DNA of 40,550 nt. Source: a virus. The notes beneath the pieces were generated by a model. It was not told where the DNA came from and made no database searches. It was given only the letters and a program-made list of their open reading frames with translations. The position numbers and the translations under genes were made by a program. Where the stretch lies: the IMG/VR virus record IMGVR_UViG_3300037174_000181, positions 1 to 40,550 of that record. The stretch is one strand, 5' to 3'. This document shows positions 1 to 40,550 of the stretch, in pieces; positions within the stretch are counted from its first letter, which is position 1, and the number at the start of each line of letters is the position of its first letter.

Positions 1-55
1 CCCGGCCTACCCCCCGGCCTACCCCCCGGCCTACCCCCCGGCCTACCCCCCGGCC
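1..55. repeat. 12-bp C-rich tandem repeat, left end of the circular array
   Basis: Four full copies of GGCCTACCCCCC (4-51) followed by GGCC. The same unit fills the other end of the window (40449-40532), so the array is continuous in a circular molecule. The complementary strand carries runs of six G separated by six bases. Confidence 0.95.
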
Positions 56-66
56 AGTAATTTTAC

Positions 67-162
67 GGTACTCTGGTACCACACTCATTTTGTCGTGAGG
101 TATTCTGGTACCACACTCATTTTGTCGCGAGGTACTCTGGTACCACACTCATTTTGTCCCAC
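67..162. repeat. Three tandem 32-bp iteron-like repeats
   Basis: Three contiguous 32-bp units start at 67, 99 and 131. Each begins GGTAYTCTGGTACCACACTC and continues to TTTTGTC. The first two differ at two positions; the third differs only in its last bases. There are no spacers. The location beside an AT-rich stretch and between divergent promoters fits replication-initiator iterons or a repressor operator array. Which of these it is remains inference. Confidence 0.85.
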
Positions 163-244
163 AGTGTCGCGACAGATAGTATGATTTACTTTATGACTGA
201 TCCACTGTCTTTTTGCCTAGGACTTTCTTGCAGGGAGGGGGGGA

Positions 245-350
245 GATACGTCATATGTCATTCTAAAAGTCATTTTTTAACTTATTGATTTTATTATATT
301 ATTTTACTTAAATGACTTAAATGATATAAATGACTATATATAAATCACTA
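245..350. other. AT-rich stretch, candidate replication origin / unwinding element
   Basis: About 100 bases that are far richer in A and T than the rest of this GC-rich genome, lying between the 32-bp iterons and the perfect palindrome. It contains three TAAATGAY-type repeats in a row (about 309-334) and GTCAT motifs. Iterons plus an AT-rich element plus a palindrome is a common origin layout. No initiator protein or DnaA box was recognised, so this is an inference. Confidence 0.4.
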
Positions 351-509
351 TAGTGGAATATGAACAATGTACATGGTATACCATGTACATTGTTCATATT
401 CCATGGTAGCGATTTGAAATCCATGTGTCATCCGCCATTTGCGTCATTTCTCTGCAATATCAAAGGCTTACGCGATGGCAGGCCCGCGGCGAGTGTCATT
501 TTAAGTCAT
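250..509. promoter_or_regulatory. Cluster of GTCAT / ATGAC motifs upstream of the early promoter
   Basis: GTCAT occurs at 250, 257, 269, 427, 443, 495 and 505. Its complement ATGAC occurs at 312 and 330. Several are paired at short spacing, for example GTCATTTTAAGTCATTT at 495-511. The cluster ends about 65 bases before the -35 box at 576. It may be a multi-site operator or initiator-binding region; no cognate protein is known. Confidence 0.4.
354..403. repeat. Perfect 50-bp palindrome without spacer
   Basis: Every base from 354 to 378 pairs with 403 down to 379: 25-bp arms, no loop and no mismatch. Base 353 (G) and 404 (T) break the symmetry. The core is GGTATACC (375-382). It can form a cruciform or long RNA hairpin. 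Possible roles are a dimeric regulator or replication site, or a resolution site. It lies about 170 bases upstream of the early promoter. Confidence 0.95.
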
Positions 510-575
510 TTCAGGGGTTTTTGGCCAGTTTTATAACTTATTGTCGCGGCAATCTGGCGCACCCGGCATCCCCGC

Positions 576-604
576 TTGACATTTTATTAGGCCGTCTCTA
601 TTAT
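576..604 (+). promoter_or_regulatory. Sigma70-type promoter driving the cassette array and right arm
   Basis: TTGACA (576-581), 17-base spacer, TATTAT (599-604): a full consensus -35, a near-consensus -10 and ideal spacing. Transcription should start near 611, which gives a short leader to the first start codon at 636. It is the strongest promoter match I see on this strand and probably makes the early transcript. Confidence 0.8.
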
Positions 605-635
605 AGTGATCATGCCGCGTGCATAGGAGCTGGAC

Positions 636-737
636 ATGACCCGGAGCAAACTTTACGGCGCGGTCAAACTCGGGCGCACCGCCATAGGCGTACAAGCGCG
701 AGCATGGGCTACGCTATACATAAAGGAGGGGGTATAA
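636..737 (+). CDS. Leader mini-ORF carrying only the cassette-end module (33 aa)
   Basis: ATG at 636 lies behind AGGAGCTGGAC. It encodes 33 residues beginning MTRSKLYGAVKLGRTAIG and ending ARAWATLYIKEGV. The last 13 residues are the same ending found on the array members, and the stop TAA overlaps the ATG of unit 1 (TAATG). It lacks the conserved N-terminal domain and the repeat tail. The simplest reading is a translated leader that brings ribosomes to the first cassette and supplies its ribosome binding site, since the KEG codons are the Shine-Dalgarno. It could also be the relic of a collapsed cassette. No other function is visible. Confidence 0.7.
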   Translation: MTRSKLYGAVKLGRTAIGVQARAWATLYIKEGV

Positions 738-1171
738 TGTGCAAAATTATCACGCTGGCGCAGCTAAAAGCCGCAGGCGCGTGCGCCGATGCGCTGCAGT
801 GCTTCGCCGCCGCGTTCGGGGAGAGCACACCGGTGACGCCGTCCCTCGCCGGTAAATACGCGACTCAGTTTAGTTGGGACTGGGCCGCGGGTAATCTTCT
901 CTCAAGGCCCGCACGGGCCGAGTACTATAGGGCCTGCGCGCGCGCACGGGCCGAGTATGATCGAGACCACGAGTACGCCCGGGTCGAGTACGCCCGGGCC
1001 GAGTATGATCGGGCCGTCGCCCCCGCCCCCGCGCAAACCAAGCGCAATAAAGTCATCGCGCGAGCATGGGCTACGTACACTGAGGCCGCCGTGCGCGCGC
1101 AGACCGAGTACGCTAGGGCCTGCGCGCGAGCATGGGCTACACTATACACAAGGGGGGGATATAATGCGTAA
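737..1171 (+). CDS. Array unit 1: N-terminal domain plus EY-repeat tail protein (144 aa)
   Basis: The start is the ATG of the TAATG overlap, with AAAGGAGGGGGTATA before it. Residues 1-60 are the family domain (MCKIITLAQLKAAGACADAL, GESTPVTPSL, GKYATQF, SWDWAA). The tail is rich in RAEY/RVEY and carries a QTKRNK block and two ARAWAT segments. It has the STPVT plus GKYA haplotype. The protein runs past the usual stop into the next gene, ending YTRGGYNA, because the ending module is one base short. The fold is probably all helical. I recall phage and prophage proteins with a similar domain followed by AWAEY-type repeats, but know no function for them. Confidence 0.8.
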   Translation: MCKIITLAQLKAAGACADALQCFAAAFGESTPVTPSLAGKYATQFSWDWAAGNLLSRPARAEYYRACARARAEYDRDHEYARVEYARAEYDRAVAPAPAQTKRNKVIARAWATYTEAAVRAQTEYARACARAWATLYTRGGYNA

Positions 1172-1565
1172 TATTATCACGCTGTCGCAGCTAAAAGTCG
1201 CAGGCGCGTGCGCCGATGCGCTGCGGCGCTTCGCCACCGCGTTCGGGGAGAGCACACCGGTGACCCTGGCTCTCGCCTGCAAGCACGCGGATCAGTTTGA
1301 TTGGGACTGGGCCGCGTTATATCTTCTCCCGGCGCCCGCCCGAGCCGAGTATGGTCAAGACCGCGAGCGCGCACAGGGCGAGTATGATCGAGACCACGAG
1401 TACGCCCGGGTCGAGTACGCCCGGGCCGAGTATGATCGGGCCGTCGCCCCCGCACTCTCCTTGGCTACGTACACTGAGGCCTGCGCGCGAGCGCAGACCG
1501 AGTACGCTAGGGCCTGCGCGCGAGCATGGGCTACGCTATACACAAGGGGGGGATATAATGTGTAA
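1164..1565 (+). CDS. Array unit 2 (133 aa)
   Basis: ATG at 1164 overlaps the end of unit 1 by eight bases, behind a run of seven G that serves as the Shine-Dalgarno. The N-terminal domain starts MRNIITLSQLKVAGACADAL and has the STPVT, LAL and CKHADQF variants. The tail shares its DRDHEYARVEYARAEYDRA stretch with unit 1, then a shortened VAPALSLATYTEACARAQ. Like unit 1 it misses the canonical stop and ends YTRGGYNV inside unit 3. Sharing both tail blocks and the poly-G ending with unit 1 suggests these two arose by a recent duplication. Confidence 0.8.
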   Translation: MRNIITLSQLKVAGACADALRRFATAFGESTPVTLALACKHADQFDWDWAALYLLPAPARAEYGQDRERAQGEYDRDHEYARVEYARAEYDRAVAPALSLATYTEACARAQTEYARACARAWATLYTRGGYNV

Positions 1566-1968
1566 TATTATCACGTTGGCGCAGCTAAAAGCCACGGCCA
1601 CGGGCGACGTGGATCAGTTTGATTGGGACTGGGCCGCGTCATATCTCCTCTCGGCGGCCGCGCGGGCCGAGGGCGATAGACTCCGGGCCGAGGGCGACAG
1701 GCTCATGGCCGATGGCAATAGACTATGGACCGAGGCCCTCAGGCTCATAGACGAGGGCGACAGGCTCGTGGCCGGTGGCAATAGGCTCCGGGCCGATGGC
1801 AATAGACTATGGACCGAGGCCCGCGCGGCCGCCGAGAGGAGATATGACGAGGGCGACAGGCTCGTGGCCGATGGCAATAGGCTCCGGGCCGATGGCAATA
1901 GGCTCCGGACCGAGGCCCTCAGGCTCATAGACGAGGGCGACAGGCTCATGGCCGGGAAGGAGGCTTAA
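1558..1968 (+). CDS. Array unit 3: truncated domain with a heptad-repeat tail (136 aa)
   Basis: ATG at 1558 overlaps unit 2. The domain begins MCNIITLAQLKA, then about 28 residues present in the other units are missing. It resumes at VDQFDWDWAASYLL. The tail differs from all the others: a strict seven-residue period of the type xAxGDRL / ADGNRL / TEALRL, with Leu every seventh position. That is a heptad coiled-coil pattern, whereas the other units are spaced mostly by 11. It contains an internal duplication of TEALRLIDEGDRL and ends MAGKEA without the cassette-end module. So one cassette has swapped in a foreign or diverged tail. Confidence 0.75.
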   Translation: MCNIITLAQLKATATGDVDQFDWDWAASYLLSAAARAEGDRLRAEGDRLMADGNRLWTEALRLIDEGDRLVAGGNRLRADGNRLWTEARAAAERRYDEGDRLVADGNRLRADGNRLRTEALRLIDEGDRLMAGKEA

Positions 1969-1972
1969 CCTG

Positions 1973-2344
1973 ATGACATACCGCGCAATTTACGACGACG
2001 CCACCACGCGCGCGCGGGCCGAGTGCGACCAGGCTGTCAAGCGCGCGCAGGTCGAGTTCGACCAGGCTGTCGAGCGCGCGCGGGCCGAGTATGTCATGGC
2101 CGCTACGCCCGCGTGGACCGCGTACGATCGGGCCGTTGCCCCCCCTAAGGCCACCACATTCGCGCGGGCGCGCGCCGAGTGTAGGGAGGCCACCGCACTC
2201 CCCTGGGCTACGTACACTGAGGCCGTCGCGCGCGCGCGGGCCGAGTATGCGACGGTCTTCCTGTTTGCGCGGGGCAAGCGTAGGAAGGCCATCACACTCG
2301 CGCGCTTGGCCTACGCCCGTGCGCGCGCAGACCGAGCGCGATAA
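1973..2344 (+). CDS. Array unit 4: tail-only member, frameshifted end (123 aa)
   Basis: ATG at 1973 follows AAGGAGG with a nine-base spacer, four bases after the unit 3 stop. It has no N-terminal domain and is repeat tail from the start (MTYRAIYDDATTRARAEC, then QAVKRAQVEFDQAVERARAEY). It stops at 2344, but another frame continues without interruption as AQTERDKTSARAWAHLYIKAGI and ends in the TAATG of unit 5. This indicates a frameshift near the 3' end that separates the gene from the normal ending. It is probably a decayed cassette, though it is still open and has a good ribosome binding site. Confidence 0.6.
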   Translation: MTYRAIYDDATTRARAECDQAVKRAQVEFDQAVERARAEYVMAATPAWTAYDRAVAPPKATTFARARAECREATALPWATYTEAVARARAEYATVFLFARGKRRKAITLARLAYARARADRAR

Positions 2345-2392
2345 AACCAGCGCGCGAGCGTGGGCTCATCTATACATAAAGGCGGGGATATA

Positions 2393-2809
2393 ATGTGCAA
2401 AATTATCACGCTGTCGCAGCTAAAAGCCGCAGGCGCGTGCGCCAATGCGCTGCAGCGCTTCGCCGCCGCGTTCGGGGAAAGCGTGCAAGTGACGCCGGCC
2501 CTCGCCGGTAAATACGCGGATCAGTTTGATTGGAAATGGGCCGCAGATAATCTTCTCTCAATACCCGCGTGGACCGAGTATGAGGCGGCCCGTGTGGCCG
2601 CTTGGGCCAAGTATGAGACGGCCCGTGTCAAGTATGAGACGGCCGTGCTAGTCGTATTAAATAGCCCCCCGAGTGCGCGGGACGGCGTCGTGCAATGCCC
2701 GCACGGGCCGTCTCATATGAGCCGACGCGCCATCAACGCTGCGCAAACCAAGCGCAATAAAGCCATCGCGCGGGCGTGGGCTACATTATACATAAAGGAG
2801 GGGATATAA
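2393..2809 (+). CDS. Array unit 5 (138 aa)
   Basis: The start at 2393 follows AAAGGCGGGGATATA, a one-base variant of the usual ribosome binding site. The domain carries VQVT plus GKYADQF and DWKWAADNLL. The tail begins PAWTEYEAARVAAWAKYE. It then has a diverged VLNSPPSARDGV block (LLNSPPSEQDGV in units 6 and 7) and QTKRNKAIARAWATLYIKEGI. It ends TAATG into unit 6. It is the first unit of the regular part of the array, where every boundary uses the same stop/start overlap. Confidence 0.8.
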   Translation: MCKIITLSQLKAAGACANALQRFAAAFGESVQVTPALAGKYADQFDWKWAADNLLSIPAWTEYEAARVAAWAKYETARVKYETAVLVVLNSPPSARDGVVQCPHGPSHMSRRAINAAQTKRNKAIARAWATLYIKEGI

Positions 2810-3273
2810 TGTGCAAAATTATCACGCTGGCGCAGCTAAAAGCCGCAGGCGCGTGCGCCGATGCGCTGCAGCGCTTCGCCGCCGCGTTCGGGGAGAGCAC
2901 ACCGGTGACGCCGTCCCTCGCCTGCAAGCACGCGGATCAGTTTGATTGGGACTGGGCCGCAGATAATCTTCTCTCGGCGGCCGCGCAGGTCGAGTATGAC
3001 CAGGCTGTCAAGCGCGCGCAGGTCGAGTATGAGACGGCCGCCGCGCCCGCGCGGGTCAAGTATGCCGCCGCCGCCGCGCCCGCGCTAGCCTTGTTAAATA
3101 GCCCCCCGAGTGAGCAGGACGGCGTCGCCCGCGCGCACTTATGGGCTAAATATGATCGGGACCGCGAGCGCGCGCAGGTCGAGTACGATCGGGCCGCCGC
3201 CGCCGCGCTAGCCGAGTACGATAGGACCTGCGCGCGGGCGTGGGCTCATCTATACATAAAGGAGGGGATATAA
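2809..3273 (+). CDS. Array unit 6 (154 aa)
   Basis: TAATG start with AAAGGAGGGGATATA. The domain has CADAL, STPVT, PSL and CKHADQF. The tail contains QVEYDQAVKRAQVEYE, also seen in unit 4, then AAAAAPALALLNSPPSEQDG and ARAHLWAKYDRDRERA, shared with units 7 and 9. It ends CARAWAHLYIKEGI. The WAHLY variant rather than WATLY recurs in unit 13 and in the lost frame of unit 4, which again suggests shuffling of end modules among units. Confidence 0.8.
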   Translation: MCKIITLAQLKAAGACADALQRFAAAFGESTPVTPSLACKHADQFDWDWAADNLLSAAAQVEYDQAVKRAQVEYETAAAPARVKYAAAAAPALALLNSPPSEQDGVARAHLWAKYDRDRERAQVEYDRAAAAALAEYDRTCARAWAHLYIKEGI

Positions 3274-3275
3274 TG
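3258..3275 (+). promoter_or_regulatory. Representative cassette junction: ribosome binding site inside the upstream C-terminus, TAATG
   Basis: AAAGGAGGGG (3258-3267), ATA, then TAATG (3271-3275). In the upstream frame this reads K-E-G-I-stop; in the downstream frame the ATG starts the next unit. The same junction, with ATA or GTA, is found at 735-739, 2807-2811, 3801-3805, 4361-4365, 4891-4895, 5511-5515, 6047-6051 and 6475-6479. The Shine-Dalgarno is near ideal, so each stop should be followed by efficient re-initiation. Confidence 0.9.
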
Positions 3276-3803
3276 TGCAAAATTATCACGCTGGCGCAGC
3301 TAAAAGCCGCAGGCGCGTGCGCCAATGCGCTGCAGCGCTTCGCCGCAGCGTTCGGGGAAAGCGTGCAAGTGACGCCGTCCCTCGCCGGTAAATACGCGGA
3401 TCAGTTTAGCTGGGACTGGGCCGCAGATAATCTTCTCCCGGCGCCCGCGCGGACCGAGTATAAAATAGTCGAAGCGCGCACTTGGGCCGAGTATGAGATA
3501 GTCGTCGCGCGCGCTTGGGCCGAGTGCGCTCAGGCCGTCGCCCCCGCACAGGCCAAGTACGCCGCCGCCGCCGCGCCCGCGCTAGCCTTGTTAAATAGCC
3601 CCCCGAGTGAGCAGGACGGCGTCGCCCGCGCGCACTTATGGGCTAAATATGATCGGGACCGTGAGCGCGCGCTAGCCGAGTATGATCGGGCCGTCGCCCC
3701 CGCGCGAACCAAGCGCAATAAAGCCGTCGCCCCCGCGCGAACCAAGCGCAATAAAGCCGTCGCGCGAGCGTGGGCTACGCTATACACAAAGGAGGGGGTA
3801 TAA
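3273..3803 (+). CDS. Array unit 7 (176 aa)
   Basis: TAATG start. The domain has CANAL, VQVT, PSL, GKYADQF and SWDWAADNLLPAPA. The tail starts TEYKIVEARTWAEYEIVVAR, a block reused in units 11, 12 and 13. It continues with AAAAAPALALLNSPPSEQDG and a back-to-back duplication of VAPARTKRNKA (33 bp each, about 3688-3755). It ends ARAWATLYTKEGV. The fresh 33-bp duplication shows that tails change length in frame by tandem duplication. Confidence 0.8.
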   Translation: MCKIITLAQLKAAGACANALQRFAAAFGESVQVTPSLAGKYADQFSWDWAADNLLPAPARTEYKIVEARTWAEYEIVVARAWAECAQAVAPAQAKYAAAAAPALALLNSPPSEQDGVARAHLWAKYDRDRERALAEYDRAVAPARTKRNKAVAPARTKRNKAVARAWATLYTKEGV

Positions 3804-4363
3804 TGACCAAAATTCTCACGCTGTCGCAGCTGAAAGCCGCAGGCGCGTGCGCCGGTGCGCTGCGGCGCTTCACCGCCGCGTTCGGGGAGAGCACACCGGT
3901 GACACCGGCCCTCGCCTGCAAGCACGCGGATCAATTTAGCTGGAACTGGGCCGCGGATAATCTTCTCTCGGCGCCCGCTCAGGCCGCGTACGATCGAGCT
4001 ACCGAGCGCGCTTGGGCCGCGTACGATCGGGCCGCCGCGCCCGCCCGGGCCAAGTACGCTGTCGCCGCCGCGCGCGCTTGGGCCGCGTACGATCGGGCCG
4101 CCGCGCCCGCGCGGGTCAAGTACGCCGCCGCCGCGCCCGCGCTAGCCTTATTAAATAGCCCCCCGAGTGAGCGGGACGGCGTCGCCCGCGCGCGCCTATG
4201 GGCCAAGTATGATCAAGACCGCGAGCGCGCGCAGGTCGAGTATGATCGAGACCGCGAGTACGCCCGGGCCGAGTATGATCGGGCCGTCGCCCCCGCGCGA
4301 ACCAAGCGCAATAAAGCCGTCGCGCGAGCGTGGGCTACGCTATACACAAAGGAGGGGGTATAA
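3803..4363 (+). CDS. Array unit 8 (186 aa)
   Basis: TAATG start. Units 8-10 form a subgroup with MTKIL instead of MCKII and with CAGALRRFTAAFG. This unit has STPVT, PAL and CKHADQF. The tail is the clearest 11-residue repeat of the array: successive AYDRAAAPARA / KYAVAAARAWA / AYDRAAAPARV blocks put Tyr exactly every 11 residues. LLNSPPSERDGV, YDRDREYARAEYDRA and ARTKRNKAVARAWATLYTKEGV follow. Hendecad spacing predicts a long continuous helix or a coiled coil with little supercoiling. Confidence 0.8.
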   Translation: MTKILTLSQLKAAGACAGALRRFTAAFGESTPVTPALACKHADQFSWNWAADNLLSAPAQAAYDRATERAWAAYDRAAAPARAKYAVAAARAWAAYDRAAAPARVKYAAAAPALALLNSPPSERDGVARARLWAKYDQDRERAQVEYDRDREYARAEYDRAVAPARTKRNKAVARAWATLYTKEGV

Positions 4364-4893
4364 TGACCAAAATTCTCGCGTTGTCGCAGCTAAAAGCCGC
4401 GGGTGCGTGCGCCGGTGCGTTGCGGCGCTTCACCGCCGCGTTTGGAAAGAGCGTGCAAGTGACGCCGTCCCTCGCCGGTAAATACGCGGATCAGTTTAGC
4501 TGGGACTGGGCCGCAGATAATCTTCTCCCGGCGCCCGCCCGGGCCGCGTACGATCGAGCTACCGAGCGCGCTTGGGCCGAGTATGAGACGGCTGCCGCGC
4601 CCGCGCGGGTCAAGTACGCCGCCGCCACCGCCGCCGCGCGGGTCAAGTATGCCGCCGCCGCCGCGCCCGCGCTAGCCTTGTTAAATAGCCCCCCGGGTGA
4701 GCGGGACGGCGTCGCCCGCGCGCACTTATGGGCTAAATATGATCGGGACCGTGAGCGCGCGCTAGCCGAGTATGATCGAGACCGCGAGTACGCCCGGGCC
4801 GAGTATGATCGGGCCGTCGCCCCCGCGCGAACCAAGCGCAATAAAGCCGTCGCGCGAGCGTGGGCTACGCTATACACAAAGGAGGGGGTATAA
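4363..4893 (+). CDS. Array unit 9 (176 aa)
   Basis: TAATG start. The domain begins MTKILALSQLK, has GKSVQVTPSL (Lys where the others have Glu) and GKYADQF. The tail starts like unit 8 (AAYDRATERAWA), then has VKYAAATAAARVKYAAAAAP, apparently a local duplication of ARVKYAAA. It continues with LLNSPPGERDGV and the same EYDRDREYARAEYDRA and TKRNK ending as unit 8. So it combines the 8/10-type start, the 5/7-type haplotype pair and an 8-type tail. Confidence 0.8.
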   Translation: MTKILALSQLKAAGACAGALRRFTAAFGKSVQVTPSLAGKYADQFSWDWAADNLLPAPARAAYDRATERAWAEYETAAAPARVKYAAATAAARVKYAAAAAPALALLNSPPGERDGVARAHLWAKYDRDRERALAEYDRDREYARAEYDRAVAPARTKRNKAVARAWATLYTKEGV

Positions 4894-5513
4894 TGACCAA
4901 AATTCTCGCGTTGTCGCAGCTGAAAGCCGCGGGCGCGTGCGCCGGTGCGTTGCGGCGCTTCACCGCCGCGTTCGGGGAGAGCACACCGGTGACCCTGGCC
5001 CTCGCCTGCAAGCACGCGGCCCGGTTTAGCTGGGACTGGGCCGCAGATAATCTTCTCCCGGCGCCCGCCCGAGCCGAGTATGATCAAGACCGCGAGCGCG
5101 CACAGGGCGAGTACAAGACGGCCATCGCGCCCGCCCGGGCCTATTACGCCACAGTCGTCAAGCTTGCGGAGGCCGAGTACGAAAAGGCCCATGCTCGCGA
5201 GCGGGCCGAGTACGATAAGATCACCGCACAAGCGTGGGTCGAGTATAAGAGGGCCGTCGCCCCCGCCCGGGTCGAGTATGACCAGGCCGTTACACAGGCG
5301 CTAGTTGAGCACAGGAGGCCTAAATATGAGCATGCCTCCGCGCCTGTATGGGTCGAGCGCAGGAAGGCCCGCGTGGGGGCGTGGGTCGAGTACGATCGGG
5401 CCGTCGCCCCCGCGCGAGCCGAGTACGCCCGGGCCGTTACACAAGCGCTAGTTGAGTACAGGCAGGCCTGCGCGCGAGCATGGGCTACACTATACACAAA
5501 GGAGGGGATATAA
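4893..5513 (+). CDS. Array unit 10, the longest member (206 aa)
   Basis: TAATG start. The domain starts MTKILALSQLK with STPVT, LAL and CKHAARF (the usual ADQF is replaced). The tail is long: RAEYDQDRERAQGEYKTA, a unique YYATVVKLAEAEYEKAHA stretch, then RAVAPARVEYDQAVTQALVE and a diverged HRRPKYEHASAPVWVERR copy. It ends AVTQALVEYRQACARAWATL and YTKEGI. The VTQALVEY end module is shared with units 11 and 12 and absent from units 1-9, a directional spread along the array. Confidence 0.8.
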   Translation: MTKILALSQLKAAGACAGALRRFTAAFGESTPVTLALACKHAARFSWDWAADNLLPAPARAEYDQDRERAQGEYKTAIAPARAYYATVVKLAEAEYEKAHARERAEYDKITAQAWVEYKRAVAPARVEYDQAVTQALVEHRRPKYEHASAPVWVERRKARVGAWVEYDRAVAPARAEYARAVTQALVEYRQACARAWATLYTKEGI

Positions 5514-6049
5514 TGTGCAAAATTATCACGCTGGCGCAGCTGAAAGCCGCAGGCGCGTGCGCCGATGCGCTGCAGCGCTTCGCCGCAGCGTTCGGGGAAA
5601 GCGTGCAAGTGACACCGGCCCTCGCCTGCAAGCACGCGGATCAGTTTAATTGGGACTGGGCCGCAGATAATCTTCTCCCGGCGCCCGCCCGAGCCGAGTA
5701 TGAGATAGTCGTCGTGCGCGCGGCCGCCGAGTATGAGACGGCCGCCGCGCCCGCGCGGGTCAAGTACGCCGCCGCCGCCGCACAGGCCAAGTACGCCCGG
5801 GCCGAGTACGCTCAGGCCGTCGCGCGCGCCCGGGCCAAGTGCAATCGTACCAGCGCATCGGCGCAAGCCAAGTACGATAGAGCCTGCGCCAATGCGCTGC
5901 AGCGCTTCGCCTCCGCGTCCGGGGAGTATGATCGGGACCGTGAGCGCGCGCGAGCCGAGTACGCCCGGGCCGTTACACAAGCGCTAGTTGAGTACAGGCA
6001 GGCCTGCGCGCGAGCGTGGGCTACATTATACATAAAGGAGGGGATATAA
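5513..6049 (+). CDS. Array unit 11, tail contains a copied domain fragment (178 aa)
   Basis: TAATG start. The domain has CADAL, VQVT, PAL and CKHADQF, a combination seen only here and in unit 12. In the tail, after SASAQAKYDRA, comes CANALQRFASASGE. This is nearly the same as the CANALQRFAAAFGE of the N-terminal domain in other units, at DNA level as well (about 5885-5926). A piece of domain has therefore been inserted into the helical tail. It ends VTQALVEYRQACARAWATLY and IKEGI. Confidence 0.8.
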   Translation: MCKIITLAQLKAAGACADALQRFAAAFGESVQVTPALACKHADQFNWDWAADNLLPAPARAEYEIVVVRAAAEYETAAAPARVKYAAAAAQAKYARAEYAQAVARARAKCNRTSASAQAKYDRACANALQRFASASGEYDRDRERARAEYARAVTQALVEYRQACARAWATLYIKEGI

Positions 6050-6477
6050 TGTGCAAAATTATCACGCTGTCGCAGCTGAAAGCCGCGGGCGCGTGCGCCA
6101 ATGCGCTGCAGTGCTTCGCCGCCGCGTTCGGGGAAAGCGTGCAAGTGACGCCGTCCCTCGCCTGCAAGCACGCGGATCAGTTTAGCTGGGGCTGGGCCGC
6201 GTCATATCTTCTTTCAAGGCCCGCGCGGGCCGAGTATAAAATAGTCGAAGCGCGCGCCCGGGCCAAGTGCAATCGTACCAGCGTATCGGCGCAAGCCAAG
6301 TACGATAGAGCCTGCGCCAATGCGCGGCAGCGCTTCGCCTCCGCGTCCGGGGAGTATGATCGGGCCGTCGCCCCCGCGCGAGCCGAGTACGCCCGGGCCG
6401 TTACACAAGCGCTAGTTGAGTACAAGCAGGCCATCGCGCGAGCATGGGCTACGCTATACATAAAGGAGGGGGTATAA
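6049..6477 (+). CDS. Array unit 12 (142 aa)
   Basis: TAATG start. The domain has CANALQCF, VQVT, PSL, CKHADQF and SWGWAASYLLSRPARAEY. CF and SRPARAEY are shared only with unit 1, at the far end of the array. The tail has EYKIVEARARAKCNRTSVSA, then the same inserted domain fragment as unit 11 (here CANARQRFASASGE), YDRAVAPARAEYARAVTQAL and the IARAWATLYIKEGV ending. The mixture of unit 1-like and unit 11-like segments is a clear sign of exchange between distant units. Confidence 0.8.
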   Translation: MCKIITLSQLKAAGACANALQCFAAAFGESVQVTPSLACKHADQFSWGWAASYLLSRPARAEYKIVEARARAKCNRTSVSAQAKYDRACANARQRFASASGEYDRAVAPARAEYARAVTQALVEYKQAIARAWATLYIKEGV

Positions 6478-6875
6478 TGTGCAAAATTATCACGCTGTCG
6501 CAGCTAAAAGCCGCGGGCGCGTGCGCCAATGCGCTGCAGCGCTTCGCCGCCGCGTTCGGGGAGAGCACACCGGTGACCCTGGCCCTCGCCGGTAAATATG
6601 CGGATAAGTTTGATTGGGAATGGGCCGCGTCATATCTTCTCCCAATGCCCACGCGGACCGAGTATGAGATAGTCGTCGCGCAGGCACGGGGTGGGTATAG
6701 TAGGGCTATTGAGGAAGCGTGGGCCGATTACGAGGAGGCCATCGACCCCGCACAGGCCGAGTATGATCGCGCCGAGTACGCCCGGGTCAAGTGCAATCGT
6801 ACCATCGCCTCTGCGCAAGCTAAGTACGATAGGGCCTGCGCGCGAGCGTGGGCTCATCTATACATACAGGTATGA
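6477..6875 (+). CDS. Array unit 13, last member (132 aa)
   Basis: TAATG start. The domain has CANAL, STPVT, LAL, GKYADKF and DWEWAASYLLPMPT. The tail carries more acidic residues than the others (GGYSRAIEEAWADYEEAIDP), then KCNRTIASAQAKYDRACARA and WAHLYIQV. The cassette-end module is degenerate here: the Shine-Dalgarno codons are lost and the stop TGA overlaps the next ATG as ATGA. This marks the right boundary of the array. Confidence 0.8.
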   Translation: MCKIITLSQLKAAGACANALQRFAAAFGESTPVTLALAGKYADKFDWEWAASYLLPMPTRTEYEIVVAQARGGYSRAIEEAWADYEEAIDPAQAEYDRAEYARVKCNRTIASAQAKYDRACARAWAHLYIQV

Positions 6876-7270
6876 TCATGCCCGACCCCTTTGATATTTT
6901 CGACCGGCTCGCCGGTGACGCGCCACGGGAGCGCACCGGCGAGCCGGCGCCGGTCATCGGCGAAGAATTATCCGTGCGTTTACAACATAACCTGTCCTTG
7001 GCGGTCCACCGCCAAGGTGAGCTTTTGAGTCGTCCGGTGTACGCCGAGGATGATATTAAAGAGCGGCGTTTGGTTGCTGAGGTAGCCAATAATGTAGCGA
7101 GGCTCGCGGCAAGTGTGAATGCAACCGCCTTGCAAGCGCGTAAGGACAATTTCCTCGCGCGCGTGCTTATAGTGTTGGCACAAGAAAAACAAAAATTGGG
7201 CTATGAGCTGGGCGAAGAGGAACTGAAACGGCTGGGAGAAGCCCATGACAGGCACATTGAGAGATCCTGA
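6872..7270 (+). CDS. Hypothetical protein between array and replication module (132 aa)
   Basis: It begins MIMPDPFDIFDRLAGDAPRE with the ATG inside the ATGA overlap with array unit 13; a second ATG lies six bases downstream. The N-terminal third is Pro/acidic. The rest is helical, with an Ala/Val/Leu segment (EVANNVARLAASVNATALQA) and a charged C-terminus. It is not related to the cassettes. The size and helical character would suit a small terminase or a DNA-binding accessory protein, but I recognise no motif. The next gene starts inside its last codons, so the two are translationally coupled. Confidence 0.7.
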   Translation: MIMPDPFDIFDRLAGDAPRERTGEPAPVIGEELSVRLQHNLSLAVHRQGELLSRPVYAEDDIKERRLVAEVANNVARLAASVNATALQARKDNFLARVLIVLAQEKQKLGYELGEEELKRLGEAHDRHIERS

Positions 7271-9692
7271 CAGTATTATGCTCCCGTTCTTCGCCGCCGT
7301 ATTGCCGGCGACAGGCATCTATTGTGCGTCGTTCAAGTCCGGGCGGGGCCGGTTTCGCAGCTCGTTTCATACGACCCGAGCTGCGCTTGCCCGCGCAATC
7401 CAAGAGGCCGATCGTGACGGCCTGGAGACCTACTACGCCGTCGCCTCCTACAAACAAGGCACGTCCCGCGAAGCTGCCAACGTCGCCTCCTTGCAGGCTT
7501 TATGGCTCGACATAGACTACGGGGACGGGCACGCGCCCGAGGTTGCCGGCTACGCGACCCGAGACGAGGCTATCGCCGCCGTGCGTGAGTTCTGCGGCAC
7601 TGCGAACCTGCCACCGCCGATGCTGGTCTTTTCGGGCGGGGGCCTGCATGTTTATTGGCCGTTGGCAGAGCCGCTCGCCGTGCAAAATTGGCTGCCCTAC
7701 GCGCTTGGCCTTAAAGCCCTCAGCGTGACCCATGAGCTACGTGCGGATCATAGGGTAACTGCCGACGCGGCGCGTATCCTGCGGCCACCGTGCACTACAA
7801 ACCGTAAAAGGCGAGGCGACCCGCGCCCTGTTGAGTTCGATCCGCGGTGGCTTCAACTCAAGCCCTATGTGCTCGCCGGCACGGCATTTGGCGCCGCGCT
7901 TCTTTCAGCCTCCCCCGATGGACATATACGACAATCTGTCGCGCCACTTGGTGTGCTCGGTTGCAAACCGGCTTATCTCAACGGCCCGCTGGCCCCGACA
8001 CTCGCCGCGAAACTCACCATGCCGGTGGACTTGGCAGATGCCGGCGCGGTCGCGGACCAATGCCGGCAACTAGGTCATATGCGCGCAACGCGCGGGCTTA
8101 TGGTCGAGCCTGCTTGGCGGGGCGCTATTGGCCTACTGGCGTTCTGCGATGACGGCCGGGCGTTGGCGCACGCCTGGAGTCAAGGCGACACACGATACTC
8201 ACGAGCTGAAACAGACGCGAAGTGGGACGGGGTCAGAAAGCAGACCGGTCCGACCACATGCGCCTATTTTCAGGGCCTCGACGATGTAACGCGCGGGCGC
8301 TGCGCAGCCTGTAGGCACAGGGGGTTGATCACAACCCCCTTGCAGGCGCCGGAGCGGGCCGGTGCACCCCTGGCACCCGGGGCAGAGGTTCCGGCTACCG
8401 GGCAAGAGCTGGACATAGCCGAGCTGAATTCGCGGCACTTTTTAATCAAAATTGGCTTTAGCGTGGTAGTTGGCGAGCTGCAACGCGACCCTCTCGGGCG
8501 CGAAGGCGCGTTTTCGTATGTCACCAAGGCGGGGTTTGAGCTGCTGTACGCACCCCGCACGACAGTCCCGGCCGGCACTTACAAGCGCGTGCCGTTAGGT
8601 CCCTATTGGCTCAGCCACCCGGAGCGGCGCCAGTACGTCGGCCTCGACATAGTGCCGGGAGGCCCGAGAGACCTCGCCGACCGACGGCTGAACCTCTGGT
8701 CAGGCTGGGGCGTCGAGCCGGCTCCCGGGAACTGGAGCCGCATGAAGAAGCATATTTCATCGATCTTGGCGAACGGCGACCCGCACGCGGCGGAGTACAT
8801 AGTCCGTTGGACCGCTTGGGTATTGCAGCATCCGGCGGAGCAGCCGGGCGTAGCTCTGACTATTCGGGGGGGCAAAGGCTCGGGTAAAGGTTTGTATTTT
8901 GATACGCTACAAAGAATGTTCGGCCGACACTCCCTCGCTGTCGCAAGCCAAGAGCATCTACTTGGCCGGTTCAACCGGCACTTGCTGGACAGTCTGTTCG
9001 TCTTTATTGACGAGGGATTCTGGGCGGGGGATAAAAAATCGGAGGGGGTGCTCAAACGGCTAATAACGGATCGGACGATGATAGTTGAAATTAAAGGTGT
9101 CGACGCGGTCGAAGCCCGGAATCGCATTGCTTTTGCAATCGCCACCAACGCCGAGTGGGTTGTTCCCGCGGGGGCCGGCGAGCGGCGCTATGCCGTGTTC
9201 GAGACCAACGATAAATATGTAAAAGGTCATAACCCGCAAGCGACGATTGATGCCTATTTTGAACCGCTCTATGCCGAGCTGGAGGGCGGTGGACGGGCGG
9301 CGATGCTGTATGATTTACTGGCGCTGCCGCTCGGCACGTGGCACCCGCGACAGGTTTACGAGACAGCGGCCTTGGCTGAACAGAAAGAGCTGTCGCTCAA
9401 CCAATTTGATGCGTGGTGGCTCGAGTGCCTCGAGGATGGTCGCCTGCCCGGTATCCACCCGGCGGGTCAGCCGTTCCGGGTGTTGCCGGTGAGTTGCGCC
9501 GAGGCTATCGGGGGCAATCGGTTCTCGGCGCGCGGCGTCACTATGCACTTGCAAAAATTGGGGTTTTGCCTCGCCCGCACCGCCGAAGCGCGCTACTGGT
9601 CCGCGCCCCCGCTTGAGCAGGCGCGCGCCGCGTGGGAGCAGAAATTTGGCGCGCGGACGTGGAGGCTGGACAATTTGGATGGATGGAGCTAA
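7245..9692 (+). CDS. Primase-helicase: AEP-type primase plus SF3-like (DUF5906 / NrS-1-like) helicase (815 aa)
   Basis: Residues about 20-230 look like an archaeo-eukaryotic primase (prim-pol) domain: LDIDYG near residue 87 gives the acidic pair, and SGGGLHVYW near 130 gives the catalytic Ser/His motif. The C-terminal half matches phage replicative helicases of the NrS-1/DUF5906 type. It has a Walker A GGKGSGKG near 541, Walker B LFVFIDEG near 584 and the conserved KGVDAVEARNRIAFAIATNA block after it. It probably lays primers and unwinds at the fork for the family A polymerase encoded downstream. The chosen ATG follows GGGAGAAGCCC; a later ATG at 7278 has a weaker site. Part of the helicase domain is duplicated just downstream. 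Confidence 0.9.
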   Translation: MTGTLRDPDSIMLPFFAAVLPATGIYCASFKSGRGRFRSSFHTTRAALARAIQEADRDGLETYYAVASYKQGTSREAANVASLQALWLDIDYGDGHAPEVAGYATRDEAIAAVREFCGTANLPPPMLVFSGGGLHVYWPLAEPLAVQNWLPYALGLKALSVTHELRADHRVTADAARILRPPCTTNRKRRGDPRPVEFDPRWLQLKPYVLAGTAFGAALLSASPDGHIRQSVAPLGVLGCKPAYLNGPLAPTLAAKLTMPVDLADAGAVADQCRQLGHMRATRGLMVEPAWRGAIGLLAFCDDGRALAHAWSQGDTRYSRAETDAKWDGVRKQTGPTTCAYFQGLDDVTRGRCAACRHRGLITTPLQAPERAGAPLAPGAEVPATGQELDIAELNSRHFLIKIGFSVVVGELQRDPLGREGAFSYVTKAGFELLYAPRTTVPAGTYKRVPLGPYWLSHPERRQYVGLDIVPGGPRDLADRRLNLWSGWGVEPAPGNWSRMKKHISSILANGDPHAAEYIVRWTAWVLQHPAEQPGVALTIRGGKGSGKGLYFDTLQRMFGRHSLAVASQEHLLGRFNRHLLDSLFVFIDEGFWAGDKKSEGVLKRLITDRTMIVEIKGVDAVEARNRIAFAIATNAEWVVPAGAGERRYAVFETNDKYVKGHNPQATIDAYFEPLYAELEGGGRAAMLYDLLALPLGTWHPRQVYETAALAEQKELSLNQFDAWWLECLEDGRLPGIHPAGQPFRVLPVSCAEAIGGNRFSARGVTMHLQKLGFCLARTAEARYWSAPPLEQARAAWEQKFGARTWRLDNLDGWS
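8623..9382 (+). repeat. Helicase-domain segment, copy A of a direct repeat
   Basis: 8623-9350 matches 9795-10522 collinearly without gaps (offset 1172). Then 9351-9362 is missing from copy B, and 9363-9382 matches 10523-10542. The copies have scattered base differences that change ten amino acids, so this is a real duplication and not an assembly echo. Confidence 0.95.
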
Positions 9693-9751
9693 AGATGGTT
9701 GACAATTTGGGGGAACGGGGCTAAAGATAATTGACAAAAAGGAAGAGAAAC
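9693..9751 (+). promoter_or_regulatory. Short intergenic spacer with two GCTAAAGATRRTTGACAA repeats
   Basis: Two imperfect copies of GCTAAAGAT-(GG/AA)-TTGACAA flank a G-rich stretch, and AAAAAGGAAGAG just before 9752 serves as ribosome binding site. Two TTGACA words are present, but I find no well-spaced -10 for either. A promoter here is only a weak possibility. Confidence 0.3.
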
Positions 9752-10570
9752 ATGGCTGATAGCTATCAACAGCGCGGTAATCCGCGATACCCCAAGCGGC
9801 GCCAGTACGTCGGCCTCGACATAATGCCGGGAGGCCCGAGAGAACTCGCCGACGGACGGCTGAACCTCTGGTCAGGCTGGGGCGTCGAGCCGGCTCCCGG
9901 GAACTGGAGCCGCATGAAGAAGCATATTTCATCGATCTTGGCGAACGGCGACCCGCACGCGGCGGAGTACATAACCCGTTGGACCGCCTGGGTTTTGCAG
10001 CATCCGGCGGAGCAGCCGGGCGTGGCTCTGACTATTCAGGGGAGCAAAGGCTCGGGTAAAGGTTTGTATTTTGATACACTGCAAAGGATGTTTGGCCGAC
10101 ACTCCCTCGCTGTCGCAAGCCGAGAGCATCTACTTGGCCGGTTCAACCGGCACTTGCTGGACAGTCTGTTCGTCTTTATTGACGAGGGATTCTGGGCGGA
10201 GGATAAAAAATCGGAGGGGGTGCTCGAACGGCTAATAACGGATCGAACGATGATAGTTGAAATTAAAGGTGTCGACGCGGTCGAAGCCCGGAATCGCATT
10301 GCTTTTGCGATCGCCACCAACGCCGAGTGGGTTGTTCCCGCGGGGGCCGGCGAGCGGCGCTATGCCGTGTTCGAGACCAACGATAAATATGTAAAAGGTC
10401 ATAACCCGCAAGCGACGATCGATGCCTATTTCGAACCGCTCTATGCCGAGCTGGAGGGCGGCGGGCGGGCGGCGATGCTGTATGATTTACTGGCGTTGCC
10501 GCTCGACACGTGGCACCCGCGAACAGCGGCCTTGGCTGAACAATTTGGATGGATAGAGAAACATGGCTGA
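9752..10570 (+). CDS. Duplicated stand-alone helicase domain, chimeric gene (272 aa)
   Basis: The first 15 residues (MADSYQQRGNPRYPK) are the start of the next gene. Then follow about 240 residues of the upstream helicase domain, then a short new end (FGWIEKHG). Walker A is GSKGSGKG and Walker B FIDEG; both are intact, as is the arginine-rich GERRYAVFE region. Ten substitutions and a four-codon deletion separate it from copy A. It has no primase domain. It could be a functional paralog that assembles with the full-length protein, or a neutral duplicate. The ATG at 9752 has a good Shine-Dalgarno; a TTG seven codons upstream is in frame but less likely. Confidence 0.8.
   Translation: MADSYQQRGNPRYPKRRQYVGLDIMPGGPRELADGRLNLWSGWGVEPAPGNWSRMKKHISSILANGDPHAAEYITRWTAWVLQHPAEQPGVALTIQGSKGSGKGLYFDTLQRMFGRHSLAVASREHLLGRFNRHLLDSLFVFIDEGFWAEDKKSEGVLERLITDRTMIVEIKGVDAVEARNRIAFAIATNAEWVVPAGAGERRYAVFETNDKYVKGHNPQATIDAYFEPLYAELEGGGRAAMLYDLLALPLDTWHPRTAALAEQFGWIEKHG
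9795..10542 (+). repeat. Helicase-domain segment, copy B of a direct repeat
   Basis: Counterpart of 8623-9382. The left junction lies inside the reading frame of the MADSYQQ gene (after CCCCAAG). The right junction rejoins at AATTTGGATGGAT, which also occurs at the end of the primase-helicase gene (about 9675-9687). That short homology probably served the recombination. Confidence 0.9.
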
Positions 10571-10865
10571 TAGCTATCAACAGCGCGGTAATCCGCGATA
10601 CCCCAAGCTGCGCGCATCAGAGCGTTGGAAACTAGGGCGCGAGTTGACACCCGATGAGAAGTACCGGCACGGTGAGGAAGTGCTCGCTGAGATTGGCCGG
10701 CTCAATCAGGCGGAAAGTAACCGCCGAGCTGGAGTCAACGTGGGCCATCGCGCCTGCCCTTGTGCCAGCGGAACATGGTTGTCGGGCGGCGAAGCGATCC
10801 TTAAGGCTGTCGGGCGGCAGAACCTTGCGGCGCTGCATAATTGGAAACCCGTAGGTTGGAGTTGA
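10563..10865 (+). CDS. Hypothetical small protein, original owner of the MADSYQQ start (100 aa)
   Basis: It overlaps the duplicated helicase gene by eight bases. It begins MADSYQQRGNPRYPKLRASE and is mostly charged and helical (GRELTPDEKYRHGEEVLAEI). The C-terminal part has a Cys-x-Cys (CPCASG). The duplicate of its first 47 bases at 9752 shows that the helicase fragment was inserted by splitting a copy of this gene. No family recognised. It is probably a replication-module accessory, judged only by position. Confidence 0.65.
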   Translation: MADSYQQRGNPRYPKLRASERWKLGRELTPDEKYRHGEEVLAEIGRLNQAESNRRAGVNVGHRACPCASGTWLSGGEAILKAVGRQNLAALHNWKPVGWS

Positions 10866-10868
10866 AAC

Positions 10869-11066
10869 GTGGACGAAAATGAAGCCTGGACCAGCTACCA
10901 CCTGCGTGTTTGGCGCGCGTGTGAGCAATTGACGCAGGCGCAAGCGGCGAAAGTGCTTGGCGTCAGTCGGCAAACGGTCATCGCGTGGGAAGCCGGTAAG
11001 TACCCTGAGGATTTACGCTCGCGGATGCAGGCGGCGTCCGATGTTCTGAAGGATACTCGAAGTTGA
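10869..11066 (+). CDS. Small helix-turn-helix (XRE/Cro-like) DNA-binding protein (65 aa)
   Basis: GTG start behind GGAG. Residues about 19-45 (LTQAQAAKVLGVSRQTVIAW) are a standard HTH_3 pattern: Gln-Ala-Ala in helix 2, the Gly turn, and Ser-Arg-Gln-Thr-Val at the start of the recognition helix. It is tiny, with no dimerisation or ligand domain. It probably represses or activates phage transcription, perhaps at the palindrome or iterons of the control region (inference). Its stop overlaps the TTG of the polymerase gene. Confidence 0.85.
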   Translation: MDENEAWTSYHLRVWRACEQLTQAQAAKVLGVSRQTVIAWEAGKYPEDLRSRMQAASDVLKDTRS

Positions 11067-12955
11067 AGCCGCCTGCTATCGGGGTACACCGGAAGGCTAT
11101 GGAGGCGGCGGTCGTGCGAGCGCTGCCAGGTTTCAAATACCAAGAGGCCGGGAATGCGATGCAACTAATCTGTCTAGATTTCGAGACATACTTCGCCGAC
11201 GACTACACGTTGCAGACGATGACTGCGGAGGCGTACATACGTGACCCGAGGTTCGAGGCTCTAGGCTGTGGCATCAAGGCCGCCGGTGGCACGCCGGGGT
11301 GGGTGCCGCAGGAATCGCTCAAACGGTGCTTCGCGTCTATCGATTGGGCGGATACTGCGGTCATCGCGCACCACGCACAGTTTGACGGGTTGGTCTTGTC
11401 ACACCACTATGGCGTCAAGCCGGCTTTTTGGTTTGATACCCTTTCTATGGCTCGGCTCATACATGGCAACAATATATCTGTCAGCTTGGCGGCTCTTGCC
11501 AAGCACTATGGCTTACCTACAAAAACTGTTCCCTACGATTTGTTCCGAGGGAAGCGGTGGCAAGATTGTAATTCTGACACGCGTGAGCAACTTGCGCGTG
11601 GTTGTGAGCACGACGTTGATCTCACATGGGAGATTTTTGGAAAACTGGTCTCTGTATTCCCCCCCGGCGAATTCCCCATAGTTGATATGACTGTGCGGAT
11701 GTTTACTGAGCCGGTGCTGGTCGGCGACGCCACGCTGTTTGCCAAGTGCCGCGACGACGCATCCCGGGCGAAGCAGGAGCAGCTCTACTCACTCGGCGTG
11801 TCGACGAAGGACTTGGGGTCCGACGCGAAGTTCACAGCGCTGCTCGAGGCTGAGGGCGTTGAGGTCGAGACGAAAGTAACGCCGAAAGGCAATGAGAAGC
11901 CCGCGATTGCCAAAACCGATCGCTTTATGTTGGAACTACTGGAGAATGATAATGAACGTGTCGCGGCCCTTGCTCAGGCTCGTCTCGACGTGCGATCAAC
12001 CATCGCCGAAACACGGGCTGGCCGACTTTATGAAATGTGCGGGCGTGGCCCCTTATGCGTTTACTTATCGTATGCTGGAGCCCACACAACCCGATGGGCC
12101 GGTGGAGATAAAGTTAACTTTCAGAACCTCCCCAGAAGCGGCGACATTCGCCGAGGGGTTGTTGCGCCTGCGGGATATTTATTTGGGCGCGTTGACCAAT
12201 CGCAAGGAGAGTGCAGACTCGTGAACTGGCTCGCTGGCCAGGATGATGTGGTCGCTCGGTTCCGGCAAGGACACGACCCCTACCTGCCGATGGCGTCGGC
12301 ATTCTACGGGCGAGAGATAACCAAGAATGACAAAGCGGAGCGCGACCTCGGCAAGGTGTTGGAATTGCAATGCGGGTTCGGCTCCGGCGCGGATAAGATA
12401 AAAAGTAGTTGTCGCGTTAGAGGCATCATTTTGACTGACGCCGAGGCCTTGCATGGGCGCAACACGTACCGGGTGACACACTCTCAGGTAACAAATTGCT
12501 GGAAGGTGGGCGATGCGATGCTTGCGCGGCTCTCCCGCAAGGAGTCTATACCGTGCGCCTGGGGGCCGTGCACGGTGCAAGACGGCAAAATCTTTCTCCC
12601 CAATGACACATGGCTTGATTTCGCTTCTTTACATTGGCACCGCGATGAAGCGACCGGCGATAATTACTGGCGCCTCGAAACTCGGCACGGCTTTGTGAAA
12701 TACTACGGCGCGAAGCTGGTCGAAAACGTAGTGCAGGCGCTCTCTCGCGTGGTTACATCTGACGCTATGTTGCGCGCGCAGGCGGCCGGTTATCGGATCG
12801 TCGGGATGACGCACGATGATATTTGGGTTCTGATACCCGAAACTACGGTAGGTGAGTGTTCACGAGCGCTTGTGGAGTGCATGACCACGCCGCCGGCCTG
12901 GGGGCCGGATCTACCGCTCGCGGCCGATTGCACGGTAGGTAAGACCTATGGCTGA
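11063..12955 (+). CDS. Family A DNA polymerase with 3'-5' exonuclease domain (630 aa)
   Basis: Exonuclease motifs: DFETYF near residue 38, AHHAQFD near 95 and CEHDVDLT. The polymerase palm has motif A as DQSQGECR near 376 (the usual form is D-x-S-x-x-E-x-R). Motif B is KVLELQCGFG near 430. Motif C is THDDIW near 583, with HDD where most family A enzymes have HDE. It is compact and complete, and would replicate the phage genome with the primase-helicase. The TTG at 11063 sits in a TTGA overlap with AAGGA nine bases before it. ATG codons at 11099 and 11159 are alternatives; the last would start directly at the exonuclease domain. Confidence 0.92.
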   Translation: MKPPAIGVHRKAMEAAVVRALPGFKYQEAGNAMQLICLDFETYFADDYTLQTMTAEAYIRDPRFEALGCGIKAAGGTPGWVPQESLKRCFASIDWADTAVIAHHAQFDGLVLSHHYGVKPAFWFDTLSMARLIHGNNISVSLAALAKHYGLPTKTVPYDLFRGKRWQDCNSDTREQLARGCEHDVDLTWEIFGKLVSVFPPGEFPIVDMTVRMFTEPVLVGDATLFAKCRDDASRAKQEQLYSLGVSTKDLGSDAKFTALLEAEGVEVETKVTPKGNEKPAIAKTDRFMLELLENDNERVAALAQARLDVRSTIAETRAGRLYEMCGRGPLCVYLSYAGAHTTRWAGGDKVNFQNLPRSGDIRRGVVAPAGYLFGRVDQSQGECRLVNWLAGQDDVVARFRQGHDPYLPMASAFYGREITKNDKAERDLGKVLELQCGFGSGADKIKSSCRVRGIILTDAEALHGRNTYRVTHSQVTNCWKVGDAMLARLSRKESIPCAWGPCTVQDGKIFLPNDTWLDFASLHWHRDEATGDNYWRLETRHGFVKYYGAKLVENVVQALSRVVTSDAMLRAQAAGYRIVGMTHDDIWVLIPETTVGECSRALVECMTTPPAWGPDLPLAADCTVGKTYG

Positions 12956-13199
12956 CGAGACCTTGTTCACCGCCGCGCGCCGCGTAGTGCGAGAGTTTAA
13001 CGTCATGATGAACCACGATGGGGGGCTCGTCAGCCGGTCCATCGAGATGGCGATCAACACGCTCGACCTGGAAACGGAGAAGGAACGTGCCAAGCAAAAA
13101 CGTAATGAAGAAGTTCAAGAAAGGAATCTTGCGCAGCGGCAGCAAACGTGGCCCCGAGGTCAAAAACCGCAAGCAGGCGATCGCGATCAAAATGTCTGA
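12948..13199 (+). CDS. Hypothetical protein, overlapped by the next gene in another frame (83 aa)
   Basis: It overlaps the polymerase end. The N-terminal half (LFTAARRVVREFNVMMNHDG, GLVSRSIEMAINTLDLE) looks like a small helical phage protein. The C-terminal half is very hydrophilic, with low complexity (KQKRNEEVQERNLAQRQQTW). From 13087 on, the same DNA encodes a recognisable protein in the +1 frame, so the second half may simply be tolerated read-through. Function unknown. Confidence 0.6.
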   Translation: MADETLFTAARRVVREFNVMMNHDGGLVSRSIEMAINTLDLETEKERAKQKRNEEVQERNLAQRQQTWPRGQKPQAGDRDQNV

Positions 13200-13233
13200 A
13201 GAACGGAAAGAGCAAAGGGGGGAGAAGCCTTGA
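13087..13233 (+). CDS. DUF6496-like small basic protein (48 aa)
   Basis: GTG start with GGAG seven bases upstream. The sequence contains KNVMKKFKKGILRSGS and then KNRKQAIAIKMSEERK. This is the pattern of the small DUF6496 family (KVMxEFKxGxLxSGS...KQAIAIALSEA), widespread in phages and bacteria with unknown function. It overlaps the preceding gene by 113 bases in a different frame, and its stop TGA overlaps the TTG of the nuclease gene. The family match is from memory of the motif, not a search. Confidence 0.75.
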   Translation: MPSKNVMKKFKKGILRSGSKRGPEVKNRKQAIAIKMSEERKEQRGEKP

Positions 13234-13874
13234 TCCCTTGGTCCTACTCCTTGCTCGCCGACTTCGCCAACTGCCCGCGCAAGGCGTATCATAAATTCTT
13301 TGCGCGGGACCTTCCGCGCGAGCCCCCGAGCGCTGCGATGGCAAAAGGGACAGCCGTGCACACCCTAATGGAAGAATTCTTCGCCCGTAGAACGACAACA
13401 ACGCCACTTCCCGAGAAATGGTACGAGTTTGCGAAGCCAATGATGGAGGTGGGGGGGCGCGCTGAAGTGAAGTTGGGGATGGACGAAGCCGGGGGTCCGG
13501 CGGAATTTTTCAAAAACCCGTGGGGGCGCGGTGTTATCGACGTGCTCATCATCCACGGCCCGGTGGCGGTCATTTTTGATTGGAAAACAGGAAAGACGCG
13601 GGAGGACCCGCGCGAGCTGCATTGTCACGCACTCTTACTCAAAGCCAACTACCCCGATGTGCAACAGATCACCGGGGCCTACATATGGTTAAAAGAAGAC
13701 CGGAAGGGAAAATCATATGACCTGTCCGATACCTCGCGGGTTTACTACGCTAACCGGGAATCTGTGCGGCAAATGGAGAGCTGCCAAGAGCGCGGACTTT
13801 GGCCTGAGACACCTAACCCGCTCTGCGGGTGGTGCCCGGTGAAGCAGTGCAAGTTTAATAGGAGCGAAAAATGA
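13230..13874 (+). CDS. Cas4/RecB-like PD-(D/E)XK nuclease (214 aa)
   Basis: It starts IPWSYSLLADFANCPRKAYH, the usual opening of PDDEXK_1-type nucleases, with the first Cys. The catalytic core is RGVIDVLII followed by VIFDWKTGK (D...DxK). Three Cys at the C-terminus (CGWCPVKQC), together with the N-terminal Cys, are placed as in the 4Fe-4S cluster of Cas4 and AddB. It is probably a 5'-3' DNA exonuclease for recombination or end processing. No ATG precedes the conserved start, so the TTG in the TTGA overlap, preceded by GGGGGGAGA, is the only reasonable start. Confidence 0.88.
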   Translation: MIPWSYSLLADFANCPRKAYHKFFARDLPREPPSAAMAKGTAVHTLMEEFFARRTTTTPLPEKWYEFAKPMMEVGGRAEVKLGMDEAGGPAEFFKNPWGRGVIDVLIIHGPVAVIFDWKTGKTREDPRELHCHALLLKANYPDVQQITGAYIWLKEDRKGKSYDLSDTSRVYYANRESVRQMESCQERGLWPETPNPLCGWCPVKQCKFNRSEK

Positions 13875-14095
13875 TCGTGCGGGTCACTGTAACCAACGGG
13901 GCGTTTTTTGACTTGGAGACGCCCGACGACTTCGATTTTGACGAGCTCGTCATGCAAGTCCGCACCGAAGGGTGGTGGAGGCTAGCCGGGCGCATCTGTG
14001 TTCCCTACGCCCACATTCAAAGCATGCTGGTCATATCCGCTGAGGTCGCGGCGAAAACCAACCCCCAACGTATGCAACATGCGGTGCTGAATTGA
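13871..14095 (+). CDS. Hypothetical protein (74 aa)
   Basis: ATG start in an ATGA overlap with the nuclease gene, preceded by GGAGCGAAAA. It begins MIVRVTVTNGAFFDLETPDD, then has an acidic FDFDELV stretch and a strand-rich middle (GWWRLAGRICVPYAHIQSML). A small alpha/beta protein is plausible. It lies between two nuclease genes and is coupled to both by overlaps. No family recognised. Confidence 0.65.
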   Translation: MIVRVTVTNGAFFDLETPDDFDFDELVMQVRTEGWWRLAGRICVPYAHIQSMLVISAEVAAKTNPQRMQHAVLN

Positions 14096-14367
14096 TCGAA
14101 GCCGACGTAAAAAGGGCCTTGAAGGCTTACCTGAAAAATCTCGGCGCCTACCAATTTTGGCCTGTGCAAACGGGTTACGGCTCGGCAACCATCGATTGCC
14201 TGGTTTGCTATCGGGGTAGGTTTTACGGCATCGAGACCAAGCGGCCCGGGAGGAAAGAACCCACCCCGCGCCAGAGGTGCGTTATGCGCGAGATCACCGG
14301 GGCCGGCGGCGAGGTATGTTTAGAGAACTCGCCGGGGCTCGAGTCTGTGAGGAAATTACTCAGTTGA
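14092..14367 (+). CDS. VRR-NUC domain nuclease (91 aa)
   Basis: A single-domain protein: EADVKRALKAYLKNLGAYQF, then the catalytic stretch SATIDCLVCY and FYGIETKRPG (D...ExK), followed by TPRQRCVMREI. This is the standard phage VRR-NUC pattern, a PD-(D/E)XK-type nuclease often found beside an SNF2-like helicase; it may act on branched DNA. The only start that keeps the domain is TTG at 14092, in a TTGA overlap. The next possible ATG lies after the catalytic residues. Confidence 0.9.
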   Translation: MIEADVKRALKAYLKNLGAYQFWPVQTGYGSATIDCLVCYRGRFYGIETKRPGRKEPTPRQRCVMREITGAGGEVCLENSPGLESVRKLLS

Positions 14368-15959
14368 TTTACTCCGCGCCCCACGACACGCTCGTCTACC
14401 CGGCCGATAACCGCCTCATGTCGATTACGCAAGGCGCGGTGCGGCTGAATGGCACCTACATCGGAGTGCCGGCGACGCTGGCCAACCTGCAAGCTCTGCG
14501 GCGGTATGAGTTTCCTATTGTCGCGCCGATGGAAAAAGACGGCTACGATTATCCCATTCGTGCGCCGTGGAGTCCACTGCCGCATCAAAGGGTAACTTCA
14601 AATTTCCTTGTGCTCCACACACGCTGCTTCTGCTTTAATGATATGGGTACCATGAAGACGCTTTCGGCGCTCTGGGCCGCGGACTACCTCATGCGCCAGG
14701 CCGAGGCGAAAGGAGAAACATTCCGTGCTCTCGTTGTCGCACCATTATCTACGCTCCAGTCTGTGTGGGGAGATGCAATATGGCGGCACTTTATTGGCCG
14801 CCGGCGCGCTGTCATCCTACATGGCTCCGCTGTCAAGCGCCAAAAACTGCTCAAGGAGTCCGCCGACTTCTACATTGTCAACCACGATGGACTCGGGGTC
14901 GGCGTATCGTCTAACCGGAAACAGGCACTGGAGGGGTTGGCCGCCGATCTCGACGCGCGTCGAGACATCCGCCTTGCAATTGTGGACGAAGCGGCCGTTT
15001 ACCGCGATGCCACGACAAAACGTCATATGGTTGCCCGGCGGCTCATCGGTGCGCGTGATTATCTTTGGTTTATGACTGGTACCCCGACGCCAAACGGGCC
15101 TCTCGACGCCTACGGTCTAGCTAAGCTCGTGAACAACGCCAATGGCGAAAGTTTTCGTTCCTACCAAGAGCGCACAATGCTGCGGGTTGGCCCGTTCAAG
15201 CTAGTCCCGAAGATTACGGCCGTGAGGGCGGCGACGGAGCTGCTTCAACCCGCTATTCGCTACGCAATCGAAACCTGCGTCGATCTGCCGCCGTGTACAG
15301 TGCAGAAGCGTGATGCGGAGCTGTCACCTCCGCAGCATGCGGCGTACAAGCGGCTGCAGCGCGATTGTGTGCTTGCCATGCAGTCCGGTAAGCTTGTTCA
15401 TGCGGTCAACGAAGCCGCGCTGCGCATGAAACTCATTCAGATCGCTTGCGGCGCCATCTACGACACGGACCACGAGACCCACGTAATCGATGCAGGGCCT
15501 CGTTTGCAGATACTCAAGGAGGTGATTGCGGAGTGTCGCGAAAAGATAATTATCTTTGCCCCCTTGACGAGTGTCGTGGATATGCTATATCAGACATTAT
15601 GTAAAGAATACGAGTGCGCGGTTATTAAAGGGGCAGTGGAGCAGAACGATCGCGCCAAGATTTTTCGAGACTTCCAATACCAAAAGGCGCCGAGAATCAT
15701 TGTTGCCGACCCGGGGACAGTAGCTCACGGTCTCACACTTACAGCGGCCTCCGCTGTCATATGGTATGCTCCTACGGACAAGACAGAGCTTTACTTGCAG
15801 GCGAACAAACGCATCGACCGCCCGGGGCAGACAAAAAGCACAAACATTATCCAAATAGCCGCGACGCCTGTTGAGCGGGAAATTTATAAAAGGTTGGAGA
15901 ACAACCAAAACATGATGGGAATCATCTTGAAGATGGTTGAAGAGGGAAAACTCAAATGA
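14364..15959 (+). CDS. SNF2/SWI2-like superfamily 2 helicase (531 aa)
   Basis: Motif I is NDMGTMKT near residue 92 (the usual form is DEMGLGKT). Motif II is IVDEAAVYRD near 205 (DEAA instead of DEAH). Motif III is WFMTGTPTPN. The C-terminal RecA-like domain has ADPGTVAHGLTLTAASAVIW and ANKRIDRPGQT near 480. All are typical of phage SNF2-like translocases, which probably remodel recombination or replication intermediates with the VRR-NUC nuclease encoded just upstream. An ATG 87 bases further upstream is in frame but lies inside the VRR-NUC gene. TTG at 14364, in a TTGA overlap with GAGGAAA before it, matches the other genes of this module. Confidence 0.9.
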   Translation: MIYSAPHDTLVYPADNRLMSITQGAVRLNGTYIGVPATLANLQALRRYEFPIVAPMEKDGYDYPIRAPWSPLPHQRVTSNFLVLHTRCFCFNDMGTMKTLSALWAADYLMRQAEAKGETFRALVVAPLSTLQSVWGDAIWRHFIGRRRAVILHGSAVKRQKLLKESADFYIVNHDGLGVGVSSNRKQALEGLAADLDARRDIRLAIVDEAAVYRDATTKRHMVARRLIGARDYLWFMTGTPTPNGPLDAYGLAKLVNNANGESFRSYQERTMLRVGPFKLVPKITAVRAATELLQPAIRYAIETCVDLPPCTVQKRDAELSPPQHAAYKRLQRDCVLAMQSGKLVHAVNEAALRMKLIQIACGAIYDTDHETHVIDAGPRLQILKEVIAECREKIIIFAPLTSVVDMLYQTLCKEYECAVIKGAVEQNDRAKIFRDFQYQKAPRIIVADPGTVAHGLTLTAASAVIWYAPTDKTELYLQANKRIDRPGQTKSTNIIQIAATPVEREIYKRLENNQNMMGIILKMVEEGKLK

Positions 15960-16336
15960 ACACAGAAGAAGTAATAGCCAAAGTTATTGCTCTGCGCAAC
16001 ACGAAGGATGCGATAAAAAAAGAGCGAGACGCCGAGCTTGCAGAGTACGAAGCTGCGGTCACTACTTGCGAAAATTGGCTGCTCGGGATCATGCTGGAAC
16101 GCGGTGAGACCAATATCAAGACCGCGTCCGGTACGGCTTATACGACCTCCCAAATGCAGGTGAAACTGGTTGACCGCGCGGCGCTCGTCGAGTGGTCGCG
16201 AGCGGAGAACGATTACAATATGTTCACCAACGCGGTTTCTAAAGATTGGTGCCGCGCGTTCATTGCGCGCACAAACGAACCCCCGCCGGGGGTTGATATC
16301 ACGACCTCGACGGTCGTCAACGTGAGGAAATCATGA
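15956..16336 (+). CDS. Conserved-type phage protein with N-terminal coiled coil (126 aa)
   Basis: ATGA overlap with the helicase gene. Residues 1-45 form a charged helix (KVIALRNTKDAIKKERDAEL). The rest has NIKTASGTAYTTSQMQVKL and PPPGVDITTSTVVNVRK, a pattern I recall from phage proteins encoded beside SNF2 helicases and the following gene. Function unknown; a role in recombination or ssDNA handling is suggested only by context. Confidence 0.75.
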   Translation: MNTEEVIAKVIALRNTKDAIKKERDAELAEYEAAVTTCENWLLGIMLERGETNIKTASGTAYTTSQMQVKLVDRAALVEWSRAENDYNMFTNAVSKDWCRAFIARTNEPPPGVDITTSTVVNVRKS

Positions 16337-17334
16337 TGCTGAAATTACCCGCCTACCTCTCCCCTGCCAACCCAGGGCTTATGAACAAGCTCATGGGGGG
16401 GCTCGGTGCTAGCCAGCCGCCGACGATAAGCCGGCGGAATAATCGCTTTACACTCGTCCAAGCGAACGGGGAGACCCATGGGGCTCTCTTGCCTAGCCTG
16501 ACCCTCGACGTAGTGATTGTCGGCGGCAACGAGCATTCTTCTAAGGTCTACTATGAGAATGCTTATAACCCCGAGGAAGCCTCGGCGCCCGACTGCTGGT
16601 CGGACAATGGTGTGGGGCCGTCATCGCAAGCCGCAAAACCCCAGAATGATCTCTGCGCGACCTGCCCGCAGAACAAGTGGGGCTCGCGGGTATCTAAAGT
16701 GTCCGGGAAGCCGGTTCAGGCTTGCCAGACATACAAAAAGATTGCGTGCCTTGTCATGGGCGACCGGAGTGGAACTGTCTATTTGCTGGCCATCCCGCCG
16801 GCTTCTCTTGGCGCTTGGCGCGGCTATACCGCCCACCTCGCAGGGCAAAACGTCAGCGCCGAGCAGATCGTAACGCGCTTGATGTTTGCCGATAAAGAAC
16901 TCGGCGTTCTCAAGTTTGAGCCGGTCGGTTTCATCGCTGAGGACTTCGTCGAACCGATCAAAAAGATTATTGAAAGTGGCGAGGCGGACACTGTGACCGG
17001 GGCGAATGACCAGCCAAGCGGTACAGCGCTACAGGCGCCGCGTGAAACAAGGCAAATCTCCGCGCAACCCGAGTACCCCGTACCCGAGAGCATCCCGCGA
17101 CGGGCGCGCAGGACCGCGGCGCAAATGCAAGAGGCACAGTCTGTGCCTAATGCGGCGCCGGAGAAGGACAACGAGGTTGAGGCGGAGAAGGACGAGGAGG
17201 TTGAGGCGGAGATCACGCGCTACCGCGCGGAACTCGCGGCGAAAAAAGCAACCCCGGCTCCGGGCAAAACGCCGGTGCCGCGGGAGGATATTAGTAACAT
17301 GCTCAACGCGGCCCTCAAATTGACGACTCGTTGA
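16333..17334 (+). CDS. Phage protein with Cys cluster and acidic tail, candidate ssDNA-binding/recombination factor (333 aa)
   Basis: The first 200 residues contain VVIVGGNEHSSKVYYEN, PDCWSDNGVGPSS and a Cys cluster CATCPQNKWGS...ACQTYKK that could bind zinc. From about 215 the chain is low-complexity and Pro/Ala-rich, with a duplicated acidic repeat (NEVEAEKDEEVEAE). A folded domain followed by an acidic tail resembles phage SSB proteins, but this is inference; homologs I recall are annotated as hypothetical. It is the last gene of the right arm. Its final 20 bases overlap the convergent ATP-grasp gene, and no terminator hairpin is visible. Confidence 0.75.
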   Translation: MMLKLPAYLSPANPGLMNKLMGGLGASQPPTISRRNNRFTLVQANGETHGALLPSLTLDVVIVGGNEHSSKVYYENAYNPEEASAPDCWSDNGVGPSSQAAKPQNDLCATCPQNKWGSRVSKVSGKPVQACQTYKKIACLVMGDRSGTVYLLAIPPASLGAWRGYTAHLAGQNVSAEQIVTRLMFADKELGVLKFEPVGFIAEDFVEPIKKIIESGEADTVTGANDQPSGTALQAPRETRQISAQPEYPVPESIPRRARRTAAQMQEAQSVPNAAPEKDNEVEAEKDEEVEAEITRYRAELAAKKATPAPGKTPVPREDISNMLNAALKLTTR

Positions 17335-18640
17335 AGACCATCCCCGTAGCATATCCGTGAGCTTGGATGACGGGTAACTGCTTTGCTAGTCTATCACCAA
17401 TGTCGGTTCTGTACATAGGATTGTTCGGGACCGACAGCCTTTTCAGGCGCCGGTAGACTTTCTGCTTGGCGTCGTAGACCGTATTACCTACAGATGACAT
17501 GACAAGTACATAGTCGCCAGCCGTGACTGGTATCAGTCGTGTCTCAACCTTCCCCCCCACGTCGACCGGAGCTTCGCCTTGCTGCATTTCACAAAAATGA
17601 ACTCGTGGCAGCAACCCGTCAGTAATTCCATAGACCGGGATTCCAACAACTTCTTTTCGCGTCAAGTGAGAATACGGGTAATCCGGGATAGAGAGGACGA
17701 CGCCCATGGCTATTAGATCAAGCGTAAAGTTGCCCGCGTCGAGGCCTTGTGAAAGGTCATGCAACCATTGTACGCAGTCTCCGGTGTGGAGGGCCTGCTG
17801 TATATTGTAAGTCGGCCAGCCGGGCCGCATCGTGAATTCCAGCGGCCACGCGTGTCCTTGCTCGTCAAGGATACAATTAACGTCAATGTACCCGACGTAA
17901 CCGGCTTTCGCCAAAAGTTCACCCAGCGGCTCGAGCATTATGCGCGCGAGTTTTGACCGGCGCACGTAGCGTAGAACTGTCCCTTGCTCGCCGGTGGCTA
18001 CTCCTTTATCACCGTCCATCAATTTCTTAAACTCGAAATTCTCACACCACCCCGTGTTGAACCCGCCGGGGCCAAACCATCCGCCGACCGCCATTTCGAC
18101 GCCCTCGACAAATTCTTGCAGAATGAACGGCGCCTTGATCTTGCCGAACTTCTGCCACCGCTGGAGCATGAAGACCATGTCAGCGGGGGTCTTTGCGCAG
18201 TAGCTCAGCGCTTTGTCGGCATCGCCGGAGGGCTTTGACACGAACCGCCGGCCTTCCTTTTTCACGTAAACTATGGCTTTATTGTAATCGTTGAACTCCT
18301 TGCAAGGGGGCGTTTCTATACCGTGCTTGCGCAGTACCTCCATGCCGATACCGCGATCGAGTTCCCATAGCGCCGTTTCGGGCGAGGGGCCGATGATCGG
18401 CACCCCTAGTGCACGCCACGTGTCAAGCTCGCGCAGGTATTTTGTATTGTCAGCGAGGAAAACCAGGTCCGGCCAATGCAGCCAAGGGTGAAAGTCCTCA
18501 ATTATCTCGACGAGCCCGCGGCCGATTGCCTTGGTCTTCTCAGTCTGCCGGATGAACAGCTTGACCTTGTGGCCGTCGCGTTGCGCCCGCATGGCAAAGT
18601 CGAGAGCGGCGCCGGCCTGGTCAATGATCAGAAGTCTCAT
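17315..18640 (-). CDS. PurD-like ATP-grasp enzyme (phosphoribosylamine-glycine ligase family, 441 aa)
   Basis: A full-length protein of about the size of PurD. The N-terminal Rossmann-like part is LLIIDQAGAALDFAMRAQRD; the PurD-style GPSPETALWE and the ATP-binding RRFVSKPSGDADKALSY follow. The ATP-grasp core is ILQEFVEGVEMAVGGWF and YIDVNCILDEQGHAWPLEFT. PurD joins glycine to phosphoribosylamine in purine synthesis; ATP-grasp enzymes as a class make amide-type bonds. A phage copy could boost purine supply or act in DNA or protein modification. It is the last gene of the late operon (ATGA overlap with the 1130-aa protein), which is an unusual place for a metabolic gene. Confidence 0.8.
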   Translation of the reverse strand: MRLLIIDQAGAALDFAMRAQRDGHKVKLFIRQTEKTKAIGRGLVEIIEDFHPWLHWPDLVFLADNTKYLRELDTWRALGVPIIGPSPETALWELDRGIGMEVLRKHGIETPPCKEFNDYNKAIVYVKKEGRRFVSKPSGDADKALSYCAKTPADMVFMLQRWQKFGKIKAPFILQEFVEGVEMAVGGWFGPGGFNTGWCENFEFKKLMDGDKGVATGEQGTVLRYVRRSKLARIMLEPLGELLAKAGYVGYIDVNCILDEQGHAWPLEFTMRPGWPTYNIQQALHTGDCVQWLHDLSQGLDAGNFTLDLIAMGVVLSIPDYPYSHLTRKEVVGIPVYGITDGLLPRVHFCEMQQGEAPVDVGGKVETRLIPVTAGDYVLVMSSVGNTVYDAKQKVYRRLKRLSVPNNPMYRTDIGDRLAKQLPVIQAHGYATGMVFNESSI

Positions 18641-21600
18641 TGGACACCCTTGTATGGCTTCTTTTTATGTCGTGCGATATATGACTGTACAAAGGCATGC
18701 TTACCTGCCGGGCGGTAGCCTTTCACTTGCAATGTCGATTGCGTGTAGTCGTACCATGCCTTGTTTGCATCAGCCTCTAGCCTTTGGTGCTCCTTCATCT
18801 GTCTATAAGCTTCGGGATCGTGCGCGTACATCGGCGCCGGCCGCATCCCCATGAATCGCTCGACCCCGCCAATTTTCGAGCCGGGCAGTTGCTTCTCCAT
18901 AGACTGCATGAAGATGGGCGCCATTTCGCCGAGAGAATACTCGAGATATTTGCGTAGCGCCGGCAGTGCGCCCATGTCGCTCGGCGCGATCGGATGACCG
19001 GCCCAGTCGGCACCATTGGCGATGTGGTATGCCAACTGCAAGCCCATATTGCCCTTGTTCGCCAACTCTTGCTTGGGGTCAAACATGAAGGCAATGAACT
19101 GCGGGTCGTAGCCGGGCCATACTTCCCGCTCGGGCTTGCCGGTGCGCGCATCAATACCGCCCGTCCGGGGGAAATAAAGATCCCGCCAGTCCGCCGGCGC
19201 TTCACCGGTACGGAAGTAGGTAGTCATCGCACCAACCGTCCCCGCTATAATTGCAAGGGCGACGGGGTAGGACATGTTAGGGGTCCAATCCCGGGTGAAG
19301 GGAAACTTGGCGGTGTCGCGAATAGCTTTGCCTGCCATGCGGCCTGTGCCAAGTTCGTAGGAGTAGGAGAAGACCGCGGCCTGTGCAATTTGTTTGGCGG
19401 TCTTATTCCACAAAATGTTATCGTGGTTCATCTCGCCAAAGCGATCGTCGATGATGTCGGCTGCCTTTCGCGCGAACGCCACCTGCTCGGCCTCGGTTGC
19501 TGTGGGGTTCTTGTTAAGCCAAGTGGTGATCATGTCGTACATCGCGCCGTTCTTTATCAGGGGGATGTAAACGTTGAACAGGGGTGAGTTGAGGGTTTCT
19601 AACGGGCTTGCGAGGGTTTTACCGACCGCTCGCGCGGTGCCGAGTACCGGGTGCGCCTTGACATCAGCCGCAGCGGCCTGTGCTTCGAGCTTCAGTGCGC
19701 CGCGCCGGAATGCGGTGAACAGGTTGACCGCGCCGCTGAAGCGGTACTCATCTATCGCGGCGCCTTTTCCCCGCATGCGGAAGTTGGCCTTGGCCGCAAG
19801 ATCGACAACTTTCATCAGGTGAGGTGAGCCAATATCATGCAAGTACGCACGTTGGACTCGATACCCGCGTATCGCGGACGTGACGAATTTGAAAGGAGTC
19901 GCTACCACCGCTCGGGCGGTTCGAGCACTTCCTTTGGTAAGTTCACGACCCGCAGCCATAGGATGCCCATGCGCAATCTCCCGTGCAGTCCCGCCAACGG
20001 TCCCGGCAAGCTCATCTATGGCGTTCGAGAGGCCGCCCACGGTCGACTCCTTGACCATGTTCACCGCGTGGTAGGCGGAAATGGCGAGCTTCAGGGCCGT
20101 CATCGAGTTGAAGGCACCCTGTACCCCTCGCAGGAGAGGACCGCTTACCGGCCCGTTAGTTCCCTGCGAGATATAGTTGTTCCACACTGTCGCAAAACCT
20201 TGCGGGGCATAAGCAACCTCGTGTCGGCTTGTGCCTTTGGCCGTCCACCCTTTGAGTTCGGCCCAGCCGGTCGGCTGGGCGCCGCGCTTTTTGTAGATAA
20301 CTTTCCCCGCGTCAGAGGCGGTCTCAATGACTTCGTTCGCACTGAGAAAGCGGCCGGCTGCGGTGATATCGCGGATGACGATCTCTATCGGGTCAGTCGT
20401 CACGGGGATGAGCCCGGCGCGGATACCATCCGCATAGGTCGCGTACTTCTTCCCCTTCGTGAAGCTGCTTGAGCCCTCCTTACCACCCCCGGCAAAAAAC
20501 TCGCGCGCCTTCTCGGGGTCCTGCCACATCTGCTTAAGATGATCCTCTTCGAACTGCATCTTGTTTGTGGCGGACGCGGCCTCGTATTTACCTCGGTACT
20601 TCAGCATGACCCCGCGAATGGTATCGAGCAGTGGCTTAATCTCAGGCGAGGGCTCATAGCCGGCGGTCGCCTTCTCAGTGCGCCGTTGAATGTAATCAAT
20701 CACGTCGAAGCGCTCGCCTGGATCGAGCCCGTTCACAAACTTGCGATATTCCTCGAGCGCCGCGCTTGCGCGCTCGACGTCACGCGTCTCTTGACCGGTC
20801 GCTTCGCGGATAAGCCCCTTTGCATACGCGGCGTCCGGGCCAAAGCCCGTAACGGCTTGGAGTTTCTTCGCTGCGAGTTTCAAGCCCTCAATGCGCCCGG
20901 GCTTTGCGAGCATGAATGCCTTCTCACGATCGGCGATGTTGCCCCTGAGAATGTCTTCGGTTGTGGCGACAGCGGCACCGACGGCCTTCCCTTCAGCAAG
21001 GGGGGCTTTGGCTTTAGCTTTGGGCGCGCCCGGCCAGATTTCCGGGGCAGGTTTTTTTGCATGCATAACTCGTTTGACGTCAGGATATTTCCTTTTGATG
21101 GCGGCCGACAACTGGCGCTTAAGCGCGGGGGAGGGCGTAGAATCATTTGTAAGTTCGACTGTTTTTATGTGGAATTTTTCACCGCTCACCCCCCCGTATA
21201 CACGCCCTAAAACATCTCCATGCGCGTTTCTGATAGTAAAAAAAGGATTGCCGGGATCTTTGTACTGCGGATTGAACCCTTCGGAAAAGGAAGACGGCGC
21301 AACCGATACAATCCCTTGCCGAGGTTTCCCCTCGCGCGCTTCGGCAAAGGAAGGTGGCGCGGGCGGTTCAAGCGGCTTCGGCGCCGCAACCGCGGGCGGT
21401 TCAAGCGGCTGCGGTTGCGGCGCCGGCTCGGGAATCTTCGAGCCTCTGATTATCGCCCGCTCAGGCGCCGAGGCCGCCGGCTCTGAACCTCGGATCATTG
21501 CAAGGAGCCGGGCGTTTGAGCCGACAGGGGTGACTATGTGCGGTAGTTCGCCACCGAAATAACCAGGATCAACTCCCTCGCCATAGGCGTAGAGTGTGCC

Positions 21601-22029
21601 AAGCACAGGAGACGCGAGCGATCGCACCGGGCCTTCAATCATATCCAGAAAGCTAGTGTAGGCTCCCGGAGTGCCAAAAGTTTCTTTTCCTCGTCGCCAT
21701 TGTTCCTGGCCGGCCTCGAACTCGCTAGCAATGCTCTCACCCCAGCGTTTCAACATGCCCCCGGGCGCGCGGGAGAGCTGGCTTACCTCCGTATCGAGTT
21801 CTGTAGGCTTTACGGGAACGGTCTTCGAGCTTAGTTCCTCCCCGGCCGGCGCGAGCGTGACGCCCGGCAGTTCGGGGTGAGGCCTCGGCGGCCCGACGCC
21901 TACCGGGAGCTTACCCGCAAAACTGTCATCGCCGGCTTGCGGGCGAGCAAACGCCGGACCGGCACTATTGTCTTGAGGGCGAGCGAACGCCGGGAGAGCG
22001 AACTTAGGGATACGGACAGGAGTGTCCAT
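18637..22029 (-). CDS. Large internal virion / DNA ejection protein (1130 aa)
   Basis: The N-terminal about 250 residues are Pro/Ala-rich and disordered, with a duplicated AFARPQ. A helical middle and a long C-terminal region follow, with FGEMNHDNILWNKTAKQIAQ and AVFSYSYELGTGR. That pattern is known to me from very large podophage virion proteins encoded near the end of the structural operon. Size, position and helical content fit an ejected core protein that helps DNA cross the cell envelope. I see no lytic transglycosylase or RNA polymerase motif. The start ATG follows the upstream stop directly. Confidence 0.75.
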   Translation of the reverse strand: MDTPVRIPKFALPAFARPQDNSAGPAFARPQAGDDSFAGKLPVGVGPPRPHPELPGVTLAPAGEELSSKTVPVKPTELDTEVSQLSRAPGGMLKRWGESIASEFEAGQEQWRRGKETFGTPGAYTSFLDMIEGPVRSLASPVLGTLYAYGEGVDPGYFGGELPHIVTPVGSNARLLAMIRGSEPAASAPERAIIRGSKIPEPAPQPQPLEPPAVAAPKPLEPPAPPSFAEAREGKPRQGIVSVAPSSFSEGFNPQYKDPGNPFFTIRNAHGDVLGRVYGGVSGEKFHIKTVELTNDSTPSPALKRQLSAAIKRKYPDVKRVMHAKKPAPEIWPGAPKAKAKAPLAEGKAVGAAVATTEDILRGNIADREKAFMLAKPGRIEGLKLAAKKLQAVTGFGPDAAYAKGLIREATGQETRDVERASAALEEYRKFVNGLDPGERFDVIDYIQRRTEKATAGYEPSPEIKPLLDTIRGVMLKYRGKYEAASATNKMQFEEDHLKQMWQDPEKAREFFAGGGKEGSSSFTKGKKYATYADGIRAGLIPVTTDPIEIVIRDITAAGRFLSANEVIETASDAGKVIYKKRGAQPTGWAELKGWTAKGTSRHEVAYAPQGFATVWNNYISQGTNGPVSGPLLRGVQGAFNSMTALKLAISAYHAVNMVKESTVGGLSNAIDELAGTVGGTAREIAHGHPMAAGRELTKGSARTARAVVATPFKFVTSAIRGYRVQRAYLHDIGSPHLMKVVDLAAKANFRMRGKGAAIDEYRFSGAVNLFTAFRRGALKLEAQAAAADVKAHPVLGTARAVGKTLASPLETLNSPLFNVYIPLIKNGAMYDMITTWLNKNPTATEAEQVAFARKAADIIDDRFGEMNHDNILWNKTAKQIAQAAVFSYSYELGTGRMAGKAIRDTAKFPFTRDWTPNMSYPVALAIIAGTVGAMTTYFRTGEAPADWRDLYFPRTGGIDARTGKPEREVWPGYDPQFIAFMFDPKQELANKGNMGLQLAYHIANGADWAGHPIAPSDMGALPALRKYLEYSLGEMAPIFMQSMEKQLPGSKIGGVERFMGMRPAPMYAHDPEAYRQMKEHQRLEADANKAWYDYTQSTLQVKGYRPAGKHAFVQSYIARHKKKPYKGVQ

Positions 22030-23241
22030 TCACTTAATTTCTTCCCAATTTACTCGGTCGTCGTAATCTCCTGAGCCTTTATATCTCAGCCTTTTGCCCT
22101 TATAGTCGATTTCCTCTCGGGGCGACTTCGTGAGCAGCCCGTTGAGCTTCCGCTTTGCCGTCTCCAGCGCTCCCCCGTCAGCTCGATTATCCACCTCCGC
22201 ATTACTCTTCCGCTCGGCCGCCGGGGGCTCGTGGGTGATACTTGGCTCGGTCTTGTACTCTCGTTCAATTTCCTCGCGCTGCTTGTCCAACTCCTTGATT
22301 TGACCAGCGGCTTCTTTGATTAACCGGGGCTTCTCCTCCGGGTCCACCATGACACTCGAGGCCTTTGCGTCGAGATCAAGCGCGCGCAGCTTGGCCTGCG
22401 TGTTCTCCTTTATAAGCCGCTGTTGCGTCTTAAGAGTGGCTTGTGCCGCGCGGTAGGCGAAGTCGCGCTCGTCCTTATTTGTAGAGTGCGACAATACGTC
22501 GCGGTGAAGGGACAATTGTTCTTTAAATTGTTCGCTGAGTCGGGCTTCGTGCTGCTCTGCCAGCTGGACTTTGGTGTCGAGCGCTCGGCCGCGCTCCGTC
22601 TCTTGCGCCCTATGCGACCGTTCCACTTCTTCTTCCCTGCGGATGGCGAGTTGCGGTTGCACTTGCCGCCACGCCTGAAGCGCTTGCGTGTTCATGACCG
22701 GCTCGAGTGTCTTAATCACTCGCATGAATTCCTCGGGGCGCCCCTGCGGGTTCGCCTGTCTCCAAGCCCGCGCGATCTGCTCGAGAGTCATTTGCCCGAC
22801 CGGCAACTGCCCCTGAGGTTGCGCTTGCTGCGGGGGCTGCTGCGGGGGCTGCTGCTGGGGCTGCTGCGGGGGCTGCTGCGGGGGCTGCTGCGGGGGCTGC
22901 TGCTGCTGGGGCTGCTGCGGGGGCTGCTGCGGGGGCTGCTGCGGGGGCTGCTGCGGGCCACCCCCCAATGGACTTTGCAGTTGCCCCTGAGGTTGCGCCT
23001 GCGGGACGGGCGGTTGTGCACCGCCAATCCCGAGCTTGCTCAACAAGCCACCAAGCCCGGTCGGCTGCTGCGGCGGACCACCAAGCCCGTACATTTGCAA
23101 CAGCGTATTACCCGCTGGCGCATTGGATTGGTTCTGTAGTTTTTGTTGCAGCATCGCCATAATCGCCGGGTCAACCGTCTGTGCGAAGCCGCCTCCTACC
23201 GAGCCTAAAAGATTGCCGATACCACCGCCGAATCCTGCCAT
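22030..23241 (-). CDS. Internal virion protein with PQQPPQQ repeats and coiled coil (403 aa)
   Basis: Gly-rich start (MAGFGGGIGNLLGSVGGGFA), a Pro/Gln low-complexity block (residues about 95-145), then a long charged coiled coil (REEEVERSHRAQETERGRAL onward). The C-terminus is basic/acidic mixed. It sits in the internal-core cluster, and similar Gln-rich proteins occur in this position in other podophages. It probably scaffolds or forms part of the ejection apparatus (inference). Confidence 0.7.
   Translation of the reverse strand: MAGFGGGIGNLLGSVGGGFAQTVDPAIMAMLQQKLQNQSNAPAGNTLLQMYGLGGPPQQPTGLGGLLSKLGIGGAQPPVPQAQPQGQLQSPLGGGPQQPPQQPPQQPPQQPQQQQPPQQPPQQPPQQPQQQPPQQPPQQAQPQGQLPVGQMTLEQIARAWRQANPQGRPEEFMRVIKTLEPVMNTQALQAWRQVQPQLAIRREEEVERSHRAQETERGRALDTKVQLAEQHEARLSEQFKEQLSLHRDVLSHSTNKDERDFAYRAAQATLKTQQRLIKENTQAKLRALDLDAKASSVMVDPEEKPRLIKEAAGQIKELDKQREEIEREYKTEPSITHEPPAAERKSNAEVDNRADGGALETAKRKLNGLLTKSPREEIDYKGKRLRYKGSGDYDDRVNWEEIK
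22828..22956. repeat. GCTGCGGGG-type microsatellite encoding PQQ repeats
   Basis: Short in-frame repeats of CTGCGGGGG / CTGCTGG units inside the 403-aa gene. They encode PPQQ blocks of varying register. A length-variable, slippage-prone tract. Confidence 0.85.
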
Positions 23242-23242
23242 G

Positions 23243-23887
23243 TCACAACAACGACCCCACTGCTTTTGCTCCTGTGCCGAGAAGGTTACCTATCCCCAGG
23301 TTCGTTTGATTGGCGAGCTGCTGGTTGCCGATCGCGGCACTGGATTCTGTACCATATTGGCCGGTTGCCGCCTGTGTCGCGGAAGAGCCTGCCCCGAGGT
23401 AAGAAAGGTAGTCCTGGATTTGCTGTTGCGTGATACCCGTCGCCGTGCTGAGACCGCTTTGCGCGTTTGTGGCCGCCGAGCCAAGCAAACCTTCCGCCGT
23501 ACTAGCGGCGGTACTCTCAAGCCCGACCTGTTGCTGGTTCCAGGTGTTGTTGAAATTCTGATTTTGCTGTGCCGCGAGCCCCGCGCCGTAGGGTGATCCC
23601 GCCATCCCCTGCTGGGAGAGTGTCGCATTGGTCTGATCTTGCTGCTGCTGATACTGCTGCGCGTAAAGGTTCGGGTTGAAGGCCGCGGCGTTCAGCGCCG
23701 TCTGCACCTGGGGGAGCAGGCTGGACGCGGTGCTCATGATTTGCGAGCCGGTACTCGAAGCCTGCGGTTGGAGGGCGCTAAGGCTTTGCGTACTCCCGAG
23801 CGCACTACTCTGCGCCTGATCCAGCGATGCAGTCGGGAGTTGATAGGCCGTGGTAGGCTGACTCGGCAGACTTGCACCGGTGCTCAT
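23243..23887 (-). CDS. Small Gln/Ser-rich internal virion protein (214 aa)
   Basis: ATGA overlap with the GNAT gene. Rich in Q, S, A and T, with YAQQYQQQQDQTNATLSQQG and GSPYGAGLAAQQNQNFNN. This composition is typical of a small virion protein encoded just before the large ejection proteins in many uncultured podophages. It has an Ala/Gly-rich helical end. It is probably a component of the internal core; function not shown. Confidence 0.65.
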   Translation of the reverse strand: MSTGASLPSQPTTAYQLPTASLDQAQSSALGSTQSLSALQPQASSTGSQIMSTASSLLPQVQTALNAAAFNPNLYAQQYQQQQDQTNATLSQQGMAGSPYGAGLAAQQNQNFNNTWNQQQVGLESTAASTAEGLLGSAATNAQSGLSTATGITQQQIQDYLSYLGAGSSATQAATGQYGTESSAAIGNQQLANQTNLGIGNLLGTGAKAVGSLL

Positions 23888-24408
23888 TGGAACATCCTTT
23901 GCAAAACTAGTCCTGCGGGGGCAAACTCCAGCCGCTTTAAAAGCAGCTCCACCCGGGGATCGAACGCCGCATTGGTCTCAAAACGAAAAGCTTTCACGTT
24001 CATCCCCTCCAGCGCACTCAGGAGTCGCTTCACCATCCTATACCCGCGCAGCCCTTTACGCCACTCCGGCGCCAGGTAAACCGTGTCAGAAAAGCAATAG
24101 AGTGCGTCGTAGTGCATCGGCCGAGTTAAAAGACAAAGGACGAAGCCGATAATATGCGGAGCACGCGCCGTCCATACCTTCAGGATGTCCGAGCGCTCGT
24201 ACTCGAAATACCGTCGCCAGTCCGGGTCAAGCTCGAGCCCCTCGGCGGTCGGTCCAAGTTCAGCAAAGTAGCGCTTGAACAGCGGCGCCAGTTCGGGAAG
24301 GACGAGTGACCATTGCTCCCACTGATAGAGCGTGCCTTCAGGCGACGCGGGGGCCGACAGTTGCGTCTTGTTTGGATGGCTCACTGCGGGTCGCATCTTG
24401 GTTGACAT
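23884..24408 (-). CDS. GNAT-like acetyltransferase-fold protein of the virion cluster (174 aa)
   Basis: The central part (HIIGFVLCLL...CFSDTVYLAPEWRKGLRGYR) has the beta-strand and R-x-x-G-x-G-like acetyl-CoA loop of GNAT proteins, followed by an amphipathic helix (MVKRLLSALEG). GNAT-like proteins in the internal-protein cluster are a known podophage feature, role unclear. I chose the ATG at 24408, just after AAGGGGGG; an ATG ten codons upstream (24438) has no clear site. The N-terminal part overlaps the small gene upstream in another frame. Confidence 0.7.
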   Translation of the reverse strand: MSTKMRPAVSHPNKTQLSAPASPEGTLYQWEQWSLVLPELAPLFKRYFAELGPTAEGLELDPDWRRYFEYERSDILKVWTARAPHIIGFVLCLLTRPMHYDALYCFSDTVYLAPEWRKGLRGYRMVKRLLSALEGMNVKAFRFETNAAFDPRVELLLKRLEFAPAGLVLQRMFQ

Positions 24409-24508
24409 GCCCCCCCTTTGGCTTACGGCTGGCGTCATCGACCGGCGGCGAGTGAGTCTTCAGACCAGCGAGCAGTCCTTTGCCATGTTCTTTGTGCTTT
24501 GCCATCAT
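24338..24508 (-). CDS. Small hydrophilic protein (56 aa)
   Basis: It starts MMAKHKEHGKGLLAGLKTHS behind GTGAGGGC, five bases after the upstream stop. It contains SPPVDDASRKPKGGHVNQDA, a motif style I recall from tiny virion-cluster proteins of podophages. The C-terminal half overlaps the GNAT gene. Basic, Gly/Pro/Asp-rich, no membrane segment. Function unknown. Confidence 0.55.
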   Translation of the reverse strand: MMAKHKEHGKGLLAGLKTHSPPVDDASRKPKGGHVNQDATRSEPSKQDATVGPRVA

Positions 24509-24512
24509 GCCC

Positions 24513-25097
24513 TCACTTGATCTGTTCAATATAGCTGCCGTTGAGTGTCATTGTGCCGGAAGTCTCCGCCGTGCCTTCAATGAGCACCGTAATTGCCGAG
24601 GTATCGGTTACGGTCCACGCACCTTGCGCGGATGCCACGTTGGTTGTGCCGGTGGCGGCGTGCGCTTCAGCAGTCTGCGCGGAAGCGCCGGTCTTGTAAA
24701 CGTAGAAGTCGCTCTGCCAAGTATTGCCTGACCCGGTGACAATCAGCGCCAATGTTGACCCGCCAAACGAGTAGGTCAGGGTTTTGGCGTTCGCATCGGC
24801 CGAGTTGACGCCCCAGCAATGGATATGAATGCCCTGCCCGCCGCTTGCAAGGAGGCCGCCGGGAAGCGTGTAGGTCGCGAGGGGCTGGATGGTCGTCAAC
24901 GTGGTCGCGGGCGTGCCGGGGGTTGAGCCGAGCAGGCCATCCACACCGGAGTTGATACCCAGGATGAGCTGGTTGAGCGTCGCCTGGATCTGACTCGGGT
25001 CCTGCGGCCCGGCGCTCAGCGGCAGATTGGCGGCGAAAGTTGGAGCTGAAAAGCCCGATAATGCGACGGCAATCAATAATTTGATGAGACGATTCAT
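24513..25097 (-). CDS. Exported protein of the tail cluster, unknown function (194 aa)
   Basis: ATG at 25097; it begins MNRLIKLLIAVALSGFSAPT followed by FAAN, a textbook Sec signal peptide with an AxA-type cleavage site near residue 22. The mature part is Thr/Ser/Gly-rich and beta-type (TLTYSFGGSTLALIVTGSGN). It ends with a strand-rich NGSYIEQIK, as in small beta-sandwich tail or head decoration proteins. A TTG eight codons upstream is in frame. Why a phage protein in this place has a signal peptide is unclear; export to the periplasm or cell surface is the plain reading. Confidence 0.7.
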   Translation of the reverse strand: MNRLIKLLIAVALSGFSAPTFAANLPLSAGPQDPSQIQATLNQLILGINSGVDGLLGSTPGTPATTLTTIQPLATYTLPGGLLASGGQGIHIHCWGVNSADANAKTLTYSFGGSTLALIVTGSGNTWQSDFYVYKTGASAQTAEAHAATGTTNVASAQGAWTVTDTSAITVLIEGTAETSGTMTLNGSYIEQIK

Positions 25098-25156
25098 AAG
25101 GAAGCCCTTTGTTTGGTTCAAGATTTATACCCTGCTCTAGTTCACTAAGCAAGGAG

Positions 25157-25906
25157 TCAGTATTTGATCTCGCACTGTGCAGCCATTGTCGGCTGCACAG
25201 TGGGGAGCGGTGTGCCGGAGCCGCCGGAGGTGACGTTGGGAGATATCGTGCCCACAAGAGGGAGATTATATCCGACGCCGACGCCGGCTGAGTTTTGCCA
25301 AATAATTGTATACTCACCGCTGGAGTCGAAACTATGCCGGCCACCGTTAGTGCCGGAGGCAAGGAGCGAAAACGTCGTCGATGCGGGAAGACTGAAATTT
25401 GCCAGGTTGGCTTGCTGCACAACACTGCTTTGCACCCCTACCACCTCGCCGACACTATCCGCGCCGGTCAGCCTCCCCGTCGTTCCCTCCACGCTCGCCA
25501 AAACGCGCCCCTGCAAATCGGGGACATTGAACGTCGTCAAGCCATCCCCGGCTCCATAAGTCGTACCGATAGCGACGAACAGGTTGGCATAGGTCGTCCG
25601 ACTCACCGCGGACCCGTCGCACGCTAAGAATCCCGGGTCGATACTCGTGGCCGCAGTCCAGGCATACTGCCCCGGTAAGATGAGGCTGCCCGAAGTTAGC
25701 GCCGACAGGCTTGCGATGTCGCTGTTCGCCCCGTTGTGCGCCGCGTATGTATTGACACAGCTTATAAGAGCGGCGAAGTTCGCGTTGACCTGTGTGCCGT
25801 CCGCCGTTACGCCGTTGATGAACGTAAAAGGCACGCTCGCGCAAATTGTCGCTGCCCCGACGACACTTGAATAAAACCAAAACAGGGCTGCTAAAAAAAG
25901 TCTCAT
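25157..25906 (-). CDS. Tail-collar-domain protein with signal peptide (249 aa)
   Basis: ATGA overlap with the tail hub gene. Residues 1-19 (MRLFLAALFWFYSSVVGAAT) form a signal peptide. A spacer region follows, then a phage tail collar domain (PF07484 type) at about 85-135: PGFLACDGSAVSRTTYANLF, YGAGDGLTTFNVPDLQGRVL. The C-terminal part is beta-rich. Collar domains normally occur in tail fibres; a Sec signal in front is odd. It could be a fibre protein that is exported, or a surface-displayed decoy or adhesin. Confidence 0.8.
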   Translation of the reverse strand: MRLFLAALFWFYSSVVGAATICASVPFTFINGVTADGTQVNANFAALISCVNTYAAHNGANSDIASLSALTSGSLILPGQYAWTAATSIDPGFLACDGSAVSRTTYANLFVAIGTTYGAGDGLTTFNVPDLQGRVLASVEGTTGRLTGADSVGEVVGVQSSVVQQANLANFSLPASTTFSLLASGTNGGRHSFDSSGEYTIIWQNSAGVGVGYNLPLVGTISPNVTSGGSGTPLPTVQPTMAAQCEIKY

Positions 25907-27537
25907 CCTACTTCCTTCTGCATATAGCCCAGCACGCGCCGGCGAATGAAAATGTCGCCGATCTGGAAGCCGTTGCCGCAGACGAACGCCACGTTCACCG
26001 CCAGCCGGTTATACACGACCGGTGCGTTAAAGCTAATAGGCCTCGGGTAAACCCCCGATTGCGCGCCTCCCCACAATGCATCCCCCCACCTGAAACTTCC
26101 CCAAAGCGTAGCCACCGCTGCGAAAGCGTAGAAAACCGTGTTCAAGACCGACCCGTTCTCGTCGAGCGCCGAAACCTGGATACCTGTAACCGAAGCTACG
26201 GATGTAGTCTTCACCTGCATCTCCGCGATCTCAGACATGGCCATTTGCTCATTGTCCCGAACTACAGTTGTCTGAAACACCGCTAGCATGGGTGCGCCGT
26301 TCTCGGTCGAACTAGTCGTCGAGTCCGGTACTACTTTACTTAAAAACAATTGAGCAGGCACGCCGACCGGCGCCACGACGAACTCCGACCCGTAAACGCC
26401 AATCATGCCGGCCGGGAGCGTATGCGGACCTGACCACACCTTGCGAACAATATCATACCAATATTCTTGATAAGGCGTACCCGCAACGCGCGAGTTCTGC
26501 ACACTAATGCGATAAACTTGTGCGTTGCAAGCGGCCGAGACACGCGAGTAAGCAACCGGCGTCAGGAAGGGTACCACGACCCCCGCACCGCCACTGCCGA
26601 TAGGGTCGCTTACGGCCCCGTTGAAGTCGATGATGCGTATGCCGTCCGCGGCGAGGAAAGCCACGCCGACAGGGGTCGCCGCAATCGACCGCGGCGCCAG
26701 CGTGCCGACAGCGGAGTTGAGCGTGTTGATTGCGATACTACTCGCGGCGTAGTCGCCCGTGACCTGATAGATGTTACTGTTGCCTTTGAAGACAAGAAGC
26801 GCCTGGATGATGCCACCAAGTTGGTTATTAAGCGGCAGGCCGACACCCGCGGTAAGAGGCTTGTTGTCATAGAATGTCAAAGCTTGGCCGGCGTTCGAGC
26901 AATTTAGCGGGTTGAGAGAGTCGGACATAATGACCGAAGGCTGCCCGGTCGGCGGGTTGATACCGTAGAATGCACGGCCGTTGAACTGGCAAACCCATGC
27001 AGGGACAACCGTGAAGGATATATGGGTGCCGCTGGTAAGGTTGCCCGCAGCCCACACGGGCGCCGCGGGATTGGAAATGTTAAACCACCCGATGTAGTCC
27101 GTCACCCCGCTGAAGCCGGGGTGTGTGACAACGACATAGGTCCCGACAATGTCCATCGTCGGCGGCGTCCATTCTCCCGTCGTCCCTTGTGTCGCCGGCA
27201 CGTTGCTCGACGTGACGCCGGTCAAGGCGACGAAAGCCGAGGCCGCGAGGTTATAGACGAAGGGCTGGTCGTAGCCGGCTGTCGCGCCGCTGGCGACCAG
27301 CCCGTAGACATACGAGCCCACGATCTTGAAGACCGAAATTACGCCCGGCGTCGTGAACCCGGCGAAGGCCGTCGCCAATAGCGAAGCCGGGCGGCAGGTC
27401 CATATGTTCTGTGTAGAAGGGTCCGGGATGAGATTTTGCAGAACGGCACAACCGCCGGGGTTCGTGTCGGTCTCATCGAGCGAGTCGCACAAGCCGGCGG
27501 GGGAGAAGCGAAGCGGCTGAGTTTTGGCGAGGGACAC
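25903..27537 (-). CDS. Tail hub / packaged-DNA stabilisation-like protein (544 aa)
   Basis: GTG start, six bases after the adaptor stop. The sequence is almost all beta: repeated FVALTGVTSSNVP-, TYVVVTHPGFSGV- and IYQVTGDYAAS-type strands in the manner of a beta-propeller. Position directly after a gp4-like adaptor and before the collar protein matches gp10-like hub proteins of P22-type podophage tails. It lies on the head-tail axis and probably closes or extends the short tail. The assignment rests on fold impression and synteny. Confidence 0.7.
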   Translation of the reverse strand: MSLAKTQPLRFSPAGLCDSLDETDTNPGGCAVLQNLIPDPSTQNIWTCRPASLLATAFAGFTTPGVISVFKIVGSYVYGLVASGATAGYDQPFVYNLAASAFVALTGVTSSNVPATQGTTGEWTPPTMDIVGTYVVVTHPGFSGVTDYIGWFNISNPAAPVWAAGNLTSGTHISFTVVPAWVCQFNGRAFYGINPPTGQPSVIMSDSLNPLNCSNAGQALTFYDNKPLTAGVGLPLNNQLGGIIQALLVFKGNSNIYQVTGDYAASSIAINTLNSAVGTLAPRSIAATPVGVAFLAADGIRIIDFNGAVSDPIGSGGAGVVVPFLTPVAYSRVSAACNAQVYRISVQNSRVAGTPYQEYWYDIVRKVWSGPHTLPAGMIGVYGSEFVVAPVGVPAQLFLSKVVPDSTTSSTENGAPMLAVFQTTVVRDNEQMAMSEIAEMQVKTTSVASVTGIQVSALDENGSVLNTVFYAFAAVATLWGSFRWGDALWGGAQSGVYPRPISFNAPVVYNRLAVNVAFVCGNGFQIGDIFIRRRVLGYMQKEVG

Positions 27538-27540
27538 GTC

Positions 27541-28245
27541 TCACCACCCCACAAGCTTCGTGTTTTTCAGCCGGTCAAAGTTCTTACCGAACCTACGGCG
27601 ATCCAACTCGACGGTCTTCACAACTTGCCGGTCGTCCTTCATCTTCAGGTAGGCGTCGAGGTCCGCGAGCGCCGCTTGCATGGTTGCGCCGTAGCGATCG
27701 TCGTTCGTCAGCTCCATAAGCGACGCGGTAAGCCGGAGCTTCAGGTAGGTCTGGTTCGGGAACCACGGGATCGCCGCGCTGGTCTCCGGCGTCGGGATGT
27801 CAGGCATTTGACGTTGGTAGCGCGCTGTCACCACGTAAGAGCCGCCGGCCGGAGGCCACACGTACATGAGTGGCGCATCGCCGTTTGCAATGGGGGAATT
27901 ATCCACCGCATAATTTTCGGGGTAAGCGGCAAGACCCGCTTGCTGTACGCACGAGTCAAACTCGGCGAGAGTGAAGGGGATCATAACGTATTGAACCCCT
28001 TGGATGGAGTAATATACATCGTTGAGATTTGCGCGCAGCCAGTCGGCGGGTAAAACATAGGGGCCGGAATTCTGCCCGGCTATTGAGTTGAAGGTAAAAT
28101 TGGCCACCCCGCGCGTGACGGCGAAGTCATAATCTTGGCACAAGTCGGCCAAGATCATGTTCAAAAACTGGCCCGCCTGCACCGTGAAGCCAGGGCATTT
28201 GGCGATCTGTGTCGCAAGGGTAATGATTTGCTGCGTTTGTAGCAT
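27541..28245 (-). CDS. gp4-like head-to-tail adaptor / head completion protein (234 aa)
   Basis: TAATG overlap with the preceding gene. The N-terminus (AGQFLNMILADLCQDYDFAV) resembles the opening of the P22 gp4 / tail-accessory family. Next comes an SGPYVLPADWLRA block, WPPAGGSYVVTARYQRQMPD, and a helical C-terminus with ELTNDDRYGATMQAALADLD. This would form the ring below the portal. The gene is followed by the hub, as in P22-like tails. Confidence 0.75.
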   Translation of the reverse strand: MLQTQQIITLATQIAKCPGFTVQAGQFLNMILADLCQDYDFAVTRGVANFTFNSIAGQNSGPYVLPADWLRANLNDVYYSIQGVQYVMIPFTLAEFDSCVQQAGLAAYPENYAVDNSPIANGDAPLMYVWPPAGGSYVVTARYQRQMPDIPTPETSAAIPWFPNQTYLKLRLTASLMELTNDDRYGATMQAALADLDAYLKMKDDRQVVKTVELDRRRFGKNFDRLKNTKLVGW

Positions 28246-28769
28246 TAGCCCCCCGCGACGATCTTCTCCAGTTCAGCAATCTCTTCCTCGAGATGCTCAA
28301 TATCTTCGCGGCCCCGCTTCATGGCTATTTCTAAATTATCGAGATCGATCTTCTGCTTTTGCCGGTCAGCGACGATCTGCGCAGTAGGCTTATAGTCGGT
28401 CCTGCGACCGCTCGCTGTGTGCATCTCTCGCGCCGTCTGGTCCGTCATCTCGTAAGTGTGGCGGACTTCAACGATGCGCTCGGCGGCGCGCTTCTGCCCC
28501 TTCCTCAGCCGGGTGAGGTCAAGTTTTGCCTGCGGCAACCGGATGGCAGCCTTTTGCCGGCTGGACGCTCTGAACACCTTGTCGAGCGCCGCGTCAAGTT
28601 CGACCGGTGGGCAGTCAAAAGGGACGAAGCATTGGAAGACGACGTTGCGGTCCTCGCCAATTTGGTGCGAGACTGAAATGCCGATAGCAGGCATAGTGCC
28701 GGCGTTCACCTCGGATGTAGTCTTCTCGGGGGGTAGATCGACCATACGTGCCTCTGACCTGTCTGACAT
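28245..28769 (-). CDS. Hypothetical structural-region protein with C-terminal coiled coil (174 aa)
   Basis: ATG at 28769, eight bases after the upstream stop; a longer reading frame exists but overlaps the upstream gene. Residues 20-60 look folded (PAIGISVSHQIGEDRNVVFQ). After that it is a charged helix with RLRKGQKRAAERIVEVRHTY and DIEHLEEEIAELEKIV. Unknown role; position among head-tail genes suggests an assembly factor or minor virion protein. Confidence 0.6.
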   Translation of the reverse strand: MSDRSEARMVDLPPEKTTSEVNAGTMPAIGISVSHQIGEDRNVVFQCFVPFDCPPVELDAALDKVFRASSRQKAAIRLPQAKLDLTRLRKGQKRAAERIVEVRHTYEMTDQTAREMHTASGRRTDYKPTAQIVADRQKQKIDLDNLEIAMKRGREDIEHLEEEIAELEKIVAGG

Positions 28770-28776
28770 AAAACTC

Positions 28777-29262
28777 TCAAAACCTCGCGGGCGCACCCGT
28801 GGTGCCGGTTGCCGCACCTGTACGCGCGGATAAGTTATACCGCGCCCGATTACGCCTGTAAAAATTGGCATCCGGGTCGCCGTGAACCTCATCATCATGA
28901 CGAAACGAAGCGGCCTCACAGTCTTTGATCACATCATAGACGGACTTCGGCACGTGATAAACTTCCCCGTGGAAGTAGGAACGGCCGTCGAGCAAAATAC
29001 GGTCGGCGTAGAGCGCAAGATTGATGCGAACTTCCCGCATCTCTTCCACGAGACTTGGATACCGGGTTTTCTCGAGCCGGTCCATTTCCTGCTTGAGGAA
29101 TTCTTCTTCAGCGTCGACTTTCAGTTTAGCCATAAGCCGGACTTCGGCCGTTTGCTTCAGAGCAGCGATTTCGGTGGCAGTCAAGACGGACAAGTCAATA
29201 TCCCGAGTGCGCACATGCCCCGGGGGAATCTTCGGTTTCTCAAGTAGCTTGTTCTTGGCCAT
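28777..29262 (-). CDS. Hypothetical protein of the head-tail region (161 aa)
   Basis: It starts MAKNKLLEKPKIPPGHVRTR. A strongly helical middle (LKVDAEEEFLKQEMDRLEKT) is followed by INLALYADRILLDGRSYFHG and VPKSVYDVIKD, and a disordered Ala/Gly/Thr end. Similar proteins occur between capsid and tail genes of N4-gp56-type phages, as far as I recall. Function unknown. Confidence 0.65.
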   Translation of the reverse strand: MAKNKLLEKPKIPPGHVRTRDIDLSVLTATEIAALKQTAEVRLMAKLKVDAEEEFLKQEMDRLEKTRYPSLVEEMREVRINLALYADRILLDGRSYFHGEVYHVPKSVYDVIKDCEAASFRHDDEVHGDPDANFYRRNRARYNLSARTGAATGTTGAPARF

Positions 29263-29265
29263 GGA

Positions 29266-29577
29266 TCATGTATCCCAGGAAGTAGCGGCGGCGGCGATAG
29301 AGTAGTGAGAGATCAGGATCGGCCACCCGTACGCATCAACAGCGATGACGTCCCCCGGCTCAATCTTGAGCACCCCGCGACGGGGAATGTAGAGCTGCCC
29401 CTGCCCGAAGGCACCCGGCCATATACGCGGGGTGCCGGGCGGCACGACCGCGGCAAGTTTGTCATCCAAGATACTCGCCTGCAACGCGGCAGTATCCGCG
29501 GGGTTCATTCCGCTGCGCAGGAAAACCAGCCCGCTAAGGCTGGTCGTCAGCTTTGTTCCAACCGGGAGAAGCGCCAT
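29266..29577 (-). CDS. Small head-associated protein (103 aa)
   Basis: Good Shine-Dalgarno (GGGAGT) right after the capsid gene. It has an N-terminal beta part (TKLTTSLSGLVFLRSGMNPA) and ends RRGVLKIEPGDVIAVDAYGW-PILIS, a conserved-looking beta segment. A protein of this size directly after the major capsid gene is often a decoration or head-stabilising protein. This is inferred from position. Confidence 0.65.
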   Translation of the reverse strand: MALLPVGTKLTTSLSGLVFLRSGMNPADTAALQASILDDKLAAVVPPGTPRIWPGAFGQGQLYIPRRGVLKIEPGDVIAVDAYGWPILISHYSIAAAATSWDT

Positions 29578-29587
29578 TGCTTACTCC

Positions 29588-30937
29588 CTACCCGAAGGTG
29601 CCGGAGAAGGCCGAAGTTGACTCGATCCTGCCGAAAAACAACTGGTTCAACAAAATTGTGCCGTACATAACCTTCCAGCCTACCACGCGCAACATGTTGA
29701 GCACGTCCGACTTGTCAGCATCTTTCAGAAACGTATATTTGATGTCGTCGAGCATTATTTGCCCGTAAGCGCCGCGCCCGAAAACAAGGGTCGGGTAGAC
29801 GGTGACACCGGCTGCCGGTGCAGCCGGCGGTACTTGCGAGGCACCAATACCTGTCAGGATGACAGTTTGCCCGCCCGCGAGCTGCGTCGCCTGCCCTTGC
29901 AAGGGGCCGGTCGTAGGACCAGCCGCGGTCGTCGCCAAGTTGTCGGGCGAGGTTGTAGTGCCGATGTAGACATTGAAGGTGAAGCCTGTCGGGGTCGAGG
30001 GCAAGGTGATCGCGATTGAGCCGTTCGGGCCGGCGACGCTCGTTGCGGCCGAGACTTGCGTGATCCAACTTTCATACTGGTTTTGCGTGTCAGACGCGGT
30101 AACGATCGTATAATAGGTGGCGTTGGTCGCCAGTGCCCCGGCACTCCCCGCGACACCTTGAATCAGCGCGTTGCCGGTCCAGAACGGGACCATGTTTGAC
30201 TCGCAGAACCGAATGCCGCCAAGCTCGCCAATTTCAGCATTGTATAGCTTGTTGATATCGCTGTAAGAAGAAGCCGTGACAAATGTCGAATTCTCCCTCA
30301 CGTCTTGCACGACGAAGGGATGAACAATAGCGGTGTAGTGAGGAAGTCCTCGGGGGTCGGCCGAAGCCTTGGAGCCGCCGGACTCGGCCGCGATCTTTTC
30401 GTTTGTCTGTTCGTCGCCCATGTACCTCGGCGCGCCGAGATTGGATAACTGCGCGTAAAGGCGATTGATCTCGTGGAGGTTGAGCACATCCCCGGCAACG
30501 AGGTTAGCACGGGCGCCGCGGGAGTTGACGTAGTTGATCTGTGTCCCGCCCATGAGGTTATTATATGTGTTGCGGTCTAAAGTTTCCGCCACGGCAAGCG
30601 CGCAAAGCTCTTTGGCGATACTGAACATAGGGTGCTTGATCGTCATCTCCGCTATATCCGAGATGGTGATTTTGTCACCCCACTGAAGCACGGTCGCCGT
30701 GACCATCGTAACGGACATTTCCTGACCGGCCGGCGGGACACCTTCTGAAAGTGGCGCGTAAGGCAGCGGTACGCGGTTCCACCGAGCGGCTTGGTAAACG
30801 ACGCCGCGTCCTTTGGGGAGAGTCAAGGGGTCGCCGAACTGGAACGCTACTAAGCGCCGTCTGGCGAGAGGGAGCGTTTTCTGTGCAATATAGGATTCGA
30901 CATCGGCTTGAAATGCGCCCGAACTGTTAACCGGCAT
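29588..30937 (-). CDS. Major capsid protein, N4-gp56-like, with an inserted beta domain (449 aa)
   Basis: AGGAG sits nine bases before the ATG. N-terminal and core segments (LPLARRRLVAFQFGDPLTLP, WGDKITISDIAEMTIKHPMF, ETLDRNTYNNLMGGTQINYV) match the N4-gp56 family of HK97-fold capsids. The conserved end is VYPTLVFGRGAYGQIMLDDI and VGWKVMYGTILLNQLFFGRI. Between about residues 255 and 385 is a Thr/Gly/Pro-rich insertion with TGFTFNVYIGTTTS and GQTVILTGIG, like a fibronectin-III/Ig-type strand set, probably exposed on the capsid surface. The scaffold gene lies immediately upstream. Confidence 0.88.
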   Translation of the reverse strand: MPVNSSGAFQADVESYIAQKTLPLARRRLVAFQFGDPLTLPKGRGVVYQAARWNRVPLPYAPLSEGVPPAGQEMSVTMVTATVLQWGDKITISDIAEMTIKHPMFSIAKELCALAVAETLDRNTYNNLMGGTQINYVNSRGARANLVAGDVLNLHEINRLYAQLSNLGAPRYMGDEQTNEKIAAESGGSKASADPRGLPHYTAIVHPFVVQDVRENSTFVTASSYSDINKLYNAEIGELGGIRFCESNMVPFWTGNALIQGVAGSAGALATNATYYTIVTASDTQNQYESWITQVSAATSVAGPNGSIAITLPSTPTGFTFNVYIGTTTSPDNLATTAAGPTTGPLQGQATQLAGGQTVILTGIGASQVPPAAPAAGVTVYPTLVFGRGAYGQIMLDDIKYTFLKDADKSDVLNMLRVVGWKVMYGTILLNQLFFGRIESTSAFSGTFG

Positions 30938-30975
30938 TGTAGTTTACTCCTAAGCCGGCACCCTACGCCGACATT

Positions 30976-31758
30976 CTAAATTTCGACTCCATCGAGCCTG
31001 CGCTCGAGATCGTCGAGCGAATTTCCCCGGCCCGCTCGACCACGCGGCGCCGCATGATCACTTCGCCCGTCGCCTGCCTGCGTCCGTTGGCTCGCCACCT
31101 TCTTCCGGCCGGCGGCCTGTTGCGTCTTGATGTTCTTGGCGTTGTCCAAAACCTTTTGGCCAAGAACAAACTTCAGCACCGTCTCTCGCGAAAAGTCCCG
31201 ACCCGCGCGCCTCTCGACGGCCAACAGGTCTTCAACTTCCTTCCCATACCGTTTGAAGCGCGGGTCATAGGACCCTTTCGCCTCGTATGCCGCTCTGTCG
31301 GCCTTATCCGCGGCCTCAAAGCGGTACATATTGATCTGACGCTCTTGAGCCTTCTGGGCTTTTCCAAGCTTGTAATCCAACCGCTCTTCTGCGCCCATGA
31401 GCGACAGTCTCGCGGCCTCTTGATCAGGTGTCTCTTCTTGCATCCGCGCCTGGTGTTGCTGGCGCTCCGTGCGAAGTTCCTGAATTTCTCGTTCTAACCG
31501 ATCGACTTTCTCAGCAGCGGATTTAGCGGTTTCGCGCGCTTTCAGAACTGCGGAAGTCGCGCGGCTCCGTCGAGGTGGCTCTTCGCCACTTTCGTCTTCG
31601 GCCGTTAACCCTTCATCGGTTTCGGTGTCTTCGTCTTCTTGCCCACCGGCTTCGCGCCCGCTTTCGTCGTCGAGCTGTCCGGCATCTTCGCCTTCATCGC
31701 CATCTTCGATTTGGATGTCATCCGGTTCTTCATCAGGGTCTCGCGGTCCAATTGTCAC
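30976..31758 (-). CDS. Capsid scaffolding protein (260 aa)
   Basis: GTG start with GGAG eight bases upstream. The first 70 residues are very acidic (DPDEEPDDIQIEDGDEGEDA), then a coiled coil (SAAEKVDRLEREIQELRTER) and a basic C-terminus (SQRTQAGDGRSDHAAPRGRA). Acidic head, coiled coil and basic end directly before the capsid gene is the classic scaffold layout. I see no protease motif. Confidence 0.8.
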   Translation of the reverse strand: MTIGPRDPDEEPDDIQIEDGDEGEDAGQLDDESGREAGGQEDEDTETDEGLTAEDESGEEPPRRSRATSAVLKARETAKSAAEKVDRLEREIQELRTERQQHQARMQEETPDQEAARLSLMGAEERLDYKLGKAQKAQERQINMYRFEAADKADRAAYEAKGSYDPRFKRYGKEVEDLLAVERRAGRDFSRETVLKFVLGQKVLDNAKNIKTQQAAGRKKVASQRTQAGDGRSDHAAPRGRAGRGNSLDDLERRLDGVEI

Positions 31759-31850
31759 TGCATTTTCTCCGGTGGTTTACGGCCACTAGGCGGGCGCCGA
31801 TTACGTCGGCGGGACGGGGGCCACTTACGGCGGCCAATCGACAGGTGTCT

Positions 31851-31880
31851 AATTTACCGTAGAATAAAGGTATAAGTCAA
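31851..31880 (-). promoter_or_regulatory. Candidate promoter for the scaffold-capsid genes
   Basis: On the minus strand TTGACT (31880-31875), 18-base spacer, TAAATT (31856-31851). It sits at the start of one of the longest gaps in the left arm (31759-31876), where a separate capsid promoter is expected. Five of six -35 and four of six -10 bases match. Confidence 0.5.
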
Positions 31881-32122
31881 GCTACCCCGTGCTCCAGGTG
31901 ATCAAGCCTATGCTCGAATGCTCTAAGTCGTTCGTCTTGCCGAGCAAACTCAACCAGAATGTCAGTTTGCTTGCGCATCTCCGATTCCACAAACGAAAGT
32001 CGCCGCGCTTGCGCCGACAAATCTGCCCTCGTCGATACAAATGCCCCGATCCCCCCGGCCAAAAACCCGAAGAGCGTAATCATTTGCCCGAGGTTTACGG
32101 ATAAGTCGAAAGTCATTTGCAT
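31877..32122 (-). CDS. Membrane-anchored coiled-coil protein of the lysis region (81 aa)
   Basis: One N-terminal membrane segment (MITLFGFLAGGIGAFVSTRA), then a helical cytosolic or periplasmic part (SFVESEMRKQTDILVEFARQ, LRAFEHRLDHLEHG). The single-TM plus coiled-coil plan resembles i-spanins or holin accessory proteins. It overlaps the small secreted protein gene upstream. Candidate inner-membrane spanin; not certain. Confidence 0.6.
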   Translation of the reverse strand: MQMTFDLSVNLGQMITLFGFLAGGIGAFVSTRADLSAQARRLSFVESEMRKQTDILVEFARQDERLRAFEHRLDHLEHGVA

Positions 32123-32283
32123 ACCACTTTAAAGGTTCCTACGACCCAATCCCCATTGACCGGGTAGGCCCCGCGAACAGCCGGCAAATGGCACGCCCTC
32201 GCCTCGACTTTGATCTGCTTTGCTACCGCCGGATGCCCCGGAGTGGCGAAAACAAACCACGCGACGACCAACGCGGAACTCAA
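32113..32283 (-). CDS. Small secreted cysteine-containing protein (56 aa)
   Basis: TTG start in a TTGA overlap with the lipoprotein gene, with GGGGGGA eight bases before it. An N-terminal hydrophobic segment (SSALVVAWFVFATPGHPAVA) is likely a signal peptide. The mature part is 30-35 residues, with KQIKVEARACHLPAVRGAYP and a C-terminal VVCK (two Cys). The longer frame upstream has no signal and overlaps the lipoprotein gene. Unknown; possibly part of envelope disruption. Confidence 0.5.
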   Translation of the reverse strand: MSSALVVAWFVFATPGHPAVAKQIKVEARACHLPAVRGAYPVNGDWVVGTFKVVCK

Positions 32284-32630
32284 GGGCCGGTTCCCCCCGT
32301 CAACGAAGCCGTGCACGCCGCAAGCGATGCGGTGCCGCCCAGCGCATCGCAGAGGCCCGATGACGCGAGACATACGGTTTGGGAATCCTTGACTGCCGCC
32401 TGGCTGGTTGCAACCAAGGATGCGATCTGCGATTCGACGGCCGAGACACTGGCAACGGAGCAGGTGAAGCTGAGGGTAACCGATTTGATATTGGCCGCGG
32501 CTTGGGTTGCGGCCGGCGTCGAGAGAGCGGCCGAAACCGAGTTAATTCCCGACGTGACTTCGGCGCACGCCGCGAGGCCCGCACCTGTCAGAGCAAACAT
32601 GGCGAGAATAAAAAGCGTGGAGGGTTTCAT
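32280..32630 (-). CDS. Putative lipoprotein of the lysis cassette (116 aa)
   Basis: ATG at 32630 behind AAAGG. It begins MKPSTLFILAMFALTGAGLA followed by AC: a signal peptide with a LAAC lipobox. The mature chain is Ala/Ser/Thr-rich with four more Cys. An outer-membrane lipoprotein in a lysis region could act as an o-spanin, although those are usually shorter and Pro-rich. Its presence implies a Gram-negative host. Confidence 0.65.
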   Translation of the reverse strand: MKPSTLFILAMFALTGAGLAACAEVTSGINSVSAALSTPAATQAAANIKSVTLSFTCSVASVSAVESQIASLVATSQAAVKDSQTVCLASSGLCDALGGTASLAACTASLTGGTGP

Positions 32631-32635
32631 TTTGC

Positions 32636-32971
32636 TTAGCCTTTCCAATTGGTTGACGGCCACAAATCCGCGATGTTTGCATCGGGAGCCTGGCCGGTCA
32701 GGACCGCCCCGAACACCGGCCCGAGGAATTCGACCACTTCGTCAGCGAGTTCAAGATCATTTATAACCACCGCCTCCGGGGGAAGGAACAGACCGGCAAT
32801 TTGTAGAATGATCATCACCGCGGATTCCCCGTTGCCAACACGCTGCTGGATCGGTTCCGACGACCACATATTTAGAAGACCATCCCAATTGAATGATTTT
32901 GCACCCGCCAGAATTTTTGTGATTGTCGGTGCATCAGTTTGGATAGCGGCGAGATCAGATGCAAAACTCAT
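32636..32971 (-). CDS. Hypothetical protein of the lysis region (111 aa)
   Basis: ATGA overlap with the holin-like gene. It starts MSFASDLAAIQTDAPTITKI, and has a hydrophobic stretch (SAVMIILQIAGLFLPPEAVV) that might be one membrane segment. The end is acidic and Trp-containing (APDANIADLWPSTNWKG). Not recognised. Coupled to the holin and lipoprotein genes, so probably co-expressed at lysis. Confidence 0.6.
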   Translation of the reverse strand: MSFASDLAAIQTDAPTITKILAGAKSFNWDGLLNMWSSEPIQQRVGNGESAVMIILQIAGLFLPPEAVVINDLELADEVVEFLGPVFGAVLTGQAPDANIADLWPSTNWKG

Positions 32972-33315
32972 TTCGGCACGACCTCGTAATCATTCGAGGA
33001 AACAATGTTTTTTTCTGCCGTCGTGGCCGCAATTAGGGGCGTTGTGACGATTATGGCCCCGGTCGCGGCAACGGCCCGGGCCTGGGCTTTGTGACTTGCG
33101 GTCCATGTGCCGTACCACCCTAGCACAATCGCGGCCAGGGGCGCTACGCCAACAGTGATTTCCTGGACACCGTTAACAATATGGCCGAGCGATGTTTGAA
33201 TTGTCGCAGCGTTATCTGTTGAAATGATGCCCCACCCCGCAGCGGCGGTTGCCGCGCCCGCTATGAAAGTTCCCACGTACCGGCTGATTGCAGCCACTTG
33301 CGCTGTTGTAATCAC
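32968..33315 (-). CDS. Putative holin with two membrane segments (115 aa)
   Basis: It starts MITTAQVAAISRYVGTFIAG. Membrane segment one is about residues 14-31 and segment two about 55-72 (VAPLAAIVLGWYGTWTAS), separated by a short polar turn with VQEI. The C-terminus is polar with IVSSNDYEVVPK. Size, two TM segments and position beside an endolysin-like gene fit a class II holin. It would time the release of the endolysin. Confidence 0.7.
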   Translation of the reverse strand: MITTAQVAAISRYVGTFIAGAATAAAGWGIISTDNAATIQTSLGHIVNGVQEITVGVAPLAAIVLGWYGTWTASHKAQARAVAATGAIIVTTPLIAATTAEKNIVSSNDYEVVPK

Positions 33316-33348
33316 TAGCGTTTCCTTTCAGGTGCTTCCGCGGCGGCC

Positions 33349-33456
33349 TCAATGAAACGGAATTGGCGGGATCTGCATCAGCTCCCGCAGCAGCCACGCG
33401 AGCGTAGCGACCACGCCCGCGACAAATACGCCGGCAATCAAGATCCACTTCAACAT
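33349..33456 (-). CDS. Tiny single-pass membrane protein (35 aa)
   Basis: Starts ATG at 33456, overlapping the stop of the preceding gene by seven bases. Reads MLKWILIAGVFVAGVVATLA then WLLRELMQIPPIPFH. It is one continuous hydrophobic helix followed by a short polar, proline-rich end. Small one-TM proteins in lysis clusters may be antiholins or pinholin-like peptides. The overlap and neighbouring membrane genes support coding, but it is short. Confidence 0.5.
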   Translation of the reverse strand: MLKWILIAGVFVAGVVATLAWLLRELMQIPPIPFH

Positions 33457-33662
33457 CGTGGTGTACCGCTCATGTTGTGGATAATATAGTCAAGTTCCGT
33501 CATCCTCCCGACAGTGTCGAGAAACATACGCCGGCGCCGGCGCTTCGTCTCAACTCTAAGTCTAATTTCGGCACCGACCCCCCACACCAACGCGAACGGG
33601 AGGCCGGCCACACAAACGACGACGGCGAGTAATTCGAGGATAACCCGCGGGGCGCTGCGCAT
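33450..33662 (-). CDS. Single-TM basic protein of the lysis region (70 aa)
   Basis: The ATG overlaps the stop of the endolysin-like gene (TGATG). One membrane segment (VILELLAVVVCVAGLPFALV) is followed by a strongly basic stretch (RVETKRRRRRMF) and a polar end. The topology suggests an inner-membrane protein with the basic part in the cytosol. Function unknown; lysis accessory by position. Confidence 0.6.
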   Translation of the reverse strand: MRSAPRVILELLAVVVCVAGLPFALVWGVGAEIRLRVETKRRRRRMFLDTVGRMTELDYIIHNMSGTPRC

Positions 33663-34120
33663 CAACTTTTCGCCCCCGGCGCTCGCAAGAAGAACTTGGT
33701 TGGCGTTTTACCACCTTTACCGCTGGCATACCGGAAATGAGGAACTGGCGCTTGGTTGTCGGCCACAACCATTTCGTCCTTACCCATAGCCTCGAGAACC
33801 AGGAATATGTGGTCTGTACCGTGGTTTATCACCCCCCCGCAGGTGCTTCCGACGTCGCCCTTTTCTTGCCTCCCGCAAGCGACCCGCATCCATCCTCGCC
33901 GCTCAAGAAGGACCCCGAGCGACAAGGCCAAGTAGGTGTCCGCCACATCGATGCCTGCGGCCTGGAGAAGGCACGAAAGCGTAATGGCACAGCCGTCCGT
34001 AGGATATCGCTCCCCGTCAAACCTTAAGAGCTTCTGCGCCGCTGCATGCTGGGCGGCAAGAAGCTCCTCAGGATTCGCCGCCGAAGCGACCAGGCCTTCG
34101 ACGAATTGCTTATCGGCCAT
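33662..34120 (-). CDS. Endolysin-like cysteine peptidase/amidase (152 aa)
   Basis: ATG at 34120 (MADKQFVEGLVASAANPEEL); an earlier in-frame ATG exists. A Cys44 in TDGCAITLSCLLQAAGI, His104 in NHGTDHIFLVLE and Asp121-Asn122 in VVADNQAPVP are spaced as the Cys-His-Asp/Asn triad of NlpC/P60- or CHAP-like peptidoglycan hydrolases. It ends HFRYASGKGGKTPTKFFLRA. It has no signal peptide, consistent with holin-dependent export. Family placement is by motif reading. Confidence 0.65.
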   Translation of the reverse strand: MADKQFVEGLVASAANPEELLAAQHAAAQKLLRFDGERYPTDGCAITLSCLLQAAGIDVADTYLALSLGVLLERRGWMRVACGRQEKGDVGSTCGGVINHGTDHIFLVLEAMGKDEMVVADNQAPVPHFRYASGKGGKTPTKFFLRAPGAKS

Positions 34121-34131
34121 TCTGCCTTCTC

Positions 34132-34341
34132 CTATAGCTTGAGCATTATATCCATGAGCTGAATGCCCGGCCACGCGGACGCCGCTTCCGAGTATATCGC
34201 CCCGCAGAAGCTAAGAAATTCGTCTTTGTCAGTGATTGTCACCCCCTCGGCCCCGAGCCAAGTGGCCTCGGTCACGGTGAGTTTCCCCGGGGTTCCTGAA
34301 ACTGTCACATTTGACCCTGCTACTTTAACGAGCGTGCTCAT
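34132..34341 (-). CDS. Hypothetical protein after portal (69 aa)
   Basis: ATGA overlap with the portal stop. MSTLVKVAGSNVTVSGTPGK suggests beta strands; the second half is helical (DKDEFLSFCGAIYSEAASAW). No family recognised. It is coupled to the portal gene and lies just before the endolysin-like gene. Confidence 0.6.
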   Translation of the reverse strand: MSTLVKVAGSNVTVSGTPGKLTVTEATWLGAEGVTITDKDEFLSFCGAIYSEAASAWPGIQLMDIMLKL

Positions 34342-36482
34342 CTCGGCATTCCTGTGTGGAGTTGGTCTTGGTGCATCGCACCGGGGGGTTGTTGCGCGTT
34401 CCTTACTTGCCCCGGCTGCGCACCGGGCTTAGGTTGTCCACCCCCCGGCCCCGGCCGGGGCTGGGGCTGCATAGCCTGTTGGTGCTCCATCTGCTGCTGT
34501 TGCTGCATTTGCATGTGGGCGGCAAGATGAACCTTTATAACCCCATGCGGGTCTCCCGTCATCTGCATTGCCTGCATGTGCGCCTGCATGTGTTTTTGAA
34601 TGTCGTCCATCGCGTGCACCGGCACAAGCATACCTTGTCCGAGCAGCTGGTTCTCAGTCTGCGGATCGACACTCTGCTCCATCCGCATATCCCTAAACGT
34701 CAACGGCGCCAGACGCGGGCCGAACATGTTCTCGATCATCTGGGCGAGCACCGGGCCAAGGTCAAGCACGTAACCTTTATACATCTGCGGCGGGACACCG
34801 CGAAGCACGTTGATCCCGGCAATCTGTTGTTGCATGTGCTGCGCGTTGCGCGCGGCCTCCACCCCGTACCAGCGGAATTGGTAGGCCCGCCCCATGCTGA
34901 CCGGCTCAATTTCCTGCATATTGGCGCGTAACCCCGTTTCACCATACTCGCGCACGAGCAAAGGCTTATCCCGATATTGGTGGTCAAGCTCCAGCATAAA
35001 CCCGAGCATCGGCGAAAGGATTTCTTCCTCGATCACCGTCACGGCGTCCGCGGTCGTCAAAATATCAACTTGCTGCTCGTTGGCAATCTCCGCTTGCGAA
35101 GGCTTCTTTTTTGCTCCCTGGGCATTAGTAATCTGCGCGGGGTTAACCGAGAGCGTTTGAAAAATCATCGCCTGCGCGGTGGCGACGATCTCGAGCGCGT
35201 CCTTCCACAACGCGGGAAATTGCGCGAACTTCGTATCGCCGGGGCTTGTCTCCCATATGGCGGCGAGTGTCATTATCATACTGCCGACATTCGGGTTCTT
35301 CTCGGGGTCAGTAAGCACAATGGGCATCAGCGCATACGCCGCGCTGTCCATACCCTCGTTCGCCGCGTCGTTCGCCTGGTACTGGAGATCAGCTACGCCG
35401 AGCCGGATCTTGCTTTGACCTTTGAACGCGCCCTCAACTTTTTCGACCGGCGCGGAGATAATATCAATTCGATCTGACCAATACGGATTGCGTTTACACC
35501 CGAGTATTTTGTCTTGCCCTCCGAAATATACTAAACAAAGTCGTCGTTCGCCATCGAGCGTAAGCATTGTCCAAGTTCGGTACACAAGAGCATACTTACC
35601 GCGCCCGTCTCCTTTAATTCCTGCGGCATCCACCATCTCCTTCGGTTTGTCGATCGGTTTTGAGCGCCCCTCTTTACGCATCTCGTCAACCATCGCCTCG
35701 CCGGCTTTTTTCTCAATATGCTTTTCTTTGATCATCTTTTTGAGCTTGGCAGTGGTCCATCGGCAAAGGGTTGTGACCGAACCCCCCTCATGCAGAGCTT
35801 CCTCAAGACTATTTGACGTAGCCGGCAACACGAGAAGATCGCTATCGGCGATGACCAATACCCCCGGCCCCGAGTCCTTGATTACCTCTTCTTCGATATC
35901 CTCAATCTCGTCCTCTTCCTCCCCGGTACTAAGAGCAAGCCCCTCAATCTCCGGCGCCCGCTTAACCCGGTGAACCACATGGCGCGTGCGTGACTGCCAT
36001 GTAACCTGCACCGTGTACTGCCCTTCGATATCACCATTCTTCATCAACGCGGGAGCGACCTGCGTGCGCAGCTTTGCGCGCCGGACATAGTGCTCAAGCA
36101 GCGCCATCTCGGCCTGGGGAAGGTCTCCGTTCTCTGTTGTCACTTCAACATAGCGACCCGACTGCGGGAACATCTGGTTGACGAACCGCGTCTTGCGCGC
36201 GTTTACCGCGTTCAAGATTATGGGAATGAAAATTTTTGAGTTGCCCTGATAGAACTGCTTGTCACCAAGCACACAATTATAACAATCCCAATAGTCTAAA
36301 TTGCCGTCGGAACGATCGGCCTGCTCGTCGAAGCCCTTCTCAATATCCTTATAGAGGTCGAGCAGAGCATCACGGATATCTTCCTTGCCCGACAACTCTT
36401 CGTCGCGGTCAAGGTTTGTATTTTTGTCCCGCTCCCCGGCGCCGGGATCGAAACGAATTTTCTTGGCTGCCTTTGCACTCAT
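34338..36482 (-). CDS. Portal protein (714 aa)
   Basis: The start MSAKAAKKIRFDPGAGERDK at 36482 is chosen because everything upstream in frame is an Arg/Pro-rich shadow of the neighbour's repeats. The core fits large podophage portals: QGNSKIFIPIILNAVNARKT, a long helical wing, IRLGVADLQYQANDAANEGM and a C-terminal Met/Gln-rich tail (HMQMQQQQQMEHQQAMQPQP). It would form the dodecameric DNA channel with TerL and the gp4-like adaptor. A 16-codon reading frame (M-K-D-L-D-A-A-K...) ends in an ATGA overlap at its start. Confidence 0.85.
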   Translation of the reverse strand: MSAKAAKKIRFDPGAGERDKNTNLDRDEELSGKEDIRDALLDLYKDIEKGFDEQADRSDGNLDYWDCYNCVLGDKQFYQGNSKIFIPIILNAVNARKTRFVNQMFPQSGRYVEVTTENGDLPQAEMALLEHYVRRAKLRTQVAPALMKNGDIEGQYTVQVTWQSRTRHVVHRVKRAPEIEGLALSTGEEEDEIEDIEEEVIKDSGPGVLVIADSDLLVLPATSNSLEEALHEGGSVTTLCRWTTAKLKKMIKEKHIEKKAGEAMVDEMRKEGRSKPIDKPKEMVDAAGIKGDGRGKYALVYRTWTMLTLDGERRLCLVYFGGQDKILGCKRNPYWSDRIDIISAPVEKVEGAFKGQSKIRLGVADLQYQANDAANEGMDSAAYALMPIVLTDPEKNPNVGSMIMTLAAIWETSPGDTKFAQFPALWKDALEIVATAQAMIFQTLSVNPAQITNAQGAKKKPSQAEIANEQQVDILTTADAVTVIEEEILSPMLGFMLELDHQYRDKPLLVREYGETGLRANMQEIEPVSMGRAYQFRWYGVEAARNAQHMQQQIAGINVLRGVPPQMYKGYVLDLGPVLAQMIENMFGPRLAPLTFRDMRMEQSVDPQTENQLLGQGMLVPVHAMDDIQKHMQAHMQAMQMTGDPHGVIKVHLAAHMQMQQQQQMEHQQAMQPQPRPGPGGGQPKPGAQPGQVRNAQQPPGAMHQDQLHTGMPR

Positions 36483-36537
36483 TTCTTGCCAGATCCAACA
36501 GGCGCTTTTGCCGCATCGAGATCTTTCATCAGCTTTT

Positions 36538-36912
36538 CTACTTTGCGGTCTGGAGTGTCGCCCCGGCGGCGGTCTGCGCGGTCTGGAGTGTCGCCCCGGC
36601 GGCGGTCTGCGCGGTCTGGAGTGTCGCCCCGGCGGCGGTCTGCGCGGTCTGGAGTGTCGCGTTTTCAGCCTGGAGTGTCGCAATCTGCGCCGTCAACGCC
36701 GTATTGATTCCGGCAATAAGGGTCGGCAGTGCAAGGCCCCCTGCCCCCGCCTGCTCCGGCGTCATCGCCTGGCTATAGGACAGCATAGGATCACCGAAAA
36801 CATCGGTTCCGGGAACCGCCACGATTACGTGATAATCCGGCGCTTGCGTACTACCTGGAGGCTGGCCGCGATAGAGAAATTCGTAGACATAGGCATTGGA
36901 CGGAAAGGTCAT
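36538..36912 (-). CDS. Small protein with 11-residue QTAQTAAGATL repeats (124 aa)
   Basis: Starts MTFPSNAYVYEFLYRGQPPG. The N-terminal 90 residues look folded (APDYHVIVAVPGTDVFGDPM). From about 85 it is a parallel-coiled-coil-like helix with repeats of TLQTAQTAAGA encoded by 33-bp direct repeats. The chain stops at TAG, but a different frame continues KVEKLMKDLDAAKAPVGSGK before ending at the portal start, which suggests a frame change near the end. Possibly a trimeric fibre partner or chaperone. Confidence 0.6.
   Translation of the reverse strand: MTFPSNAYVYEFLYRGQPPGSTQAPDYHVIVAVPGTDVFGDPMLSYSQAMTPEQAGAGGLALPTLIAGINTALTAQIATLQAENATLQTAQTAAGATLQTAQTAAGATLQTAQTAAGATLQTAK
36542..36660. repeat. 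33-bp tandem repeats in coding sequence
   Basis: Three near-identical copies of a 33-bp unit (GGTCTGGAGTGTCGCCCCGG...) plus a partial diverged one, each adding 11 codons in frame. A length-variable helical stalk is the simple reading. Confidence 0.9.
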
Positions 36913-36935
36913 GATGGAGTTTCCAAAGTTGGATA

Positions 36936-38180
36936 TTACGCGATTGCAGTGACGTTGGTGCCGGCGATTTTCCAGGCCGTGCCGTTGTCGGTGACAAGGC
37001 CGCCGGTGCCGGCGCCGGTGCCTTCTTGCAGGCCGACGCCGTTGAACATCCGGCAATTGCTGGCGAAGACCATGCGGCCTGCGGTTCCGGCCGCCGGCAG
37101 CGTCGTGACGGTGTAGGAAGGAAGATAGTACGACCGGTCGGACCCGATCGCCGTCGCTCCGCCGATAGCGATGGCGCCGTTCAACACCGTCTTCGTGACG
37201 GAGGAATTTCCAATCACAACCTCGTTGCTGGCGGTGACTTGTGCGCCGTTACCGATGGCTGTGGAGTTGGTTACGCCGTCAATGCTGGAATTTGCACCAT
37301 AACCAAGGAATGTACTGTAGGACATGGTTTGGAGAGAAACGGAATTGTTGTAGCCGGCATACATTCCATTGGCGGTGTTGTTACCGCCTGTCGTGTTGGA
37401 AAAGAGCGCCCACAATCCATTGGCGACGTTGTTACCGCCTGTCGTGTTGGAATAGAGCGCCTGATATCCATTGGCGGTGTTGTTACTGCCTGTCGTGTTG
37501 GAAAAGAGCGCCCACAATCCATTGGCGGCGTTGTTGCCGCCTGTCGTGTTGAAATAGAGCGCCTGATATCCATTGGCGGTGTTGCTACCGCCTGTCGTGT
37601 TGGAAAAGAGCGCCTGAAATCCACTGGCGACGTTGTTACTGCCAGTTGTGTTGGAAACGAGCGCCTGAATTCCATTGGCGACGTTGGCACCGCCTGTCGT
37701 GTTGGAAAAGAGCGCAACCACTCCATTGGCGGTGTTGGCACCGCCTGTCGTGTTGGAATAGAGCGCCTGATATCCATTGGCGGTGTTGTTACTGCCTGTC
37801 GTGTTGGAATAGAGCGCCTGATATCCATTGGCGGTGTTGGATACTATGCTCCCCCCGCCTAATCCGACGGTAAGGCTATGAATGGTGGCATCGCCGGTGA
37901 TAGCGATGCCGCCGGATATGATCGGCGCTGTCAGGGTCGTGAAGTTACCAGCCGCCGGCGTCGTACCACCGATCACTGTACTATTGATCGTGCCGCCGGA
38001 GATCACTGTACTATTGATCGTGCCGCCGGAGATCGCTGTACTATTGATCGTGCCGCCGGAGATCACCAGCTTGGTCCCGACAACTGCAAGCTGCGCGTTT
38101 ATCGCGTTTACGAGCTGGTTGAGGGCATTGACGAGATCCTCGGCAGGGGCCTGCGAAAAAAGTGCAATTGGAATGCTCAT
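36936..38180 (-). CDS. Fibre/adhesin-like protein with 17-residue NTANGYQALYSNTTG repeats (414 aa)
   Basis: Starts MSIPIALFSQAPAEDLVNAL. Residues about 40-70 hold three ISGGTINST repeats. Next is GGTTPAAGNFTTLTA, a motif common in tail-fibre shafts. About ten 17-residue repeats (N-T-A-N-G-Y-Q-A-L-Y-S-N-T-T-G-x-N) follow, reminiscent of YadA-head/tail-fibre trimeric beta rolls. The C-terminal part contains AIGNGAQVTASNEVVIGNSS, again YadA-like. It is probably a receptor-binding or decorating fibre. Its place between terminase and portal, far from the other tail genes, is unusual. Confidence 0.75.
   Translation of the reverse strand: MSIPIALFSQAPAEDLVNALNQLVNAINAQLAVVGTKLVISGGTINSTAISGGTINSTVISGGTINSTVIGGTTPAAGNFTTLTAPIISGGIAITGDATIHSLTVGLGGGSIVSNTANGYQALYSNTTGSNNTANGYQALYSNTTGGANTANGVVALFSNTTGGANVANGIQALVSNTTGSNNVASGFQALFSNTTGGSNTANGYQALYFNTTGGNNAANGLWALFSNTTGSNNTANGYQALYSNTTGGNNVANGLWALFSNTTGGNNTANGMYAGYNNSVSLQTMSYSTFLGYGANSSIDGVTNSTAIGNGAQVTASNEVVIGNSSVTKTVLNGAIAIGGATAIGSDRSYYLPSYTVTTLPAAGTAGRMVFASNCRMFNGVGLQEGTGAGTGGLVTDNGTAWKIAGTNVTAIA
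37366..37842. repeat. 51-bp tandem repeats in the fibre-like gene
   Basis: Nine to ten imperfect 51-bp units, phased at for example 37366, 37417 and 37468 (CCATTGGCGGTGTTG start). Each encodes one 17-residue turn. Units fall into a few types (GYQALYS, LWALFS, GVVALFS) that alternate, as expected from unequal exchange. Confidence 0.9.
37977..38061. repeat. 30-bp tandem repeats encoding ISGGTINSTV
   Basis: Three copies of a 30-bp unit (GATCACTGTACTATTGATCG...), nearly identical, in frame within the N-terminal part of the fibre-like gene. Confidence 0.85.
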
Positions 38181-38205
38181 CAAAGCCCCGTGTTGGTGCG
38201 CGTTT

Positions 38206-40209
38206 TCACCCTCGCGCGGAAATATAGCGACGCCCGTCCGGCGCCGTCTGCCAATTTATATTATTTTCATTTTGAACGCCAGCCCCCCGCAACATAGCGG
38301 CGAACGCTTCGACTCCGGTCATAAGGACAGCGTAGGAATTCTCCTCGGGCTCCGAAGCGTCCACGAGCCGGGAGAACCCCCCCGCCAATGCGCGCAGCGT
38401 CCATGTTGCCCGGTTTGAGACCCTTACGGTGGCCATCCCGTGCACCCGGGCGCGAAGCATCCTACGCAATTCCTCCCGGCCTTGCAAGGGGGCGCCGCCG
38501 CGCGACAGGTCTACGGGGATGCGCTTGGCCGCCGGCCGCAGCCCTATCAGATCATAGAGACCCCAATGACTTTGCGGTGCAACACAGCGGAGTGTTTCAC
38601 GTGAAACACGCGGGTCAGGGAGCTTACCATCCCCGACCCGCCGGAAGGGGGTCTCGACAGAGGCCTCTTGTATAATGTCGGCAAGCTCGGCGCCGGGGTC
38701 GCCTTCATGCAGCCAGTCGGCGAGAATCAAGAGCTGGCCATAGGAGAGCTGGCAAAGGACAGCCGTCGTCACTTTGCCGTCTGAGTTGACCGCCAGCCAT
38801 AGAGGAGCCTTGGCGGGCCGCAGATCCTCGGCCATGTGCTCGACATTAAACTCTTCGTAGACCGGCACCCCGAGCTTCATCTTCAGAGCATAGGCTAAAG
38901 CGTTCGGTGCGTCTATATCCCCCGAAGGGAAGCCGAGCAGTTGCGCCCGCAACTCCGGTAGATCGCGCGCAAACTCAACCTCCCCGGCTCGGAAGTAGGG
39001 TTGAAGCCCGCGGATGAAGTCAAGCTTACCTCGTGGCGCATGTAGTGCTCGCATAGGCAGGACTTGCCCGCGTGCCTTCTGCTGCGCGCGGATAGGCTGC
39101 ATGAGCCACTCGTTAAGGCCGGTTTCCTCAACGCCGATGGCAACAGGGTGATATTCCTCTTCGACCGCAAATATATCGTCAATAATCTCGCCGGGCATCA
39201 GCTTCTTGGCAAAAGCATCCCATATAACGAGCTTGCGGCCTACCCACGACCATACAACCTTGCCGGTCGTCGCGCTCTTTTTATTGGTCGTGCGGGCCGG
39301 GTCATACATCGCGTAGACCGCATGCCACGACCTAAGCTGAGGAACAACGCGTATCATCTCAGGGGTGAACACCTGCGTCGCCGGGTTGGTTGCCTGACAA
39401 AGATATTCCTGCACATAAATATCCGGCTTACCGAGATCATTTAGTTCTTCTCGTTTCTTCTCTACCCACTCGACCGAGTAACGCGAAGCCCATGTCGAGA
39501 CAATACGCCCTGTACTATCTTTATGTATGACCGGATAGGTTTTCGAATACCACGACGCCGCTTTTGCAAGCGTGGGGGCGAGCGCCTCGGGGTGCAAGGG
39601 GGTCGCCCCCATGCGCTTGCGACCCCCCGGATCCATCGCCGGGACCACGGTAGACCCGTACCAAGTGCGGGTCTTGTCGCGCGCCTCGGGGGTCGCTACC
39701 GACACGTCATCCTCGAGGTCGTCCATAAACAACCAATCAGGCCGGTGCTCGAGATGCTTAACCCCGCGGAGGGACTGCCCCCGGCCGTAAGCTTGCAACA
39801 TGACGCCGTTGGACAACGTGACCTTGGCTTCAGTCCATATAGCTCCGGGGCCGATCTCAAAGAGCAATTGCAGGACCTCATTAGTCTCTATCTCATGCTT
39901 GATGGCGCGCAGGCGCTCGACAGCGCGCTGCTCACTCTCCCCCAGGATCAGAGCATTGTGGATGTGCTGGAAGCAGGCTTCGAGGGCGGTAGCCTCTTCC
40001 CCGATGGTTGACTTGGCACTGTCGCGGAAGGCCAGCGTGAGCACGTTGGGCCGGGTGCTGTGCCAGTCTTTAATAATCTCATGGTGAAAGGGGGGAGTCG
40101 GATGGGAGTGCCGGTGACCGAAGCACACCGCATGGGCGAGCACGTGGTCCTGGCCGATGGCCAAGAGAATCTCCGCGCGATCTGCTTTAGAAAATGACGG
40201 GGCCACCAT
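38206..40209 (-). CDS. terL: Terminase large subunit (667 aa)
   Basis: ATPase: Walker A-like LAFRDSAKST at residues 59-68 and Walker B WLFMDDLEDD at 159-168. Nuclease: YAMYDPARTT with the first Asp and, further on, GDIDAPNALAYALKMKLG with the last acidic residue; VEETGLNEWL is between. The plan matches T7/N4-like podophage packaging motors. The C-terminus extends beyond the nuclease by over 200 residues, with SGKV-type beta segments. First gene of the left arm, about 90 bases after its promoter. No small subunit was recognised. Confidence 0.92.
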   Translation of the reverse strand: MVAPSFSKADRAEILLAIGQDHVLAHAVCFGHRHSHPTPPFHHEIIKDWHSTRPNVLTLAFRDSAKSTIGEEATALEACFQHIHNALILGESEQRAVERLRAIKHEIETNEVLQLLFEIGPGAIWTEAKVTLSNGVMLQAYGRGQSLRGVKHLEHRPDWLFMDDLEDDVSVATPEARDKTRTWYGSTVVPAMDPGGRKRMGATPLHPEALAPTLAKAASWYSKTYPVIHKDSTGRIVSTWASRYSVEWVEKKREELNDLGKPDIYVQEYLCQATNPATQVFTPEMIRVVPQLRSWHAVYAMYDPARTTNKKSATTGKVVWSWVGRKLVIWDAFAKKLMPGEIIDDIFAVEEEYHPVAIGVEETGLNEWLMQPIRAQQKARGQVLPMRALHAPRGKLDFIRGLQPYFRAGEVEFARDLPELRAQLLGFPSGDIDAPNALAYALKMKLGVPVYEEFNVEHMAEDLRPAKAPLWLAVNSDGKVTTAVLCQLSYGQLLILADWLHEGDPGAELADIIQEASVETPFRRVGDGKLPDPRVSRETLRCVAPQSHWGLYDLIGLRPAAKRIPVDLSRGGAPLQGREELRRMLRARVHGMATVRVSNRATWTLRALAGGFSRLVDASEPEENSYAVLMTGVEAFAAMLRGAGVQNENNINWQTAPDGRRYISARG

Positions 40210-40235
40210 GACCTGGGAACCCCGTCAGTCCGAGA

Positions 40236-40296
40236 GGGAGGTGCAATACAGAGGATCGTACCTCCGGGAGGGGGGGAGGTGCAATACAAAGGATCG
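40236..40296. repeat. Pair of 23-bp direct repeats in the leader of the left-arm transcript
   Basis: GGGAGGTGCAATACARAGGA plus TCG at 40236-40258 and 40274-40296, with one mismatch and a spacing of 38 bases. They lie between the promoter -10 and the terL start, together with the palindrome CCTCCGGGAGG (40261-40271). A regulator site or an RNA leader element is possible. Confidence 0.8.
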
Positions 40297-40303
40297 CAAT
40301 CGG

Positions 40304-40332
40304 AATATGGAGTAAGCGGGCGAGGGTGTCAA
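40304..40332 (-). promoter_or_regulatory. Sigma70-type promoter for the left (structural) arm
   Basis: On the minus strand TTGACA (40332-40327), 17-base spacer, CATATT (40309-40304). Consensus -35, ideal spacing, four of six -10 bases. It points at terL and should start transcription near 40297. Confidence 0.7.
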
Positions 40333-40400
40333 GCGCCGGTTTTCAAAAAGTGCGCGCGGATTTTGTGCCTCCCCGAAATCAATTTTTATATCGCGCGTGA
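40333..40400. other. Noncoding stretch upstream of the left-arm promoter
   Basis: No coding capacity seen. It contains mixed GC and short A/T tracts (CAATTTTTATATCGCG near 40380-40395) that could serve as an UP element for the left promoter, and nothing else I can identify. Confidence 0.4.
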
Positions 40401-40454
40401 CCCCCCTGAAAACCCGAGTTCGGCCTACCCCCCTGAAAACCCGAGTTCGGCCTA
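40401..40454. repeat. Two tandem 27-bp repeats joining the 12-bp array
   Basis: CCCCCCTGAAAACCCGAGTT plus CGGCCTA, at 40401-40427 and 40428-40454. The units are identical. Each ends in the same CGGCCTA as the 12-bp repeat that follows, so the short unit looks like an internal deletion of the long one. Confidence 0.9.
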
Positions 40455-40532
40455 CCCCCCGGCCTACCCCCCGGCCTACCCCCCGGCCTACCCCCCGGCC
40501 TACCCCCCGGCCTACCCCCCGGCCTACCCCCC
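40449..40532. repeat. 12-bp GGCCTACCCCCC tandem repeat (seven copies)
   Basis: Seven exact copies, continuing as the four copies at the left end of the window if the molecule is circular. The opposite strand reads G6-TAGGCC repeatedly, which can form G-quadruplexes. Copy number may be collapsed by assembly. Confidence 0.95.
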
Positions 40533-40550
40533 GGCCAGTAATTTTACGGT
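40482..40550. other. Terminal overlap identical to bases 1-69 (circular contig)
   Basis: The last 69 bases equal the first 69, including 18 unique bases after the repeat array (GGCCAGTAATTTTACGGT). This is what an assembler leaves when it closes a circle; length without the overlap is 40,481 bp. A real 69-bp terminal repeat is possible but less likely. Confidence 0.85.

Follow-up and report, generated by a model that had tools for sequence, protein, structure and literature searches.

Genome organization around an AT-rich gap

The stretch analyzed here (hereafter, the window; 40,550 bp) is one whole IMG/VR record and comes from an uncultured bacterial virus (phage). Its genes are arranged in two modules that diverge from an AT-rich gap: a leftward module of structural genes, the last one encoding the terminase large subunit, and a rightward replication module that encodes a tandem family of short proteins, a primase-helicase, a partial copy of the latter, an HTH protein, a family-A DNA polymerase, an exonuclease, a VRR/NERD-like nuclease, and a SNF2-type helicase (Table 1). 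A long palindrome lies in the gap, 6.8 kb from the primase-helicase gene and 10.4 kb from the HTH_3 gene, which is separated from it by the paralogue array and the primase. The VapE-like match of the primase-helicase stays under the cut-off, and this DUF5906/VapE-like protein is a putative member of superfamily 3. Protelomerase (PF16684) had no match in the window (E ≤ 10) or in any of 27 related records or genomes (E ≤ 0.001), and neither tyrosine recombinase (PF00589; E ≤ 1) nor serine recombinase (PF00239) matched in the window.

Table 1 Positions of the features described in the window
Feature	Position	Strand	Remarks
32-bp direct repeat	67..158	.	2.9 copies; terminase side; GGTACC in each copy
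Left GTCAT(T) box cluster	250..334		boxes 250, 257, 269 on +; 311-312, 329-330 on -
200-bp segment of highest AT content	261..460	.	73% AT
Quasi-palindrome, 74 bp	342..415		ungapped arms 342-378 and 379-415
Perfect palindrome, 50 bp	354..403		arms 354-378 and 379-403
Left inner dyad ACAATGTACATGGT	364..377	.	6/7 pairs; centre 370/371
Right inner dyad ACCATGTACATTGT	380..393	.	6/7 pairs; centre 386/387
Right GTCAT(T) box cluster	427..510	+	boxes 427, 443, 495, 505
Sigma70-like promoter TTGACA-17-TATTAT	576..604	+	11/12 consensus match only; reads into early genes
Tandem short-protein family	737..6641		11 copies (tblastn)
Primase-helicase, 815 aa	7245..9692	+	DUF5906, 68.3 bits; PHROG DNA primase; candidate origin initiator
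HTH_3 (Cro/XRE-type) protein, 65 aa	10869..11066	+	28.7 bits (cut-off 23); candidate binder
PurD-like ATP-grasp gene	17315..18640	-	phosphoribosylamine-glycine ligase; end of structural module
33-bp tandem repeat	36545..36660		exact; 3.5 copies; structural module
51-bp tandem repeat	37365..37839		9.3 copies; structural module
Terminase large subunit	38206..40209	-	first gene of divergent late module
12-bp array CCCGGCCTACCC	40448..40550 and 1..55		genome junction, just upstream of terminase

Several other features of the coding regions were recorded. Members of the tandem short-protein family (MCKIITLAQLKAAGACADAL...) share 73–100% identity with the first copy over 55–56 residues, each copy coming after a GGATATAATG-like start and being followed by 11-residue repeats; one or two copies occur in three relatives (G008, G014, and L093), and the three members that were searched had no Pfam or PHROG match. 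The primase-helicase gene is partly duplicated (8617–9353 versus 9789–10526, 96% identical DNA), which yields a 279-aa DUF5906 fragment adjoining the full gene. Phage record MW202796.1 contains a homologue of the PurD-like gene (47% identity), and the 33-bp and 51-bp repeats are probably tail-protein repeats.

The first 69 bases of the window are identical to its last 69 and fall within the 12-bp tandem array. A second record (IMGVR_UViG_3300037238_000146) matches the window with 100% identity over every stretch compared; it is broken elsewhere (between window positions 4363 and 4795) and crosses both the end junction of the window and the palindrome without interruption. Because the ends are identical and the second record spans the junction, the genome is circular or circularly permuted, with a length of 40,481 bp after removal of the 69-bp terminal repeat, and the palindrome is internal to it. 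Both assemblies continue through the palindrome and, being identical wherever compared, are uninformative about selection on it. Contigs of this phage break in or near the 12-bp array: three more records (L007, L008, and L090) stop at or just before it, short of the palindrome.

Structure of the palindrome and its surroundings

The first-pass annotation had described a perfect 50-bp palindrome without spacer, and this description was confirmed: the 25-nt arms are fully complementary, and the sequence at 354–403 is TGGAATATGAACAATGTACATGGTA/TACCATGTACATTGTTCATATTCCA. The arms of the enclosing quasi-palindrome pair at 33 of 37 positions (89%). Between 3.6e-11 (uniform bases) and 7e-11 (local composition) perfect palindromes of such size are expected per window. 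It is also the highest-scoring short-spacer palindrome of the window (25, with the runner-up at 14) and, when folded as single-stranded DNA, reaches -23.8 kcal/mol (z = -9.7), a value that none of 200 shuffles equaled. The dyad ACnATGTACATnGT is present in both arms; the centres of the two inner dyads are separated by 16 bp, and the central dyad of the palindrome lies at 378/379. We found no further copy of ATGTACAT in the window outside the palindrome, and a second good operator with the dyad of the palindrome was not found beside any gene, a single copy with one mismatch (27146) lying inside a structural gene.

Some other origins of such a structure were set aside. Assembly fold-back is ruled out, since the flanks are not inverted copies of each other and the palindrome and both its flanks are unchanged in the second IMG/VR record. 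No terminator-like site was found at 354–403, where the DNA is AT-rich with zero spacer, as opposed to the GC-rich stem, short loop, and T-run of an intrinsic terminator; the whole window has no Rfam match. To our knowledge, it bears no good resemblance to a Xer/dif-like site.

The palindrome is centred between the two GTCAT(T) clusters. There are seven copies of GTCATT in the region 200–620, compared to 0.30 in shuffled sequences, and none of 2000 shuffles contained as many. The 32-bp repeat on the terminase side is possibly a second iteron set. Scanning for sigma70-like promoters gave four sites at a lower or equal cut-off, against 1.7 expected. Detrended cumulative GC skew is lowest at 232, some 120 bp away from the palindrome, and highest at 17211, which is the convergent gene border. 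Since the genes on both arms point away from the gap, the skew minimum is confounded with gene direction and is by itself no proof of an origin. The AT-rich gap probably also holds the replication origin.

Private elements in the gap of related phages

A capsid protein search returned 56 loci in viral contigs, and with the capsid alignment at least 567 relatives of the capsid protein were found in viral contigs; bacterial genomes, Paraburkholderia contigs among them, gave 10. The gene order terminase, gap, HTH or tandem-family gene, polymerase, exonuclease, nuclease, and helicase recurs in the relatives, and the terminase adjoins the gap throughout the family. The sequence of the palindrome does not recur in this way. 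Exact searches with its 34-nt core (viral contigs) and 24-nt core (viral and genome contigs) matched only the identical record, no conservation of the 421 bp around it was found in the phage collection, and it was present in none of 40 relatives in the region upstream of the terminase, including the four whose terminases are the closest homologues of the window's (L093, G011, G008, and G013). Four further records with 78–86% capsid identity (L009–L012) do not cover the gap. Absence from close relatives had been named in the first-pass annotation as evidence against the palindrome; at the level of sequence this is what was found, but the only really close relative covering the site is the identical record.

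Palindromes of other sequence (score ≥12, short spacer) were identified in the gap of 6 of the 40 relatives, a count made up of 5 of 16 (G011, G017, G023, G024, and L093), 0 of 21, and L101 from the group L099, L101, and L102. In 364 kb of control DNA from 21 capsid loci, which is mostly coding and of higher GC content, three palindromes scored ≥11, and two of these (in G018 and G024) fell within the terminase-side gap, with one elsewhere. Arrays of short repeated words are frequent in the gap of relatives, palindromes occasional. Using the criterion, applied region by region and uncorrected for the number of regions, that one 7-mer be repeated more often than in all but at most 5 of 200 shuffles, we found private arrays in 12 of 20 AT-rich gaps and in 0 of 20 other regions (AT cut-off of 0.55, set after inspection of the data; G036, with a region of <1200 bases, and the near twins G030 [of G023] and G025–G027 [of G024] do not enter the counts). 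The repeated word varies by phage (e.g., TATCACA, TATGACA, GCTTACA, TTAGCAA, CGTATCA, AATCAAA, and ACTAAGC, among others). In G023, the palindromes are made of the private TATCACA; one of them begins some 50 bp ahead of a Cro-like HTH start, and a palindrome of about 38 bp consists of two abutting dyads on the same plan as in the window. In G022, TATGACA words cluster around a Cro-like HTH start. In both phages, private words form dyads beside such a start. From 19 AT-rich relatives, 10 ORFs that come first on the early side of the gap were chosen for their HTH-like look; 9 of them passed a Pfam HTH cut-off and one (G039) had no match. They include close kin (L099, L101, and L102), so that independent lineages are not being counted. 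Homologues of the HTH_3 protein of the window were found near the gap in G011, L093, G037, and G032 (phmmer). The palindrome belongs to one phage alone, in a gap where private elements are the rule.

A putative composite operator

The palindrome is most likely a protein docking site rather than a hairpin chromosome end, and by itself it is probably a striking but ordinary regulatory site. On the available sequence evidence, we tentatively read it as a composite operator that serves a regulator of the Cro/XRE type within a divergent control/origin region, an assignment to which we give a little less than an even chance. The two inner dyads, ACAATGTACATGGT and ACCATGTACATTGT, with their centres 16 bp apart, would form one two-fold symmetric operator, to be occupied by two dimers, or by one tetramer, of a small HTH regulator of this type, and its occupancy would determine how divergent transcription (or initiation) is balanced. 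We infer the binding of an HTH protein at the palindrome, the number of subunits, and the effect on transcription from several observations: the palindrome sits between divergent modules with a dyad in each arm; an HTH_3 protein, the natural candidate binder, is encoded here and has homologues near the gap in four relatives; 9 of the 10 HTH-like gap neighbours tested in relatives pass an HTH cut-off; private word arrays are confined to the AT-rich regions in the comparison above; and the private words of G023 and G022 adjoin a Cro-like HTH start. Two characterized regulators, SaPI1 Stl (PMC9638917) and PY54 Cro (PMC4488713), bind near-palindromic or palindromic sites, which also favors an operator.

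Other observations speak against a regulator site of this kind. In the window, the HTH_3 gene is not beside the palindrome, the dyad has no second good operator copy beside any gene, and 50 bp of perfect symmetry exceeds what one dimer needs. The clustered word GTCATT differs from the word of the palindrome itself, and two different binders may be needed. The lack of the palindrome sequence in the four relatives with the closest terminases likewise counts against it. The operator option of the first-pass annotation is supported indirectly, by the encoded HTH_3 protein and by a gap that is usually HTH-flanked in relatives, but in the window the HTH gene is far from the site; the operator stays putative.

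The main rival explanation, rather unlikely in our estimate, places the core of a replication origin at the palindrome, where the primase-helicase would assemble as two opposed rings, on the duplex or on an extruded hairpin. The primase-helicase is encoded in the window, the iteron-like GTCATT clusters lie on both sides and are centred on the palindrome, the tract is AT-rich, the skew minimum is close by with the maximum at the convergent border, and the hairpin folds well beyond its shuffles. Moreover, the skew minimum is no more than 4.6 kb from the terminase start in 7 of 7 genomes examined. However, GC skew tracks gene direction, and the minimum in relatives is often off the AT-rich gap (by 4.5 kb in G011 and by 3.2 kb in G014, on the other side). 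Most relatives with related replication genes have no such palindrome, the primase gene is not adjacent to the site, and no close primase was found in the searched stretches of G011, G008, and L093. The AT-rich tract, the flanking boxes, and the position of the skew minimum, the last of these confounded with gene direction, fit an origin, in keeping with the cruciform or origin element suggested in the first-pass annotation. A more specific version, which we consider doubtful, holds that the core is recognized in hairpin form or by two opposed primase-helicase rings, between symmetrically placed iteron clusters, and that each phage of the family re-invents its boxes and palindrome, so that every initiator would co-evolve with a private origin of its own. 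The operator and the origin are compatible, as the regulator may act at the origin.

It is less probable again that the palindrome is a mutational product, in which template switching perfected a quasi-palindrome that survived by chance in one lineage, without function of its own, amid DNA with many binding sites. The still imperfect outer arms, the confinement of the sequence to one lineage, and the 34 of 40 relatives without a strong palindrome in the gap are consistent with this scenario, but 50 bp of perfect symmetry are unstable and would not last, the palindrome is at the centre of two box clusters, and palindromes of other sequence recur in the gap of relatives and hardly elsewhere. A DNA-packaging site or another site near the terminase (a pac-like signal or a host-protein binding site) is very improbable: on the circle, the palindrome precedes the terminase gene by about 0.7 kb, and the gap adjoins that gene throughout the family, but no small terminase was recognized, the 12-bp array is nearer to the terminase, and nothing ties the palindrome to packaging. 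A telRL-type telomere resolution site of a linear plasmid-prophage with hairpin ends, which the palindrome resembles in size and symmetry, as it does in being internal, like the palindromes of telomere phages in their circular or virion form (PMC10612081), can practically be dismissed, because the record has no protelomerase gene, adjacent or anywhere else, no tyrosine or serine recombinase match, and no large unassigned gene beside the palindrome, which is itself not conserved; the early doubt about a protelomerase target was borne out.

The palindrome marks the control region, and probably also the origin region, of a large group of uncultured phages. With private word arrays in the corresponding gap, mostly next to an HTH gene, these phages provide a natural set for studies of how regulator and site change together. 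Our literature search, which addressed mechanisms and not the group by name, found no paper on this phage group.

Comparison with known systems

Telomere phages carry the protelomerase gene immediately upstream of telRL (PMC10612081). The window shares with the sites of N15, PY54, and vB_YenS_P840 a long palindrome, a weaker flanking inverted repeat, and an internal position in a circular genome, but differs from these phages in the lack of a protelomerase gene in its record.

The initiators of the P4 and SaPI satellites combine helicase and primase activity (PMC7145576). Like their iteron-type origins, the window has a primase-helicase gene, an AT-rich tract, and boxes flanking a symmetric centre; unlike in those systems, the primase gene is 6.8 kb away and the origin is a putative one.

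Closest to our preferred reading, a composite operator, are the XRE/Cro systems. The SaPI1 repressor Stl, of the XRE type, binds as two tetramers to four near-palindromic operators in a divergent intergenic region (PMC9638917), and the target of PY54 Cro is a 16-bp palindrome (PMC4488713). In contrast to these operators, the two dyads of the window are fused into one perfect palindrome, the HTH gene is not adjacent, and the flanking clusters are of another word; this operator is a putative one. Like the lambda OR/OL, SaPI1 Stl, and PY54 OR3 operators, the window has dyads in an AT-rich divergent intergenic region, and, as in such systems, it encodes a small HTH_3 protein, with an HTH gene neighbouring the gap in its relatives.

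Follow-up and report, generated by a model that had tools for sequence, protein, structure and literature searches.

A chained array of paralogous genes in an uncultured phage and the unnamed phage protein family to which it belongs

The window analysed here, the whole 40,550-base stretch that makes up virus record IMGVR_UViG_3300037174_000181, carries a 69-nt terminal overlap and forms a circular assembly of 40,481 bp. A leader ORF (636-737) and 13 further ORFs (737-6875) lie head to tail on the + strand and span 6.24 kb, or 15.4% of the circular assembly. An earlier note made from the letters alone had placed the leader and 13 ORFs at 636-6875 (about 15% of the genome), which is correct to the base, and had put them directly behind the best promoter; the element at 576-604 is indeed the top consensus match across the whole window. 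The features are listed below.

576-604, + strand: sigma-70-like promoter TTGACA-17-TATTAT, 11/12 consensus match, the window's best; assigned by consensus match only
636-737, + strand: leader ORF of 33 codons, made up of a short lead-in and the family C-terminal motif ARAWATLYIKEGV; ends TAATG into unit 1
737-1171, + strand: unit 1, 144 aa, N-domain full
1164-1565, + strand: unit 2, 133 aa, N-domain full; 8-nt overlap with unit 1
1558-1968, + strand: unit 3, 136 aa, N-domain truncated; tail of 7-residue (21-bp) repeats, repeat family D11
1973-2344, + strand: unit 4, 123 aa, without N-domain
2393-2809, + strand: unit 5, 138 aa, N-domain full
2809-3273, + strand: unit 6, 154 aa, N-domain full; modelled head 1-55, helices 57-96 and 105-152
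3273-3803, + strand: unit 7, 176 aa, N-domain full
3803-4363, + strand: unit 8, 186 aa, N-domain full
4363-4893, + strand: unit 9, 176 aa, N-domain full
4893-5513, + strand: unit 10, 206 aa, N-domain full; longest tail
5513-6049, + strand: unit 11, 178 aa, N-domain full; a piece of the N-domain (ACANALQRFASASGE) copied into the tail
6049-6477, + strand: unit 12, 142 aa, N-domain full; tail with the same captured N-domain piece as unit 11
6477-6875, + strand: unit 13, 132 aa, N-domain full; ends ...AWAHLYIQV, without KEG codons
6872-7270, + strand: next gene, 132 aa; ATGA overlap with unit 13
4237-4391, + strand: 155-bp exact direct repeat, copy 1, at the end of unit 8 and start of unit 9
4767-4921, + strand: 155-bp exact direct repeat, copy 2, at the end of unit 9 and start of unit 10

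The full N-terminal domain, or head, of about 60 residues (pattern L..L...GAC...L..F...FG....VT......A..F.W.WAA..LL) is present in 11 of the 13 units, where it shares 73-90% identity with the domain of unit 7, taken as reference. Together with unit 3 these account for the twelve members to which the earlier note had assigned a shared domain, and comparison of the units bears out its picture of modular paralogs with a common head and variable tails. Of the domain, unit 3 retains only 'MCNIITLAQLKA' fused to 'DVDQFDWDWAASYLL', followed by a tail of heptad repeats of 21 bp each; this unit also contains an internal inversion. An A(W/F)AxLYI-like motif closes every unit of the window except 3 and 4, and for unit 4 the motif sits in a different frame, in an ORF (2091-2393) ending ...ARAWAHLYIKAGI. 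Tails and tips differ strongly between units, and net charge spans -4 to +11.

The junctions follow a recurrent design. Nine of the 13 internal junctions (leader/1 and 5/6 to 12/13) show the stop/start overlap (1-4 nt) and upstream Shine-Dalgarno (SD) sequence expected of a translationally coupled chain, in each case as a 1-nt TAATG overlap behind AAAGGAGGGG. The final codons of the leader and of units 5-12 spell K-E-G-I/V-stop (AAGGAGGGGATATAA or AAGGAGGGGGTATAA), and at these regular junctions the same codons constitute the SD of the next unit, the purine run lying a few nucleotides upstream of the ATG. The self-encoded ribosome binding sites of the earlier note are borne out, with the correction that the KEG ending is seen at nine junctions rather than at every one. 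At junctions 1/2 and 2/3 the overlap is 8 nt, because the upstream frame is shifted near its end (...TRGGYNA/V). The DNA motif nevertheless persists at an unchanged distance from the ATG, as though units 1 and 2 had conserved the ribosome binding site rather than the peptide. At junction 4/5 the DNA motif (AAAGGCGGGGATATAATG) is likewise kept, though the frame of unit 4 itself stops 48 nt earlier, whereas junction 3/4 has a 4-nt gap after AAGGAGG and the ATGA overlap between unit 13 and the next gene lacks a strong SD. Calculated SD energies of 12 of the 13 units lie between -11.0 and -12.6 kcal/mol, compared with a mean of -5.9 at 32 other starts and with -3.4 in random windows; unit 5 is the weaker exception (-7.6 kcal/mol), and the SDs of the nine regular junctions rank among the strongest of the genome. 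The TATAAT found within each junction was rejected as a promoter, since it is dictated by the codons (GTA TAA TG) and a scan gave no -35 partner. One study reports that a short stretch at the 3' end of the upstream gene is sufficient for reinitiation (PMC10666635); the leader, which is essentially the C-terminal motif alone, is perhaps enough to hand the ribosome on to unit 1.

Downstream of the array lie the gene at 6872 and then a primase (phrog_1156, 4e-43), and the array heads a set of genes on the same strand comprising primase, PolA-type polymerase, exonuclease, endonuclease and helicase. It opens the replication operon of the window, in keeping with the front-of-operon position proposed for it.

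The order of the units other than unit 9 is supported by a sister contig (IMGVR_UViG_3300037238_000146) that shows zero mismatches to the window over 17,998 compared bases, although the two samples are possibly not fully independent. This contig is 500 bases shorter and lacks 4364-4794, seemingly unit 9. The 155-bp repeat is the only exact repeat of over 127 bp in the window, and the ends of the sister contig at 4363 and 4795 lie 127 bases into copy 1 and 28 into copy 2; its 99-nt terminal overlap matches the prediction for a graph break at k=127, a value inferred for the assembler. We therefore rejected a deletion of unit 9 in favour of an assembly break at the repeat, and the comparison of array length among relatives that the earlier note had proposed is left with an assembly artefact as its sole candidate variant, from one close relative. 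More generally, among 35 related contigs with a length of 15 kb or more, 16 have an end within 1 kb of a family member, where 2.1 are expected; short-read assemblies thus break inside the arrays, which are undercounted and split between contigs, and related arrays may be missed widely.

The family was searched with DNA patterns derived from GAC...L..F...FG and F.W.W and then with a profile; the patterns being narrow, every count given here is a lower bound. Members occur in at least 45 IMG/VR contigs and in Planktothrix phages, with three adjacent genes (UMO76048-UMO76050) in the cultured Pag-Yong1. The head profile, built partly from these same units, matches 11 of the 13 window units at 90-104 bits, and heads of other phages are 27-58% identical to those of the window. 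When whole records were searched, the profile matched in 39 of 39 contigs, with 9, 8, 4, 3 or fewer copies; with the sister contig set aside, 20 of 38 records hold two or more copies, many of them 2-4, while many phages keep a single copy. The profile search and count of members per genome proposed beforehand thus turned out positive, and the impression that the arrangement had no known like gave way to arrays of 9 and 8 and many smaller ones elsewhere. Homologous heads in other phages, a pooled dN/dS of 0.47 and the SD energies together argue that the ORFs of the array are not chance. In most other contigs tested the family lies near primase (L020, L029, L070, L030), polymerase (L017, L024), helicase (L059, L063, L085) or exonuclease genes; in L026, L034 and L078 structural genes fall within the examined stretch.

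The same profile found no bacterial homologues in 1,150 sampled genomes of three large groups, and 18 pattern matches in bacterial genome contigs proved by profile to be chance. The head has no match among the curated profiles of Pfam, PHROG and NCBIfam, nor do PADLOC profiles link the family to known anti-phage defence proteins; weak PHROG matches of unit 3 fall mainly on its repeat tail, and matches to Corynebacterium phages, resting on the repeat tail alone, were discarded. No description of the family was found in the literature searched, which mostly did not extend to subscription papers. The family looks like a phage tool spread widely among uncultured phages.

Chaining is not peculiar to the window. 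Seven other IMG/VR contigs, namely 3300047172_000041 (nine heads), 3300033990_000214 (six heads chained, two apart) and those of L032, L025, L022, L038 and L035, have between them 15 junctions with overlaps of 4-8 nt and the SD in the preceding C-terminal codons; the Planktothrix phage genes are spaced by 2 nt. The peptides encoded at these junctions differ (MEYCK, GDTP, AEGAK, DGEKS and others). Since chains recur with differing codons and peptides, the design is either a property of the family or arose repeatedly.

An AlphaFold2 model of unit 6 with 37 homologues (pLDDT 94.1, pTM 0.83) predicts a long helical hairpin, built of 11-residue repeats, that carries a small alpha/beta head. The head (1-55) is modelled as strand-helix-helix-strand-helix-helix, reaching a pLDDT of 88.6 on its own, and is followed by two long helices (57-96, 105-152) with a short turn between them; judged from the helix lengths, the C-terminal AWAHLYI, which belongs to the family's A(W/F)AxLYI.EG segment, is predicted to sit beside the head. 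Foldseek gave no significant match in the PDB for the head model or the whole model. Its whole-chain matches were generic coiled coils, and the uncharacterised BFVD protein A0A8S5UXY4 aligned over 54 residues at 1.8 Å but with E=0.74. PDB hits to TLP-IPT and others reflected composition or short stretches; all of these were set aside.

Across the family, tail lengths cluster when taken modulo 11 residues (p=3e-9), which points to stalks that lengthen and shorten in 33-bp steps, although the tails of the window hold to the step less strictly than those of other phages. A symmetric hairpin should favour steps of 22 residues; no such preference appeared, the steps being of 11. In a tree of 88 heads, built on 62 columns and without resolution of its deep forks, the copies of each phage group together, with 16 changes for 17 groups, the minimum (mean of 44.6 after shuffling); either amplification happened independently many times or the copies are homogenised inside each phage. 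Among the heads of the window all four combinations occur at 399 of 630 informative site pairs and at least 12 exchange intervals fall within 165 nt, a pattern by which these heads are mosaics. Their pooled synonymous difference of 0.21 argues that the copies are not recent. Substitution ratios show the protein to be under selection in most arrays, dN/dS being 0.28-0.53 in four of five and 0.97, from few changes, in that of L070, values that are rough because the paralogs recombine.

Our best guess is that the units act on the host as a co-translated, recombination-shuffled protein set, and the reading we favour, tentatively, is that of a co-transcribed, translationally chained paralog array supplying a repertoire of host- or defence-binding proteins. 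A ribosome ending one unit would restart at the overlapping ATG through the SD spelled by the last codons, and production of all units would be simultaneous, early and strong. With regular junctions that consist of one short motif and cassettes that share long identities, recombination could add, drop or mosaic units with frame and translation intact, while 33-bp steps would alter the length of the stalk. The heads would share one interaction, with tails and tips differing, and the repertoire may be maintained by amplification of the gene-accordion type. The units may co-assemble, may have a host target and may serve in host takeover or counter-defence. Weighing against this reading are the single copy kept by many phages, the dN/dS of 0.97 in the L070 array, a sister contig whose length difference is an artefact, and the absence of matches to PADLOC, Pfam, PHROG and NCBIfam profiles or, at significance, to PDB structures. 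A fuller version, to which we give less credence, makes the array a phage counterpart of a variable-repertoire family: a widespread system in which a co-translated repertoire of helical hairpins is varied by recombining cassettes and by stalk steps of 11 residues, the junction motif leaving array length freely adjustable.

The strongest rival, in our view rather unlikely, is that the units form a heteromeric structure, co-assembling through their heads into an intracellular scaffold or filament during replication in which stalk lengths set positions, so that copy number would track the architecture of a complex rather than an arms race. Short gene overlaps couple translation and are enriched among subunits of heteromeric complexes (PMC10666635), for which start/stop overlaps are typical; strong and uniform SDs predict similar amounts of each unit, the head is conserved while the stalk changes stepwise, and the family lies near replication genes in many phages. 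A fixed complex, however, predicts neither a copy number that varies from 1 to 13 between phages nor copies that cluster by phage.

Simple dosage, in which many copies yield more of one protein and sequence differences are near-neutral, would explain the very strong SDs, the first position in the operon and the similarity of the heads to that of unit 7, and is nonetheless quite improbable given tails, tips and charges that differ so strongly among copies of some age. Improbable too is a largely selfish, recombination-driven expansion of a repeat-rich gene, tolerated since the cassettes carry their own translation signals: repeats at three scales (33 bp, cassette and 155 bp), the decay of unit 4 and the truncated and inverted unit 3 are what it would leave behind, whereas the intact heads of 11 units, dN/dS below 1 in most arrays and the share of a size-limited genome given over to the array run against it. 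That the array is an artefact of assembly is hardly credible, because the units differ in sequence and the second contig breaks only at the repeat of over 127 bp, even though short-read assemblers mishandle repeats and contig ends are enriched near family members. The favoured reading, a repertoire of binding proteins, would make the array a ready panel of natural variants if its units do bind host or defence targets. Investment of up to 15% of a genome in an unnamed family that is repeatedly chained in many uncultured phages implies a strong selective role.

Neither tandem paralogs nor overlapping genes are new in themselves. No counterpart turned up, in the libraries and papers searched, for an unnamed, widespread phage family whose members are repeatedly linked into chained arrays with self-encoded ribosome binding sites. 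The closest precedent for the evolutionary side is the amplification of counter-defence genes through recombination in T4 and T6 (PMC9391042, PMC13096335). There, for tifA and anti-defence segments, an accessory segment of the phage is amplified by recombination, and the window array too consists of tandem copies of a phage gene; that amplification is recent and laboratory-selected, whereas the window copies are diverged, cassette-sized, chained by codon overlap and in agreement between two assemblies. Translational coupling by 1- or 4-nt overlaps (PMC10666635, PMC6728339) shares the overlapping stop and start codons, but in the window the junction repeats along a series of paralogs and the SD of every regular unit is spelled by the preceding gene. 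The Pag-Yong1 genes, annotated as hypothetical, share the head motif (E of 1e-8 to 4e-6 against the first profile) and, at the C-terminus, the FAxLYv-like motif; they differ in their short tails without 11-residue repeats, their 2-nt gaps and their weak pairwise similarity. Hendecad coiled coils share with the family tails an 11-residue periodicity in long helices, a resemblance only, as the family is predicted to form an antiparallel hairpin on an unrelated small head. Integron gene cassettes, finally, would be marked by attC sites and an integrase; the junction of the window array is a plain ribosome-binding-site motif.

At the contig join, the window carries an 11-bp minisatellite (CCCGGCCTACC) that spans the junction, occupying positions 1-55 and 40450-40550. 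Because this minisatellite is read through by the sister contig IMGVR_UViG_3300037238_000146, a second, public IMG/VR contig with the same array of paralogous units, circular or permuted ends of the window are supported. The sister contig has a terminal overlap of its own of 99 nt, which looks like a repeat-induced assembly break rather than a genome end. Close to the genome join lie three intergenic 32-bp direct repeats with TCTGGTACCACACTCATTTTGTC (67-162), and a near-perfect palindrome of 74 nt (342-415), formed by 37-nt arms (89%) with no spacer, is positioned upstream of the array promoter.

Within the array, unit 3, the member with a truncated N-terminal domain and a repeat tail, contains 49-nt inverted arms (1634-1682 and 1804-1852) that are 88% complementary, and a cassette piece appears to be present in inverted orientation in its tail. 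The primase gene (7245-9692) is followed by a 279-residue partial copy of the primase C-terminal half (9731-10570); two stretches are repeated exactly between gene and copy, one 119 bp long (8683/9855) and the other 110 bp (9138/10310). Elsewhere, a minus-strand ORF of 403 residues (22030-23241) contains a long P/Q-rich repeat (QQPPQQPPQQ).

In L070 (contig 3300033990_000214), another phage contig with copies of the array-unit family, the members at 3916-10163 comprise one six-unit chain and two separate members, with a primase located between them. The two separate members differ from those of the chain in their C-terminal end (GEDTLQASQ).

Follow-up and report, generated by a model that had tools for sequence, protein, structure and literature searches.

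A possible bicistronic leader: the short open reading frame that opens a phage paralog array

Why is a tandem array of paralogous phage genes headed by an open reading frame (ORF) of only 33 codons, whose stop codon overlaps the start codon of the first gene? The locus lies in a stretch of 40,550 nucleotides, positions 1 to 40,550 of the IMG/VR virus record IMGVR_UViG_3300037174_000181 (the window), which represents a phage genome with 69 nt in common between its two ends; another assembly (IMGVR_UViG_3300037238_000146, the second assembly below) continues across the join of these ends and is identical to the window where compared (1-4363, 4795-19543 and 35290-40550). All features of the locus described below lie on the + strand. 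On balance, if only just, we consider it probable that this short ORF is translated and serves mainly to deliver ribosomes to the first unit, and its best reading, by analogy, is that of a natural bicistronic leader like ORF27 of iraD or the synthetic BCD.

The leader ORF (636-737; 33 codons from an ATG start, MTRSKLYGAVKLGRTAIGVQARAWATLYIKEGV) would encode a basic peptide of 33 residues and carries a Shine-Dalgarno (SD) motif, AGGAG (625-629), 6 nt before its ATG, with an anti-SD pairing energy of -6.5 kcal/mol where the 10% point of 409 background AUGs lies at -6.4 kcal/mol. The 33-codon ORF with its own SD, as put forward in the sequence-only reading, is in this respect borne out. It is directly preceded by a promoter match, the best one in the first 8 kb: a sigma-70-type TTGACA-17-TATTAT (576-604) that agrees with the consensus in 11 of 12 letters and is the only one on the + strand among six in 1-8000, where shuffles give 2.6; judged by this consensus match, transcription would start at about 609-612. 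A four-codon frame, ATG CCG CGT GCA TAG (612-626), is found at the expected transcription start, and its stop overlaps the leader SD.

The same reading had described the leader as consisting only of the module that ends the array's cassettes, which holds for its last 13 codons but not for the first 20 (636-695), which are unrelated to the array. This unique part shows no detectable derivation from it, neither as protein, where the best shuffle fraction against the 13 units is 0.012 and not significant for 13 tests, nor as DNA, where the fraction against the array is 0.42. A truncated unit was accordingly ruled out as the source of the leader, its first 60 nt being unrelated to the units or to the C-termini of the Planktothrix phage paralogs discussed below, and a candidate helix-turn-helix fragment in the unique part was dropped for want of a Pfam match at E<=1. 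For the leader peptide as a whole, neither PHROGs nor Pfam gave a family match at E<=1.

Whether the ORF is more than a chance frame was assessed with dinucleotide shuffles of 605-695, scored for SD strength and open frame and with SD-ATG spacing unscored, in which an open in-frame ATG with an SD at -6.5 kcal/mol or better arose in 97 of 3000 cases, rising to 171 of 3000 with GTG and TTG starts allowed. This is moderate support for the leader ORF being more than chance. The G+C content by codon position in the unique part (0.6, 0.5 and 0.7) is coding-like, over 20 codons only. The ORF is probably, though not certainly, real.

Behind the leader follow 13 paralogous units that extend up to position 6875, most of which have in common an N-terminal domain (ITLxQLKAAGAC...FxWDWAAxxLL) and 11-residue repeats. 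Unit 1 (737-1171, 144 aa) overlaps unit 2 (1164-1565, 133 aa) by 8 nt, and unit 2 overlaps unit 3 (1558-1968) to the same extent; units 5-12 (2393-6477; starts at 2393, 2809, 3273, 3803, 4363, 4893, 5513 and 6049) are each joined to the next unit by TAATG; and unit 13 (6477-6875), which ends in ARAWAHLYIQV, shares a 4-nt overlap (ATGA) with the ORF that forms the exit of the chain (6872-7270, MIMPDPFDIF...), for which a convincing family match is absent. Units 3 and 4 (1558-2393) look decayed or divergent, as unit 3 has a shortened N-terminal domain, divergent repeats and no end module, and unit 4 (1973-2344) is without the N-terminal domain and runs out of frame ahead of the block described below. 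The repeats of unit 3 are of the EGDRL type. Across the array the units are mosaics, in which STPVT/SVQVT and CKHAD/GKYAD blocks occur in many combinations (3803-4893 and neighbours), and over 155 nt there is no difference between the junctions at 4363 and 4893; both features read as signs of recombination between units. The second assembly breaks inside the array, with window positions 4364-4794 missing, which suggests that the array's repeats hinder assembly. An AlphaFold2 model of unit 6 (mean pLDDT 88.5) predicts a small N-terminal domain and two long helices, the last of which ends with the module; Foldseek matched the model to nothing in PDB or BFVD at E<=0.001, and the fold carries no information on the leader.

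What ties the leader to the array is a 44-nt cassette-end or ribosome-landing block (696-739) that stands before unit 1 and recurs, with variants, before 11 later starts. It holds the SD of unit 1, AAAGGAGG (722-729, within the leader's last codons), and the TAATG overlap (735-739), in which the leader's TAA (735-737) and the ATG of unit 1 (737-739) stand at a distance of -1, inside the range of -8 to +6 considered for a coupled short upstream ORF. The leader has the further marks of such an ORF, namely a start and an SD of its own, weaker than that of unit 1, and the downstream SD inside its 3' end. The overlap is not independent evidence, because TATAATG belongs to the fixed block and the overlap therefore follows from the entry frame; the end peptide of the leader likewise follows from the block once the frame enters in the right phase.

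The sequence-only reading had the leader sharing its end and its TAATG overlap with real cassettes, and the first full cassette depending on a preceding ORF like the rest; these parallels were worded too broadly. The block itself is shared, but exactly ARAWATLYIKEGV ends only one of the 13 units (unit 12); ARAWA[T/H]LY stands near the end of 11 of the 13 and is followed by variants, and the two exceptions are unit 3, which has a different end, and unit 4, which is out of frame with the block. Counting all 14 junctions from the leader through the ORF after the array, nine are TAATG (-1), two are -8, and -4, +4 and +48 occur once each; 12 of the 14 fall into the -1, -4 and -8 classes and are by position of the coupling type. 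Both -8 junctions go back to an SD run shorter by 1 nt (ACAAGGGGGGG versus ACAAAGGAGGGG), a loss that shifts the stop into the next gene and, at the ends of units 1 and 2, slightly weakens the SD; the shifted ends and their 8-nt overlaps are seen at 1151-1171 and 1545-1565 (ATGCGTAA and ATGTGTAA). Eight of the 12 block-preceded starts (737, 1558, 2393, 2809, 3273, 5513, 6049 and 6477) read AUGUG, and a GUG frame of 38 or 44 aa follows several of them; this motif is reported to permit starts in two frames (PMC9841429).

How far does unit 1 need the leader? The earlier claim that the leader makes unit 1 dependent on it was right about the layout, an SD-bearing short ORF with a second SD inside and a 1-nt overlap being that of translational coupling, but dependence as such is unsupported. 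Anti-SD pairing amounts to -12.5 kcal/mol at unit 1, among the strongest of the array, versus -6.5 kcal/mol at the leader, and opening the initiation region (-18 to +15) is predicted to cost 7.4 kcal/mol at unit 1 and 10.9 kcal/mol at the leader; among 400 background AUGs the median cost is 14.9 and the 5% point 7.66 kcal/mol, below which unit 1 falls. Summed, the two energies put unit 1 ahead by about 9 kcal/mol, spacing and start-codon terms not entering the sum, and because its start beats that of the leader in both, coupling may be unnecessary. Over 50 fold windows, most of the unit 1 SD (725-731) is unpaired with a mean of 0.69 and the unit 1 AUG with a mean of only 0.21. Permuting the leader codons 200 times gives a mean unit 1 cost of 6.4 kcal/mol (sd 1.7), with 19% of permutations at or above the real 7.4, and because these costs are similar there is no sign that the leader sequence has been shaped to lock unit 1. 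On three of these measures, the unpaired share of the SD stretch, the opening cost and the codon permutation, the sequestered SD that characterizes iraD-type coupling by RNA unfolding was not found at unit 1.

When the leader stretch is held unpaired, as it would be by a translating ribosome, the opening cost of unit 1 drops from 7.4 to 3.1 kcal/mol; this kind of drop is not special to unit 1, since all 14 starts tested show it, by 0.3 to 8.3 kcal/mol. Pairing between the leader start and the unit 1 start depends on the window folded (the expected number of pairs is 10 if the transcript ends at 760 and 0.2 if it ends at 790) and is not stable evidence. According to these models unit 1 should start well alone, and coupling would add to that; strict dependence of unit 1 on the leader is unlikely, and enhancement by termination-reinitiation at the leader is plausible.

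In the mechanism that we favour, a ribosome would bind close behind the promoter, at the SD that belongs to the leader, and translate the 33 codons; on termination at TAATG, the start codon of unit 1 would lie under the ribosome with the strong SD just behind, and unit 1 could be started by the same ribosome or by a second one landing on the freshly unfolded stretch. Unit 1 would in this way gain the start context of units 6-13, namely translated upstream RNA, a strong SD and a 1-nt overlap. Translation of the leader would raise, by whatever amount, and even out that of unit 1, and ribosomes would cover the first part of the transcript. As unit 1 probably also starts by itself, the leader would act as an enhancer or adaptor and not as an on/off switch. 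This reading is supported because ORF, SD and overlap are all present and an open ATG with an equal SD is rare in the shuffles. If the leader is translated and helpful to unit 1, it would be a natural counterpart of the bicistronic leaders of biotechnology, heading an array of 13 paralogs, and the array would serve as a test of whether ribosomes are passed on evenly by reinitiation along many successive cistrons, and of how expression of the first gene is maintained in an array that recombines.

The kind of arrangement is known, and its place is unusual. The original BCD is said to go back to Mutalik et al. 2013. In synthetic BCDs, a short first cistron with one SD (SD1) carries a second (SD2) in its 3' end and meets the next gene with a 1-bp stop/start frame shift, like the leader, and serves the reliable translation of the second gene (PMC5995908, PMC7576135); unlike the leader, which is natural and partly made of the array's own junction block, these are designed, and in the Leuconostoc paper their first cistron has fewer than 20 residues. 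The same layout as here is described for ORF27 in the leader mRNA of Escherichia coli iraD, a 27-aa ORF with its own SD and a stop that overlaps the next start, where coupling was demonstrated by a start-to-stop mutation and loss of ORF27 translation lowers iraD (PMC5574718); there, however, a strong structure hides the downstream SD and the ORF is under CsrA control, whereas the unit 1 SD is predicted to be mostly unpaired. Reinitiation-promoting leader genes are short ORFs near a structural gene whose translation they are proposed to raise, but they were required to be non-overlapping and peak at a distance of 10-11 bp, as compared with -1 here (PMC4833913).

More general accounts place -1 overlaps among the common classes and find -4, -1 and -8 enriched in unidirectional neighbouring gene pairs (PMC10666635, PMC12548453), report two E. 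coli gene pairs in which the last 15 nt of the upstream gene are enough for coupling (PMC10666635, section 7) and allow that an upstream ORF may serve solely for ribosome delivery (review PMC12548453, section 11). Word searches of the open-access literature returned nothing matching a tandem phage array with a coupled leader, which is not proof of absence.

Among the other explanations, the one that survives best takes the leader for a by-product: a 44-nt ribosome-binding block, which includes the final codons of the gene before it, was kept with the units and joined at the head to unrelated DNA behind the promoter, from which an open ATG frame chances to run into the block, and unit 1 is started directly from its own strong SD. 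We regard this as a serious but clearly less probable account. It agrees with the strength and comparative openness of the unit 1 SD, with a stop overlap that the block makes automatic in this frame, with the number of shuffles that yield a suitable open ATG and SD, and with a unique part that has no detectable kinship to the units. The head copy of the block is also closest to the unit 12/unit 13 junction, with which it is identical over 62 nt (41 nt before the ATG and 21 nt from it), as expected from block exchange or recent duplication. Against it stand the chance of an open ATG with SD, which those shuffles place at only about 3 to 6%, and the coding-like codon-position G+C of the unique part, short as that is.

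A further proposal, which builds on the coupled leader and which we hold to be rather unlikely, concerns the origin of the whole chain. The 10-nt sequence TGATCATGCC stands just behind the promoter (607-616) and again where the ORF that follows the array begins (6873-6882), its only other occurrence in the window, as a direct repeat that flanks leader and array; a 10-mer shared between these two stretches arose in 23 of 5000 shuffles, in a test made after the fact on a repeat already noticed. A real repeat would mean that the promoter was once next to the ORF now behind the array, and that the chain of leader and array came in between. Leader and array could then be one inserted chain, composed of the leader with its common block as head adaptor, units as interchangeable links (joined mostly by TAATG) and an exit adaptor in unit 13 (ATGA), which went in at the next ORF's start codon and left TGATCATGCC at both ends; the head adaptor would keep any first unit in the same translated context, as a natural, recombination-proof bicistronic adaptor, and would be useful because block recombination can change the first unit or the number of units.

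A precedent for part of this is given by the mycobacterial interspersed repetitive units (MIRUs), which, according to a review, seem to be mobile repeats, inserting at start codons and forming a small repeat-made ORF with -4 coupling to the gene behind (PMC12548453, section 11). The last ORF of the present chain shows this -4 spacing to the gene behind it (unit 13/next ORF, ATGA), whereas insertion of the array is merely hinted at by the flanking repeat. No empty insertion site was found, the next ORF having been matched only in the identical relative.

A regulatory role for the leader, as a peptide or attenuator that senses something and switches the array, is highly improbable: it sits between promoter and first gene, and its start can pair with that of unit 1 in some of the folds (between 0.2 and 10 pairs expected, according to the fragment end), but this pairing shifts with the window used, the leader has no single-amino-acid run of the kind expected of regulatory codons, positions 605-740 contain no terminator-like hairpin on the + strand, and 1-7300 holds no Rfam family, on which last two counts an attenuator or riboswitch was set aside. 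Slightly less probable still is a micro-protein with a function of its own and incidental coupling, for which the leader's SD, its start and its basic character over 33 residues would speak, but which lacks the PHROGs and Pfam matches sought above and would have 13 of its 33 residues dictated by a block common to other junctions.

Returning to the leader as a coupled ORF, its relatives say little about it. Scans of IMG/VR with unit 6, an alignment of the N-terminal domain, the downstream ORF, the primase and a 28-mer of the block led to one close relative, the second assembly, and because this sole relative is identical where compared, it is uninformative about selection on the leader. For the units, PHROGs, Pfam and NCBIfam gave no noteworthy match. 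Unit relatives in the three other records, two IMG/VR contigs and one gammaproteobacterial MAG, are all single-copy, and among 369 genomes of the class of G001 the family occurs in one, G001 itself. With tblastn, whole units or relatives gave no match against phages and none against plasmids, the N-terminal domain of unit 6 matched three Planktothrix/Synechococcus phages at E 1e-3, and that of L019 gave six matches at chance level.

Planktothrix phage Pag-Yong1 (OL906435.1) carries three tandem paralogs of the same family, with 2 nt between genes, whose homology to the units extends over the N-terminal domain (hhalign probability 96.7%, E 3.3e-10). Their C-terminal ends, ALYVHTREG and ATLYAHHGAP, are similar to those of the array, and an SD-like GGGAGGG lies inside the end of the first tandem gene; the 11-residue repeats are absent, and no leader ORF is seen in the 40 nt that lie between the trio and the gene before it. 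Tandem growth of the family thus needs no leader, which counts against the favoured reading. A scan of IMG/VR with this trio found no relative, one of PHROGs with the trio, L011 and L019 found nothing convincing for the family, and a word search of the open-access literature found no paper naming both 'planktothrix phage' and 'pag-yong1', which again does not prove absence. The trio (OL906435.1, 2639-3665) is annotated as hypothetical proteins and lies near an annotated AcrVA2 gene and a VWA-like protein.

Elsewhere in the window, part of a primase/helicase gene is duplicated (8617-9353 and 9789-10526, 96% identity). Three 32-nt direct repeats with GGTACC cores (67-158) stand beside 12-nt CGGCCTACCCCC repeats found at both record ends and are iteron-like. 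About 170 nt before the array promoter lies a perfect 50-nt palindrome (354-403, TGGAATATGAACAATGTACATGG...), with 25-nt arms and no spacer, which could be an operator, an origin or an end-processing site.
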